From Actinernus sp. WN-2022 (Eukaryota; Cnidaria; Anthozoa; Actiniaria; Actinernidae): DNA of 64,000 nucleotides. Both the position numbers and the translations under genes were made by a program. The stretch spans positions 21,350,026-21,414,025 of the forward strand of contig JAOWCC010001751.1 in the NCBI GenBank assembly GCA_030867875.1. Direction: 5' to 3'. Below, piece by piece: positions 1 through 64,000 of this stretch. Positions within the stretch are counted from its first letter, which is position 1; each line of letters begins with the position of its first letter. The notes under the pieces are model-generated. The model had not been told where the DNA came from and did no database searches. It saw nothing but the letters and a program-made list of their open reading frames with translations.

Positions 1-891
1 ATGTGGGTGGGTTAAATTCTTTGTAACGTAACTTGTAAATTGAAATAAAAGTGAAGTGAAGAAAGTTTGGATCCGCCACTGATAAATACTAGAATTTATA
101 GATGAATTCTTGAAACACTTCAACGCAATCACACGAAATGGAAATAAATGGTTGACGTCATTTCACATCAGTAAAATGTTCCGTTCACAAAAATGGAAGT
201 AAAAAACTAAATGGAATTGGTTAGTTAAGGATTATGCCGAGATCTAGGCAAGCCTATTTTGTGATCTGATTATTTAAATATCTTTACCTATTTCTCTTTC
301 TATGTGGGTGTTATTGGTTAGAGCCGGATTGGATCGAATGTGTAGATCTATTTTTTGCAGTTACCAATAAGAGAAATAACATTTGGTGTTTTGCATGCTG
401 CATAAGTTATTAAAGATGAAAATGAACTTTAATAGCTACGAATACTTTTATTTGATTTATAATTTAGAAAAGCTTGAATTGGGGAATTACTTTTTAAGTA
501 TCTTGTAGAGGCATTTTCTCGTCACCGGTCACTACCAGGCATTTGTTTACGTCCTCAATGGTTCTTTTTCGTTCCCATTTCTGGAGACGGGCACCCTGAA
601 TGCTAGAGATTCGCTTCTTCGCGCCTAAACTTTGGCTTAGAGAGAGCAGTAGAATATCTGGCATCCAGACGGGCGCTCTGTTAAAGAGTCGAAAATAAGA
701 CAGGAAGTTGAATTCAAGTGCCAAAGATGTTTACTACATGTTACATCATCTGGGCAATATCAACATAATCGTCACAAGACGAAAGAACATGAATATTAAA
801 GTAAACTTTTGAATTTCTTAACAAAGACCGTTTTTTTACAGAGCGTATCGAGCGTATCGAGGGCCACAGGTTTTTAACTATTTTGTTCTAC
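1..891. other. No recognisable gene
   Basis: AT-rich sequence with no open frame that looks coding, no recognised transposon protein and no convincing repeat beyond a short GAGCGTATC duplication near 841-860. Confidence 0.5.
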
Positions 892-1075
892 CCTCATGAA
901 ATAAAGACTTTATTATTATTAGTAGTAGTAATAGTAGTATTATAGCCTCTTAGGACATAAATATGCCTCAGTGTAGCCAATCAGAAACCTCATGAAATAA
1001 AAGACTTTATTATTATTAGTAGTAGTAGTAGTATAGCCTCTTACATAAATATGCCTTGTAGCCAATCAGAGCGCG
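892..1075. repeat. Tandem duplication of a ~90-bp unit
   Basis: The block starting CTCATGAAATAAAGAC, continuing through a TTATTATTAGTAGTAG microsatellite and ending TAGCCAATCAGA occurs twice in direct tandem (about 892-985 and 989-1073). The copies differ by small indels in the trinucleotide run and a few substitutions. Confidence 0.85.
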
Positions 1076-1117
1076 CGTACCATTTGGATATTTTTTAAAC
1101 GCGCAAAGGATTGTGGG

Positions 1118-1381
1118 TCATAGTTAGAAGCCATGGTATGTAATCAACTAAAGTAGATTGAGGTATGCTAACCGCCGTGGAAAGCGAGTAGCAGCTGACG
1201 TTTCGAGCGCTAGCCCTTTGCTCTGACGAAGGGCTAGCGCTCGAAACGTCAGCTGCTACTTGCTTTCCACGGCGGTTAGCATACCTCAATCGACTTTAGT
1301 TGATTACATACCATTGTTTATCTTCCCCGCCGACGCAGACTAGTTTTTACAGGAACTAGTTGCCTATCATAGTTAGAAGCC
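1118..1381 (+). mobile_element. Penelope-like 3'-end insertion folded into a palindrome, with 15-bp target duplication
   Basis: The 15-mer TCATAGTTAGAAGCC occurs at 1118-1132 and again at 1367-1381, directly flanking a 234-bp insertion (1133-1366). Inside, 1133-1218 and 1229-1314 are inverted copies (84 of 86 positions pair) around a 10-nt loop, followed by a 52-bp single-copy tail. The right arm has the order CTGACGA, stem, GAAACGTC, then a CTTTCCACGGCGGTTAGC tail, which I recognise as the kind of sequence at the 3' end of Penelope-like elements. The inverted arrangement plus target duplication fits retrotransposition with a 5' inversion. No protein is encoded. Confidence 0.7.
1220..1253 (+). 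ncRNA. Hammerhead-like ribozyme motif (Penelope type)
   Basis: Core CTGACGA (1223-1229) matches the CUGANGA consensus and GAAA (1243-1246) is the second core box. Stem II can form from GGGC (1231-1234) and GCTC (1239-1242), with one G-U pair. The following CGTC gives a GUC cleavage triplet and a 2-bp AC/GU helix III without a loop. GCT (1220-1222) pairs with AGC (1251-1253) as a minimal stem I. One extra A (1230) lies between core and stem II, as in the Penelope copies at 50.4 and 60.6 kb. Activity is not shown. The motif sits at the apex of a long palindrome that would compete with the ribozyme fold. Confidence 0.45.
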
Positions 1382-4300
1382 GCCATCTTTTCTTTACGAT
1401 GTAATGTACTAAACAGCTTCCTGTGAGTTTGGGATTCTGCTACGAAATTTCCTTTGAGAGGGGTTTACCTCAACAAGCTGTCATTCATATAAACGAGAAG
1501 TTTTCATCGCCACTGAAAATAATGTTAAATTATATCGTGGATTGTTATGAAAAATGCGAAAAGTTCATGATATGGTGAACTGTTTCTTGGCTTTCGTATA
1601 AAAGCTTCTGTGATTGGTGGAAAAGCTGCGTACGTGAAGAACCCATGTACCCAGTCAAGTGGCATGAGAGCAGTTAGTTATTGTTTTTATCGGGCGCGAA
1701 TCTAGTCAAGGATATCGGATGTTCTGAGCGCAGATGGGGTGTGTGAATTTTCCTTACGTCCATCTATCTAAGATTTTTGTTGGAAATTGATTCCGACAAC
1801 TCGTCCATCTTAGCTCAGTACATAGTTGTTCGAAGCCCGATTAAGCTAATTCAGGATTAATGGTGATCATTGGTTTGAATTTTTAACTGTACTGATCTTT
1901 TTGGGGAAACACTGTTTTTGACGAGGAGTGAGTCCGGTGGCCTGAGTAGTCGGCGTCAGCTAAGGAATGAGTATTGCATTTGTAATCCTATAGAATAGAG
2001 AAAAGCACCTTTTACCAAGAGAACGAAAATCGGCTCGATCGGTTAAAAAATAATCCAGGAATAACGCTAATCGGAGTCAGAAGTCTACTACTGATCAAAT
2101 GTCAAATTCTTGTTTATATTCTTTGTCTTCTAAGAGAGAATTTAGAACTTGATCGAAAGTCGTATATGCCTATTCCTTCACGGACCCCTTCAATTTTCCT
2201 AAAATATCAGTCCGATTCCTCCGTATTTTAATTATCTCGCTGAATATGTAAATTTATGTTTTCCACTGCTTTATGTAAGAAGCGTTAAGCCGCTGTAGTA
2301 GTCTCTCGGTGCCGGCTGCCGAGCACCTCTGTTTGCCAATATTGGCGTGAAAGCGCCATCGGAAAACGCCGGCGATCGCTTGTAAATAAGACAAATTCCA
2401 ATCAAATATCTTAGAGTTTACAAGTACCTTAAGCTGTGGAAAACAAAGAACTTTCCGGTCAACATAAAATAATCATTAATGTTTCGATTATCTTCAATGT
2501 TTAGGTCAGGATGTGTTCTGGGCCGGTCGGATACAATGTTTTTTCCATGATTCAACGAATAAACTAGCCGTGTCGGCTTGAAGGTAGTGGCTTTTTGTTA
2601 CGGACGATCACGAAATTATTGCAATTTTAAAGGCATCTTACAACCCCCTTTGGACATTAAACAAATATGCAATCTAAAAAAAAAAAGAGTACAATATGGC
2701 TGTGTCGGTTTTGGAGAATCATTCCAAGACTTCGTGTCGTGGGATTCGATTTAACTAGAAAACATTGATATAGCAATCCGCGAGTTCTTCAATAGCTTCG
2801 TGGCAAAATATATTGCCTTTTTTATTGTAGCACTGAAAGGAAATTTAAAAAAATACTGCCCACGTGAAACCGCAGAGTACCACATGCTCCACCTGGAATG
2901 CGCATTTCCTTTTTGCATAATTCACCATTGAATTTTTCAAGACTCTTTTGCTTTACAAATGTTAATGAAAAACTATATAAAGTGTTAGCCTACATATACG
3001 AAAATGATTTGCGAGTTCAAGCTTCGAATCCAGGTTATGATAAAATTTTGCAATCCCACTTGTTTTTTAAACTATTGATTATTCAGTAAAAATGAACGAA
3101 ATTCAAAATGGTCTCTTGACGAAATTTCAATCGTGTTAGTCTATTCCTACCTGTTTCCATCTTACGGCAAACGTTGGCAGTTTTTTTCCCGCCTTTTCCC
3201 CCTTCATCAGAAGAATTCGACTATCACCAAGCCCTTAGTATTTTTTGCTGGAGGGCTATCCTTGAAGACTGATGTTCTTAACCGTTCGAGGGAGTGGATG
3301 CTATCATTCATATCCGGAAATTTAGTTATGTTTTTGTGAGGTATATCAGTATAGTCACATGCTGGGAAGTCACATAGTAATGTATGCAGCCGGTTTCCTC
3401 AAGACACAAGGACTGAACCACTAAAGCCCCTTAGTTTATTTTGTAGAAAATAATTCGATATTTAAGTGCCACGGCAGACATTTGTTACCATTCATTATTT
3501 ATGTCCGGGGGAGCTTGCCCCCCGACCCCCTTGCGGGCATCACGTTTTCTGTCCCACCATTCGGTGTTTCTCATTGTTTAAAATAACCTAAAAACGTTCC
3601 TCTTTTAATGTATTTTGTACACCTTAACTGACATAACTCCGTGAGTGAGCATAGGCATTTATGTTTGCGTGTGTTGAGAATTTGGGAGGTGGGGGGGGGG
3701 GGGGGGGTATACCCAAAATGTTGTTATCAAGTATAACAGCTGTTTCTTGGGGGGAAGGGGTTGAGAAATTATTCATTGGTTTCATATCCAGGTTTTAGTG
3801 TGTTCTTGGGAATCTCTTTTATTAACAGTACAGGTAATCAGGTCTGTAGATATAATTCAAATCTTTACTGTTTGACTTATTTTCTCTTGAAGCATTGAGA
3901 ACAAGTTCGTTTGCAGTCGCTTCCTATTTGATCTTAGATGACTAGATGACTCTATCCGATTTGTTGACGTTTGACCTTTAGAAATCAGCCTATAAGACCT
4001 AAAGTATACATAAATCATTGATTTGGGCGCAGTAAAGCGGTTTAAAATCTTGTTAAACCAGTTTTGGGCGATTTATGGTTGTAAATGCATTACAAATCCT
4101 TGAAATGACGTCCGTTAAGGGGCATTATGCTAACTACTATAATAATTGGGTAATACAATTTAATTTCTTCAATTATACAGTTGTGTTTTAGGTGTCCATG
4201 TGATACTTACAATCTAAGAGAAAGATATTTTAACAAATGGAGCAGACGTAAAAACAGAGGAAAAAGAACTAGAATTATATGTTCCGACTTAAATTACGTC

Positions 4301-4879
4301 ACCGAAATTTGATTCCTTAATAAACGAAAATGGAAGACGTGAATTATTATTTTCCTATGTCAGTCATTTTGTTTTACAGTTTGCTTTTAAATCAAAGATA
4401 ACTGGCTAGAAGAACACATTTTTGGTGCGTCGGGACTACATATACGTGGCCAATATGTTTGATTTGAGAAACATGAATCAGAAAATCATATAAGGCATTA
4501 TTGGGGCTTTCTCGCTGCAGTATATTTAATGCAGAATATTAGCCTAAAATGGATAACACCATCAATCAACGAGCTTAGTATTAGTGGTGAGTTAAGCACC
4601 CCGGTATAGAACGAATTTTATAGAACGAATCCAAGTCATATTGCACGTAGTTGAAATATGGTTTATCATAACTTCTTTTGAGTCAATGTAGAAACAATTG
4701 TAAATATCAAAAAATCAATTCTAAAAGCGTTTTAACTGTATCCTTAGAGTCAATACCTCGTTTCCTGGAACAAGCAATGTTGACCAATTTTAATTATCTT
4801 TATAAAATAAATAGCACTTATTTATATACGGTGCATTTAATTGAAGCTTAAGCTGATGTGGCCGTGTTTAAACTAAACA
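1382..4879. other. No recognisable gene
   Basis: About 3.5 kb in which I see no coding exon, RNA gene or transposon protein. Short open frames at 2898-3339 have no recognisable content. A low-complexity G run is listed separately. Confidence 0.4.
3691..3707. repeat. Homopolymer G17
   Basis: Seventeen consecutive G on the + strand. Likely slippage-prone and a possible assembly-length error. Confidence 0.9.
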
Positions 4880-4884
4880 GAATA

Positions 4885-4955
4885 AGAATCCCACTCGACA
4901 AGGAGGCAAATCGACTGGTTATTTACAAACGTGGTCAAACGAACGGGCAATCAAT
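4885..4955 (-). mobile_element. Fragment of a tRNA-derived SINE
   Basis: The block AAATCGACTGGTTATTTAC followed by AAACGTGGTC matches the 3' flank of the tRNA-derived SINE at 17.7-17.85 kb. Here the tRNA-like head is lost or degraded. Confidence 0.5.
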
Positions 4956-5059
4956 AGATCATGCAGTTCCTCTTTTTATTAATGCAAATGTGTCCCCTAT
5001 CTCCTTTATATATTTTGAGCGTGTTTATAATATGATGTGCATGAGATATTTCTTAGAAT

Positions 5060-5350
5060 TCTGCTCCTGAAAACCTTATTCGTGCCTTTATTAAAACAAC
5101 TGATATCCACAAATATAAAACGCGTTCTTCTACACAAGATCAGTATTTCTTCATTGAATAAACCAGACTTGAAAAGATGAGACAAACGTTCTTGAGACTT
5201 GGACCACAAATATGGAATTCTTTTGACGCCATCTATACGTAACTTACCAAAACTTACTTTTTAAACAGAATCGAAACAGACTCTTTGGTATTTTACTAAA
5301 AGCTGATGACTATCTAGAAGTCTCCCATATAATTATTGAATGTAAATAAT
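5060..5350 (+). mobile_element. Decayed 3' end of a CR1/Jockey-type LINE
   Basis: Conceptual translation with stops and shifts gives LIRAFIKTTDIHKYKTRSST, then TRLEKMRQTFLRLGPQIWNS, then ADDYLEVSHIIIECK and a stop. This is the pattern of the region after reverse transcriptase in CR1/Jockey-superfamily non-LTR elements: a YxTRSS motif, an aromatic 'GPxIWN' block, then a short tail. There is an in-frame stop near 5159, so it is dead. Everything 5' of this (RT, endonuclease) is missing. Confidence 0.6.
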
Positions 5351-5472
5351 ATATTTTCCCTTGAAAATATGTCATATAAGTAAATTAAATTATTGCTATG
5401 TTATCATTTATTATAATATAGATACGATAGTACGCGCGCTCTGATTGGCTAAAAAGCCATGTTTTATTAAAA

Positions 5473-5659
5473 AAATAGAAAACATTTCCCGTGTTTCTAT
5501 AGAGTTACAGAAACACGAGTGGGAGTTTGACCGAACGAGAAATGGCTGTGGGAACACGAGCCCGAAGGGCGAGTGTTTCCACAGCTATTTCGAGTTCTTC
5601 CAAACTTCCACAAGTGTTTCTATAACTCTATAGAAACACGGGAAAAATGTTTTCTATTT
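5473..5659. repeat. Foldback (long inverted repeat)
   Basis: AAATAGAAAACATTTCCCGT at the left is mirrored by its reverse complement ending at 5659. The arms (about 90 bp, imperfect) meet at the small palindrome GCCCGAAGGGC. No transposase is visible, so this is a MITE-like or foldback repeat. Confidence 0.75.
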
Positions 5660-6897
5660 CATTTATGACCAAATCAGTCAGTTTTGTGAATCAGATTCAG
5701 CGACTGTTTGAAAATAGTTCGTTTGCAATGAAAAACCTTGGAGCCCAAAATGACACAGAATGATGAGGATGGACTAATGCTAAAACTGGATTGACAATAC
5801 ACGGCAGCACGTAATGTTCAGCAGTTCATTTTGCTTCATGGACTTCACGGCGTGAATCAAGCGGGCGCCGGTTTTCGTCCAAACAAAGTTTACGGGAGAT
5901 CAAAACGTGTTGCAAGAAAGGAGGGTATTTTGGATTTATCTTTGAAATCTAGAGCTACAGTACAAAGCATTGCAAGCCATCACTCAGGTCATCAGTTGTT
6001 TTTTACATTGTGTATTCCTAGGACTAGACTAGTTCAGTCTTCGTCGATTCGCCGTGTGACGTCATGCCTCATGTGGTCACATGCAGTTGGCAAGTTGTTT
6101 TCATCAGGAGCTTGAAGCTTGATCAGATTTCCTTGCCCTTCTCATCCTCTACGGTACCTGTAGAGTCCTACTGAAGCGTACATTCCTGTTAACCAAAAGT
6201 AGTCGAAAGGGACGGCGTTGGGTGGACTTTTAGCATCTGTACCTCTTGTATGTTGATCAACTTGATGTCAGGTTTGTGCTCCACATTTTGCTGTACTTTT
6301 GATTTCCATTTCTATTTCAATCAGCTTCTATTTTGTGCATCTAGATCGTCGGTTAGAAATGTTTACGACAGGATTTATTTTAAAGTTCTGCGGCTTAAAT
6401 CTACCAAACAATAGTTTTTAATTGAGCTTAGGCAGCCAAAGCAGACTTTTTTGGCGAAAATTACTGTTTAGTATCGCACAAATTGCGAGAAACTCAACAT
6501 TGTACACAGAAATGAATATTGTAATTCGTACTTTGAGATTGTTTTGAGTTCAACAAAATATTGGCTTGTTTCAAATAAAACTAACAAAACATTGTCGTTT
6601 CTTACAGTACTGTAGCTGGTTCTTCGTCGAATTAAATTTAGTGCTCAATATTTTTAGAAAAGTGTGCTAGAAAATATTTCGCCCAGTTTCCAATTGAGTT
6701 GAATGCCACGATGCTGGCATAATTTGCCGTGTAAACGGCTTTCAGCCAATCAGAGAGCGTATTTTGTTTGGGTTATTTTATAACAGAGTATATAACATGG
6801 TTTGCCGTGTTTATTGTTTTAACTGGCGGTTTCCTTTCATCGCGCGCGTAATATATATCTATATTATAAAACAGATAAAGAAGCCTTAAATTAATCC
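5660..6897. other. No recognisable gene
   Basis: No domain or transposon recognised. A 94-codon open frame at 5831-6115 has no recognisable content and unconvincing composition. Confidence 0.4.
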
Positions 6898-7037
6898 ATG
6901 TTTTATACTATCATAAAACACTCTGGTCATTTGAGAACACTCGACAAATGTTGAAAGCACGCGCCTTCGGCTTGTGCTTTAACATTTCTCTCATGTTCTT
7001 AAATGCCCATCCGGTATTTTATGATAGTATAAAACAT
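6898..7037. repeat. Foldback (inverted repeat)
   Basis: ATGTTTTATACTATCATAAA at the left and its reverse complement at the right bound an imperfect hairpin with arms of about 60 bp and an apex near CGCGCCTTCGGC. Confidence 0.75.
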
Positions 7038-7248
7038 GGCTGAGGCTTTCTATTTGTTCAATAACACTATCTTTACTGGATATGCATATAATATAGTCAC
7101 GCTCTTTCCTTTTCCTTCTCTACTTATACGTCACAGTCAGATCTGTGCTATAATTAATTCTAAAATTCATTAATAGTCAATGAGGCAGTCAACCAATCAT
7201 GTGAGCCAATAAGCATCACGTGATGGGCCTATATATCCCACTATATCA

Positions 7249-7415
7249 CATCAGTGTCTATATATGGGATATATACAATGGTGGTTCATCCGGGCCACAG
7301 TGTCTATAAATCGGATATAAAACTAATGTGTTTTTTTCATTAGTTCTATGTCCGATTTATAGACACTGTGGCCCGGATGAAACTCCATTGTCTATATCTC
7401 ATGTAGACACTGATG
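7249..7415. repeat. Foldback (inverted repeat)
   Basis: Arms of about 75-80 bp. The inner 45 bp (TTCATCCGGGCCACAGTGTC onward) is almost perfectly mirrored at 7330-7380, and the outermost ~12 bp (CATCAGTGTCTA) is also mirrored. Confidence 0.75.
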
Positions 7416-8387
7416 TTTTATCAGTGCTGTATGAGTGTCTGTAAACACACAGACCTTCCAAGCCAGTCGGGCATGCAATGACTAGACCTGGGAATGAACA
7501 CCGTACTCATAACCCATGGCTGTTACACCATTATGGGACATGAATTTTTGGGTAGTCGTTCAACAGCGCAGGTCATAATATAACGTACAAAGCCTAATAG
7601 CAGCTATGCAGTGTTCACACCACTCAACATTAACAAACAACAGCCGCTGCTGATTGCTGAGCAATTCATATTCAAACCCATTTCGCAACGCAATCAAACA
7701 TCGGTTTTATTCCTTTGAGATTCTGTGTTTGTCTTAAAATGCATAATTTTGTTCCACTGAGCGCTTTTGCGAAAGCGAACCCGAAATGTTCTTTTAAAAT
7801 CTAAAGTGATTATTTTACCGTCTTATAACAGTATTTCAGAACATTGTCTTCGAAAAGGTTTCAGGTTTACGCCCTCGAGTTTATATCACATGATAAAACA
7901 CTCCTGCTCGTTTTTTAACTAGTATACTTTAGATTAACTATTTGCGGACGTTTCTTGTAATTTATATTAGCCTCTTCTATAAATTGAAATAAATTAGTCT
8001 TGAATCGAACTCCTAAAGCCTGGTTCACACTAGCAACACAAACATAAGCACGAGCAACGTACGCAGTTAATACATTGACCAAACTACGGCAATGGGACAA
8101 ACTACGCCAATGACTAGGGCACTGTTTAATACTGTACGGCATGTCGTGACATTGAAATGGTTTCCCTATTGTTTTGTCCTTCTGATCCAATCAAATTAAT
8201 TACAGAGATACGGTACAGTAAGTTAGTTTCAGTACGGTTTATACGCTAAGGCTACGGACATGCCGTAGTTTGTCCAACTCATACGAAGTCTGCTCTATCT
8301 CACTATTACGGTACTGTGTCTGCGTCTGTTGCTTGCGCTTGCGTCTCTAGTGCCGATATATCGTGCCAAACTGTGCCGAACCAGACT
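7416..8387. other. No recognisable gene
   Basis: No exon, RNA gene or transposon protein recognised. Open frames on the minus strand near 7915-8190 look accidental. Confidence 0.4.
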
Positions 8388-8436
8388 TTAGGATCCCTGG
8401 ATTGCGAGTCCGCCTTGTTTACCGCTCGTTCACACT
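8388..8436 (-). mobile_element. Fragment of the tRNA-derived SINE head
   Basis: CCCTGGATTGCGAGTCCGCC followed by TTGTTTACCGCTCG is a diverged copy of the tRNA-like head seen complete at 17.76-17.85 kb. Only the anticodon-arm to A-box part remains. Confidence 0.5.
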
Positions 8437-8830
8437 GCCTCTTATCATAGATTCCATATAAATCATTCCGTCTACTTTCATTGGTGAAAATGCCTCGAAA
8501 TTCATCCGTGCGGACATTACGTAACTGTTTACGTAAGCGGCTATTTGGTAGGTACGTGTTACATCATCATGTGGAACTTGCATGGGCATATTTAACGGCA
8601 TACCTTCCCAGATCCGTGGCGGTTTGAAAAAGATACGCAAACCAGTAAGTTTGGCGAAATTTTCACTTTACTGTGCTTACGTCGCCGAAGCCTAACATCT
8701 TTACTCTCCTTAGTATTATTTCTAGGTTCGTCTCCTGTGAGACGTTTGTTGCAAGATCTTTGATAGCTCACCATTAATAGTCTTTATGTGAGTAACTATT
8801 TAAATTTTGCTTCGTTTCTTTCCGGTGTCG

Positions 8831-8928
8831 TAGGGATTTCGCCCCCCCAGGGATCTCGCCCCCCTCCTCCCCCCGGGGGGCGAGATCACTAGGGATTTCA
8901 CCCCCCCTTAGGGATCTCGCCCCCCCAG
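8831..8928. repeat. C-rich short tandem iterations
   Basis: Four iterations of AGGGAT(C/T)TC(G/A)CCCCCC, one of them inverted so that a CCCCCCGGGGGG palindrome forms in the middle. The minus strand has four or more G6-7 runs and could form G-quadruplexes. Confidence 0.8.
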
Positions 8929-8956
8929 TGAAAACAGACTAAGCTGGGGATTTCGA

Positions 8957-9553
8957 CGCTGATTCAAACGCCGAACTTCTCATGTGCCGAATCTAATGCA
9001 TAAATGATGTAATACCCACAATTCTACACTTTCGGGCTAAATGTCATGCGCAGACGTTAACTCAGACACGGATGGCGGGAAAACAGCACAGGGAAAGTAC
9101 CGCTGGATCCTGACGCAAGTGAAAATGCAAGTACACTTCTTTTTAGGATGCCTCCAGTACTTCTGTATGAAGTGTTCAGTATTCGAAATCGATGAAGACA
9201 TTACTGCAAACCTTATGCTGGCGACAAACGAATTCTCATGTTCGTGCAGAAACAAATCACTCCTGGGAAACTGGATCCCTCGAAGAGAAAACGTGACGAA
9301 ATGTTATTGGCAGTGGTATGACTAGTCGTTGTCTTTGAAAATAAAAGGATCCTCTGATTCACAGAATGCTCTTTGTCCGTCATATCATGAGTGACTTTGG
9401 TCGCCAACCACCGATTTCATGTAAACATTCACCAAGTTAGCAATTAGATCGACTCCATTAAATTTGACGTTTGAATCAAACGTCGCATTTAATTATTTGA
9501 GTCGACCCAAATAGGTATTAGATTCGGCACATGAGAAGTTCGACGTTTGAACT
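8957..9553. mobile_element. ~600-bp non-autonomous element with ~35-bp terminal inverted repeats
   Basis: CAAACGCCGAACTTCTCATG, continuing through TGCCGAATCTAAT at the left, is mirrored by ATTAGATTCGGCACATGAGA and AGTTCGACGTTTG at the right, with one mismatch. A 94-codon open frame inside (9041-9325) has no transposase motif. A clear target duplication was not found. Confidence 0.6.
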
Positions 9554-9584
9554 GGGCCTAAGATTTGCCATTATGTTATCCTCA

Positions 9585-10990
9585 AGTTATCATTCAATTA
9601 TATTATTCCCTGATATACCCTCATTTAACTTACAGATTATCTGTGTGCGGCAACACCTATACTTCTACCCTGAATCCTTTAACCCTTTAAGCCCCAAGAG
9701 TGCCATATGGCACTATTACTGGTTACTTGCTTTGAGGGTTTAAATCTGACTAAGTTCAAAGAGCAATGCCCTGAGATAGACCAATGATCCTATTGAACTG
9801 CATTAGTCATATTAAAAATGAATAATTTCATCTAAATCCTCCTTTCTTTGCATAAGTTAACTATAGTTGACATTATTTCACTTCAGAAAAAGGGACTAAA
9901 ATGACAATTACAGAAAAAAAAAATCTCCTCAGATTCTAAATTTTCTCACAAAAATGCATATTTCACATAAAATTTCATGTTAGCACTAACCTCACTTTCT
10001 GTCTCCCAACACCTAAACTTGCCCAGCACCAAGCCATTCTGTCCACAAGCACTTCACAGCAAGCTAAATTCATCCATGACCGCAAAGCATGCCGGGAAAT
10101 CCTATCAAACAGGGACATGGTCCTTCCCCCATCTTCATTCTTCAAAATATAGAAGTCTGAAGCCATTTCGACCTAATACCTTCATATTGGAATCAATGGC
10201 AAGTAAATGTTGTCCAATATTCCAAAAAAAGCTATGATAGGTGGCTCCAGACCTCCATTTATAAAGCCCACGCTAAAGTGACAGAAGTCGTCCTGGCCCA
10301 TTCACGAGTGGGAAATGAGGCTCTTTCTCTGTCACAATAAACTGGCACAGACTCGGTTCTATTGAAGCTCTCATCAGACTTAATGATGTCCTCCAGCACT
10401 CTATAAATGGTGAAAAAGGCTTTAAAAAGCCTGAAATTCTCTGTATTCCTCCAAACAAACTTCTCGCCAGCTGCGTCAAGTAATCCACAACTGCTTTCAA
10501 AATGGCCGCCTAATAACGTTGAGCCCCCAGTATCATAGGTCAGTTGCAAATTCCATGGTGAACAGTGACTACAGTTTTCTTAGGGGGGGAGGGTTTGTTG
10601 CAGTCTAGAAAGAGCCAAAAATCAGTTAAAAGCCCTTGGGGCTTAAAGAGTTAACAATCCTACAGAAAAGAGTTATGCGAATTATAACTTTTTCAAAATA
10701 TGATGAACATTCAAGCCCTTTATTCAAACAATTAGATATTTTGAAACTTAATGATCGCATTTTTCTATACAATGCACTATTCATGCATGATTTAAAAAAA
10801 AATAACTTCCTTCTTCTTTTGATAGTTTTTTCAAACATATAAGAAACACTAGGCTAGCCTCCAGAAACACCTATTATATTAATTCAATTAGAACAAACTA
10901 TGGTAAATTCAAGGCCCTAAGATCTTCAAAAACAAAATCAAAATAAGTATAATTAATGACTATTAGACTGTTTCTAACGCTTCCCCCCCC
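9585..10990 (+). mobile_element. CR1/Jockey-type LINE fragment split by a later insertion
   Basis: Left part (9585-9677) reads IQLYYSLIYPHLTY then RLSVCGNTYTSTLNP. Right part (10653-10990) reads ILQKRVMRIITFSKYDEHSS, PLFKQLDILKLNDRIFLYNA and, after frameshifts, RTNYGKFK. Together they give the typical order of the post-RT region of this LINE clade (LIYPHLTYG.SVWG...LNP...LQKRxxRIITF). Frameshifts and stops make it non-functional, and RT and endonuclease are absent. The element at about 9678-10652 sits between the two parts. Confidence 0.65.
9678..10652. mobile_element. TIR element nested in the LINE
   Basis: TTAACCCTTTAAGCCCCAAG at the left is mirrored by CTTGGGGCTTAAAGAGTTAA at the right (19 of 20). 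AATCC lies immediately outside both ends, a plausible 5-bp target duplication, and the LINE reading frame resumes on the far side with a small shift. Internal open frames (for example 10259-10549 on the minus strand) show no transposase motif, so I treat it as non-autonomous. Confidence 0.6.
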
Positions 10991-11285
10991 CCTTTTTTTT
11001 TCTCAGACAAGCCTTGTGTATATGTAATTGTGTGTATTTCACTGACTAGTACCCTTTTTTGTGTGTGTTTTGTTTTCGTATGTGTGCGCCAAAAATCTTT
11101 TTGATCCATTATTATTTACTATATACTTGAATGGTTATCGGACTCGTTTGCCGTAAGTAACACAAGTAACATTCAACAGTTTAAAAACAGGCTTATTTAT
11201 TGTGAGACAGAAATTGAGCATTGACATTTGGTACTTTGCTTATAAAGTATTAAAGGCCTTAATACTTACAAGTTTGCGCGTATCC

Positions 11286-11356
11286 GACTGGGGAATTCCA
11301 CATTAAATTTCACTATCGGTTTTTCGCGTGAAATTTAACGTGGAATTCCCTCGTCA
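11286..11356. repeat. Small foldback
   Basis: GACTGGGGAATTCCACATTA with AATTTCAC at the left is mirrored by GTGAAATTTAACGTGGAATT and CCCTCGTC at the right. Arms are about 30 bp and the loop is CGGTTTTTCG. Confidence 0.7.
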
Positions 11357-11539
11357 GGCAATGAATTTACCTATAGAAGCAAGTCGAGGCATTTTTACTT
11401 ACGATTCTCTCGTATTTTAGCTCCTTGAAGGCAGCTGGAGTTCGTTGCATTCTCATACAAACGCTTATATTTAAGCGATCAGCGCCTGTTCACAAGTTTA
11501 CGAGATCGGAAAATGCCACTTCTGCCTCATGATAGAGCA

Positions 11540-11770
11540 CTCACGAACAATGTTGTTAATATGGGAATGTGTAGTATTATCAACTGTTGCTGCCGGTTGG
11601 GTTCGATTTATGTACTGTACTGTGTGCGATTTGAGTTGGCGGTGAAGTGATTTGAACTCCCGATAGGATGTAAGCAAATATCTAAGAATCCCTGAAGAGA
11701 TCGGCAACCATTTAGGTAAAATCCAACGGCTTTTAGCGTTTAGATAACCCCCAATTTTCAATGCCTTTAG
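11540..11770 (-). repeat. Dispersed repeat, partner of 63285-63545
   Basis: The minus strand here aligns with the plus strand at 63285-63545. Shared landmarks are AAAGGCATTGGAAATTGG (as AAAGGCATTGAAAATTGG here), TAGATATTTGCTTG, a CGCACACAGTACAT segment and CACGAACATTGTTATTAATA. The class is unknown and no coding is visible. Confidence 0.65.
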
Positions 11771-12374
11771 TTATTTGCCAAATAAATCAACCCTCCCAAA
11801 AGGCTTTGTTTGACGAGAGAGAAATGAGAGAAATACGAGGAAAAAAGATCACAGAAGCCAGGGAATCAATGAAAAAGGGGCTTAGTTAAAAATGAAACTA
11901 GAGGAAAAGAAGAAAAAAAGACAAATGTTTTACAGACTGGGACACGAACCTATGCCTCAGATTCTTGGCAATGGATAGGGCAATGACGTGAACTCGAGTC
12001 CCAGTCGGAAAAGATTGGCGTAATGCATGCAAAGGTATTGATCGGCTCGGTTTCATATTCTAATGCCGGGGACATAACTCTTCTTCGATTTCTTTTTATT
12101 ATTCGAAGTTGCCGACGCAACAACAATATATATTAGCAAGTCAACAACAAAAACGTCTGTCGGCTTTCGCTTGAGTTTCTAAAACTTTGTGCTATTCTTG
12201 CATGTTGTTCGAATTTCCCGCTTTTTTCGCCGACCACGCGCACGGTATCACTGCAGTTTCCTTTATACCCTTTGACTCACATATACGGCAGCGGCATGCA
12301 ATTAAATCCAATTAAAGAAACAAAGTATTTTGCCGATGGAGTCGGCTATTTTCATATTGATCATAATACTGGAG

Positions 12375-12381
12375 TATATAA
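12375..12381 (+). promoter_or_regulatory. TATA box of the homeobox pseudogene
   Basis: TATATAA lies 98 bp upstream of the presumed ATG at 12479, a normal spacing for a short 5' leader. Its survival, with the intron, argues that the locus is a decayed duplicate and not a retro-copied pseudogene. Confidence 0.5.
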
Positions 12382-12478
12382 TCCGTCAGTTATATATCCA
12401 TCTCATCAGTTGCATTAGCCAACACAGCAATATACGTCGACCACAAAGCTCTCCCTCAATCACTTGTCAATACCAAGA

Positions 12479-13423
12479 ATGACAGACATCAAGATCGTGC
12501 ACGCTTCACGTCCTGTGCAGAACAAGTCTATCCCGGTGAAGAGAAAAGCTTCTTTTATGATCGAAGATCTGCTACGAGATACGCATGATGTCAAGGAAGA
12601 TTCACGTAGAGCCGAGAATTCAGCAAGCCTACAAAGCAGCCCATCACCCGTTCGTACAACAAGTCAACAATCTGGAAGTCCCAGTCAGTCTGGCAGTGAA
12701 ACAGAGTCGTCACAAGATAGAGGTAAGAAGTACTCTTGCATGTAACCTATTCTAGTTAGTATAAGTATGCTATGATGACACTTGTAACATCAGTTGTCAA
12801 ATATTCCGTGTGGCAGTATGTATCTGAACCTATACTCTCCGATCTCATTATTTTTATAATTGCGTAAAAGGCGGATACTGATCAGTGTATTTTTTCCTCT
12901 ATTCTTTATCACAGAATCGCTGAGTCCTGCCAGCCAGTCTCCTGTCGAGAGAAAGAAGAACCGTTCAACCTTCTCCGGCGCGCCCCTCACAAGGTTCAAC
13001 AGCTAACGATGGTGTTTGCCAGAGAGCGCTACCTAATACCAAAGCAACGCAAGCAGCTGGCCTTAGACCTCAACATGACAGACGATCAAGTCAAGACCTG
13101 GGAATGAAGCTCAAGAGAAAACTGGCCGAGTCTGAACAACGCCACGCCAGACCAGTCTTGCAAACCAAACGTCCTCTCCACATCAACCAAGCGTCCATGC
13201 TTACCATTCACCAGTCTATGGCGGCCGTTCACCTCTATCCATGTCCAGTCGCCAAGAGCTGCCAGGCCTGTGGCGATCACCACCGTCTCCTGTGTACCAA
13301 GAGTATCTTGGGTACGAGTACAGTGTGCCCGCTGAATATGCACGCTTTGGTCTGTCGCCGTCGTCGAGTTTCGCACCACGTCCATCTACGTACCCACCAG
13401 CGTACTACACAGAGTATTACTGA
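12479..13423 (+). pseudogene. Homeobox gene (NK-like/Vent- or Bar-like) with broken homeodomain
   Basis: Exon 1 (12479-12722) starts MTDIKIVHASRPVQNKS and carries SFMIEDLLRD, an eh1-like repressor motif typical of NK-like, Bar and Vent homeobox factors, then a Ser-rich linker. A 192-bp intron (12723-12914, GTAAGA...ACAG) joins in phase to exon 2: ESLSPASQSPVERKKNRSTF, the start of a homeodomain. An insertion in helix 1 then shifts the frame (stop TAA at 13004 in the old frame). The shifted frame reads FARERYLIPKQRKQLALDLN then MTDDQVKTW, clear helices 1-3, but the WFQNR core is deleted: TGG at 13099-13101 runs into codons for MKLKRKLAESEQ in a third frame. A further shift restores a Tyr-rich tail ending PAYYTEYY and a stop. 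MKLKRK favours a Vent-like gene. Subfamily is uncertain; loss of DNA binding is near certain. Confidence 0.78.
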
Positions 13424-13463
13424 TGTTATCCAAGAACTGCTTCTAAATAAGTCAACTGATTGA

Positions 13464-15169
13464 AATAACCTGTAAATAGTTTTTAAATTACATATAGTTT
13501 ATTAAAATGGTTGATATTCTTAAAGTGCATATAAGCCCTGGCTAATTATATTTCTTACGAAGAGACTAGAGGCCATAGACAAAAGATTCCGGAATAGAAA
13601 GTTGATTTGATTTATTTGTCATGGTGTATTGGCCGTTCAAAGTTGCCAAAAACGTGACTTGGGTTGCCTGTGGAAGAAAATCAAGCGCGCTAGAGCGCTT
13701 TACAAAATTGGCACTGGATCTAGTTTGACGTCATCAACAGAACACGCTCGGTGCGCCATTGCATGAAAAGCCTTGCCGAATTAAGCTCTCCGAAACGTTT
13801 AGCGCAATATTATCATCTTTCTCGGTTAACTATTCAATTATTTTGCAAATAAGCCAACGTTTTAAATCCGCGAAGAGACGAGTTCTGTTGATGACGTCAC
13901 GTTTTATTCTCCTCCTATAGTCCCCGAAGGTGCGCGGAAATTATTCTACATTTGGAAGTTTAGTCGCTAAAAAAATTATGAAAACATTTTTATTTAAAAA
14001 ATTCCGACTTTTTTCTCTACCTTTTAAGGTCTAAGCTTTCAAAAAAGCATAATTGGCCAGGGCTTATACGCACTTTAAGACATTGTTGTTGTCCTTTTGA
14101 TGAGTTCAAACAAGTTGAATTGGCTACTGCGTTAACGTTGTTAGAAGGATATTGGGAAAGCCTTTATTTTGAGTATAGGGTAATAGGATACTGTTGGGGT
14201 AATAAGAAAATATAGCGGAGTGTTTGCTGTGGGTATAACACATGATAGTTTGAGGGCAATTGCTGGCCGAGATGCTACAGCGATGTGGAGACCTGATAGT
14301 GCAATATGCCGAAATGTATAACAATAGCTATATCCTCGCAAATCCGACAAATTACTCTACGTATATTGAAAATTGAACTATCAATCAAAGTCAGGATTAG
14401 CTACGGTTAGGATATTTCCGTTCGTCATTATCGTTAAGGAGGATCTATTTTGAATTCTTTCCCACCTCGAAAATTGAAAGTGAAATCGGATAAAGATTAT
14501 TAATTCTAAGAAGGCATTTTGTGTGATTTACAAATGCTGAATACATTGATAGACTGGAATATTAGTGCAATATTTGTCACATCTTTAAGCTGTATTGTGA
14601 TTGGTCAAAGGTTTGACATTTGTTTCCGTAAGCTGGGGGAAGGTAAGCGTGAATCTTCCATTGATAAAAAAGGCGCCTACATCACAACCTCACAGCAACA
14701 ACAAGAAAACGCTATACTAGTTTAAAGTCAAAAGAATTATCATCGGAAGACCACCCCGAATTAAAAGTTCCGAACCTGTCAATTAAAAAAGGGCATAATG
14801 CAGTAATAGTTCCCCGGGGAAAATACGGCTGCTCTTTCGAAGGAAATAAAAACACAAGGCTTGATTTCTTCGCAAAGATTTAAGAAATTCAGCAAAAGGT
14901 AGGAAATCGATAAATCATTCGGACTGTTACGAAAACTATCACCGAATTCAGTCCTTTTATAATGCCTGTTTATTTTAAGAAAGACACCTGATTGGTGTAA
15001 AGTGGCGCTCTTGTGCTGAGGAGTGGTTTATAATAATAACGATGCTATGACGACCCAGGAGATAAAAATATAATAAATAAATAAATGTTATTTGTTATAG
15101 CAGGCTTAGTATTACAGCTTACAGTTGGTGGGGGGCTGCTTTTACTCCTCACATTCCCGAATACTAAGC
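13464..15169. other. No recognisable gene
   Basis: Downstream flank of the homeobox pseudogene. Open frames near 14124-14350 and 14519-14725 show no domain. CAGGGCTTATATGCAC-like text occurs in both orientations near 13527-13545 and 14058-14078, hinting at an old ~550-bp inverted-repeat element, but the ends are too short to be sure. Confidence 0.35.
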
Positions 15170-15565
15170 GTTCCCAAACTACTACATACGGCCTAAGGAG
15201 TGTAAGTGAAAATAACTATTTCATGCCACGCCCAAATCGTGAGTATCTAAAAAAAGAGCTTTAGCTACAGCGGAGCGCAACTGTGGAATCAACTGCCTAG
15301 TGGCGTAAAAAAATCCTACTCCTTACTCTCCTTCAAGGCTGCCCTTAATGATTGTTTTTAAACATCGCATCCGTAACTTTTAAATCATAATATTATCTTT
15401 ATTATTACAATATTTTAAGTAATAGTACATTCTTAACTTCTTAAAGTACAATAGTTCTATATTGATGCAAGTAGGTTAGTTTTTAGCTTTCACGGCTACT
15501 TGAAAAGCAGCTCAGCTGTGGTACTACCGTGATTAAATAAAAGGTTATTATTATTATTATTCATA
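15170..15565 (+). mobile_element. 3' end of a CR1-type LINE with (ATT)n tail
   Basis: Broken translation gives NNYFMPRPNREYLKK, then after a shift SYSGAQLWNQLPSGVKKSYS followed by LLSFKAALNDCF and a stop, the usual C-terminus of this LINE clade. The copy ends in AGGTTATTATTATTATTATT, the microsatellite-type 3' tail expected for CR1/L2-like elements. RT is missing (5' truncation). Confidence 0.7.
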
Positions 15566-16086
15566 TTATTATTATTATACCATGATCGCCTCGGATTCCT
15601 TTGTTTGTTCACGCACATTTAAGTAACAGTCCGCGCAAGACGTAGGCACAATTCTATTGTTGAGATGCAATTTGCTTTCCCCACTTTAGTATTTTCTGTT
15701 TTTCATACATAAACCTTAAATGATAAATTTCTGAAATTAAATCCACTAAAAATGCATTTTAAAGGTACATTTCTTTTGTGTGAAAACATTTCGTCCAACC
15801 AGAAGAGTCCAAAACAATAACCAAGAAAACGTTCAATTTAAAAATGTTCCCCATATTGAAAGTTCGTCATATTAATAGTTATGAGAGTTTTCACTAGATG
15901 CAATTCAAATCTGTTTACAAAATGAGAATTTTTTTTATTCTTCTTCAAGTTTGGATAGATTTTAATGTCTAAGCCAATGAGGTGGAAGATTGAAACAATA
16001 CCACAATTAGCACCTTTTTACATTCCATGCATAGCATATGCCTACCTCTTGCGCGGACCATAATACTTAATCTCTAAATTCTCCGG
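15566..16086. other. No recognisable gene
   Basis: AT-rich sequence without recognisable features. Confidence 0.4.
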
Positions 16087-16200
16087 CTCATTACAAATAC
16101 AAGGGAAATTTAGAAATATGCATTGTCTTCAACAGGGAAATTTCTAAATTTCCCTGCAAGAACAGTGCATATTTCTAATTTTTCCTTGCATCGTAATGAG
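16087..16200. repeat. Nested palindrome
   Basis: CTCATTAC...GTAATGAG ends enclose repeated AGGGAAATTTAGAAATATGC-type blocks in both orientations, with a central AGGGAAATTTCTAAATTTCC palindrome. It could form alternative hairpins. Confidence 0.7.
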
Positions 16201-16644
16201 GGAAAACTAGAAGACAATGCAGGCTGGACATGAGAGGGCGAAAAGCATCAACACTTGCTCCCCTCTGGCACGACTAGCCCTGTGCTCCCGGGTGAAAAAA
16301 TTGACCTGGCTTCATCATAACCTTCAACGTAAACCATGTGGGATCACGTATTTCAATCTGCACGTTCTTCTCTTATTTCTCAAACCCGCTTCTTCCATGT
16401 GGGATACTTAAAACCATATACGCATGACCTTTAAATATTTAGTCAAGCACATAATTACATTGTATTTTACTGCTATTCTTCTCAAAAACAACACACTTGT
16501 CCCCAGGGGAAGTCAAGGTCATTCAATCGAGCATTAAAACGTTTTCGAAAGCAACTCAATTGCGACGTCTTTAGTTTAGGCAGAGAAAACTAAACTTCTC
16601 AGAGATTTGTTCCGTTCCTCGGCGATCAGAGTATTACAAAGTTA

Positions 16645-16802
16645 TACCATGACAATTCGGGAAATTAGTGATTAAATGTCCCCTCAAGCCTCGAGAGAGT
16701 TTGTAATAGTCCCTCGGTCGAAGCGGCCTCGGGATTTCAACAAACTCTCCCTCGGCCGGCTTACAAGGAAATTTAATCACTAATTTCCCTCTTGTCATGG
16801 TA
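16645..16802. repeat. Foldback (inverted repeat)
   Basis: TACCATGACAATTCGGGAAA with TTAGTGATTAAAT at the left is mirrored at 16770-16802. The interior pairs GAGAGAGTTTGT with ACAAACTCTC. Arms are about 75 bp and imperfect. Confidence 0.75.
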
Positions 16803-16997
16803 TTACATATTATTATTATCGCACTACATTGACTGTTTTGGACACACTACACTCGAATCACGGTTGATTTTTAAAGACATATCCAGAACGAGATAAAAGT
16901 AACTTACATCACATGTTGTGAAACTAAACATAGATTTCAAATAATTATCGTGGGGCATGGGGATTCGTTCTCTTACCTCGAGTCCTCTCTTGTTTTG
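16803..16997. other. No recognisable feature
   Basis: Short unique-looking spacer. Confidence 0.3.
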
Positions 16998-17135
16998 AAT
17001 TATATCGGGTTAGCACCGGGTTAGCTCGGTGGCAAAGCACCGTTGGACCGTAACTGAGTAGAAGGTGCTGCCTTTACATAATCCAACAGTAAACCGTTAG
17101 ACTTTCACGTCTTCACGATGTGGAAGATTACTGAG
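16998..17135 (+). mobile_element. Diverged copy of the tRNA-derived SINE found at 57.15-57.31 kb
   Basis: GGGTTAGCTCGGTGGCAAAG resembles an A-box-containing tRNA 5' half. GGTGCTGCCTTTACATAATC, then AAACCGTTAGAC and TTTCACG follow, the same tail as the better-preserved copy at 57.15-57.31 kb. The B-box is degraded here. Confidence 0.5.
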
Positions 17136-17714
17136 CTACATGTTAGTGATAAACGTGTTACCCCCTATAAATAATGTAATATTTGTTTTACTTTGTAATT
17201 CATCACAGTTTCAAAGTTTAAGTTACAATGCCTCGATTATTCCGTTAAAAAAATGTCATTATTAGTACTACGGTAATGTTAATAATTAATAATAATTACA
17301 TAACATCACCTATTTATACACGGTGCATGCGTTTAATTGCGGCTTAATATTTATATAATCTCTTTTGCTGTAGAGTTTCCATTCCATCGATCTTACTGAA
17401 ACTCGTTCACAACAAAGATCATGGCCAGGTTAGTTATTCTATAACAGCATTTTTATTTCATTTTATCGTGTGGTTTTGAAGATTTTCGCATTTTACTTTA
17501 AAACAAGGGTTCGAAAGAAGCACTTATATCTCCGAAAATATTATGTATCTTGGAATTTTGTTTTGTGTTTACTATTCTTCAATGTCAGGAAATACATGGT
17601 CCAATAAATCTCAACTGAAGATCGACCAAAAACATCCCGCTGCAAAGTGCGAAATCAATCTTTAAGATGCCATTTCGGCTGTCACAATACCCGCCAGCCG
17701 CCTAAAGTAAACCT

Positions 17715-17850
17715 GATATGGCGGGTAGTCGATGAGGAGGTAAATCGACTGGTTATTTACAAACGTGGTCGAGCGCACGGGGAATCGAACTCAGGGTCCC
17801 TGGATTGCGAGTCCGCCATGTTAACCGCTCGGCCACGCCTTTTGAAGGCG
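17715..17850 (-). mobile_element. tRNA-derived SINE
   Basis: On the minus strand, CGTGGCCGAGCGGTTAAC (A box) and, 45 nt on, GAGTTCGATTCCCC (B box) make a tRNA-like head with a potential acceptor stem (CGTGG/CCACG). It is followed by the tail GTTTGTAAATAACCAGTCGA shared with the fragment at 4.9 kb. The head recurs as a fragment at 8.4 kb, so this is a dispersed SINE and not a single tRNA gene. Confidence 0.65.
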
Positions 17851-18087
17851 AAGCTGGGACTGGTGATAGTCATTGTACTAATGATGTATGTACAGTCTAC
17901 GAACCCGCTGCACTAGTTACTCGGGCTGCCTGTGGCAGCACAGAGTCTAAAAATGCAAGTTTTTATTTTTAATTTTTTTTATTCCGTGTAGCAAGCGTTC
18001 TGCGCATGCGTTAAAGGTCAAATTCACACCAATCAGATTGCACTGTGCTGGCCACACAACAAGCCATGTTAATTTATTTACATAATT

Positions 18088-19475
18088 TAATACAGTAAAT
18101 CAAGATGGCGGCGGACCCGCGAGGAACTTTCTCTCTAATTTGGAGTCTCATCTCTCAAATGTAAGCCAGTTTAATGTTTTATTTAACTTCACTCGTGCGA
18201 AAGCCTTCCAACAGGCTCAGGATATTTCAACTGGCGCTATTGTCGGAGCCGAAGGACCGCGTTTTTTACCCAGATGGGCAGTGATTTTATATACGACACG
18301 TACGACGACCTGAAGCCAGTGAACTGGGGCCAGGATCCGGAAAGCTAAAATTCGAAGAAATAGATATTGGAATCTATAAGCCATCAGCTCGCTGTGCTGC
18401 ATTTAAAACATCCGAGGAGAACATCTTATTTTGGGTGAAGGCACTTCAAGACCAATATTACGAGTCTCTTAAAAACTGTCAGAGATTTAAATTTACCGTA
18501 AGTTGGATCAGAGAGTATTGAGATAAAGTTATTTCGTTCCAGCGAGGATATTGACCTAGCGGAAACGGTACAAGCTGTCGAAGGATTTTACTTATAATCA
18601 TCCACGTCTACTTAACAACAGGAATAGTTATGTGCCAAGGCATGGGCAAAGATTGAGTTTCCCAGATGACAGATGAAAGTAGAGAACTTAATGAATGAAG
18701 AAACCGAGGTCACGCGCGACATCCTTGAGAACATGAACATGTTCAACACTTTATGTTATACTAAGAAAAGAAAACAAATTACAGAGCCTGCAAGTTCACA
18801 AGTCAATGAAAAACCCCAAGAGCCTGTAGTTTTGGATCAACATATCCTTGAAACTCCAAAAGCAACATACACATGAGTCAAATTCAAACCGGAAGAGACG
18901 GAATTCTTGAGATTCTTCACGAGGTTGTTAGCCCGCAATAAGAACTCTCTCGCTGCTTTAATGACCTTGATTTGTAACATGGAGGCTGACCTAACTGATA
19001 TGCGTAATGAATTCTTACTCTCGTCACATCAAAACGAAACTCAGTCATTTGGAAGACAAATTAGTGCAGCAAGATAATATATACAAGACCGAAATCAAGA
19101 TGCTGTCATCGCGTATTATTGACCTAGAAGTTGAAAATGGCGAGTTGAAAGCGGATATAATAAAGCTGAGATCCGACTTTCAAACTTAAAAAAAAATTCA
19201 AGAATACAAAAAAGAAGACAATGAAAGACCAAGGTCTCCAGTGTTCCGAGACTACCCAAACTACTGAAGCTTATCAGTTTGTTCAAGAGCCATCTTTCTT
19301 ACATGACAACCCGATCCCTATTCATCAGAATACATTTTCTGTGCTAAATGACGAGAGTTTACAATCACCTGACCGACAACCCACTACTAAAGAAAGGGAC
19401 CATGAAGTACGGTTAATTATCGGGTTCCAAACAATGAATATATGCCTGCTCAAATGCAGTGTGTTAAACGAATAA
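18088..19475 (+). pseudogene. Multiply frameshifted coding remnant of unknown identity
   Basis: Several adjacent frames each look protein-like but are joined only by shifts: NFLSNLESHLSNVSQFNVLF onward to GPRFLPRWAVILYTT; SDFIYDTYDDLKPVNWGQDP; KLKFEEIDIGIYKPSARCAA then ENILFWVKALQDQYYESLKN; a 67-residue acidic stretch from 18673; and at 19007-19186 a heptad-rich segment (KLSHLEDKLVQQDNIYKTEI...) with the look of a coiled coil. There are no RT, zinc-knuckle or endonuclease motifs. It could be a decayed retroelement ORF1 or a host gene remnant. I do not recognise the family. Confidence 0.4.
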
Positions 19476-19479
19476 GTAG

Positions 19480-20484
19480 TGTTTAAATTAAAAGGTCAAC
19501 ATACGAGAAAAATAAAACTATTAAATTACATATATACTAGGGGAGCAGATAATGAAAGTCACCGCGCTACCGGCCACTAAAGACTGCTAAATGCAGCTAA
19601 TAATTCTTCCCTTTGGTTATTACTAAGAGGATTTCAAATGAAAGTGTATTACATCTTCAATCTCATGTGACCCGAGTGAAAGCCCAGATGGGCTCTTGTT
19701 TGGAGTTATCTTCGTGCTCGTTTAAGGACATCAAACGTGTTACTTTTCGAGGAAGTCATTTAGTGGGTTCATTATGGACAGTTTAACACACTTACACGGA
19801 GATCACAGACCACCATGTTGTGACGTCATTTTCAGTTACCTCATATCCATGACGTCATTTGTGTTGTCCCTTCGGCGCAGATTTTCCTGAAATAAACAAC
19901 ATCAGCTCCATTACAGGACGAAATTGACACTCCTCACGTCGCGTCCTTGTTATGTCCCAGGAGAATCAAAACCTTTGTCTTCCCTCCTTTAACCACTATA
20001 TACTTTAGCTACTCCAAGTGCTGATTTGCCTGCGCTCGGTTTACTGGGCAATGAACATGTATTACACCATGGTTGGATTAATATGGCTATGAGCACAGGC
20101 TCATCCGATTATATTAATCTGATAGCTATCAGATTTCACTTAAGATTTATTGATTACATAATGTGGCCTAAAACACATCTCGAGTCGAAGCTGAACGGAG
20201 AGGAGTGGCAAGCATGTGACTCCGTTGATCACGTGACAACCGAATAAGAGGGGGGTGCGCAATTCGAATGGTCTCCTCCCCAGATCCCATTCCCCCTCAT
20301 AAAAAATATATTATAAACACACTTAGCGGAGGAAAGACATAAAAATCCTATTCGCAAGCAAATATTATATTTGTTGCAATTGTTACGTTCTGAAACTGCT
20401 GAGCCCGAGGCTGGTCGCGCAAAATATATTGTAGCAGCCATGTCAATCAGTCCAATTCGTTGTTCTTGGCCGCCATTTTGAAAG
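19480..20484. other. No recognisable gene
   Basis: No exon or transposon protein recognised. A 73-codon open frame at 20026-20247 has no recognisable content. Confidence 0.4.
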
Positions 20485-20580
20485 GTAATAATAATAATAA
20501 TAATAATATTTTATCAGGAAGCTCTCTGATGTAATTTTCAGAGAGGTCCTGAGTAAAATTCAAATCAAATTACATTAAGA
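20485..20580 (-). mobile_element. Short 3' end of a CR1-type LINE
   Basis: AATAATAATAATAATAAT followed by ATTTTATCAGGAAGCTCTCT and TTTTCAGAGAGGTCCTG closely resembles the 3' terminus of the minus-strand LINE at 46.67 kb (GACAGGAAAGCTCC...TTTTCAGGGAGGTCCTG), so about 95 bp of 3' UTR with its (ATT)n tail are present. Confidence 0.65.
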
Positions 20581-21473
20581 AAAATATTTACAGGAAAAAT
20601 GACAAATACTTATAAAGTATGTTATATCTATCTGCTAGGAAAGTTACGAAATTGCGATTAAAACTAATTTCAAAAACTCATAAATAATTAATGAACATTT
20701 TGTCCAATCAGATGAAGCAAATCAGTCACGTGCATGCTCCTTTATACCTGATAAAATCTCATCATTCTAAAAGGCCCGCGGAGGGGTTTGAATTCTGTTC
20801 CAGGGGGAAACGGGGTTAATGATTGAGACAATGGAATTTCTATTGATGTTTCAGCTTTCTCATTGAATTGCTAATTAGGATGAACGTTTTATATGAAGAA
20901 TACTAATGAACATGAAATTCTAAATAAAGTTTCATCCTGCGGATTAAGAATTCACTGATAAAGACCCAAAGATAGCAAAAAGTACTACCTAGATAATAAA
21001 ATTTGCACTAAATTTACTAATATCAGCAGACTACCGAGATACACAGATAATATTTTTTAAATGAAGTTATACAACTTGTTTACCGAGCCACTGTTTAGTT
21101 CCAATTATTACCAAACTCAAAGCCGTAAAATAATAAAAACGTGCATTAAACTTACATATTTTGCGGAGTCACAAATTTAGAGTCTGCCGTCATGTCAATC
21201 ACATCGCTTTCCAAATCTTGAACTTTATCGAGGTAAACCACGACACCAAATCCTTCAAGTGCAGGTCATTCTTGCATTGCGAAACGCCGCTTCAAACAAC
21301 ATAGTATGGTAATTTCTTCATGTCATTCCCTTGAGATATTCGTAATTGCAGGCGGTGATTACTCGAATATTTTGCATGGCGTTGTGAATACAAAGGTTCA
21401 ATGGTTCATTAAGTAACCATTCCCTTGAGATGTGCGTCTTTCTTTCATTGCATTCTTAAAGCGTTTTTGAAGC
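20581..21473. other. No recognisable gene
   Basis: AT-rich; nothing recognised. Confidence 0.35.
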
Positions 21474-21580
21474 CGTTTAAAACACTCACAGCACGTGTTT
21501 TATCAAGTCTAAAAATTCTCGGGCTTCGCCCTCGAATTTTTAAACTTGATAAAACACTGCTGTTCGTGTTTTAAACAGTA
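21474..21580. repeat. Foldback with GGGCTTCGCCC apex
   Basis: GTTTAAAACACTCACAGCAC and TTTTATCAAG at the left are mirrored by CTTGATAAAACACTGCTGTT and GTTTTAAAC at the right. The arms (~48 bp) close at TCGGGCTTCGCCCTCGA. The apex resembles those of the foldbacks at 5.5 and 6.9 kb. Confidence 0.75.
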
Positions 21581-21594
21581 CTTAAAATTACGGA

Positions 21595-21879
21595 CTACCT
21601 GACGCGAGTACATTCAAAATAAATCTCATGAATTATATAAAAAAATGCTGTCTTGGCTTGTTCTTCGAATGTTAATAAAGTGTCTATCTGGCGGAGAGAA
21701 GTATTAAGACTGTTCCAGACACTAAAAATAGGGTATATAAAACGTTGCTTGCCCCAGTTTCGTTTGACCGAGGGCAAGTGAATATCATTCTTCCTTCTGG
21801 TGTTATATTGATGGCTGTCTTTATTTAATGTAATATTGAAATCGAAATCTAATTCGCCTTTGAGGTACTTAAAATCCAT
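21595..21879 (-). mobile_element. LINE C-terminal fragment (CR1/Jockey superfamily)
   Basis: A 94-residue open frame contains HQYNTRRKNDIHLPSVKRNW followed by GKQRFIYPIFSVWNSL. This is the same YNTRRxxDIHLP..RRNWGQQ.F block as in the longer copy at 46.85-47.53 kb. RT is missing. Confidence 0.7.
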
Positions 21880-22103
21880 GCTGACATCGAGGCTGGAGTT
21901 GAGACAGTTTAGTAAGAGGCTTGTACCTAGTTAGCATGACAATTAGAAAGAGTGTTCGCATCAGTGTAGGGCGGCGTCAACTCCAGCCTCCATGCAAGAC
22001 TGAGGCTCGCTTGGTTGACAGACAGACAGACTTTATTCATTAGCTCTTTGTACTACTTAGTTGATCAGATGACTGCTAAAAAAATAAAAAATAATAGTCC
22101 AGT

Positions 22104-22323
22104 TTACCGCTGAATGCGATGAGTACAGACGCATGTACGCAGGGTTAGCCTCATTCTGAAGTTAAACATTCATTAATACCAGCGAGAAGGTGTGCTATTC
22201 ACAACTCTGCGTATTGTTATAGTTTCGCGTCGTGTACCTTCTCGCTGGTATTTATGAATGTTTAACTTCAGAATGAGGCTAACCCTGCGTACATGCGTCT
22301 GTACTCGTTGCATTCAGCGGTAA
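22104..22323. mobile_element. Foldback/MITE, family A (partner at 38561-38798)
   Basis: TTACCGCTGAATGCGATGAG at the left and its mirror at 22304-22323 bound near-perfect arms of about 88 bp around a ~45-nt loop. The ends, the ATACCAGCGAGAAGGT inner segment and an AACTCT(G/A)-type loop are shared with the element at 38.56-38.80 kb, so these are two members of one family. Confidence 0.8.
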
Positions 22324-22589
22324 TTTTCAAATACGAAACTGGATTATTGGCGGATGGATTGTTCTGTAATCTTAAAAATCTAATATATCGGTTATCACTA
22401 AATTAACTCCCCCACCCCTCTCCACTTGCCGGCTTTTTGCATCGGCGGTCTTGTCAAAGTGAATCCTCGCTAGAATCATTTTAAAGGATAAGGGGGGGTG
22501 TTGACATTTGTTTATAAGCTGCATATGTCGGCTTTTTTGAATTGTGTACACGAAAACCTTCTCGAAACTTCGTCTACAAAAATATGTGA

Positions 22590-22755
22590 GCTTCTGATTC
22601 GCAGATTCGCACGAACTTCGGTAAATTTAATATAAGATACTTCGGTCCAAAAATTTGGAATACTATAGATGATTCACTTAAATTCATGATGAGATCCAGC
22701 TTCAAACTTAGATATAAAAATCTACTTATAAAATGTTACGAAACTATCTGAAATT
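22590..22755 (+). mobile_element. LINE C-terminal fragment
   Basis: Reads RTNFGKFNIRYFGPKIWNTI then DDSLKFMMRSSFKLRYKNLL, the C-terminal signature (RTNYGKFxIRxxGPKxWN) of a CR1-like LINE clade also represented at 10.9 kb. Confidence 0.65.
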
Positions 22756-23340
22756 ATCTGTACAACGTTAATCTATATCACATGCTTGTATTCGTGTCTT
22801 GTTTGTTTGATTTTTATTTCCTTTTTATTTACAAACCATATTTAAATTCTATTACGATAATTGCAGCCTCAACTACCCTGACATTTCCTTTTTTTAACAT
22901 AAACATGTAATTAATGTTGTTATCTATATTGATTAGCCTAGTGGTTATTACAGATGTTTTCCATCTAGTACTTGAATAAGGTTTTGTTGTTGTTGTTGAA
23001 GTAAAAATAAATTCGATTCGTTTGATTCTTTTCCACATTATAAAAAAAACCTCACGCTTTCACAGTACTATTCCAAATTATTCATTTTTATACAGCTTTG
23101 CAGGACAATTAATTATCAGCCATTTAAACAAATGTTGGCAAGATTGTTTTTATAGCCGATTAAAATCGTCTCTGATGCTTATACCTGCAATATTTCCGCA
23201 GTATATAAAATTAAATTTATTTATATTAAATAAATGCTTAGGGAAATATAAGACTCGCTAAAATGCTTATTAAGCCCGGAAACGATATTTGACAAGAAGG
23301 CCAGTCTCTCCTGTAGACCCTTTGCACGTGACGTCATAGT

Positions 23341-23409
23341 CGCCATGTTGGTGTACAGTTAACAATAGATTCTTCGTTTACTTCTTTTGTTCTGTACACC
23401 AACATGGCG
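23341..23409. repeat. Small inverted repeat around ACCAACATGGCG
   Basis: CGCCATGTTGGTGTACA (23341-23357) and its exact reverse complement (23393-23409) flank a 35-nt spacer. Confidence 0.75.
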
Positions 23410-23419
23410 GCCACGCCCT

Positions 23420-24076
23420 TTGTCATTTGAATCTCTGGGGATTGAGTGCAAACCATCTATACCATAATAAATCTGTTTAACGTTGCAGCTCGGTGGTATA
23501 TTAAATAAACGGCTTTTTTCCACTAGCTAATTTATTGGAATCGCATTAAATGGCGCCGGCTTTTAGAAGGTTGACTTGCCTGTATTTTTATTATGCATAT
23601 TTTAATTAACTTAACATGAAATGAGGGTGGAAGGTAGATAGGAATTCGTATCTTTTGTACTTTGCTATTTTATTTTTTTATTTTTTTTATGACGAGATGT
23701 TGTAAATAAAGACGAGTTCATTGATTCCCGAATTCTGATTGACAAAGCATACAAAATTTAATCGTTTTAGAAAACGCACGACGAGCTATATAGCAAATTA
23801 TTACTGATGTGACTTATATAACACGTGAAAGTACTTGGGCTTTCACCTAACGAAATTTTCTTCAGCTTTCTTCGCAATCACTCGAATTACCATTCTAGAC
23901 TACAACTGTTTAGTGAATATGGTTAAATTACTAGTACTCACCGATCCTGGAGAAGCTTCGCATAGAATACCCCTTGGGCTTCCAAGACAGCCGTTCTGAT
24001 CATACCTTCTCGATCTCATGAATAATTAATGAGTACAACAGCCAATGGGGTCATCCCTTTTTGGTCAGGTGAAACC
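23420..24076. other. No recognisable gene
   Basis: No coding, RNA gene or transposon recognised. Confidence 0.35.
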
Positions 24077-24147
24077 CAATCAAATGACAGATGAATCTTG
24101 ATATCCAATCAAATGACAGATGAATCTTGATATCCAATCAAATGACT
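24077..24147. repeat. 36-bp tandem repeat
   Basis: The unit CCAATCAAATGACAGATGAA followed by TCTTGATAT is repeated twice, with a third start CCAATCAAATGA. Confidence 0.85.
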
Positions 24148-24340
24148 ATCAATTACTATAATAGTAGCCTGCAATGCAGGCGTTTTATTTGGGAAACCGC
24201 AATATATTTGGACGAGGGAAGAATGGCGCGAGGACAAAAAGGAAGTAGGGGGAGGGGAGGAGAAGGGAAGGGAAGGGAACGCCTGCCCGCAACGCCTGTG
24301 ATTTTGAAAAACGCCTCCTAATTAGTTATGCATGTCTGAT

Positions 24341-24917
24341 CTGGGCTTTTTCTTCGGGTAGAAGAGCACAGAATGCGTCATCAGAATGGAATTTATGAAT
24401 ATATATTCAGTCCATAGAATTTAAAAGAAAAGAAAAGTTAACGACCATATTCAAGCGCATAAATAAAATTATTTCAAGCACTTCTATTAAAACTATGAAC
24501 TTCCTGTTACATATGTAAGAACTACGATGGTGCCTGATTCTAATTTTGAATTTATTTCGAAAGTAAAGTGCTGTTTTCATATTCTTTCGAGTTATATTCC
24601 CATCTAATGATGTGCAAACAATGCTGCATGTGAACGAACCCAACACTGCGGTTACATCGCATCAGATTGTTTATCTTGGTGGCGGCCAAATTGCTATAGA
24701 AAACTTGTTACAAAAACACTAATTAAAATCGCTTGATATCAGAGAAGTTACGTTGATGATTTAGAGGTTGAGAACCCGGTTAATTTTGGAAGAAATGTAC
24801 ATTTTCTGAGGCCTACAATCAGCGACGAATTTTTGACAGATCAGGGCTTTCTTCGGGTAGAAGAGCACAGAATGCGTCATCAGAATGGAATTTATGAATA
24901 TATATTCACATAGAATT
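24341..24917. repeat. Direct repeats of ~80 bp, 500 bp apart
   Basis: GGGTAGAAGAGCACAGAATG followed by CGTCATCAGAATGGAATTTA occurs at about 24341-24425 and again at 24841-24917. The spacer has no recognised gene. It may be remnant ends of an inserted element or a local duplication. Confidence 0.75.
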
Positions 24918-24991
24918 TAATGAACATGGGCTGAAATCACTGTAGATTTCCTCTTGATATGATTCTAATCAATATCTTTCATAAGCCTTGA

Positions 24992-25344
24992 CGTACTGTT
25001 GGTAGGTCACCCTGTCGTTGCTCCGAGTGTGGAAATGTGGAAATCTGGCAATGTGGAAATGTGACGGAACGTACTGTTGGTCACCCTGTCGTTGCTCCGA
25101 GTGTGGAAATGTGGAAATCTGGCACTGTGGAAATGTGACGGAACGTACTGTTGGTCACCCTGTCCTTGCTCCGAGTGTGGAAATGTGGAAATCTGGCAAT
25201 GTGACGGAACGTACTGTTGGTCACCCTGTCCTTCCTCCGAGTGTGGAAATGTGGAAATTTGGCAATGTGGAAATGTGACGGAACGTACTGTTGGTCACCC
25301 TGTCCTTCCTCCGAGTGTGGAAATGTGGAAATCTGGCAATGTGG
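24992..25344 (+). repeat. 74-bp minisatellite, five units, open in all three frames
   Basis: Units start CGTACTGTTGGTCACCCTGT at 24992, 25070, 25144, 25210 and 25284. Lengths are 78, 74, 66, 74 and a partial. Each unit contains TGTGGAAAT subrepeats. Because 74 is not a multiple of 3, successive units read in rotating frames, and all three are open: one gives CDGTYCWSPCPSSECGNVEI, another VTERTVGHPVLPPSVEMWKS. The last unit runs directly into the DIRS Gag frame. Confidence 0.85.
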
Positions 25345-25888
25345 TTATTCTTTCCAAAATTACTCAGGAAATCAGCCGGTGGGCAACGCAACGAGGCCCT
25401 TCAGAAGGTCCGGAACTTGCTTTGGTTGCGGGAAACCTGGTCATTGGAGGTCAGAATGTCCACTATTAATGGCCACGATACAGCAGGCCTCGTTTCAGCC
25501 GGCAGCTAATAAGGCACACTTCATTCCAAAGTTAAGTATTTCCTTTGATCAGTGTGATAGTTCATTTGTAAACGCAGATCAAGTATCCCCAATTGAAATT
25601 ATTAATTCGGGCCTTCCATTCATTGGCCCACTCCCAGAATCAGGAGTAGAAGAGATTTCTGAGAGACCACCGTTCCTGTGTAACGAAACTATGGGAGATA
25701 ATATTCTTCACACTAATTACGATCATAAGGAACTGTCTTCCCCCAAAGGAAGATTAAAGGCTAGTCTAGAGCACTGGGAATGCCTTAATCCGTCCGAATT
25801 TATTTTAGATACTATTAAACTAGATTATAAGCTTCCCCTTGTTACTTCTCCAGAATCTATTTTCTTAAGGAATAATTTATCTGCCTAA
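25217..25888 (+). pseudogene. DIRS-like Gag with zinc knuckle, fused to minisatellite peptide
   Basis: A 223-residue open frame. The first ~42 residues come from the minisatellite and are Cys/Trp rich. It continues YSFQNYSGNQPVGN and then the zinc knuckle CFGCGKPGHWRSECP (CX2CX4HX4C, codons 25418-25459), followed by about 130 acidic residues leading toward pol. In DIRS elements Gag precedes an RT-RNase H polyprotein, and that order is kept here. The usual Gag N-terminus is missing, apparently replaced by the repeat array. The nucleic-acid-binding role is inferred from the knuckle. Confidence 0.7.
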
Positions 25889-25889
25889 A

Positions 25890-27580
25890 ACAATGAAGAA
25901 TTTGTTTCATCTGCAATAGAGCAGCTCTTAGCTGTTGGTAGTGTCAGTATAAGTTTCTCACATTCCCACAGTAGTTAACCCGCTTTCCGTTTCCATAAGG
26001 GAGGATGGCAAGAAACGTCTGATTCTTGACTTAAGGCATGTCAACCCCCATTTGTTTAAATTTAAGTTTAAATGTGAAGACGTAGATACTTTTATCCAAT
26101 TGCTTCACCCAAACCAATTCTTATTTACATTTGACGTTAAGAGCGCTTACCATCATGTTGAGATTTTGAGGAGCATTGTGAATTTTTAGGGTTTTCAAGG
26201 GGCAACAGCAATTTTTTGTGTTCAATGTTTTGCCTTTCGGTTTATCTACAGCGCCCTATCTTTTCACTAAATTGCTCAGACCCTTAGTCGCCAAGTGGAG
26301 AGGGGAAGGTAAATCAGTTTGCGTATATTTTGATGACGGCATTGGCGCTAATTTCAACTATAATTCTGCCAAAGCAGACTCTTTAGCCATAAGATCAGAC
26401 ATTCTTTGGCTAGGATTTCTCTTAAGTGAATCTAAATGCTACTGGGATCCTAAGCCAACCGCTACTTGGCTAGGGCATATATTTCATATGATAGAGAACA
26501 AGTTGTTCATAACTCCCGAAAGGATCCTCAAGTTTAAGAACTCCCTTTCTAGTATGCTGTGTAGTTATGCTACAGATCCTACTAAGCTGGTCCAGGTCAA
26601 GCTTATTGCTCAAATTGCAGGCCAGCTAGGTTGTTTCTATGTCCAGAGGCGTCGGTCCTTTGGTATTTTTTCACTCTAGGCATCTGTATAAGATTATCGA
26701 ATCTAGAACTTCCTGGACGGCTTTTGTTCCCTTGTCTAGCGCTGTAATTAATGAATTGCAATTCTGGTCTCAGAATGTTGACCATCTTAATGGGGTAGAG
26801 CTTTTTTCACAGCCAGTACAGTTCGATAACTTAGTTTTCTCAGATGCGTCCAGCATCGCTTACGGAGGTTATACTATTTCTAATGAGAACGCCCTTTTGT
26901 GTCAAGGTCTACCATAGAATGTGGAGAGAACTGAAGGCAGTAGACAACATGCTGTTGTCATTGTGCGAAGAATTGAAGTACCACAGATTGCAATGGTTTA
27001 CAGATAACCAAAACGTGGTTAGAATCATCACTAGGGGCAGTATGAAAGAAGATCTTCATTCTTTAGCAGAGAATTTTCATTACATTTGTTCACACAATCA
27101 TATCCAAATTTCACCAGTGTGGATTCCAAGAGAATCTAATACAGTAGCAGATCATTTGAGCAAATGTTCAGATACGGATGATTGGAGCATTCAACCACAC
27201 ATTTTCAGATGGTTAGAGGACGTCTAGGGCCCCTTTTCTATAGATAGGTTCGCTACCCCATACAACAGCCAATGTCAGAGATTCAATTTAAGATTTTGGA
27301 CTCAAGGTTGTGAAGCAGTCGATGCTTTTTCGGTCAGTTGGCACAACGACAACAGCTGGGTTGTTCCACCTAACAATAAGATTATACTCGCAATTAAGCA
27401 TTTCAAGCTTTGCGAAGCTAGGGGTACCATTATTGTTCCATTTTGGAAAAGTGCTTCCTTTTGGACCATCATTTGCCCTGATGGAGCACATTTTGCAGAA
27501 TTTGTAACCGACTGGGTTGGTATTCCCGAGTTTCACTGTCCTTGTACAGTCAAAGGTAGAGCACACATGCAGCAACATAT
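25890..27580 (+). pseudogene. DIRS-like RT, RNase H and methylase-like region
   Basis: RT: KKRLILDLRHVNPHLFKFKF, then FTFDVKSAYHHVEI (motif A Asp), a stop near 26188, then FNVLPFGLSTAPYLFTKLLR and VCVYFDDGIG (motif C, YFDD where YLDD is usual). RNase H follows after shifts: FSDASSIAYGGYTIS, LQWFTDNQNVVRIITRGS and IPRESNTVADHLSK, keeping the acidic residues expected. Then IDRFATPYNSQCQRFNLRFW, VDAFSVSWHNDNSWVVPP and GTIIVPFWKSASFW match the region at the end of DIRS pol often described as methylase-like. Stops at 26188 and 27225, and shifts near 25960, 26640 and 26910, make it non-functional. Confidence 0.75.
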
Positions 27581-27859
27581 TTACTGGTGATTTCTTAACT
27601 TTTAGAATGCTAGGTTTGAAGATAGACTGCATGCACCACACAACGTGTCAGGTTGTCCAATAGGGGATTTTGCACGTCAGACTTGGGTTTATGTAATCAA
27701 TGTTTGTGATTCACGGTAGTATATGTACAGTGGCTTTGTTTCAGTGTCAGGCCCACAGGTGGTCTTATTACTTGAATATATTCAGAATGCAGACTGATTT
27801 AGGCCCACAGGTGGCTTTTTGCTGGAAAATATTGCATAATTACCTTTCAAATTATGCAT

Positions 27860-28945
27860 TACCGATTAAACTATGTGGTTTACAGGTACTTATTACTATT
27901 TCTTTCAGATGTAAAAGCTGTCAGTTCAGCCATGGGCTCTTTGGAAAGTTATTCGAAGCTTGTACAGCATCCAAGGACCCACAGTTGATACAATTAGCAG
28001 AAGTTGTACAAAACATTGCCTTACATTCTAAGGTAGATGGAACTGTCAGAAATTATATTCGTTCTTTCAACCGCTGGGTTAGCTTTGCAGAAAGTAAGGA
28101 CTTTACTGTTTTTCCGGCCAAATCTATTGATTTAGCTCTGTTCATAGGTCAATTGGCTTTAGATACCAATTCCGTTTCAGTTTTACAAACAACTTCAGCG
28201 GGTATCACCTGGGTTCATGAGCTAGCAGGTCTTCCCATGCAGTCCTATGCATGCATAACTCATTTATTAAAAGCATTCTAGAAGGAGTTAAAAGGCAGTA
28301 TTCTAAGCCAACTATAAGAAAAGAGCCAATAGCAGTCGATACTCTAACCTCGCTATGTAATAAATATCAACATAGTTCAAACCTCCTAGAGATAAGAGAT
28401 ATTACTATGGCTCTTCTATTGTTCGTAGGCTTTTTGCGTTACAATGAGCTAGCTGCTCTGCGTGTTAAGGATGTTACATTTAAGGATAATTATCTTACAT
28501 TACAAATAGCTAAAAGTAAAGTAGATCAGTATAGAGAAGGTAAAGAATTATTCATTCATCGTTCAGACAAGATCACATGTCCTTATTTAGCACTTCAAAA
28601 ATATTTCAGCCTGGCAGGCTTGTCCAGTAGTAGTGATTCAGCTCTTTTCATTTTTCGCCCTTGTTTAAGTCAGGCAATGGGCACAAGCTGATTTATAAAA
28701 ACAAATGCTTAAGCTATACTAGGGCCAGGCAGGTTATTCTCGGTAGGTTAAAGGAATTTACCGACGTTTAAAAATTAGGCCTTCATTCCTTTAGGGCAGG
28801 CGGGGCTACTTTAGCTGCCAACTCCAATGTCAATGAAAGGTGTTGGAAGAGGCATGGCCGCTGGTCAACAGACTCCGCCAAAGATCGCTATGTTAAGGAC
28901 TTTATTGAGCATAAGCTTGAAGTTACCAAGAGTTTGGGTCTTTAA
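27860..28945 (+). pseudogene. DIRS-like tyrosine recombinase
   Basis: SAM-like N-terminal part: SKVDGTVRNYIRSFNRWVSF and SIDLALFIGQLALDTNSVSV. Catalytic part: LLLFVGFLRYNELAALRVKD carries the first Arg (codon 28437). After a shift between about 28690 and 28770 come LHSFRAGGATLAANSNVNER (HxxR at 28784-28795), WKRHGRWSTDSAKDRYVKDF (HGRW and the nucleophile Tyr at 28889) and a stop at 28943. So all of R, HxxR, H and Y are preserved, but the frames are broken at about 28265 and 28690. The role would be integration of a circular cDNA intermediate. Confidence 0.8.
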
Positions 28946-29026
28946 TTCACATTCATCATTATAATACTTAAGTTAACTTAATAATATTATATATTTTCAT
29001 TTATTTCCCTTTCTCAGTGTTGCTAT

Positions 29027-29648
29027 AGCTTTTGCAGCAGCCAGCCAAGCCTTAGTTTGTTTTGGTCGTTATTATCAGGATATAACGATAGTGTGAACTG
29101 GATATTTTGATGCGCTTTGCAAAATAGCAGCAAAATGATGTTCACATGCAAGGTCGTTATACTCAGAGCCATTCGGTTGGCTCTTATGTAATGAGTTGTT
29201 GTTTTAGTAGCGATGATCGCTCAACCATCGCATGCATATAAATGGTTGTTTGTTAGGAATTGGGCAATCTAGGCAAAGCTGCTGCATAATTCACATCGTA
29301 TTTTGTTTTATTTTATTCTCTTTATGTATTAAGGTTTAAGTTAAATGCCAATTGTTGTTATTCACTATAAGTTTAGTCAAGAGACCATTACTAATGGTCT
29401 CTTGGTTTAGTTAATTAGTTGTACCGGTCCTTCTCCTCCAGGACTATGCCTGTATTGCATTAGGGGAGGTACAGGTTTCCCCTGATTCAGGAGTTTTTCC
29501 TGGCTGGCACCAGGCTACGGTACGTTATCGGCACTAACTTAATTGTGCTTTGTTAAATAAAGTGGCCATGCAGCTTTTGCAGCAGCCAACCACTCAAGCC
29601 TTAGTTTGTTTTGGTCGTTATTATCAGGATATAACGATAGTGTGAACT
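29027..29648 (+). repeat. Terminal direct repeats of the DIRS-like element
   Basis: AGCTTTTGCAGCAGCCA...AGCCTTAGTTTG...TCGTTATTATCAGGATATAA...GTGTGAACT occurs at 29027-29099 and 29572-29648, the second with a 4-bp insertion. Between them is about 470 bp of non-coding sequence. This resembles the B1-A2-B2 part of split direct repeats in PAT/Ngaro-type elements, but A1 at the 5' end is not seen. Confidence 0.65.
29378..29404. other. Perfect hairpin in the DIRS terminal region
   Basis: CAAGAGACCATTA and its reverse complement TAATGGTCTCTTG are separated by one C. 13-bp arms with a 1-nt loop make a near-perfect 27-bp palindrome in the segment between the terminal repeats. Confidence 0.8.
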
Positions 29649-30080
29649 AGGCCTAGTATGTGGGATGGACGCTGTGACATAGGCCTGGTATGTGGGATGG
29701 ACACTCCTGGTTATGGGCTCCTGGCGATGTATTATGATCGAGTATGTGAATGAAACGTTCTATATTATTCTGCATGTTGCCTCCCTCCCATTGAGCTCGC
29801 TTTTGATTGGACCAGAGCGAAAGCAAACAAACTTGACGACATTTTACTAAGGGGTATCGATGGACCATTAGAGTAGTGAATGGGAGTGGGGCAAACCCCT
29901 CAAACATTTGCGCAAGGCAAAATAGAATACACAGCATGATCACTACAAATCACTACTATCGGGATTATTTAGCCACTGGAATGTTAAATCCTATAAATGT
30001 CACATGAATCGTGCAAAAAATTAGTAAAAAAGTATTTTTGCGGTAGAGATGGGCAAAACAAATCCCAGTGCTTTAAAAAC

Positions 30081-31214
30081 TTTAAGACCCTTTAGCACGC
30101 CCCGTGATGCTTTGCGCGAAACAAGTATTTTAGTGGACCACGAAATTCAGTTCTGGGACCGGCGATGTATACATGTAAAGAATCTGCTTGCATCGTTGTT
30201 GTTACCGCTGATAGTTACTATTATACACGCACATACGATGAATACTCTTCTTAAGAACTTATTTAGGGCATTCTTTCAAATATTGAACCAAAATTTGCTG
30301 ACAATTTTTGTGACATCCAACGGCCTAGGAAATCCGAGATGGCGGCAGCGAAGACAACCGCCGAGAAAATTGTCACGGTCTGTCTTCCTTCCTAAAACGA
30401 AGGTAAGAAGAAAGAAGATCATTCGCCGATAATTCTTCGATCTTTCAGTTAGGGAAACACAAGCAACTGCGGTGAGTTTGGAGAGTATTCTGTGTTCTTG
30501 CTTTTCTGAGTACATTTGTAAATAGCCGGCGACTTAGCTGATGCCGAGCGGATGACTCGATCTGGCTGTTCAAAGGACAGTCGATTCTCCAACGGTATGA
30601 TACTCGTGTCAGTTTCCTAGTTGCGTGTATATCAGTGGATAAACTCAAAGAATACCTTACCGTTCCTCCATGCTACTAATTCCGATATTTAGTAGCTCGT
30701 AAGTGTTCAAACCGAAGTCAAGTCAACGCAAATACTTTGTTTACTTAGCGATCGGTCAGTACACACACTTATAATATTCTCCTCAGCGAGAAAATAAAAT
30801 TATCGCTGCTACTGATTTTTGCTGTATGTTGTTGCTTGACTTATTCCTCGTCTAGATTATTAGTTAGATGTGTATTTGATCAAGAATCGAACTGTTTGCG
30901 TTCTATAATCTCGTATGAAATGCATAACTTTTAGGAAAATCCTAGAACGCGCTGAATAATTAAACGTCCTGCATCAAGTTATCTTCCAAGTTCTACCGTT
31001 GTGGATTAATGAAGAAGTCTCAGCTTTCAACGCTGAATCGATTTTAGGGCTTTTAGTTATTTCTTAAACTAGGCATTATTTCCGTTTATATAAAGTTTCA
31101 TAGAATTTTGACGATTGTTGAGTTACTTGTTGAATTAGGCGCTCATCGGGTCACAGTGAACACGAAATCAAAACGAAAACACTGGTATCACGGGGCGTGC
31201 TAAAGGGTCTTTAA
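30081..31214. mobile_element. 1.12-kb non-autonomous DNA element with perfect 23-bp TIRs
   Basis: GACCCTTTAGCACGCCCC onward (30086-30108) is an exact reverse complement of 31187-31209 over 23 bp. TTTAA lies immediately outside both ends (30081-30085 and 31210-31214), a plausible 5-bp target duplication. There is no transposase motif inside. The interior contains GAGATGGCGGCAGCG with codons MAAAKTTAEKIVTVCLPS, a stop, and a GTAAGA donor-like site, which looks like a captured 5' exon. Confidence 0.75.
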
Positions 31215-31450
31215 CTTGACTGTTCTGATCCTGCCGGTAACTGAACCTCAAACTAAAACGATGTTTCCTATCACTATTTCCTTTCGGAAATGTCACATTA
31301 ATGGATTTGTCAAATTAATTCCTCTAATCGATAGTGTGTCTGTCGAGGAACTATACGTTTATACAAATAGAGTCCTAACTGACAGGAATCGCTCACTATA
31401 GAATGTATGGTAAGCTACACTTGAACTTCGCCAAATTCTCCATTATAGTT

Positions 31451-31632
31451 CAGATTCTGAGGCCTATGATCTAAAGTGAGGCTGACGGTCTTTGGGGCTA
31501 TGCCATGCTGACGAGTCCTAACAAGGACGAAACAGCTGTACATGGTTGCCACTCTACCGGTAATAAGATGTGAGCATGCGTATTAGACGCTAGCTACGTC
31601 ATAGCGTGTGTTGGGTAGTGCCATGCAACGTG
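31451..31632 (+). mobile_element. Hammerhead-bearing short repeat, copy A (retrozyme-like)
   Basis: About 180 bp that align closely with 47876-48042 from CAGATTCTGAGGCCTAT to GTAGTGCCATGCAACGTG. The block holds one complete hammerhead ribozyme. CCATGC, its stem I strand, recurs 118 nt downstream (31621) without the catalytic core, which may mark the start of a lost next unit. No open frame. The design resembles animal retrozymes, small non-coding retroelements with type I hammerheads that give circular RNAs. Confidence 0.7.
31503..31545 (+). ncRNA. Hammerhead ribozyme, type I, copy A
   Basis: All core elements are in place. Stem I CCATG (31503-31507) pairs with CATGG (31541-31545). Core CTGACGA is at 31508-31514. 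Stem II GTCC/GGAC (31515-31518, 31525-31528) has loop TAACAA. GAAA is at 31529-31532. Helix III is ACAG/CTGT with no loop (31532-31539), and the cleavage triplet GTA ends at 31540. GGC (31497-31499) and GCC (31548-31550) can extend stem I beyond an internal loop. Self-cleavage is inferred from the match to the consensus. Confidence 0.85.
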
Positions 31633-31692
31633 TTTGTATTTAGACTCGTTCTATGAATGATTTGTGGTTTAAAATGGTTAGGGTTTTTTTTT

Positions 31693-31712
31693 GGGGGGGG
31701 GGGGGGGGGGGG
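31693..31712. repeat. Homopolymer G20
   Basis: Twenty consecutive G between the hammerhead repeat and the hairpin array, preceded by a T run. Length is probably unreliable. Confidence 0.9.
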
Positions 31713-31762
31713 ATTAGGTTTTTAGATGGTCCATACATTCTCTAGTGAGCGATTCCTGTCTT

Positions 31763-32265
31763 TAGGAGCACATCTGTCTCGGGACTATCGGCTGATAGTT
31801 GCCCGTGGAAATTTGATGTTCTTAAAACAAAATATAAGCCCGAGAACGTATATGCTAGTTTTAAGAACATCAAATTTCCAAAGGAAACTATCAGCCGATA
31901 GTAGTTCCGAGACAAACACACTATTTGTCGTTATTGTTTATCCGCTCTCAGCGGGCACTATTATACAAATAGACTGTGTCCGTCGAGGAACGATCGGCTG
32001 ATAGTTGCCCGCGGAAATTTGATGTTCTTAAAACAAATATAAGCCCGAGAACGAAGTTCGAGGGCTTGTATGCTAGTTTTAAGAACATCAATTTCCAAGG
32101 GAAACTATCAGCCGATAGGTCCGAGACAGACACAGTCTGTTTGCGTTATTGTTCAACACAAAATTGTCTTTCGTGCTCAGCGGGCACTATTATACAAATA
32201 GACTGTGTCCGTCGAGGAACTATCGGCTGATAGTTGCCCGCGGAAATTTGATGTTCTTAAAACAA
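31763..32265. repeat. Tandem array of hairpin (foldback) units
   Basis: Two full hairpins (about 31763-31920 and 31971-32129) and a third left arm (32202-32265) share CTATCGGCTGATAGTTGCCC then GGAAATTTGATGTTCTTAAA, mirrored by TTTTAAGAACATCAAATTTC and ACTATCAGCCGATAG. Units are preceded by CAGCGGGCACTATTATACAA. The period between units 2 and 3 is 231 bp. A lone GTGTGTCTGTCGAGGAACTA near 31335 suggests more copies once lay to the left. Confidence 0.8.
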
Positions 32266-32529
32266 ATAAGGGAGAACATTTGCTCTTGTTAGTGTCCAGG
32301 CCAGTGCGGACAGCTTATTTCCGTATTCCGCATGCGTAATGTAGTCGTTGAAAGAAATAAAGCAGATGACTGTCAACACAGAGGTCAAACGTGAATCCAA
32401 AACCCCTATATCGACGAGCTTTCGTCGAATTCGTCACCAATAATGAGGAAAAAGGAAAAAAGGATAATAAACTTTACGATGAGGGAGCGAGTAAAAATAC
32501 TTAGAAGTGGTACCATTCGGTGATGAAAC

Positions 32530-32759
32530 TATATATAGCCCGCTCTTATTATAAGTATTCGCATTGAAAGACCTTAGTGTTCCTTCAGACAGTTCAGAGT
32601 TTCCCTGACAAACCGGTCAGTCTTATTTTGCGGGATTATATCGAGAAGTTAAGAGAAAAATATATTCTGAGACGATCGAAAGCGGGACGATCCAGGGTTT
32701 GTGTTGAACAGGATATGTTCGAGACAGGACTCACAACGACAGTAAAATATTTTACATGA
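32530..32759 (+). other. TATA-like motif before a short open frame; uncertain
   Basis: CTATATATAGC at about 32530 is followed by an open frame to 32759 containing FPDKPVSLILRDYIEKLREK and ending at a stop. There is no ATG at its start and no recognised domain. Promoter-like context is the only reason to list it. Confidence 0.2.
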
Positions 32760-33094
32760 GAAAGAAACCAAGACTGTCTATCAGCAGTTAAAAAAATAAC
32801 GTAAATATAAGTCCTAAATTCGACTCATAACACCAGTGTTTGCTTATCAATGTTTGCTTAATATTATTAGTGTCATGAAATGTGTCCGTGCTACAGCCTA
32901 GGACAAGGGAATTACTCTAATCGAAATCTCAGACATCCATACTTCTAAACAAAGATAGAATAGTTTAAATTAGACTGCCAGGCCGGTATCAAGTATTTTG
33001 AAAACCGTTCCCGGCTGCCGGGTATCTAGCCATGCACAGTGTAAAATAAACTTGTGCTGAATCACTCCAATATTTATAGTAAAACTGTACTTAC

Positions 33095-33225
33095 TTGTCA
33101 ATTTCGTGCATAAAAGATGGACATTCAGCGCGTTGTGAGCCAGCATTTCCAGTATGTTGCTCCCCGAGCGCTTCGACGACAGGAAGAACCAGTATTGCAA
33201 GCAGATGCAAGATTTTCGTTGTCAT
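33095..33225 (-). CDS. First coding exon of a predicted secreted protein
   Basis: From ATG (33225-33223) the minus strand encodes MTTKILHLLAILVLPVVEAL then GEQHTGNAGSQRAECPSFMH and EID. It has a short basic N-region, a hydrophobic core LHLLAILVLPVV and a likely signal-peptidase site after EALG. The exon ends in phase 2 at AA|GTAAGT (donor at 33094). A TATA box lies 112-119 bp upstream. Reading through the donor would stop at once, so splicing is expected. I could not identify the next exon; candidates below 33090 hit stops. A secreted, possibly Cys-containing small protein is likely; its function is unknown. Confidence 0.6.
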
Positions 33226-33336
33226 TTTGACCGCGCTTATTCGTTACGAATGTGGGCAAACTATACATCAAAACGTGGGAAATTCAATAGACTAATTAAA
33301 TTCGGTTGTAGGTTTTTGACTGGTTCTTTTCCCAGC

Positions 33337-33344
33337 CTTTTATA
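33337..33344 (-). promoter_or_regulatory. TATA box for the secreted-protein exon
   Basis: On the minus strand, GGGCTATAAAAGGCTGGG is a strong TATA motif. Transcription would start near 33310, leaving a leader of about 85 nt before the ATG. Confidence 0.6.
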
Positions 33345-33657
33345 GCCCAGACTTCCCTGGCATATGCCCAGAAATAGAGGAACGCCTTGTATATTTTGAT
33401 TCAACCGGTCGAAAACAATTGCAAATTGACCGCGGAAAATAAGCGACTATGGGGTTTAAACTATTAAAACTACAGAGAAAAGACATTATTGTTTTGTATT
33501 CCGTTCATAGGTTTTTTAGTTTTTTATTTACGAGGCATAACATTAACAAATTGCAAGAAAATTGCGTAATTTTGGCGAACAGTTGAGTGAACTCCCGGAG
33601 GGGGCGTGAGCGTGACTCACGTCTAGTGACCTTTTGTTAAACGGAAGTTTGATATGT

Positions 33658-33900
33658 AATAGGAGATATTGTAGTTGAGTCTACTAATAGCAGTTTCAGC
33701 GGTATTGACCCAAACGCCTCACTTCAATGTAATGAAGCGCTATTCAAACTGTGTATCTAAATTAGTCGTGCTTGTTTAGGAGGGTGTTGGTGTCGTGTAA
33801 GAATGATGGTTTCAATGGCGCTTCATTACATTGAAGTGAGGCGTTCGGGTCAATACCGCTGAAACTGCTATTCGTAGACTCAACTACAATATCTCCTATT
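33658..33900. repeat. Foldback (long inverted repeat)
   Basis: AATAGGAGATATTGTAGTTG at the left is mirrored by CAACTACAATATCTCCTATT at the right. The arms are about 89 bp (33658-33746 and 33812-33900) with a few mismatches and a ~65-nt loop. Confidence 0.85.
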
Positions 33901-34912
33901 GTTTTAGCATAACCACGGTACGGTTCGTTCCAACTATGAATAGAGAAAAAACTGTGAAACCGTTGGAAAATAAGCAATGTTCTAGCTGATTTTTACGCAC
34001 GCTCGCCATTCTAAATTGCCGTCTATCGATCTTTAGTACTGTATAAACAAGAGAACAAATCCTGCATTCCGACTGGCTACCCTAGTATAGGTCTATTTGT
34101 GATAGCCCACGGTCAGAGAAAAACCGCTTAAGTCTTTATCTGTTCTTTATTGACTGACAGAATTCCCTGAAATTGCATAAAGAGCCTAGCCTGAATTTCA
34201 GCCGTCTCCTCTGGGTTCGTTCCTCCCGAGAGAGACGTCTGAATCGAATAGCCGATAATGCCGTCCAGTGACGTCACTACCAGAAAACCTGGTAGTGATT
34301 TTTGATTGGTTCATATTCTATAATTTCACATAATTATCATAATTATCAGCCGAGAAGACTACAGGATTCACTTTGGACTCGCGATTGTTGACTGGTTGAG
34401 TTTCAGTGGAGTGATTGTCTTTGGCAAAGACCTTGAATTCGTAAGGAAAACATCTGGAAATTAAATGGATTGAAAGTGTCCTGCACAATAACCGGCCGAC
34501 TAACCTGTAAACATGTACATTTTATCGCGTCGCGTCCGCGGGGTTGTTGACAATCGATTATTTGTTCGCACTCGCAGTGGTAAAGAATGTCGCTACTCGC
34601 ATCATTTACATAGGTAATATCTCGTAGCTGCGTCGATTCGAACGGCAGATCGCGAGACACGTACAAAGATCAACGGAAAGACAAAGATCAACTGTACTTT
34701 GCCTCCAAATATAATATAACGATTTGTTGCTTCGGAAAGGCTTTCACAATATAAGAGGGCAGTATCGTCGTGTACCGTTTAACCAACTGCGTCATAAAAT
34801 TACCTTTGTTACCCACGTACGTTCGCTATGAATAATTTGAGACTCAGAAATTTTATACGAACATCGGAATCGACACTTAGAAATTTTAGAACGATTATAT
34901 GTTATCCTCACT
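33901..34912. other. No recognisable gene
   Basis: No domain or transposon recognised. A small hairpin TCACTACCAGAAAACCTGGT lies at about 34275. Confidence 0.35.
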
Positions 34913-34914
34913 AT

Positions 34915-35018
34915 AAAAAAAATTACCGCCTGAACCGGGATTCGAATCCGGGCCGGTTAAGAATCAATGCAATGGCTTACCCACCACCAACCCAAACCCT
35001 AACCATTAGACCACGAGA
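34915..35018 (-). tRNA. tRNA-like sequence (SINE head or tRNA pseudogene) with T8 terminator
   Basis: The minus strand reads GTGGTCTAATGGTTAGGG (A box, very like tRNA-Glu), then about 45 nt, then CCCGGATTCGAATCCCGG (B box/T arm), a short 3' part and eight T (34915-34922 as A on +), a Pol III terminator. It is about 20 nt longer than a normal tRNA between D and T arms and the anticodon arm is not clear. It is therefore either a tRNA-derived SINE head or a decayed or intron-containing tRNA. Confidence 0.45.
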
Positions 35019-35279
35019 GAATTCGCTGATTGGAGTCGTTTCTTTTACCAGATTTATATCAACTCCATTAGCATGTTCATAAAATATTCTATTATAGTAT
35101 AATATATACTATAATAGCGGTACGACAACCCACTGAGCGCGCGAGGTGTGATTCCCCACGGATCTCAACGGTACACGACGATACTACCCATAAGAGGCAC
35201 TTGAGAAGCAAATGGGATGGAGATATATAATATAGGTAAGGCTTTTATTTTGGTCGGCATAATCTCAAATAAATATTTC

Positions 35280-36758
35280 TCACGAACTCTTTAAACTACC
35301 GCCGTGACAGTTTTATCATATTTGGAGAATTTGTAATCGGTGAACCATTTAGAAAGAACGAATATTTCTCAAGAGTAGATTTACGACATTGTTTTTGGAA
35401 AATAACAGCCTTAGTTTTCTTCATATTGATAGATAAAAACCAATTTTGACAATATGTTTGGAGTGTATTAATGGTCTTTTGGAGGCCTGCTGCACTACTG
35501 GATATCAGAACTAAATCGTCTGCGTAAAATAAACTGTTTAGATAAGTTCCATTTGGCAGAATAACTGGATCAGTGTCATTTGTGCTTTGTAAAATATGAG
35601 GCAAATCATTCAAATATAGATTAAAAAGTAGAGGAGACAAGACGCATCCCTGTCGCACTCCTCTGGTATACTTAAAATAGTCAGTTCTTTGATTTTGTAC
35701 TTTAATGCTGCATTCCGTTTTTGAGTACATATCTTTAATAAGATTATAAAATTGACCTCCGATTTTACAAGACGTTCTATTTTCGCAATGAAAAAATATC
35801 TCGATTTCCGTAAACTCCCTATCAACATATGTAACAAATTATTTGACACACTATTCAGTCCTATATTATTGTACAATTCAGAAGTTTGGGGGGCTTATGG
35901 TGACAAAATCAATTTCAATAAATGGGAAACAGATCCTATTGAAAGAATACATATACCCAATTTTATAAACACTACCTTGGGATAAATAGAAGAGCACCAA
36001 ACGTTGCCTCCCGTAACGAGTCTGGAAGGCTTTCCTTAAAATCTCTAATTTATCGAAACATGTTAAAATGCTGGATACACCTTGAACAGCTCCCAGAAAA
36101 TAGTATTGCAAAACAATGTCTTCAGATTTCGAAAGACTTGGCATCCTCCAACAAAAATAGTTTCATATCTTCGATAAATGAGCTTGTACATTTATTTGAG
36201 TCAGGGAATAAAAAAACCATACAGGATATTGACATAAATAAACCAAACAAATGGTTATCTGCTATGAAACAAAATATAGATAATCAATCACAGTTACACC
36301 AATTACATCTCATAAATTCAAATAGAAAACTAGTATTTTATTCAATGTTCAAACATGATACAAAGGCTTCTCCATACATAGAGCTGATAAAAAATTCAGA
36401 TCACCGAAGAATGACTGCAAAACTTAGATCGGGAAATCATAATTTAAGGATAGAAACAGGCAGACACTCTTGTCCCAAAATACCCGAAGCTTCAAGGATA
36501 TGTGAAATGTGTGTCACAAATGAAGTAGAAAACGAAATACATTTCACATTTCATTGCAGCTTATATAATAACATTAGAAAAGTATTCTTCGACGACATTT
36601 GTAATAAATACAAACATTTTACAAACTTAAATATCAAAGACAAAACTTTATTTCTATTTAATAACATAGACCCATTTGTATGTAAGAAATTGGCTCACTA
36701 TATTTTTGAAGTTTCACTTACCTGGAGGTTTGAGGTATTTCATGATACTTCTAATTGA
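35280..36758 (+). mobile_element. LINE with twin-priming inversion (RT part inverted)
   Basis: Minus strand 35760-35296: FYNLIKDMYSKTECSIK, then GVRQGCVLSPLLFNLYLNDL (RT motif B) and FYADDLVLIS (motif C). Plus strand 35760-36758: RRSIFAMKKYLDFRKLPINI, LFDTLFSPILLYNSEVWGAY, a frameshift near 35957, NRRAPNVASRNES and a C-terminal CX2C...H...C motif (CEMCVTNEVENEIHFTFHC). In an intact element the plus-strand part directly follows the minus-strand part. The join near 35760, with the RT part inverted and its 3' end outward, is exactly what twin priming gives. The endonuclease is missing. Confidence 0.8.
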
Positions 36759-36879
36759 AAGACCTTGTTGAAATTTCCGGGAAATTCAACAGAAATTGCG
36801 CTCGAACTAGCCAGGGAAAACATTTCGAACGGGGTGCCATATTGTTTATTCGTCCTCATACCCAGGCCTTCACGCCAGT

Positions 36880-37290
36880 TATTTCTCATCTTCGCGCACG
36901 TGGCGATAACACTCTGTTTGGTACAGTCGCAAAGACTTCAGATAGTCGCCCTGGATATTGTATTTATTCAGCGGTGTTGCGAACAGACAGCAAAGCTATG
37001 TCCACGTCATCAGCAGTGAGGTGGATGTGTTTGGCAGATTTGACAGCCGCTTCAGCCCAACCGTTAGACTGATACCAGTATATAGGGAGAGTACGTGATA
37101 TGATGAAACTTGTACTATTAGCGAACGTCTTGAACAGGTCAGAGGTGAATTAGGCCCCATTGTCGGTTATGAGTGTGTGGGAAGCTGATCAATTTCATAA
37201 AAGTCACTGTAGTGGTCCACTGTCACCAAATAGGCCAGTCCGTTGAGCTCAAATAGGTCCTGAGAGACCAGCTGCTAGGGTAGAGTGGGC
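36880..37290 (-). mobile_element. Ty3/gypsy integrase remnant
   Basis: On the minus strand: DLFELNGLAYLVTVDHYSDF then YEIDQL (first catalytic Asp region), a deletion and frame change, ITDNGA, a stop, FTSDLFKTFANST (second Asp) and YQSNGWAEAAVKSAKHIHLT (Glu). This is the DDE core of a gypsy-type integrase with an internal deletion of about 35 codons and several stops. No LTRs recognised nearby. Confidence 0.7.
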
Positions 37291-37630
37291 TACTGGGTAT
37301 TGAACAGAGATGTTCCGTGACAAAGGCTGATTAACAATGTCTTTTTATTCACTTTTTTGGGAGCAAACATTTTACTGTGCATAGACTACTTCGTCCTCAT
37401 TCAAGCCTATTTTAGACAATGAACGGCAATGTTCGCGAGCACGCGTTTCACTAACTACACAGATGAAGCTTTAACCGACTGTTTATATCGTTTGTTCCTT
37501 AACATGGTCCGAAATGAAGAATCTGTAATCAACGTAGGCTAAATATTTTTCACAGCCAGAAGAAAATTACCCCTGCGAATCATAAACAAGCCATTGGCTG
37601 TGTCGTTCACTTACGCTCGGTTCATACGAT
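37291..37630. other. No recognisable gene
   Basis: Nothing recognised between the integrase remnant and the 20-bp tandem repeat. Confidence 0.35.
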
Positions 37631-37688
37631 GGGCACGGCATTCCTAACTTGGGCACGGCATTCCTAATTTGGGCACGGCACTCTAAAC
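37631..37688. repeat. 20-bp tandem repeat, about 3 units
   Basis: GGGCACGGCATTCCTAACTT is repeated at 37631, 37651 and (diverged) 37671. Confidence 0.85.
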
Positions 37689-37817
37689 AGGGTGATGAAG
37701 ACAACCTTTTCACAGGGTCTCAGCTGAACCCCTAGATTTTCAGGCATGCGTAACCACCCCGGAACATTTCCATTTACACGACAAAAATAAGGGTTGCCGT
37801 AGCGAATTGTTTTGTTA

Positions 37818-37970
37818 CGTATAGCCCACTTTGACGATGTTGCGCATGCATAAGAGAACAATAGATGTGGCCCGCCAAATAGTCTATGTAGCCCGGCAGT
37901 CTCTTGTTATTCAGATTTTATGTGCATTGTTCTAGTTGCGTGCGCAACATCGTCAAAGTGGGTTATACCT
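37818..37970. repeat. Inverted repeat with ~40-bp arms
   Basis: TAGCCCACTTTGACGATGTT with GCGCATGCATAAGAGAACAA at the left is mirrored by TTGTTCTAGTTGCGTGCGCA and ACATCGTCAAAGTGGGTTA at the right, with a few mismatches. Confidence 0.75.
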
Positions 37971-38109
37971 ATGGGCTCCTGTTGTCGCGTAAACCGACCG
38001 ATAAACCTTGTAATTCACCCTCTTCACGCTGCGGCCCTGTTGGCTAGAAACCATATATAGTTTTCCCATGTCGAGCACGTGGGAAACAAAGATTTTATTT
38101 TCCTGGGAT

Positions 38110-38516
38110 TACCGTAAATGCTCTATTAAGCGAGAGGCAACCTAGATGGACGTGATGGATGAGGAGGACAGTGATGTTGACATCGAGAATTAACACTGAG
38201 AACTGACACTAAGAACTAACACTGAGAACTGACACTAAGAACTAACACTGAGAACTGACACTGTTCTGACGCGAATTTTACCGTACAGTGGCCGGTCATG
38301 GAACAGTGCAGTGAAGCGTTGTTTTATAAGCGAATAAAATGCCACAGTTGTAAGTTGTTTTGTAATTTATAGCGTTTTCGTTTTTGGGCGAGTGTATCTG
38401 ATAGAGAAATTGAATAAGTGCCTCTCTCTATTAAGCGCCTCGTCTCTAATAAGCCTCGTCTCTAAGGCCCCAGAATTAAATAAGCGCCCCAGGCACTTAA
38501 TAGAGCATTTACGGTA
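38110..38516. mobile_element. MITE with perfect 21-bp TIRs
   Basis: TACCGTAAATGCTCTATTAA at the left is exactly mirrored at 38496-38516. There is no coding. The interior holds a short tandem array and an array-like CTCTAATAAGCCTCGTCTCT section. Non-autonomous DNA element. Confidence 0.75.
38190..38262. repeat. Short tandem repeat inside the MITE
   Basis: The alternating units ACACTGAGAACTG and ACACTAAGAACTA repeat about three times, a roughly 26-bp period. Confidence 0.8.
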
Positions 38517-38560
38517 AACATGGCCGCCAAGTGAAAAGAGTGAATAGACCGTTTCACATT

Positions 38561-38798
38561 CAAGAATTACCGCTGGATGCGATGACTACAGACGCATTTA
38601 CTCAACGTTAGTCTCATGCTGATATTTCAAATACTCACAATTACCAGCGAGAAGGTGCAGAAGATCAAACTACAGCAATACATAGAGTTGTGAATAACAC
38701 ATCTTACCGCTGGTATTTAATTTATAAATATTAACATCAGAATGAGACTAGTGGTGAGTAAGTGCGTCTGTAGCCATCGCATCCAGCGGTAATTCTTG
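38561..38798. mobile_element. Foldback/MITE, family A (partner at 22104-22323)
   Basis: CAAGAATTACCGCTGGATGC at the left and its mirror at 38779-38798 bound imperfect arms of about 95 bp. The sequence of arms and loop matches the copy at 22.1 kb (for example ACCAGCGAGAAGGTG), with more divergence between the arms here. Confidence 0.8.
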
Positions 38799-39026
38799 AA
38801 TGCGACGCTGGACTATTGTGACTGCAGAACATTAAACTCTTGCATTCGCTAACATATTTCCGATATGGTTAGACTTGCTGTGTTTTATAGGGCGGTGTTC
38901 TTGAAGTTAACTCTAAAATCTGAGCTATAAACAACGGCAGAGAAGACGCCTGACGTAACGAAACAATCACTTCCCTTTGTCAAAGTACCTTAATAATGTT
39001 TAACATATTAAAGTTGAGGAACACAT

Positions 39027-39319
39027 TCAGTTGCAGAAGTTTCCCTTGCAACAGGTGGCTCTGCAGACGATGGTGTTATTCATCACATCGTATCCGTCTC
39101 GGCAACTCTTCACGTCATTAATGTTGCAGGTCTTGGCACAGCCCTTCAAGAATAGATAGCTATTTCGTCTTCCAGACCTCAGACTGCCGGCAGCTGTTAT
39201 GACCATTTTAACTTTGATGCAGTCGAATGTCCTATGTGGGCAACGTGTGGGTGTTCTTGACGTGTGACAACGTTTCCAGGACCTGCTGCTGAAACACTCG
39301 TGGCACTTGAGACATACTC
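39027..39319 (-). CDS. Ly6/uPAR-type (three-finger) domain protein, terminal exon
   Basis: Begins after an acceptor (AATGTAG|GAGTATG on the minus strand) and encodes CLKCHECFSSRSWKRC, then CPHRTFDCIKVKM, GCAKTCN and ends CRATCCKGNFCN and a stop at 39027. The CxxC start, spaced cysteines and terminal CCxxxxCN are the signature of the LU domain, usually in secreted or GPI-anchored surface proteins. Just upstream (39330-39400) a second GECHECFSSR with a GTTCTG donor-like site looks like a partial duplication of this exon's start. The signal-peptide exon was not found and no GPI tail follows the last Cys, so a secreted form or a partial gene is possible. Confidence 0.55.
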
Positions 39320-39419
39320 CTACATTGGGTAATAAAAAAGCGATATAAAGATACCAGAACCTACTGCTGAAGCATTCGTGGCATTCACCCGAAGACTGGC
39401 CGCCCACTCTGACGAAATG

Positions 39420-40923
39420 TATTCAGAAATCATAAAATACGAGGGTATTTCCTATCGATCATTATCAAAATACGCTGCCTAATATAAAACCGCCCTCATG
39501 AAAACGCGCGCGCGTGTAGCAGATGCATTTGCAGCCCTGTACCTCATTGGCTGTTGCTTCATCATCCTATCCATTTAGACCAATCAGATTTTGGCGCTGA
39601 CGCGGTGAGCCATTCAGGTACAAATTCCGCCAACGAGTCGCCAAATGAGTAATTTTGAAAAGTTTGAACCACTCATGGAACCTCACCCAAAGCAATACGC
39701 AAAAAAAAGAAAAGATATCGGTTAAAATGGCACACTGAAGATGATCTTTTTCCAGACTCATTTGGCCTTGTGTTTTGATCATATACTAATAAAATTAATT
39801 TCTGGAGGGCATTTTTTTTTAGCATAAAAAGTACATAAAAAGGTTAGACTGGACTGTCGCATGCTGAACCGGCTCGTGCTATACTGACGTGGTTTATATC
39901 AGTATCGGCACTGCATGACTGATATTTTGAGAAAGTTCTCAAATAGACCAGTTTGAGGTTAATTCCGACATTTTGAAAGAGGTGTAAACATAGCGCGAAA
40001 ATCCGATGCAAATAATATCCGTAAAATCGAATTTCTGAATATTCATTGTCTTCAAACTTAACTGAGAACCAGATAAAAGATTAACTCATCAAAATTTGAG
40101 GGCTGTAGCTTCGTCTTTTCACTCTTTAGCTCGTGGATATTGCGAAAGCAATCCACGAGTTATTAGTATGGGAGAAATCATGTCACTCGCTCACTCACTC
40201 CGTAAGGTGTTAACAATCGGTTGGAATACATATTTTGGCACTCGCACATCCGTCTAACACATGTAGGAGATGTATATGATGTTAAGAGAGTTTTCATCAC
40301 CAACTAAGACAAACACAAACCCTTTATATTCCAAGTTACAATCCCAAATAAAGCGTGAAACAAATCGGTAGATTTTTTAACATGTCAAATGGAACACATA
40401 AAACTCAGTAAAACTTTGATTTGATTTATTATCTTAATATTTTTTAGATATGTTTGCGTTCTAACAAAGCTATCGTGACGTCAGAGCCTTTGTTAATTTA
40501 TTTACCTCTTGACCTCTTCCAACGCGAATTATCAAAATGGAGGAAGGAATATTCAGTCTTGTGTTTTGTACTGTGAGTAGGGCAAAACACACGATAAACA
40601 GCGACGATAAACAAGCGAACTTGCAATTGCGTGGTGGGATAACTATTACGTTTTGCGACGTTTTGATCGAAATGTTGCTGCATACGTATGAGGTTTGTAG
40701 GAGGATGTTGGGATGTAGATTTTTTATAAAAATAGCGCAATAAAATTAATGAAACTTATATGGTGTCTTAATCGTTTCCCTGGCTGTGTCTGTACGCAAT
40801 TTCAGTGAATTAGAGTGAGGTTTAACCTCTTTACCGAGACTTTTCTCTGTCGGCAGTCGGTGACTCGTTCCAGCCAATCAGAATGTTTTTACCTCCGGTT
40901 ATAAACCATTGGTTATGTACCAT
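39420..40923. other. No firm gene
   Basis: Mostly AT-rich and unrecognised. At 40537 AAAATGGAGGAAGGAATA starts a short frame (MEEGIFSLVFCT) running into a GTGAGT donor-like site, but without other support. Confidence 0.3.
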
Positions 40924-41680
40924 TAATTAACATACGTATCCCGGCATGCATTAAGGGAGTTGAATAAAATCCCATGCAGAGCACATGGTTGTCAGTATTC
41001 GGAGCAAGCTAAAAATAAACAGAATATTACATTGGGGCCGAGCGATTTCTTCGAGCCCAATTGAAGTCACTCCAATACCAGCATTCGAACCACATGGAGA
41101 ACAAAGTTCTGTAGCATAGAGGTGGGAAAAGTATATCAAAAGCTTTGAATTATTTGCCTATGCCGCCGGATGCACAAACGCGAAACAGAAACGCCAATTG
41201 CTCTTACACACCGCCGGATCCGATGTACAAGGTATCTTCTTTACTCTCACTGAAACTTGAAGCTAGATCAGTATTTTGCACCAAGAAAGAACACCTCGTA
41301 CAATCGGCATATCTTTCGACAAGAGAAACAAAAGGAAGGCGAGTGCAAAACCAAAGCCGGTCTTGATCCGCAGAAACGTTTGGTTCCCTGGCGTTGATGC
41401 AGCAGCGAGGAACCGTCAAGCGGTGCATACAGTTCAGTTCCAGTCCAGTTCATTTTATTCACACTTATTTCTATTTTATAAAAGTAAATATCACTATATA
41501 GCAGATAATATAAAATAGAAAAGATGGAGTTAGGTATAAGAGTATATTTTTAGTTAAGAGTGCGTAGTGGCCAAAGTAGCAAAAACTTTCGAGTCAGGCC
41601 ACTACCGGTTTCATACCCTGTCAAGCCAACACAGCTACATGTCTGACCTCCTCCGTGGTCCCTGACTCAACCTTAGCATC

Positions 41681-42110
41681 GATTTCTGTGGTCCCCTTCC
41701 ATCAAGCCAGTATTTACGTGTTATCATTGTTGAGTACTCCCGTTTTCCAGTCGTAGAAGTTGTCCGCAGCACCGCAGCTGAGACAGTCATCCCAGTAGTA
41801 TAGACAAGGTCTTCTGTACGTTTGGCTTCCCCGAGCTCCTCAAGTCTGACAATGGTCCACCAGGCATGGAAACGTTTCCTCAAAGCCTGCTGCGTGAAAC
41901 ACCGAAGGATTACCCACTGTGGCCCAAAGCCAACGCCCAGGCCGAAAGCTTCAACAAACCTCTGATGAAAGCCATCAAGGCAGCCAAGATCTAAGGTCAA
42001 AACTGGATATTTGCCTTGCATCAATTTGTGCGTGCCTACAGGTGACACCGCACACTACTACGACCTTCACGCCACGTCGTCTGTTATTTGGACAAGAAAC
42101 ACGAACCTAG
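41681..42110 (+). pseudogene. Ty3/gypsy integrase core remnant
   Basis: Reads DFCGPLPSSQYLRVIIVEYS then RFPVVEVVRSTAAETVIPVV, a stop, VFCTFGFPELLKSDNGPPG, WPKANAQAESFNKPLMKAIK, a stop, and HQFVRAYR. The DDE triad is kept (Asp codons at 41681 and 41848, Glu at 41944), but stops after PVV, KAAKI and RAYR kill it. The role in an intact element is strand transfer of cDNA into the host genome. Confidence 0.75.
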
Positions 42111-42442
42111 TTACCTGAGTCAACCACCTATGACCAACAGGACGACATTCCAACCACTGCACAACAAGAAGAGGAAGAGAAACCGGTTGCTCAACAGCAA
42201 CTGATCCCTGAAAGACCTAAGCGAGTGACACGGCGACCCCAGAGACTGATAGAAGAACTGTGAACATTCATACTCAAAGTTAGCCTCAAAGCACTGTTCA
42301 GTTTTTGTTCAACATTGCCGTTCAGACGTTTGTTCCAGGAGTAAGATATATGGACATTTTAGCAATCAAGGCAACATTGTGTTATAGTAGTCTAGCTTTT
42401 CAGCTAATGGTTGTCTCACACGTCCCTCTCCACCTTAATTAA

Positions 42443-42648
42443 CCGGCGGGTGTAAAGTACAGGTCAGGTTACAGGTCAGGTCACGTCACTTCTTGTTTAC
42501 CTGTGAACCCTAGCTCTAGGTGAGTGAGAACCCGTCGTTTACCTGTGAACTCTCCGATGGTTAGGGTTATGTTTGTGGTTAGGGTTAGGTTTTGTCTTAG
42601 AATTAACAACTTGACCTGTGACCTGTGACTTGTACTTTACACCCGCCG
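42443..42648. mobile_element. MITE inserted in the 3' LTR
   Basis: CGGCGGGTGTAAAGTACAGG at the left is mirrored by a TGTACTTTACACCCGCCG right end. ACAGGTCAGGT is repeated inside the left end and mirrored as ACCTGTGACCTGTGAC. TTAATTAA flanks both sides, while the 5' LTR at 40924 has a single ATTAATTAACATACG, an empty site. The interior carries TTAGGGTTATG...GGTTAGGGTTAGG, telomere-like by chance or origin. Confidence 0.75.
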
Positions 42649-42759
42649 ATTAATTAACATACGCATCCCGGCATGCATTAAAGGGAGTTGAGTAAAGTCC
42701 CAGAGCACATGGTTGTTAGTCTCGGAGCAAGCGAGAAATAAACAGAATATTACACCGAT

Positions 42760-43572
42760 ATTCATATTTGGGTATCATTCTTTCTCATGGTAGTCATATT
42801 TTGCAAGCATTTCTTCCAAGCGCTCGAGGGTTTGCAGATAATCTTAGCTACAATTGTAGTTTCCTGTCAGCGAGTTAACGGAATCGAATCGGATTCCCAG
42901 ATGCTGTACTCATAGCAATAGCAAACATATTGATAGATCTAATGGATAGTGCCCAGGGCCTGTGTATCCTTCCACGAGTTCACCATTGGTACCTATGTCC
43001 ATACATATGTCTGTAACAAAAAGTTGAGAGTCTGCGGGAAAATTTACAGACAAATGTATGGAAAACTGAAAATACTGCACGCTTCCCAGCTCAGCTACAT
43101 CCCTCAAATTTTCATCAGTTAATCTAGCCTGCTTGCAGGCAGTAGAGGACGTAGAGGGTGTTATCACAGAACACGGATATCGAAGCGGCCGCCATATTGG
43201 CCGACTGACAAATGGAGGGGCTGGGGGAAGAAGAAGAATCTTTTACCTGGTATCTTAAGTTTGCAGCCGGACAGTGAATATTTCAGAAATTCGATATTAC
43301 GGAAGTTATTTGGCATCGGATTCCCATACACATACTGTATTTCGCGCCATGTTTGCACCCCTTTCAAAGTGTCGGAATTAGTTAACCTCAATATTCGCCC
43401 AAAGGCTCAGAACTTTCAAAATATCACTCAATGCCTATAAATCACGCATAGCACTCACGTTCATGCGATTTCCTCTACAAAAATATCAAATATAGGCATT
43501 TATATGTCCTTTTGTGGTCTTCATGAACTGTATCGCGGACTCGTTTGATCCGATTAAGTTTTTTGCTATTTT
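42760..43572. other. No firm gene
   Basis: An 85-codon open frame on the minus strand (42910-43167, no ATG) and a short ATGGCGGCCGCTTCGATAT start (MAAASISVFCDN...) around 43190 look slightly coding-like, but no domain or splice structure supports them. Confidence 0.25.
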
Positions 43573-45005
43573 AGCGGCATATCCAAGTTGAATTGTTTAC
43601 TATATGCGGACGACCTAGTAATTCTATCTGATTCTGCATCTGGCATGCAAAACTGTTTGAACAAACTCCACTCTTATACCAAGAAATGGAGACTAAGAGT
43701 TAACTTGAAAAAGTCTAAGATTCTGGTTTTTGGGACACCGGCCCAAAGGCGTTTATGTATAACTTCTAAGTGGTATCTTAACAATGAACAGTTGGTCTGC
43801 GTTGAGGAATATACGTATTTAGGGATTTCTTTTCATTGTGCTGGTGGTTTCAAACGGGCCCAAACTACTTTGTATAATAAGGCATTGAGGGCTTATCCGG
43901 CAGTCTATTCAGAAATTTTTCAAATGTAGAAAATATGTCAGTTAAGTTACTGTTGAAACTGTTCTCTTCACTTGTAGTGCCAGTGTTGCAGCTATATGGA
44001 TGTGAGGTGTGGGGTGTATATTTGTTGGGACGAACCTGCTCTAACTTAGATATGTTCCGGCAGAAACTGTTTAAGGTAGTTAATAATTTAGAGAGACTTC
44101 ATTTGAAGTTTTGCAAACGAATTCTGGGCGTACACTCTAAAACAACCAATTTAGCAGTCTATGCGGAATTAGGTAGAGTTCCAATGATGGTTCAAGTCGC
44201 TTCTCTCGTAGTGAAGTATTGGTTAAGAATTATAAACTCGGAATACAATAGTACTTTAGTTGGAAAAGCTGCGGAAGTATGTATAAAGTCGAAATTTCAG
44301 GGTGCAGTTTTTACAAACCATATTTTAGAACTATGCAATATCAAACCGCTCACTGAGCTTTCAGTTTCTCTCAAACAAATAGGTTTAATTGCCAAATATG
44401 TAAAGGTAAAAATGTACGATTATTTTGCCGAGAAATGGAAGGACCAGGTTCATCAGAGTGATCTGCAGAGCCACATTTATGGCGGGAAGTTACGTACTTT
44501 TCGTCAAGTTAAACCGAAAGTAGGTTTTGAAAAATATCTTTCATCTATTACGAACTTCAAACACCATCAGGCAGTAACTAAACTACGGGTGTCTGCACAT
44601 AAGTTACCTGTTGAGTCTGGCCGATACGGAAATATTCCATATGAGTCACGGAAGTGTACTCTATGCGACTTGGGAGTGATTGGAGACGAATATCATTACC
44701 TTATGATTTGTTCGAATCCCAGTTTTATTAATGTTAGAAACGAATTTATGACTGAGTTATTAAGTATTAATTCTTCTTTCTCGAGTTTTAATAAGAGATA
44801 ATTATCTTTATATATAATGTCTATGAAGGATGATACAATTGTAAAAGTTGTTGGTAAATATTGTTACAGTTTGCTTACAGTATTTAATAATAGTAATTCG
44901 AGATAGTTATGAATGTTATTTCATTGTATTTCGACTTATATTTAGTTTTATAAGAATTCCTATGTACCATTTCTGGCGTTTATATGGAATAAAGTTTATT
45001 ATCCG
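43573..45005 (+). mobile_element. 5'-truncated LINE with RT motif C and C-terminal CCHC motif
   Basis: Starts abruptly in RT: GISKLNCLLYADDLVILSDS (motif C), NLKKSKILVFG, EEYTYLGISFHCAGGFKRAQ. A stop and shift at 43928 are followed by a 288-residue frame with LLKLFSSLVVPVLQLYGCEV, FCKRILGVHSKTTNLAVYAE, RVSAHKLPVESGRYG and CTLCDLGVIGDEYHYLMIC (CX2C...H...C). This is the same layout as the 35.3-36.8 kb element but a different family. About 200 bp of 3' UTR ends near GGAATAAAGTTTATTA. One stop apart, it is fairly young. Confidence 0.8.
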
Positions 45006-45502
45006 CTTCGTAAAAAGGTAAACAAAAAGAAACCAATTTAAGGAATACAATATTTCCACCGTTTCTTTCTCTTTGGAAGAGTTTGGAACCCTTTAATTTG
45101 GTATTCGAAAATTACTTTAGGCCGTGTTTCGTAATGAATTTCAAGTATGCGGGTCACCGACCGAAACGAGTGGTTTTTGAACGTTTCATTTGAGACTCAG
45201 TTTTAGCATTTACTTATCAGTAGACGGGCGAACGAAGATGATGAAATTTGTACACACATTTCCTTCTTCCAGAACAACTTTTTGCAAAACAAATATTCAA
45301 AAAGTCGCTCGCAAAACATGCCTTGCCATTCGCATTTCAGTCAACCTCCTATGTAAGAACAGTTGTCGCTAAAAAAACGTAATGATTGTTCCCATATTTA
45401 AGATTAATTTTGTTCCTAACCAAACTGTAAATATAAAGTGCAGTTTTATAGGCAGTAGGCCATTGCCAAATCTAGAGTTAGTTTCAGTGTCGCCACATTT
45501 AC
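45006..45502. other. No recognisable gene
   Basis: AT-rich; nothing recognised. Confidence 0.35.
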
Positions 45503-46505
45503 AACGCTACTTACCGACAGAAATACAAGCACAGAGAATGATCAAGAGAGTTAACTTTTCCATCCTTAATCCCACACGACTGACTGTTGAGCTGGAGCAG
45601 TCGTTATCGTGATTAGTAGATCGAGAAGAACAAGCAAGTGATCTCATGAAACTCTATCGTCTTAATTGATCGCAAATGTTTTTGGGGGTAACACGATTCT
45701 TCAATTACAGCATCATTCTGTTTCAGCGGCTAGGGAAACGGTATCGCTGGCTGAAAAAGGGTGGACATACAGAATTACATGCATATACCTAATGTACCAG
45801 CCTTTGGCCTTGTTGAAGTCCCAAAATTGTGATACTGAACTTTGACTATATAATCTAAATGGAGAAAATACTGCGATCAAGGCACACCGAATTTCGATTA
45901 GTGCTTGGAACAATATTTTAGTCTAACGTCATTACAGCCTTTATGATCTATCAACACTAGTTTTACGACATTTTACTTCAACGTTTTCGACTTCGAATCT
46001 TAGTTTGTTTGAAAGGTAAGGATAATATATTTTACTAATTCACTAGCGTGGTCATGTTTCAACAGCCTCATCGTAAGCCTCATCAATTATCATTTAATTG
46101 CGGTCAATTATAATTATATTGCTGTGGCTCTGTGAAATTGTAAGTACTTGAACAAAATCCGTGCAAATATTTAAGGGCTCATTCTGGTGGCCTGCAACTA
46201 AACTGGGCTGACTTAAATGCGAGACACACTATAAACAACGCTACCTATACACGCTACTTACCGACAGCAAGACAAACACAGAGAATGATACAGAAAGTTA
46301 ACTTTTTCATCCTTAATCCCGGATGATTGTCTATCACGAACTGCAGTAGTATGTTGGGGCTCGTTGTTCAGTTATGCGTTTAGTCGAGTCCCGACTGTCC
46401 AACATAACCTGACATAATTCCTTGAAACTCGATAGTCGAGTCCCAACTGTCCAACATAACCTGACATAATTCCTTGAAACTCGATAGTCTTAATTAACAG
46501 CAAAT
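45503..46505. repeat. Diverged direct duplication, 750 bp apart
   Basis: GCTACTTACCGACAG followed by ACACAGAGAATGAT, GTTAACTTTT and CATCCTTAATCCC occurs at 45503-45575 and 46251-46325. TTGAAACTC(G)ATAGTCTTAA-like text also recurs (45650 and 46475). It suggests an old segmental duplication of at least 250 bp. Confidence 0.65.
46382..46485. repeat. 52-bp tandem duplication
   Basis: AGTCGAGTCCCGACTGTCCA continuing to TTGAAACTCGAT is present twice in tandem with a single substitution. Confidence 0.9.
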
Positions 46506-46669
46506 GCGGGTCTTTATAAGCGAGTTCTGATTTACAGTAAATACGCACAGAAGGTCAATCATTATGGTTTTAAAGGAGGTTAAGCTGATCAAAATATCTG
46601 CCAGGAAACATCGGCTTTAAGTTTATCATCGACTTCAAGCCGTTTCGGGAAGTACAGGTTTTTTCTTCA

Positions 46670-46673
<4 letters not shown>

Positions 46674-46707
<34 letters not shown>

Positions 46708-47531
46708 TTTTGACAGGAAAGCTCCACTCACAATTTGTGATTTTCAGGGAGGTCCTGTATTAAAAATATATATTTCGCTAATATATGGAAAACAGAAAAG
46801 ATAAATGGTTGAAATAAAATAGAAATAGAACAAGGATTATTATGAAATTAAGTTATGTGCCAGTAAGATTTAAAAATTGATAATGTAGTTGATTGTATAA
46901 CTTCAGAGTCTAAAGAGTTCCAGTCTAATAGTGCATGGTAGGTAAACTTCTGTTGTCCCCAATTCCTACGTGCGAATGGCAAATGTAGATTGTGCTGACG
47001 GCGTGTATTATATGTATGAAAGTCGTGATTCTTCTTTAATTTAAAGTTGAAGTCCACCATGCTATTTAAGCATTTGAAGATAGTAATACAGCGATGATAG
47101 CGCCGTCGAAGGTATAGTGGTTTCCAGTTTAATAGTTCGAGTACTTGAGATGCAGAAGAGCTTGAGGGAAAGTCGAGCATTAGTCGAGCAGCATTATTCT
47201 GAAGAACTTGAAGGTGATCCATGAGGACGGTATTATTCTTATCTCCCCAGACGATATCGGCATAGTCAAGTAAGGGAAGGACAAGAGATTTATAGAGAGT
47301 TAGCCGCGCATGCAAGGGCAGCAAATGCTTTACCCGGCGGATGATGCCAAGACGTTGATTGACTTTATTACTGACTCTATCCACGTGTTCTGACCAACTC
47401 ATGTTCTGACTGACTGTCACTCCTAAATATTTAAAAGGCCACGACTTTGTTTTACAGTTTGATCCCAACTGATTTCCAACCAATTGCTGGGTTACACGTG
47501 ACGTCATCGCCGCCATCATGGTTGACATCAA
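46674..47531 (-). mobile_element. 5'-truncated CR1/Jockey-type LINE with (ATT)n tail
   Basis: The minus strand encodes WPFKYLGVTVSQNMSWSEHV, NQRLGIIRRVKHLLPLHARL, LVLPLLDYADIVWGDKNNTV, LQNNAARLMLDF and HTYNTRRQHNLHLPFARRNW then GQQKFTYHALLDWNSL, the region from just after RT motif C to the C-terminus. The 3' UTR ends in an (ATT)n tail (AATAAT run at 46674-46707 on +). It is uninterrupted for 227 residues but lacks the RT catalytic part. Confidence 0.8.
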
Positions 47532-47875
47532 CGAAAGATTCCTCGTTCGATCAACCCTGAAACCAAAAGATTTCTTTGTTTCGCTTCAGGCTTCTGGGAA
47601 ATCCGTAACCTAATACGTCCAGGCGAGGGTAAATCTGCTTGCTCGCATCTTTGCGATCACTGAGTTTGTAGTACTGAAGCCTGTCCGTAGGATCTTCTCC
47701 AGTTTCATAGAGTATCAATTTTAGCCTACTTCGAGGATAACCTTGCGCTATAGCGATGTGGATCTCTCCGAAGAGGATCTGGTAGTGCAAAATGGTTGTT
47801 CACATCTCCAGCTCCCACACATGTTAGCGTGGTGGCTGGGGTTTAAAGCAGCTTTGAGCTCGCCCTTAGAGTAAC

Positions 47876-48042
47876 CAGATTATGAGGCCTATAATCTTCT
47901 TGGGGGCTATGTCATGCTGATGAGTCCTAACAAGGACGAAACAGCTGTACATGGTTGCCACTCTACGGGTAATAAGATGTGAGCAGGCGTATTAGACGCT
48001 AATTACGTCATAGCGTGTGTTGGGTAGTGCCATGCAACGTGC
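47876..48042 (+). mobile_element. Hammerhead-bearing short repeat, copy B (retrozyme-like)
   Basis: Aligns with 31451-31632 over its length (CAGATTATGAGGCCTAT ... GGGTAGTGCCATGCAACGTG) with about a dozen differences and an ~11-bp deletion before the ribozyme. Flanks beyond these limits differ, so the two are separate insertions. CATGC again recurs 118 nt after the stem I strand. Confidence 0.7.
47912..47954 (+). ncRNA. Hammerhead ribozyme, type I, copy B
   Basis: Stem I TCATG (47912-47916) pairs with CATGG (47950-47954), outer pair U-G. Core CTGATGA is at 47917-47923. Stem II GTCC/GGAC has loop TAACAA (47924-47937). GAAA is at 47938-47941. Helix III is ACAG/CTGT with no loop (47941-47948), and GTA ends at 47949 as the cleavage triplet. 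It differs from copy A in the free core position (T for C) and the outer stem I pair (U-G for C-G), both compatible with activity. Confidence 0.87.
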
Positions 48043-49039
48043 ATAGTTTATAACCCCACTTCAGACTAAAACAGCTCGAAAACCGTACCCTTTGGGGCGG
48101 CACATTCTCGTATAGCCCATATATGGGAGTACCCTCCTCCCGGGTTTATGAGCGTTAGGAGAGAGATGCCGTCAAAATAAAGTATTCTGTGAGGATTGGC
48201 ATTGAGCTTGCGCGCGCAGTACATTTCAGTCCACGGTGACACACATGGCTCACAAGTCTCCAGATAATTTATTTGGGCCGAACATTTCAGTTAACTATCA
48301 AAATTTCCTGTGATTCATCATGTTTATAAGGAAGTCCTACTAAGTGGGACGTAGCCTGCGTCATGTACATGTTAGGGCTCAATCCCGGTTTCTGGGAAAC
48401 TACCCACCCACCCCTCCCTTGGATTGTTCTATTCATGATTAACTGGTTAAGGTGAAGTGTGGGGGAGGGGTGGGGGTTTCCCGTAGTTGCGATTCCACAA
48501 GTAGGTCGACACGAAGGTTAGGACAACGGCAGTGAGCGACGAGAGGTAGCTAGGTTTCTAAAAACGTCTTTACAGCGATTTGAAGAAAATAGTATGGGAG
48601 AATGTTTACGAATCAATGATGAAATGTTAGGCAGTGCTGGACAATATGTGATAGCCTGCGTAGCTAGCGCAGGGGGGAGCTAGTGGAGAAGATTGGGGAA
48701 GAGGGGAGAGGGAATGGGGAGAGGGGAAGAGGAGGGGAGGATGTGTTGGGGGAGAAGTGATGACGAAAGGAACACGATTAGAATATTGTGCAACTTTAGT
48801 CTGTAAAGCATCGTTGCGGTATTTGTTGTATTTGTAAATGAGATCAACTTTATTTAAACACACGCAGCACCCTCACAACTAGAAGCTGATTTCCAGAAGG
48901 GGCGTGCACTACTCGTATAAATAAAATAATGTTCTAAGCTAAAAACTAACCTAATACATGTCAATCTATGATAAATACTACTATAAATACTACTATATAT
49001 AAACTGCTAACTACTATAGTTAGATACTAATGCATGCAT
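48043..49039. other. No gene; purine-rich tract inside
   Basis: 48655-48765 is an almost pure G/A tract (GGGGAGAGGGGAAGAGG). A related A/G tract occurs at 24226-24280 after the same AGCCTGC-type start, suggesting a dispersed repeat. The 3' part near 48900-49040 is probably 3' UTR of the adjacent LINE. Confidence 0.4.
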
Positions 49040-50164
49040 ATAATTACGATAATAGGCCGGGGGAAATCTTTGAGCGAAACTGGGCTAATGACTCAGAGGT
49101 TCTTAATTCTATAGGTAATTCATTCCATATTTTGGCTCCATTGTAACTAAGGCTCTTTTTTAGGAATTCAGTTTTAGGAAGAGGAACAGAAACGTTTTTA
49201 CGTGTATTCCGCAGGTCGTAGTTGCAATTGACTGCATACGAGTCACTGAAGATGCTAGAGAGCCGTTGAGGTGCCAAATTGTTGATTATTTTGAACATGA
49301 GTCCAGCCTTAATTTTAGCTCTCCGCTCCTCAAGTGTGATCCAACCCAATGAGCGGAGAGCTATTTCAGATTGCCCAGCTTCGTTCGGACGCTTCATAAT
49401 CACCCTAGCGCACCTGTTCTGAAGTTTCTGCATACGCTGTGATAGTATGCTTCCCAATGTGTCCCACACCTCGCAACAATAGTCGAAGTGGGGTTGCACA
49501 AGGGCATTATAAACGCATACTAGCGTATCACGGTCTACAAATTCCCTGAGCTTTTTTATTGCCCCAATTCCCGATGAGACTTTCTTGGCTATGTCATCGA
49601 TGTGTTTATCCCATGTTAGAAATTCGTCTATGTGTACACCGAATATCTTGCAATCATTGACTCGTTTAACTGGGTCAACGTCAATAAGAACATTAGGTTC
49701 TGTGGCAATATTTTGTATTTTAGGTCTTGATCCAATCAAAGTGTACTCTGTTTTGGCTATATTCAGGCTTAATTTGTTAGCTGATAGCCATTTTTTAACA
49801 TTACTAAGGTCATGATTCAGGACCACTCAGCTTCACTAACTGACTTGCCAACAGCCGTTAGGCTCGTATCATCTGCAAACAACCTAGGGTTGGTATGCTC
49901 GAGACAGTTTGGCAAATCATTAATATATAGTATGAACAGAAGTGGACCGAGAATTGACCCTTGAGGGATTCCACAGGTTACTTTTCTATGACCAGAGAGC
50001 CTGCCGTTAACCTGGCAAGTTTGCTCTCTATTGTTTAAGTAAGATTTCATAAGGCCTAAGGCATGTCCTTTGATACCGTAAGCCATGAGTTTATCCAAGA
50101 GGATCTCATGATTTACGGTATCAAACGCCTTTTTTAGATCAAGAAAGATTACAACGACATGCAA
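49040..50164 (-). mobile_element. CR1/L2-type LINE, RT domain almost intact, 5'-truncated
   Basis: On the minus strand: VVVIFLDLKKAFDTVNHEIL (motif A Asp), GIPQGSILGPLLFILYINDL (motif B) and RLFADDTSLTAVG (motif C FADD). A 2-bp shift at about 49826 follows, then KKWLSANKLSLNIAKTEYTL, CKIFGVHIDEFLTWDKHIDD, LVQPHFDYCCEVWDTLGSIL and a C-terminus DLRNTRKNVSVPLPKT...YNGAKIWNELP. The endonuclease is missing: the element stops at 50164, exactly where Penelope sequence begins. One of the youngest elements here. Confidence 0.85.
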
Positions 50165-50490
50165 CTTATTCCTATCGAAAAAATATTTTCTAAGAGAGAC
50201 TCTATACGTAAGGCCAGAGAAGCGTTTTTAATCGCACAGGCGAAAACACTCGAACCTCATGACCTTAACATCCGGGAAGAGTCATACTAGATATCTGTTT
50301 TCACCTTCTTAACATTTTTTCACGATCTATCATATTGTAATCTGTTTTATGACAGCTCAGTATCAAGTTCAAAAATACACGCCAATGTAAATTTTCTTCA
50401 TTGTACCTGAAGAAGGCTGGTGTGGCCAGCCGAAATATTGTACCACTAAATTCAAAATTCTACGTTGTATCGGTCTTTGCTTCTTCATAG
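50165..50490 (+). mobile_element. Penelope-like element 3' end
   Basis: Encodes LIPIEKIFSKRDSIRKAREA then FLIAQAKTLEPHDLNIREES and Y-stop, aligning with the last 42 residues of the element at 59.4-60.5 kb. The 3' UTR follows, with a hammerhead-like motif and TTCTACGTTGTATCGGT near the end, which also aligns with 60640 onward. Confidence 0.8.
50403..50443 (+). ncRNA. Hammerhead-like ribozyme in Penelope 3' UTR (copy 1)
   Basis: Stem I GTAC (50403-50406) pairs with GTAC (50440-50443). Core CTGAAGA is at 50407-50413. An extra A is followed by stem II GGCTGG/CCAGCC (50415-50420, 50426-50431) with loop TGTGG. GAAA is at 50432-50435, then TATT, giving a 2-bp AU/AU helix III and a UU cleavage site. 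Stems I and II covary with the copy at 60.6 kb. Confidence 0.6.
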
Positions 50491-51345
50491 TTATTTTTTA
50501 TTTGATAGCCGATTAGATCACTAGTTTGATCCAACGTACACCAGCAGGATTGTCGTTCACGGTTGCTTGCTTGAACAATTCGTCAATTAGTTCGAAGCTT
50601 GAATGCTTTTGCTAGATTTCATTAGCATTACATATTCGTTGCTTTTTATCCGACGTTTTAGGCGATTATTGCGCATGCGCAGTGTAGCCTATTTTATACT
50701 GTAAGCGGGAACTGGCTGCCGCACGGTTGACAACAACCACATTCACAACATAGAGCGGATTTCAATTGAGTGTCGGAAGTGTTTTGGTTTTGCGTTTACT
50801 AAGCTCTCCTATTGGCTGAGAAAGTAAACCAACCAATCAGAATCCAAACGGAAAAACCAAAAGCAAATTGGTTTTGGTTTTGCTTTGGTTTGTCATTGGC
50901 TCACAGGGAAGCCATTTATGAATTACTTGTGATTACTCGCTCCTATGATTGGCTGGCTGTGGGTAATTTGCGTTTGGTTTTACTACACTCAACTGAAAAC
51001 CGCTCTATTACTCACGGGATAGACTTAAACTCGTTGAATACAGACACAGGATTCTTAAAAAAAAGTTTTTTACATTATATTGCCACAGGAGCGTTTTCGC
51101 AAGTTGGGATATTTCAGGAGCCCATAATGGCCTCCTGGTTATGTTTAGAACGGTTTCCCGCTATTCTTGGGTTGCAATCTTTCCTGTGTTGGTTGGTATA
51201 ACAAAAGTAGGTAATGAGGCCTCTTTTGTTCCGCCACTAGTGCAATCCACCAATTGGTTGAAAAATAATCTAAAAATAGCCCAACTTATGAAAACACCGT
51301 GACACCTATATAGGAGATATGGCGCTCCTGGCTATGGGCTCAGTC
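50491..51345. other. No recognisable gene
   Basis: A 129-codon open frame (50812-51201) has no domain. It contains short iterations of TTGGTTTTGCTTTGGTTT and looks non-coding. Confidence 0.35.
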
Positions 51346-52045
51346 CTACAATACAATACAATAATCTTTATTTAAACACGATAAACGTTTAAGTATCACT
51401 GCTTGTGGGATCGTGTATAAAAATAACAGAAATTAACAAATCATAATTATATATCTATTAAAACTCTAAAAATGCTTAACATTAATATTAATTAAAGGCT
51501 ATAAAAATCTAAAAATTCTACTTGAAGCACGGTTACGGGAGATATGATATGATATAATTTACATGTAATTACTGACATAGCAAATAATATCTAAAATGGT
51601 AATTAAAATCAGAGATACACTGTACAGAAAGTGCACTAAAGGCCAGGTTGCGAAGTGTGTTACTCTCTTGGCCATTTTCCCGTACGATTGGACAGATAGT
51701 GTGTCGTCGGATAAGTGCGCTGTTAGAGCATTCCAAACTATGGAGCCTCTGTGGGCTGTAGAGTTTTTCATAAAATATGTATTGAACCTTGGCACCTTAA
51801 GTTTATTGGCATTTCTAAAATTATAATTATTATCGGGCTTATCATTGATGTGTGACATGGTAATCGGTGTTAAGCCATTGTATATCTTGTATATTAATTT
51901 TGCTAAGCACAATTTATACATAAAAAAATATGCTGAAAGCCAAACATAAATTTCAAGTTTGTATAGTGTGTTGGCTGTTTGCTGGTTCTCGATAAATGTA
52001 TTGGACTTAAAGCCCGACTGGGCAGTGAGCGACCTTTCTTTCGCC
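51346..52045 (-). mobile_element. LINE C-terminal fragment with 3' UTR
   Basis: On the minus strand LAKLIYKIYNGLTPITMSHI is followed by NYNFRNANKLKVPRFNTYFM and KNSTAHRGSIVWNALTAHLS, the post-RT end of a CR1/L2-like LINE. The 3' UTR runs to the AATACAATACAATAATCTTT segment at 51346-51370. Confidence 0.7.
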
Positions 52046-52385
52046 ATGCGTTGACCGGCGACACATCTAGTTTCTACAGGCAGAGAAGAACGTGTAGAAT
52101 GATAGGTATCCCTATTTCACAACGCGAGAAAATCACCTTCGAAATAAGGGGTAGGGGGTATTACCCGCCACCCACCCCTGACAAAATTGGGTCCCATTCG
52201 AAATCCATTGTTTTGACCTCTTCCCTGATTCCCTGAAGTCCATTAGTGCTTCACATTAATAATTGGCCAGATAAATTGATCTATACATTAACAATATCTA
52301 ACTTTCAGTCAGCTAATATAAATATCTACGTTATACTGTTACATCTGATCCTTCATGCAAAAACTGTTTAAATTTGGGTGATATG

Positions 52386-53361
52386 ATAATAATAATAATA
52401 ATAATAATAATGTCTTTATTATACATTGAGATTGTTCATATCAGATGTTACAAATGTGTAAATGAGGTAAGAAGTTAATATTAAAAGCTATCATAAAATC
52501 ATACATGGATATATAAAAATAGGGCAAAACTTGAATTAAGAAACTAGATTATACTTAACAATAAATCTATTTACAAAACAACCTTTATAACGCTCTGTAT
52601 TAACTTTAGGATATACGGCGGTTTGTTTTCTAATCCTTCGAGAGGACTGCTTAACCGTAGGCAGCAGTGATCGTCCTGGATGATTAGAAATATGTCGGTC
52701 ACTTTTCTCTAAAAGATTATGAATTCTAATAAGCTCTGAAGAGTACTTTCTCTTATGGCATCTTTTAAGAAAGCGCTGTACTGTGGTAAGGTCGGATTCA
52801 CTAGAGCCATAGACAGATAAACCGTAAGTTAATTTAGGTAGGATGAGTGATTTAAAGAGATGGTCGAGTTCCTTTTGACTACACCCTTCCTTTCGAAGAG
52901 TTCTAATAATAAAAAGGCACTTGTTTGCTTCTTTGAGTTTAACAGTGACATACTTTGAAAATTTACTGTCTGACTGAAAGATTACTCCAAGTATCTTCAA
53001 TGCATCATATTGTACAGTGTTAGGAATATTATTAAAGTGAGATAAGTGTCCTTTCTTATTAAAAATGAGTTCTTTACATTTAGTTGGATTACCAGACATA
53101 TCATTTGAGTTTGTCCAGTTCATAAAGTGATTGATCGCGAGAACTGATACATCTGGCGCAGTCTTACTTATGATAATCATCTGCATATTTATCTTGCGCT
53201 GTCGTCTTGTTGTCATTACTTGTTTCCAGATCATTCATAAACATATTAAAAAGATACGGACCACTGACGCTACTCTGGATTATGCCTTTGTTGATGTATT
53301 TCCATTTTTCATTCCTTGTTTGCGTTTTTGTAAAAAAACTTATAAACCAAATTAGAAACAT
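52386..53361 (-). mobile_element. L2-like LINE fragment with (ATT)n tail
   Basis: On the minus strand: KGIIQSSVSGPYLFNMFMND (motif B) and QDKYADDYHK (motif C YADD). After a shift come GNPTKCKELIFNKKGHLSHF, LKILGVIFQSDSKFSKYVTV, LDHLFKSLILPKLTYGLSVY and RRIRKQTAVYPKVNTERYKG with a stop at 52536. The tail is (ATT)n (52386-52412 on +). Frameshifted between RT and the C-terminal half. Confidence 0.8.
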
Positions 53362-53572
53362 TTTATATTTAACAGAATATTTGAATAGGAGTCCTAATTT
53401 TGAGAAATCGCTTTTTATCCCGAGTTTTCCTTTTCCAACGCAGTATAACGGTAGATTAAAAATCGCTGGTTAACCGGAAACGGAAATATCTGGCTACATT
53501 TCGTTTCCAAGAAGTCTGAAATGTGAGAACCACGTTATCTTCACACCTACGGTATCTTGCTTGGTTTTCAAC

Positions 53573-55712
53573 ATGGCCGGTCAGAAAGCAACCGTACCCG
53601 TGACGCCGCATTCTTGGCCTTTTCTTCCGAGTTTGAACGGAATGGGTACGTATTTGAGCATTCTGTTTATTGCCCTTCGGTTTATGATTAAGGATTTCAG
53701 TTTAAACATCATTGATTTTTCTTTGTTAGTTTTGTAAGAGGTCCCGAAGGTCTCATCCGTTTGCTCCAGGGCTACACACCAAAGGCAGGGGAGACCGGCG
53801 ACGAGATGCGAGCTCGCATCTATCGCCGTCTTTGGTGTACAATGTGGGTAAGTAAAACTGATTTGTCTGTATCTTTTTTAGTCTTTATCGTCCTTTGATT
53901 ACTTTTTAATTTAGCTTGATCTACCGCTTGATATATCTAACATCAAGGATATACGAAGTAACATGAACTAAAGGGACTAAGTCACAACATTGTTCCTCTC
54001 ACCTCTGGTACATGCACAGGTAGCCCAAACTTGGGATCTGTATAACATTAACAGCATTTGTATGGGATTTTTTAGTTTTAAATGTACAACGTAACTCTTG
54101 AATAAAACTCGACAAAAACCTGTACAGTGTCTTCTTGTGTTCCTTAACATGGCACATACATAGTAACATGGTACAGACATAGTTAAGGAACACAAGAAGA
54201 CACTGTATAGGTTTTTGTCGAGTTTTATTCAAGAGTTACGTTGTACAATCCCATACAAATGCTGTTAATGACGCAGATCCCAGGCTTGGGCTACCTGTGG
54301 TACATGCTCTCGGTGACTGGGATTTGCCTCAATTGAAGATACATCAGTGTTTCATAAAGAATTGATTTCGTTTGAATATAACCCCAGCTCGATTTTTCCT
54401 AGATGGTTCGGTTTTCTCTAACCTGAAATACCGAAATCTACCTGAAAATCACTGCTCAGTGTATCAGCTTGAAGACATGTGGCCGCCGAGGCCTCTCTCC
54501 GACTCTGTACTCAATTTCATACGAATTATGTTTGTTTCTTTTGTTTATGCTATACCTCGGCTTCTTTCTGAGCGGACATACCATAGTGTAAGATAATTTC
54601 CTCAACAAGAAAGAGACAGAAAAGCGTTGCAAAGAGGCCGCGATGAAAGTAACGTTTTATGTCCCTTCCCCACATGCTGCTTCGCGCCTCTCATACCGCC
54701 ACTTTCATTTTTCTCTCGAGAAAGAATCCGAGTTCCAGGAGTAGAGGTAGAACAATAAATACTGTATTGTTGCTGCCGCATCGAGCGAGCCTGAAGCGAG
54801 CGAGCAAGGCAGCAGTTCTAATCTGTAAGCGGGTCCAAATCTCGATTTCATTTTTTTACCACAATGCATCACTTCTATTGTCTTTTTTTACCACACTGCT
54901 TTGTACGGATCTGATCGTCACGTGACATTACACGAGGCGGAATCTGCATTGTTGGATCTAACTACGTTCAACCGTTTAATGCATTTCTGTGTATGCGATC
55001 CTTGTGTGATCATGAATTTGTTGACGTGTAGGCGTGTAGGCGAACTCTTTCTAGCACTGTGTGAACTATCAGTTTCCATGCAAAGAGCAAGATCTCTCCT
55101 GTTATCAAGATGGTGAGCAGCAAATAATGTTCTTCTAAGTATTGGCTTCGATAGTCAAGCATCCGGTTCAAAATACAATTAGTATTTACAATTACATTCT
55201 CAATTACAGTTTATTTCCGGTGTTTAAACTTCATCGGGGAGAACAGTAATTTGTTGTGCCGGGAATCTTAAGAAAATGTCGGGAATTGGTAGGCTCAGGG
55301 AATTTACCGGGAGATCGTTGTATGTCGGGACAAAATGAAAATAAATCGCGACAACTTTTGAGATACACACCACAGCTCAAACAGGATTCAGTCGCACGAC
55401 AGCCCCAAACTGAACTACAAAATATATTCATCTAACACCTTGGCATTTTTATCACCCAGTAATCTATTTTTCCTGCCAAAGTGCTACTGTAGGTTCTCTT
55501 CTAATACACTTCCTTAACTGAGCGGAGCAGCATTCACTACCTGTTAGGTATACTAGTTTAATTTACTTTAGTATGGAAGCAAGATCGGCGAGGAAGCTGT
55601 GGGTGCCGGCAGTAAGCCCATATACGTGTACCCGGCCAGCCTGAAGAGGGTCATCAGGGAAATCATCCCGGCCCTGGTGATCTCCAGGATTATGATTATG
55701 AGTGTTCTCTAG
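53573..55712 (+). CDS. Three-exon gene, unrecognised 106-residue protein
   Basis: Exon 1 (53573-53645) is MAGQKATVPVTPHSWPFLPS with LNGM, donor G|GTACGT, phase 1. Exon 2 (53741-53847, acceptor TAAGAG) continues GPEGLIRLLQGYTPKAGETG then DEMRARIYRRLWCTMW, donor GTAAGT, phase 0. Exon 3 (55572-55712, acceptor ACTTTAG) gives YGSKIGEEAVGAGSKPIYVY and PASLKRVIREIIPALVISR before a stop. All phases agree and no stop interrupts the exons, and base composition is higher in G+C than the surroundings, which supports a real gene. I do not recognise the family and see no signal peptide or membrane segment. The last residues (RIMIMSVL) may be read-through of a missed donor. Intron 2 holds a large foldback. 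Confidence 0.6.
54011..54305. repeat. Large foldback in intron 2
   Basis: The left arm 54011-54149 (CATGCACAGGTAGCCCAA..., GTACAACGTAACTCTTGAAT, ...) and right arm 54182-54305 are reverse complements with about 15 bp of extra sequence in the left arm. The loop is about 32 nt. If transcribed, it would give a ~120-bp RNA duplex. Confidence 0.85.
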
Positions 55713-55925
55713 GCTTATTTATGTTGCCAAATATTTTCAGTGACTTTACCCGATGCAAAACAAAAAAGTGTCCATTAACGTTTTCTAGGGCAGTACTACC
55801 AAATGTGAAGTTGTGGAAAGTACGACTCTGTAAAACGCCACTATTATCTTCTTGAAAATGAGCTCCTGGTGCATGGGCGGATTTATGGGAGCTTGGGTTG
55901 ATAGCCACCCACCTTTGGACTGCAT

Positions 55926-55946
55926 CCCCCCCCCCCCCCCCCCCCC
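55926..55946. repeat. Homopolymer C21
   Basis: Twenty-one C at the truncated end of the adjacent LINE. Possible slippage or misassembly point. Confidence 0.9.
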
Positions 55947-55949
55947 TCA

Positions 55950-56890
55950 AAACTCCTTCAATAATCCTAATAAGGGCATCCGTACAGTTCCCTCCGGTGC
56001 GATATGCAGATTGAGACTTGACAGGTTAGCTTCGACATTCTCTTTAGCATAGTTATTATAGACAACCCGCTCAAAGATCCTATCGATCACCGGTGTGTCA
56101 GGACACTCTATGGGTGCTTCAATCTTAGCTAAGGAGCTGATATTAGCTTCCTTCCAGGAGCTTGGCCACGTGCAGGTTTTCAGAGATAAGTTCCAGATCG
56201 CTTTTATCGCCGGTGCAAAAACGTCTGCGTAATCTTTCCAAACCCAGCAAGGAATGTTATCAGGTCCGGTAGCCGTTCTTTTAACTTTCGATAGTGCGAA
56301 TAGCACTTGGGTCTCATTGAGCTCAGGAACGGAACCATCTTGATCGATAATCATTGGGGTGGGTTCGGTGTACTGGTTATCATCGTGACATATGTCAGCA
56401 AAATAGTTATTTAGTTTGTTGACGAAGCTTGGATCGAGAGTGGGTTGCACTGTTTTATTTCTTTTCTCTTTGACATTAAGTCAATTTTCCTCCACCATCT
56501 TTTAGATCCAATCCCATCAGGCTTAAGACCCGTTCTGTTTGCAATAATCATTTTGGAAATTCGGTTGTTAAGAAGTTCAACCTCAGTACTTTTCTGCTGC
56601 TTGAGTAATTTAGTTTTTTTCTTGAGTAGTAGCGTGAGTAGTGGACTCATCCAATAAAGATCCCTACAGGACATGGAGACTGTTTTCACCGGGAAGCATT
56701 CGGATCCATCATAATAGTAATAGTGGACTGCATCTCTTTTACGGAATTGTCAACAGACGAATTATCTAGAAGAGATTCCCAATTGTGCTCTAAAAGGTTT
56801 TGCTGAAATGCAATTCTGGGGTGTTCCAGTTGATCTCGAAGCGGTCTATAAAACGAAGACCTACAAAACGAAGACCGAAGACCCCACAAA
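55950..56890 (-). mobile_element. LINE fragment: endonuclease-RT linker and RT N-terminus
   Basis: On the minus strand: RDQLEHPRIAFQQNLLEHNW, VKTVSMSCRDLYWMSPLLTL, GIGSKRWWRKIDLMSKRKE, VNKLNNYFADICHDDNQYTE, LNETQVLFALSKVKRTATGP then DNIPCWVWKDYADVFAPAIK and WPSSWKEANISSLAKIEAP. This is the stretch before RT motif A in a non-LTR element. Several frame changes. The catalytic RT and 3' end are missing, cut off at the poly-C tract. Confidence 0.75.
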
Positions 56891-57130
56891 TAATTAGCAG
56901 AAAACTTTAAAGAAGCTTTGCGGGTATTCGGTTCCTACACATTACCTACAGCTAAGAAAGTCACAAATAATGAGCAGACAACTGAAAGAAGCTTCGCGGG
57001 TATTCGGTTCCTACACATTACCTACAGGGAACTTTTATCGACAGGGTCTTCGTTTTAAAGATCTTTAAAACGAAGACCCCATTTTTCTCTCTCACCTTTA
57101 TCGTAATCTAAGCTAAGAAAGTCACAAATA
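56850..57130. repeat. CGAAGACC-bearing inverted ends with internal tandem copies
   Basis: AAAACGAAGACC occurs twice near 56860-56880 and inverted (GGTCTTCGTTTTAAAG) near 57047, then direct again at 57069. Between and beyond, a ~75-bp unit (AGCTAAGAAAGTCACAAATA, ATGAGCAGACAAC, GGTATTCGGT) is present three times (about 56885, 56950 and 57112). Same GAAGACC end motif as the element at 62.07-62.43 kb. Confidence 0.65.
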
Positions 57131-57149
57131 ATGAGCAGACAACAGAAAG

Positions 57150-57308
57150 AAGCTTTGCAGGTATTCGGTGAAGGTCTAACCGTGTACTGTATTACGTAAA
57201 GGCAGCACCAGTTATTTTAAGACCCTGAGTGTTGGTTCGGCCGGGTTTGAACCCGCGACCTTCCGCTCGACAGACCGGCGCTTAACCACTGAGCTAACCG
57301 GGAGGCAT
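57150..57308 (-). mobile_element. tRNA-derived SINE
   Basis: On the minus strand: CGGTTAGCTCAGTGGTTAAG (A box), then GCGGGTTCAAACCCG (B box), then AACACTCAGGGTCTTAAAAT and GGTGCTGCCTTTACGTAATA. Head and body match the structure of a Pol III-transcribed SINE. A second, diverged copy lies at 17.0 kb. Confidence 0.75.
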
Positions 57309-57664
57309 TTCTAGGTGTTATATATTATGAAAAAGCTTTCTTAAAACGATATGCTTTTAAAAGTTTTTTTAAAACTTTCTAGTGATTGAGAACTCCCAGG
57401 AGCCCATTACCTGGAACTCCTTATGTCATCAGGTAATGAGTTCCACATTATGTGGGAGCTGCAACCGAAAATATAAACTTCGTAGTTTATAAATGCACTA
57501 CTTCTAAGTAGCTTTTAAGAGGTCTCAGCTGACCATTAGGAACGTGGGGCTTGATTAAACCTTTATGTAAATAAGAGCAATGTTATGAAGACATTTAAAA
57601 GTTAATAATAACATTTTAATATCAATTATTTGTACAATTGGTAGCTAGTGTAGTTCCTTTAGTA

Positions 57665-57772
57665 CAGGGCCCGGTTGTTCGAAGCAAGGTTAAGCGCTAA
57701 CCTGGGGTTAAACTGTACAGATTACAATAACAGATTTAGCGCTAACCTACTTGCTTCGAACAACCCGGCCCA
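57665..57772. mobile_element. Small MITE/foldback
   Basis: GGCCCGGTTGTTCGAAGCAA with GGTTAAGCGCTAACCT at the left is mirrored by TTAGCGCTAACCTACTTGCT and TCGAACAACCCGGCC at the right. 108 bp in all, no coding. Confidence 0.8.
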
Positions 57773-58884
57773 GGAGTGATATAGTCATATTTGAGAGTTT
57801 GGCTTATCAGTCTTGCTGCAGTATTTTGGACACTCTGCGGAAGCTTTGAATCAGCTGATTTGGGTAGAGTTTATAGTAACGAGCTGCACAAGTCAAGTGT
57901 AGATGTGACAAATGCATGTGTACCAGAATTTTTTTGCCAATTGTTTTGCATAGTTTGATGCGTTTTCCTGCATTTTGAGGTAATCAATTTTTCTTTGCCT
58001 GTCTGTGTGCATGATTTCGTGATTGCTTGAATAAAATTTTTTTATATTAAAGCAAATAAAATATTATTTGATCTAATTGACCAATATGTCTCAATACATT
58101 TGGAAAATATTTTTGCCGAAGGCCGATGGCAAAATGAATCACTGCCAAACTTCCGATGTATCTTTGGCAATAAAAAAAGTGATTGTGAAAGTTGCTGAAT
58201 TACTCTCTGTAGTTGAATAGAGACAACCTACTTCCAGTGATTTTGTTTGATTTAATTTCCACTTTAAAATGCCTAATATAGCAAAAGGAAAGTGAAGGGT
58301 ATCTGTTCTTTTCTCTCTTTTTTTCCTGCCATATCAGTTTAAAGTGGAGCCAGGGAGAGACAATGGTAAGTGCTTCGCCAATCCCTCTGTGGCCCGGGGT
58401 AGATTCCTCATGGCACCATATGTGAGTTAATGTCTCACCCTTGCTCTGAGGGATTTTCTCAGGGTTCTACAGTATTCCTACTCCAAAAAAAACACAAGCT
58501 AATTTCGAACCAAGAATTTGTTGAATACTTAGACATAGCCAATGGTTTGGTAATGGCCCAGTAACTTGTCAACACCACTACATGTAACTGATGATTAAGG
58601 AAATCATCCAAAGCATTCGGATTATTTTGAATGTAATAATTATACATGTATACAAACATTATTTCAAAATAGGCCATCCAATCAAAAGCAGCAAGCCATG
58701 ACCAAAAAAGGCCCCTAGCTCTTGTCAATAGAATACTGATTTATGTTATTTTATTATAGCTACAGCTTTGCTGAACAATATTCTTTTATGAAAACACACT
58801 GACAACTTAATTATGCATGCCCTGACAACTTATGCCACACTCAAAATTAAGGTCAACAAAGCTGGTACAGACGCAAGTCTTCTG
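57773..58884. other. No recognisable gene
   Basis: AT-rich and unrecognised. 57780-57900 (GTCTTGCTGCAGTATTTTGG) may be remote LINE sequence but is too decayed to call. Confidence 0.35.
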
Positions 58885-59372
58885 GTGTTGTAAACCAATA
58901 CATGAATTGGTCTAGTAATAACTCTGTGCCTTGCAACTTATCTAAATGTAATGAGCTTATTCTTGAGAAAAAACAGCATGTAGATACCTTTGCACCCGTA
59001 AATAACATTAAGCAGCTAGACTCAATATATTAGGTATGACATTTCAAAGTAACTAGGTTTTCTGACCATATTAAACTCAAGCTTTTTGAAGTTTAAATAG
59101 ATGCCTTTTTGTACTTAGGAGTTTGTGGCATGACGGCTATAATCAGAATGAGATAGATCATTTTTATCTCAGTATTGTCCTGCCTAATATTCGTTATGGA
59201 CTCTCGGTTAACACAGCCTCACAACCAGAATTAACAACTGTACAATTTTTTTAAACCGTTGTTACAAGCGTAAATATATTTAGTTTCCTATTATTAAATA
59301 TTTACACTATTCTAGAAAATTCTGACCATTGTATTTTCAATAAGCTACGTCATTTAAGCCCCTTTCACTCCC
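58885..59372 (+). mobile_element. L2-like LINE remnant
   Basis: Broken frames read MNWSSNNSVPCNLSKCNELI, KVTRFSDHIKLKLFEV and ENSDHCIFNKLRHLSPFTPY, aligning with NWTNSNDMSGNPTKCKELIF and neighbouring blocks of the minus-strand element at 52.5-53.4 kb. Many stops. It ends abruptly where the Penelope-like RT begins. Confidence 0.6.
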
Positions 59373-59375
59373 TAT

Positions 59376-60473
59376 TCTTGGCTTAGATATATCGATGATA
59401 GTTTTATGGTCTGGACGGAAGGTCCGGATAACCTCAAAACTTTCATCGATTATCTTAATAATATTCATCCTACTATCAAATTTACCAGTTTTCACTCTTC
59501 TAGTAATGTCCCGTTTCTTGATGTCAATGTATCCCTTAATAATGGAGTCATTGAAACTGACCTTTATTGTAAACCCACCGATAAACATCAGCATCTGCTT
59601 TTTTCATCTTGTCATCCTAGTCATACTAAAAAAGCCATTCCTTTCAGCTTAGCTCTCCGTCTCAGACGAATTTGTTCCACTAATGAAGCTTTTAAAAGCC
59701 GTACCTCTGAACTCATCTCCTATCTCCTTAAACGAGGTTACAGCCGTGATCTTCTTACTAAACAAACTAAACGCGCTGCCGATATCCCTCGTAATCTTGC
59801 TCTACAACCTAAACAGAAATCTAATTCCTCTCGCCGTATTCCCTTTATAGTCACTTATAATCCGTCACTTCCATCTATCTTTCCTATCTTTGAGAAACAT
59901 TTTGATCTTCTACATTCCTCCGTGCGTTGCAAACGCCCTTTTGTAGCCTTCCGACGTTCGTCCAATCTACGTGATTTGCTAGTCAAATCCAAACTACCAT
60001 CAGATAACTCCAACACTGCTTCCAACAACAATCCAGGTTCTTTTCGTTGTGGACAAAACTGTTTAACTTGCCCTTACATTTCTGATAACTGCACCCAATA
60101 TACTTTTACTTCTACGGGTGAAACCAGAACCATTACCACACACATGGACTGCAACACTAAAAACGTCATCTACATGATTCAATGTACTAAATGTAACAAA
60201 CAGTACATTGGTGAAACCAAACGTAGACTTAAAGACCGCTTCAACGAACATCGTAGGACAGTTGACAAACCTTCCAGTAAATCCAAACCCACCACTGCAT
60301 CTGAACATTTTCTATCTAACCCTGACCACTCTGCATCTAATATCCTTTTAATTCCTTTAGAACATATTTTCTCTTCTCGTGATGCTATTCGCAAAGCTAA
60401 AGAAGCTTATCTCATAACACGTGCTAACACTCTTGAACCTAATGGCCTTAACAAACGCGATGAGACCTACTAA
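59376..60473 (+). CDS. Penelope-like RT C-terminus plus GIY-YIG endonuclease (partial)
   Basis: Open for ~365 residues. WLRYIDDSFMVW is the RT active-site motif (YIDD). FLDVNVSLNNGVIETDLYCK, PTDKHQHLLFSSCHPSHTKK and IPFIVTYNPSLPSIFPIF are Penelope RT-thumb and linker landmarks. CGQNCLTCPYI is the linker Cys motif. VIYMIQCTKCNKQYIGETKR followed by RLKDRFNEHR is the GIY-YIG nuclease, with the CX2C insertion typical of Penelope endonucleases. The C-terminus is LEPNGLNKRDETY. The protein would nick target DNA for primed reverse transcription, but most of RT (before the YIDD) is missing. The frame has no inactivating change, so the insertion is recent. There is no start codon of its own. Confidence 0.85.
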   Translation, partial: SWLRYIDDSFMVWTEGPDNLKTFIDYLNNIHPTIKFTSFHSSSNVPFLDVNVSLNNGVIETDLYCKPTDKHQHLLFSSCHPSHTKKAIPFSLALRLRRICSTNEAFKSRTSELISYLLKRGYSRDLLTKQTKRAADIPRNLALQPKQKSNSSRRIPFIVTYNPSLPSIFPIFEKHFDLLHSSVRCKRPFVAFRRSSNLRDLLVKSKLPSDNSNTASNNNPGSFRCGQNCLTCPYISDNCTQYTFTSTGETRTITTHMDCNTKNVIYMIQCTKCNKQYIGETKRRLKDRFNEHRRTVDKPSSKSKPTTASEHFLSNPDHSASNILLIPLEHIFSSRDAIRKAKEAYLITRANTLEPNGLNKRDETY

Positions 60474-60576
60474 TCAGTCACACCGTTTATAGTTATCTTT
60501 CGTTATCATATTATGTTTTTTACGTCATTTCCGTTTTACCATTATATATTGTCAAGTCACATTGTAAAAGCTCCTA

Positions 60577-60619
60577 AGCACCTGATGAAGACTAGTATGG
60601 CTAGTCGAAATATTGTGCT
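60577..60619 (+). ncRNA. Hammerhead-like ribozyme in Penelope 3' UTR (copy 2)
   Basis: Stem I AGCAC (60577-60581) pairs with GTGCT (60615-60619). Core CTGATGA is at 60582-60588. An extra A is followed by stem II GACTAG/CTAGTC (60590-60595, 60601-60606) with loop TATGG. GAAA is at 60607-60610, then TATT. Both stems differ from the 50.4-kb copy by paired changes, so base pairing has been maintained. Confidence 0.65.
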
Positions 60620-60669
60620 ACATTAAATCCGTATAATTCTACGTCGTATTGGTTATTCTTCATTCTAGT

Positions 60670-61112
60670 CATTTAAGCAGCCTGGCCATCCTTTATATGA
60701 CCTGATGCCAGTCAATAGGTTAAAGGGATACCCGAGTGAAAAACACATTTGGGCTCAAAAGCATCTTTCAGATGTACATTGTTCAGAAAATGTATTAAAA
60801 TTTGATAAAACTTTTTCAGAGTTGAGAACGAGCCCCTCAAAGTTGGCCCCGAGAAGACATGGGCGCTGCCATTTTGTTCACATTAATTCCTGTGACGTTT
60901 TTTACGTCACTTCGTCCCACCGGAGTCTTGCGGCTAACTTGTAGCCACTTGTAGCCACTTGATATTTTGACCAAACATGTTGTCCCAAGGGTGGGGAATT
61001 CGACATTCTTTTGGGAGAAAATGTCAAATCCCCACCCTTTGCCCGCCCCACCCCCCTCGGGCTTAACAGATAGGTGCATTAGTACATTGTACATACCTAT
61101 TATGTATAACGA
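60670..61112. other. No recognisable gene
   Basis: Nothing recognised. ACTTGTAGCC is tandemly duplicated near 60940. Confidence 0.35.
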
Positions 61113-61349
61113 TCAATTGGGAACATCAACATTCATGCGTACTCTTTGATTAAAATCATTACTGTCTTGAAGGAATGGAATTACTTTCATACACGATAGA
61201 AGCTTATCACAACTTACAGAAGGTACTGCAGCTTCTTCTGCAGCACTTTTCCACAATGCTTCTGTGGAAAGCTCTCTTTCCTCTTCAGTAAGGAATGTGG
61301 AGCAAGTATATTGAAACACCTCATTGGCTCCCCTAGGCCTATCTTCCAT
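61113..61349 (-). CDS. Possible exon, 78-residue acidic open frame
   Basis: Starts ATGGAAGATAGGCCTAGG in a fair context and reads STFLTEEERELSTEALWKSA then AEEAAVPSVSC. Composition looks protein-like (amphipathic, acidic). A GTAAGTTG donor-like site lies inside, after AAVPS, so only the first 44 residues may be exon. No domain recognised. Confidence 0.25.
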   Translation of the reverse strand: MEDRPRGANEVFQYTCSTFLTEEERELSTEALWKSAAEEAAVPSVSCDKLLSCMKVIPFLQDSNDFNQRVRMNVDVPN

Positions 61350-61504
61350 TGAAGTCGACGTCTCGAAGAGCTTTTCATATACTTCAGCCGGAGTTCTGCT
61401 TCAGGTCCGGATGGCCTAACTAATCAGTGTTAGCGGGAAGATGTGCTATGTAAGCTATTAAAATCCTTTCACTGACAGCAGGCCTATCTTTTTCCGCTTT
61501 TTCC

Positions 61505-61729
61505 CTACCTCGAGGCGCAAGGCGCCAACGACAGTACCATTTCCGCTTCAAACAGTACTCCTGGTGGTTCACAGGACAAAAAAAGAAGATTGCTAATTTG
61601 TCCTTTTATCATGATCTCGAGTGTAGTGCCATACCTGCCTCGTATACCGTCCCAACGCCAAATGTCCTTCAACCTGTAATCGGCTTGCTTTGGTTTTGGT
61701 CGTAATACCAAGGTCCACCTTTCTGGCAT
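61505..61729 (-). other. Possible exon, open frame
   Basis: A 74-codon frame starting MPERWTLVLRPKPKQADYRL with coding-like composition. It lies on the same strand as the possible exons at 61.2 and 62.7 kb. No splice sites or domain found to support it. Confidence 0.18.
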
Positions 61730-62060
61730 GGATTATACGGTCGGAGATACGGATACGTGTCTCGAGTCACCAGTATTCGGTAGGCTGACGATTTTTCATA
61801 ATCCACTACAACAATAATAATTCAAGCCAGTAGTCGCCATATTCCTTCATCGCCGTCGAGACGTTGCATACATATTATAAGTACCCTACATTTCCATATC
61901 TCGAGTCAATCGATTTGATATTATCTTTTCTCGCCGGACCGAACCAGATAACTTGCGTGTTTCTGTTTGGATGTTCAGGAACCTTGCTAAACACCGAGTT
62001 GTCGGCAACCTGATAACGTTAATTGTAGCGTGTTTTCTTCGAAGATCTTAGCTTGAGGGC

Positions 62061-62443
62061 CATGTCAACGGCCGGGTGTTCGGAAAACGAAGACCCGGAA
62101 AATGAAGACCTAAGACCCAAGACCTGGAAAACGAAGACCCGAAAACGAAGACCTCCTCATTTATTATGCAGTAACATACGAAACATGATACTTACGGTGA
62201 AATTTGATTATTTTGATATTAAGGTCTTCGTTTTCCTAATTTCGTGGGCTAATCTGGAAAACGAAGACCCCGCTGTATTTTCTCGTTATTATAGCGCACT
62301 CGCTCAGAAGCAGTAGGCAACCACGAAGAACACTCAAACAAATGTAGGAGTCATATTTGATTGAAATTTACTAGGGTCTTCGTTTTCCAGGTCTTAGGTC
62401 TTCATTTTTCGGGTCTTCGTTTTCCGAACACCCCATGTCAACG
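62061..62443. mobile_element. Foldback transposon with compound TIRs and 10-bp target duplication
   Basis: CATGTCAACG flanks both sides (62061-62070 and 62434-62443). The ends read GGGTGTTCGGAAAACGAAGA at the left and the mirror TCTTCGTTTTCCGAACACCC at the right. They extend about 60 bp as repeats of GGAAAACGAAGACC and GGAAAATGAAGACC, mirrored on the right as GGTCTTCGTTTTCC. More copies of the motif lie inside (62222, 62258). No transposase. The duplication length suits a Mutator-like (MULE) family, which is an inference only. Confidence 0.75.
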
Positions 62444-62575
62444 TGGCTTACGTGTAGTATGGTATCAAACTCCTCATACTTCTCATTCAAGATCCTCGGC
62501 CAGTTTATAGTCTCATCGTCATCGGGTTTCTTATAAAGTCGAGTGTGGTTTGTTGGACTTGGAATCCACTACAGC

Positions 62576-62764
62576 TTAACTACCAGTTTTTGTTAGTAAA
62601 ATGGCCCTACGGTCTAATTTTTCTTTGATTGTCATGATTTCTGGCATTTGTGACTTCAATTTCACTAGCTTACTAATTTCATATCTCGCTAAGTCATCAA
62701 GAAAAGAATATTCTTCCCCATAACAAGAGCGGGGCAAGTTTGTGCCCCCACTCAAATTTTCCAT
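62576..62764 (-). other. Possible exon, open frame
   Basis: MENLSGGTNLPRSCYGEEYS, FLDDLARYEISKLVKLKSQM and PEIMTIKEKLDRRAILLTKT form a 62-residue frame with a helical, protein-like composition. GGAAAATTT is tandemly repeated just upstream. No domain recognised. Confidence 0.22.
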
Positions 62765-62949
62765 AACAGTCTAAAATTTTCCACTGAAATTTTCCAAGTT
62801 TGCGGGCCCATAACTTTGCTCCTGTTCAAGATATAACTCTCAAATTTGGGATTTTGACTAACTTTGAGGTGCTCTTTTCAGCAGTATTGACGGTTTTGTT
62901 GTTATACGTATATATCAAAAGTTCAAAGAAACCGTGGAAGGGTCTATTA

Positions 62950-63700
62950 CAAGGCGTACAAATTAAGAAAACTTAAACCTGTTGAAGTCTGAGGCTTAGC
63001 TTTTACGTAGTTTTCTTGTTTTTCGCGAAACATTTCATGTAAATACGCGTACGTACGTAAAACTAAAAACACGGGTGATGGCCTCTGTTTTCTTTTAGTT
63101 TCGGCGGGACGGACGGACGCCAATCTCGTACCCAGACCCCATTTGTTTCTTACTGCGCATACTCGACGAAAAAATAGGGCTCTGGAAGAATCCAATTTTT
63201 GTGTATTCTGATTGGCTGTTCTGAACAATGCAATTTCACCGTAAGTCAAACAAAAAGCATTTCGGGAGGATTGATTTATTTGGACAAAGGCATTGGAAAT
63301 TGGGGCCGGGTTATCTAAATGCTAAAACCGTTGGATTTTACCTAAATGGATGCCGCTAAAAATCTTCAGGGATTCTTAGATATTTGCTTGTATCCACTCG
63401 GGAGTTCATATCACTTCATGGCCAACACACATCGCACACAGTACATGAATTCTCAGAATTCGAAAATCGAACTCAACTGGATATAGCAGAGGGATTTACC
63501 GTAAGAGATAGGTAATACTATATATTCCCATATTAATAACAATGTTCGTGTTAAAGTCTTAGGCTTATCTTTTAAGTAGTTTTCTTATTTTTTGACAAAA
63601 CAGTTCACAAATGCATACTTTTAAGCAAAATTTATAAAATCGCGGTATGTGGCTGTTGTTTTATTTCAGTTTTCGTGGGAAACTAGGGGCGGCCGCGTGC
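62950..63700. repeat. Diverged direct duplication, ~580 bp apart
   Basis: GTTGAAGTCTGAGGCTTAGC followed by TTTTACGTAGTTTTCTT at about 62978 aligns with GTTAAAGTCTTAGGCTTATC and TTTTAAGTAGTTTTCTT at about 63553. Similarity continues for about 150 bp (TTTCGGCGGGA versus TTTTCGTGGGA) with many differences. Confidence 0.6.
63285..63545 (+). repeat. Dispersed repeat, partner of 11540-11770
   Basis: Matches the minus strand of 11540-11770 in order and content (AAAGGCATTGGAAATTGG, AAACCGTTGGATTTTACCTA, TAGATATTTGCTTG, CACACAGTACATGAA). Length about 250 bp; class unknown. Confidence 0.65.
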
Positions 63701-64000
63701 GGACAAGAAATAGCAAATACGCGTGCGCGGTCGTTTTGCCGCGGTGTGCCTGCGCTCTGGCGCCCCCAATCTCGTTCCCAGAGCCCGCGCGTTTTTCGGC
63801 CAGCAGTGACCAAACGCCCTGGGTAGCCACACAGCGGTCAAACGTCTGCGTATGCGTCAAAAGTCTTGCAACAACATAATTATTCCAAAACAAATTCAAA
63901 CACGCGTTCCCAAACCTTAGGACTTTTTTGGTAAATTATCATGAAAACAATTGGTAAACTCACAGTTTGAAGTTTGTTCAATTTCCCGTCGACTGTGAAA

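Follow-up and report, generated by a model that had tools for sequence, protein, structure and literature searches.

Non-LTR retrozymes of metazoans are described by Cervera and de la Pena (2020, PMC7229834) as repeats of 170-400 nt with type I hammerhead ribozymes, tandem units of 150-450 bp (approximately 350-390 bp in mussels) and a GC content below 50%; LTRs, a PBS and a PPT are not among the features described there, and the elements co-exist with Penelope-like elements (PLEs). Based on the shared hammerheads, the tandem copies and this co-existence, the discussion of that paper presents PLEs as strong helper candidates, and, according to a 2020 review (PMC7761336), the metazoan repeats have no conserved motif revealing the helper. 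The plant LTR retrozymes, as commonly described and as outlined in part in the same review, are also non-autonomous and hammerhead-bearing, with a proposed circular RNA intermediate, but carry type III hammerheads, LTRs of approximately 350 bp, 4-bp target site duplications (TSDs), a PBS and a PPT. Among PLEs, the work on the Poseidon of Anolis (PMC11167929) reports that both DNA strands are cut and extended and that reverse transcription starts internally, and the account of Adineta Penelope (PMC3846280) describes inverted pseudo-LTRs (pLTRs), TSDs of 8-10 bp and a pLTR acting in trans.

Hammerhead motifs in two copies of a repeat

We analyzed a stretch of 64,000 nucleotides from Actinernus sp. 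WN-2022 (hereafter, the window), in which an initial annotation had reported two copies of a mobile, non-coding, retrozyme-like repeat of approximately 170 bp, each with a complete type I hammerhead. Both motifs were recovered at the reported positions (Table 1), and the proposed cleavage sites, 31540/31541 in copy A (between GUA and CAUGG) and 47949/47950 in copy B, agree with the sequence. In covariance-model searches with RF00163 (Hammerhead_1), copy A scored above the gathering threshold (E = 4.1e-5; search space of 64 kb and 4227 families) and copy B below it (E = 9.1e-6; search space of 701 bases), with the core of the motif being retained. Stem III is a self-complementary 8-mer, ACAGCUGU, without a proper loop. 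The recurrence of the stem I strand 118 nt downstream was likewise found, as GCCATGC at position 31620, just ahead of the usual end of the copies.

The two copies share a 144-nt core with 95% identity (blastn E of about 3e-62), and copy A is located between foldback arms, a 30-bp inverted repeat (31381-31410 and 31731-31760) with 97% identity. The repeat is, however, longer than originally proposed: the unit spans 349 nt (positions in the unit are prefixed with u), and copy B additionally includes an inverted piece outside the annotated region. When 8 loci were scanned, the RF00163 gathering score was reached only by L003 and L007, and the majority of copies seem to fall just under it. Identity among most of the available copies is 96-100%, and a compensated change (GUUC/GAAC in stem II) was noticed only in L024, a different element.

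Table 1. Positions of retrozyme and PLE features in the window.
Feature	Position	Strand	Basis
Copy A, retrozyme unit with 5' truncation (u163-u348 of 349 nt)	31451..31636	+	blastn of unit, 99%
Copy A, type I hammerhead ribozyme motif	31502..31546	+	Rfam RF00163, 35.3 bits (gathering 34)
Copy A, predicted cut to fixed 3' end	31541..31636	+	sequence; 3' ends of 32 inserts
Copy B, inverted 5' piece, 51 nt (u31-81, antisense)	47745..47795	-	blastn of unit, 98%
Copy B, sense part (u82-u344)	47796..48041	+	88% identity to unit; 95% to copy A within the shared 144-nt core
Copy B, type I hammerhead ribozyme motif	47911..47955	+	Rfam RF00163, 31.3 bits (below gathering 34)
Diverged remnant of the 3' end of a related PLE, including a separate hammerhead-like motif (CTGAAGA at 50407)	50165..50496	+	sequence comparison
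Window PLE, open frame, RT end and GIY-YIG endonuclease	59358..60473	+	Pfam PF01541, 29.1 bits; relatives
Window PLE, 5'-truncated insert, candidate helper class	59360..60667	+	exact 11-bp duplication (59349-59359 / 60668-60678); relatives
Window PLE, hammerhead-like motif without stem III	60577..60619	+	read from sequence

The repeat as a family of retrozymes

A first look at the 1.39-Gb genome yielded 1749 candidate places, of which 40-41 were scored, all of them matching, consistent with the mobility claimed for the repeat. At several loci (L009, L015/L016, L028 and L034), the 349-nt units follow one another head to tail and no coding sequence separates them, which, together with the RF00163 matches, bears out the assignment to a hammerhead-bearing, retrozyme-like family. 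The unit has a GC content of 49.3% and is non-coding, as had been proposed, with no ATG frame exceeding 53 aa on the circle; unlike a PLE, it has no RT or endonuclease frame. The unit maps of the inserts display no LTR arrangement. The predicted circular fold has an energy of -121.1 kcal/mol (z = -3.5), with 68% of the nucleotides paired, and was equaled by none of 60 shuffled sequences. A search of viral contigs, possibly not covering records from the Actinernus genome, gave no exact match to a 24-base piece of the repeat.

Compared by description, the repeat fits a new family of metazoan non-LTR retrozymes, with which it shares the type I hammerhead, size, tandem units, GC content below 50% and co-existence with PLEs (PMC7229834), and to which it adds a mapped reverse transcription start, head-to-head inserts and TSDs of approximately 11 bp. 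The type III hammerhead, LTRs, PBS and PPT that set the plant LTR retrozymes apart were not found, and the TSDs, where present, exceed 4 bp. SINEs are short, non-coding elements that borrow their enzyme. The Actinernus repeat resembles them in shortness, absence of coding capacity and a presumably borrowed enzyme, but neither a full A box nor a B box of a Pol III promoter was found on either strand, only loose A-box words, and no poly(A)-type tail is present.

Anatomy of the inserts

We assembled 32 non-redundant inserts using queries that demanded u205-348 or u253-349. Since near-identical copies were chosen, the counts below describe young, well-kept inserts. The 3' ends are sharp and the 5' ends ragged. 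Nearly all outward-facing 3' ends (38 of 41) map to u344-356, that is, 92-104 nt past the ribozyme cut, the other 3 being at u339 (L036), u41 (L026) and u142 (L020); accordingly, the 3' border of the copy A segment that follows the cut probably marks the start of reverse transcription. In 7 of the 32 inserts, units are arranged head to head, with the u344-356 region at both borders. More than one unit in the same orientation is present in 15 inserts, and at least 2 full hammerheads in one orientation in 11, so that the single hammerhead per copy noted in the window is not a general property. No 5' end was found within 5 nt of the ribozyme cut, either among 24 unconstrained ends or among 12 further ones. 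Given the multi-unit inserts and the lack of mapped 5' ends at the cut, the usual template, as judged from these sequences, was probably a circular or uncut RNA.

In a test against mismatched flank pairs, 1.7% of 992 of which passed, TSDs were supported for 9 of the 32 inserts, again in line with mobility, and the remaining 23 failed. Where found, the TSDs are mostly approximately 11 bp long; those of the head-to-head inserts measure 11, 11, 11 and 10 bp (exact) and 11 bp with one mismatch (two inserts), with one insert having none. An empty site is available for L029: at this insert, the overlap between the two blocks common to L031 and the window PLE is exactly 11 nt. The first 12 nt of the flanks are AT-rich (78% vs 63%, p = 1.2e-5, n = 38), and the junctions match the template over 3.3 nt on average. 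Thus, the unit, the hammerhead motif, the fixed 3' end, the head-to-head inserts, the TSDs and read-through of the cut site can all be read directly from the genome.

The constant 3' end, truncated 5' ends, AT-rich flanks and TSDs would also be accounted for if a LINE moved the retrozyme in a SINE-like manner, by TPRT from the fixed 3' tail, with twin priming generating the inverted pieces; indeed, copy B of the window, L020 and L026 have the look of ordinary 5' inversions. However, the 7 head-to-head inserts have the same internal 3' region at both borders, an arrangement not favored by twin priming from within the RNA, and their TSDs, where found, cluster near 11 bp. Furthermore, no poly(A) or simple-repeat tail was seen at the retrozyme ends. 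Hence, we regard mobilization by a LINE as unlikely.

Penelope-like elements of the same genome

At E ≤ 1e-3, the window PLE has 584 relatives, and both RVT_1 and GIY-YIG domains are present in several of the top-ranking ones. Its hammerhead-like motif reads AGCAC-CUGAUGA-stem II-GAAA-UAUU-GUGCU, with the presumed cut at 60614/60615. Unlike the retrozyme hammerhead, which possesses stem III and is recognized by Rfam, the PLE motif lacks this stem and gave no Rfam hammerhead match at E ≤ 10. Of the 34 mapped ends in this family, 17 are located at +55..66 and 16 at +137..155 past the hammerhead-like cut, compared with +92..104 in the retrozyme. The stretches shared by the flanks of five head-to-head PLE inserts and of the window PLE measure 11, 12, 13, 12, 11 and 11 bp. 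Hence, at the sequence level, the same genome harbors a PLE family with an anatomy like that of the retrozyme: fixed 3' ends past a hammerhead-like motif, head-to-head inserts and duplications of approximately 11 bp. One retrozyme is nested inside a PLE of this family. All five head-to-head PLE inserts have one end of each kind, which is too few for a claim (chance of about 1 in 32 if both ends are equally used).

The likeness does not extend to the sequence: the 3' parts of the retrozyme and the window PLE show none, and neither the reverse transcription start sites (p = 0.81 for site 1 and 0.16 for site 2) nor the post-cut regions (p = 0.46) are significantly alike between the retrozyme and the one PLE family examined. 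The latter family thus need not be the helper. A TTTATAA word occurring both near the end of the retrozyme and near PLE site 2 was considered and discarded, the likeness of the sites being nonsignificant.

Could the repeat be a solo pseudo-LTR of a PLE, with the hammerhead merely a PLE part? PLEs are often truncated, have hammerhead-like motifs near the reverse transcription start and are present in this genome, but the 349-nt head-to-tail joins without intervening coding sequence, the lack of likeness to the family examined and the recognition by Rfam of the retrozyme hammerhead but not of the PLE motif make this quite improbable. Finally, it is barely credible that a satellite-like repeat with a passive hammerhead spread at the DNA level, through recombination, extrachromosomal circles or Helitron-like carriers, because, despite the short tandem units and some satellite and Helentron cases in the literature, the sharp 3' and ragged 5' ends, TSDs, exact empty site and head-to-head inserts are marks of retrotransposition.

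A model for retrozyme mobilization

The published PLEs (PMC11167929, PMC3846280), as far as described, resemble the retrozyme in having a hammerhead (PAc) upstream of an internal reverse transcription start, with an optional tail, and their partial tandems, inverted border copies and TSDs of 8-10 bp are comparable to the features of the retrozyme inserts. PLE biochemistry, as published, predicts such an anatomy, with one difference: according to the PAc paper (PMC11167929), there is no homology to the cleaved DNA, whereas the retrozyme junctions show the short match to the template given above. From the like insert anatomy, we infer mobilization by PLE-type machinery, and consider it likely that the repeat is a metazoan-type non-LTR retrozyme family which is cut, circularized and moved by a PLE-type RT/GIY-YIG protein.

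Transcription would proceed through retrozyme copies, best via head-to-tail dimers, and hammerhead cleavage, probably by two hammerheads paired through the palindromic stem III, would release a 349-nt RNA, the ends of which a host ligase could join into a highly self-paired circle. The Penelope-like RT/GIY-YIG protein, as the putative helper, would take this circle (or an uncut multimer), nick both strands of AT-rich DNA about 11 bp apart and initiate reverse transcription from a fixed position inside the RNA, approximately 100 nt past the ribozyme cut. Priming from one target strand would give a single-ended insert, often of more than one turn, and priming from both would give a head-to-head insert. 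More generally, though with only a slight leaning on our part, animal retrozymes may be to PLEs what SINEs are to LINEs, the RNA circle mimicking the hammerhead-plus-start-site module of PLEs and dual-strand priming by the PLE enzyme building head-to-head inserts of rolling cDNA.

That no 5' ends map to the ribozyme cut is relevant to the form of RNA serving as the template. Furthermore, the retrozyme copies themselves bear a PLE-like mark, which makes the question of the helper testable using a purified PLE protein and a 349-nt RNA.

Copies and structure of the retrozyme unit

The 144-nt core of the retrozyme-like repeat matches at least 41 places in the 1.39-Gb assembly, of which the window covers contig positions 21350026-21414025, with identities of 98% to 100%; because only 40 of 1,749 first-look candidates were scored, this sample represents the best-kept copies. 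Head-to-tail tandems at genomic loci outside the window (L009, L015/L016, L028, L034, and others), revealed by locus mapping, define a unit of 349 nt with a GC content of 49.3%. We number it from the base following ...GCAACGTGTTTGG (u1), which places the hammerhead start at approximately u214 and the cut 3′ of u252. The circular unit contains no ATG-initiated frame longer than 53 amino acids, and its predicted circular fold (−121.1 kcal/mol, 68% paired, z = −3.5) was equalled by 0 of 60 shuffles, with the linear 144-nt cores folding less strikingly (z = −1.0 for copy A and −2.5 for copy B, the two copies in the window). A diverged relic (88%) of the 3′ part at L028:1093-1150 suggests that the family has older members.

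Features in the window and their coordinates
Feature	Position	Remarks
Retrozyme copy A	31451-31636	u163-348
Type I hammerhead, copy A	31502-31546	Rfam 35.3 bits (gathering 34)
Retrozyme copy B	47745-48041	u82-344, preceded by inverted u31-81
Hammerhead, copy B	47911-47955	Rfam 31.3 bits, below gathering; all core elements kept
5′-truncated Penelope-like element (PLE) with GIY-YIG domain	59360-60667	Exact 11-bp target-site duplication (TSD)
Hammerhead-like motif without stem III	60577-60619	Just 3′ of the PLE frame; read from sequence
Cluster of foldback sequence around copy A	31300-32270	Many inverted repeats, including 31381-31410/31731-31760
Zinc knuckle and RVT_1 frames	25205-28691	Possibly a DIRS-type retrotransposon
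74-bp tandem repeat	25005-25344	
Long inverted repeat (92 nt, 96%)	33658-33900	Likely foldback or MITE-type element
Long inverted repeat (73 nt, 89%)	38554-38805	Likely foldback or MITE-type element

The frame at 27697, downstream of the RVT_1 frame, has what we take to be a recombinase-like look and returned no Pfam match.

The hammerhead motifs

The hammerheads of copies A and B differ in stem I, where C at 31503 is replaced by U at 47912, so that, as judged by eye, C-G becomes U-G and pairing is kept. Among 8 further loci scanned, only L003 and L007 passed the Rfam gathering threshold; thus, many copies lie just below it. Stem III, ACAGCUGU, is self-complementary, and by analogy with the type I hammerheads with weak stem III described in PMC6155905, the retrozyme ribozyme is likely to act as a dimer.

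A second hammerhead-type element, with GUUC/GAAC rather than GUCC/GGAC in stem II, was observed at L024:2719-2884. It has a GUC cut at 2790, lies between 37-bp perfect inverted repeats, and ends 94 nt past the cut; no Rfam family was listed for it at gathering. It is perhaps another retrozyme family, inserted head-to-head (with the same 3′ region at both borders).

Anatomy of the retrozyme inserts

Insert borders were analyzed at 40 loci (30 from the first genome search, L031, and 9 more), 8 of which (L014, L016, L019, L021, L023, L031, L032, and L039) were removed because they repeat a locus or a set of flanks already represented, leaving 32 inserts. All copy samples consist of best matches and, therefore, of young copies. 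The 3′ ends are nearly fixed: 38 of 41 flank-facing ends fall within u344-356, although the query needed u205-348, which selects against single-ended copies ending before u348 but not against later ends. The 3 outliers, each the second end of its insert, belong to L036 (u339), L026 (u41, one turn on), and L020 (u142). The adjoining flanks are AT-rich (78% in the first 12 bases versus 63% farther out; Wilcoxon p = 1.2e-5, n = 38), and the match between flank and template continues for 3.3 nt on average versus 0.48 expected (27 ends with exact TTTGG).

Seven of the 32 inserts (L002, L003, L006, L008, L029, L033, and L036) are head-to-head, with the 3′ region bordering both sides in opposite orientation, and in L020, L026, and window copy B an inverted piece ends elsewhere. 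More than 1 unit in one orientation is present in 15 inserts, and 11 carry at least 2 full hammerheads in one orientation. Nine of the 32 inserts passed the TSD score and 23 did not; among 992 mismatched flank pairs, the pass rate was 1.7%. Exact TSDs of 11, 11, 11, and 10 bp flank 4 of the 7 head-to-head inserts, and 2 have an 11-bp TSD with one mismatch; none was found for L033. The TSD of L008 is weaker because its flank is repetitive. The L029 retrozyme is nested within a PLE reading frame, and the window PLE (97% alike) provides its empty site, the 2 matching blocks overlapping by exactly 11 nt.

Form of the RNA template

Were linear RNA cut by the ribozyme the main template, 5′ ends would be expected to cluster at u253. 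The query placed no constraint on 24 5′ ends or head-to-head junctions (both arms counted for L008 and L033); all 24 are more than 5 nt from the cut, and the closest is at u246. Another search, with only u253-349 as the query, matched at least 41 places (40 of 1,476 candidates scored), including an additional head-to-head insert (L074). Of the 13 new loci taken from it, L079, which is broken by other sequence, was omitted; none of the remaining 12 copies has a 5′ end at u253 (range u16-u239). Thus, cDNA routinely crosses a ligated or uncut junction, and the positions of the ends indicate either circular RNA or an uncut multimer as the template.

The Penelope-like element and its relatives

Searches with the window PLE yielded 584 relatives at E ≤ 1e-3 among 1,980 candidates, several of the best carrying both RVT_1 and GIY-YIG; the few named relatives among the 120 listed are cnidarian. 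Its hammerhead-like motif obtained no Rfam score; minimal hammerhead forms in PLEs are described in 2 reviews (PMC6155905, PMC7761336). The PLE 3′ end matched at least 42 places (40 of 608 candidates scored). Counted from the presumed cut, 17 of 34 ends fall at +55 to +66, 16 at +137 to +155, and 1 at +109, with ends nearer the cut selected against by a query that stopped at +53. This count covers 30 loci and L031/L041, without the window relic and partial rows at locus edges; L056 and L046 share one flank.

Five PLE inserts are head-to-head (L068, L070, L051/L052, L064/L065, and L041/L031), each with the near start (+55 to +66) at one border and the far start (+137 to +155) at the other, as if each target strand had used a different start. 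Their flanks share perfectly matching stretches of 11 to 13 bp, compared with at most 7 in mismatched pairs; because a few of the shared bases are also readable as element, these lengths may slightly overstate the actual TSDs.

Relationship between retrozymes and PLEs

In both the retrozyme and the window PLE family, reverse transcription starts at a fixed internal site that lies downstream of a hammerhead or a motif resembling one; both also form head-to-head inserts, with TSDs of about equal length. No sequence likeness was found between the retrozyme and this one PLE family. The purified PLE PAc cuts and extends both target strands from an internal start, with unprocessed RNA as its main substrate in vitro (PMC11167929). 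In rotifers, Penelope copies carry pLTRs in inverted orientation and 8- to 10-bp TSDs, and a foreign gene was moved in trans by pLTRs (PMC3846280). It has been proposed that PLEs move metazoan retrozymes (PMC7229834) and that retrozymes originated by PLE reduction (PMC11722881), and it has been stated that no motif reveals the retrozyme helper (PMC7761336). We found no earlier report of this insert anatomy in the literature searched, which covered few subscription papers; this anatomy is what the present analysis contributes beyond the published proposal of a PLE helper.
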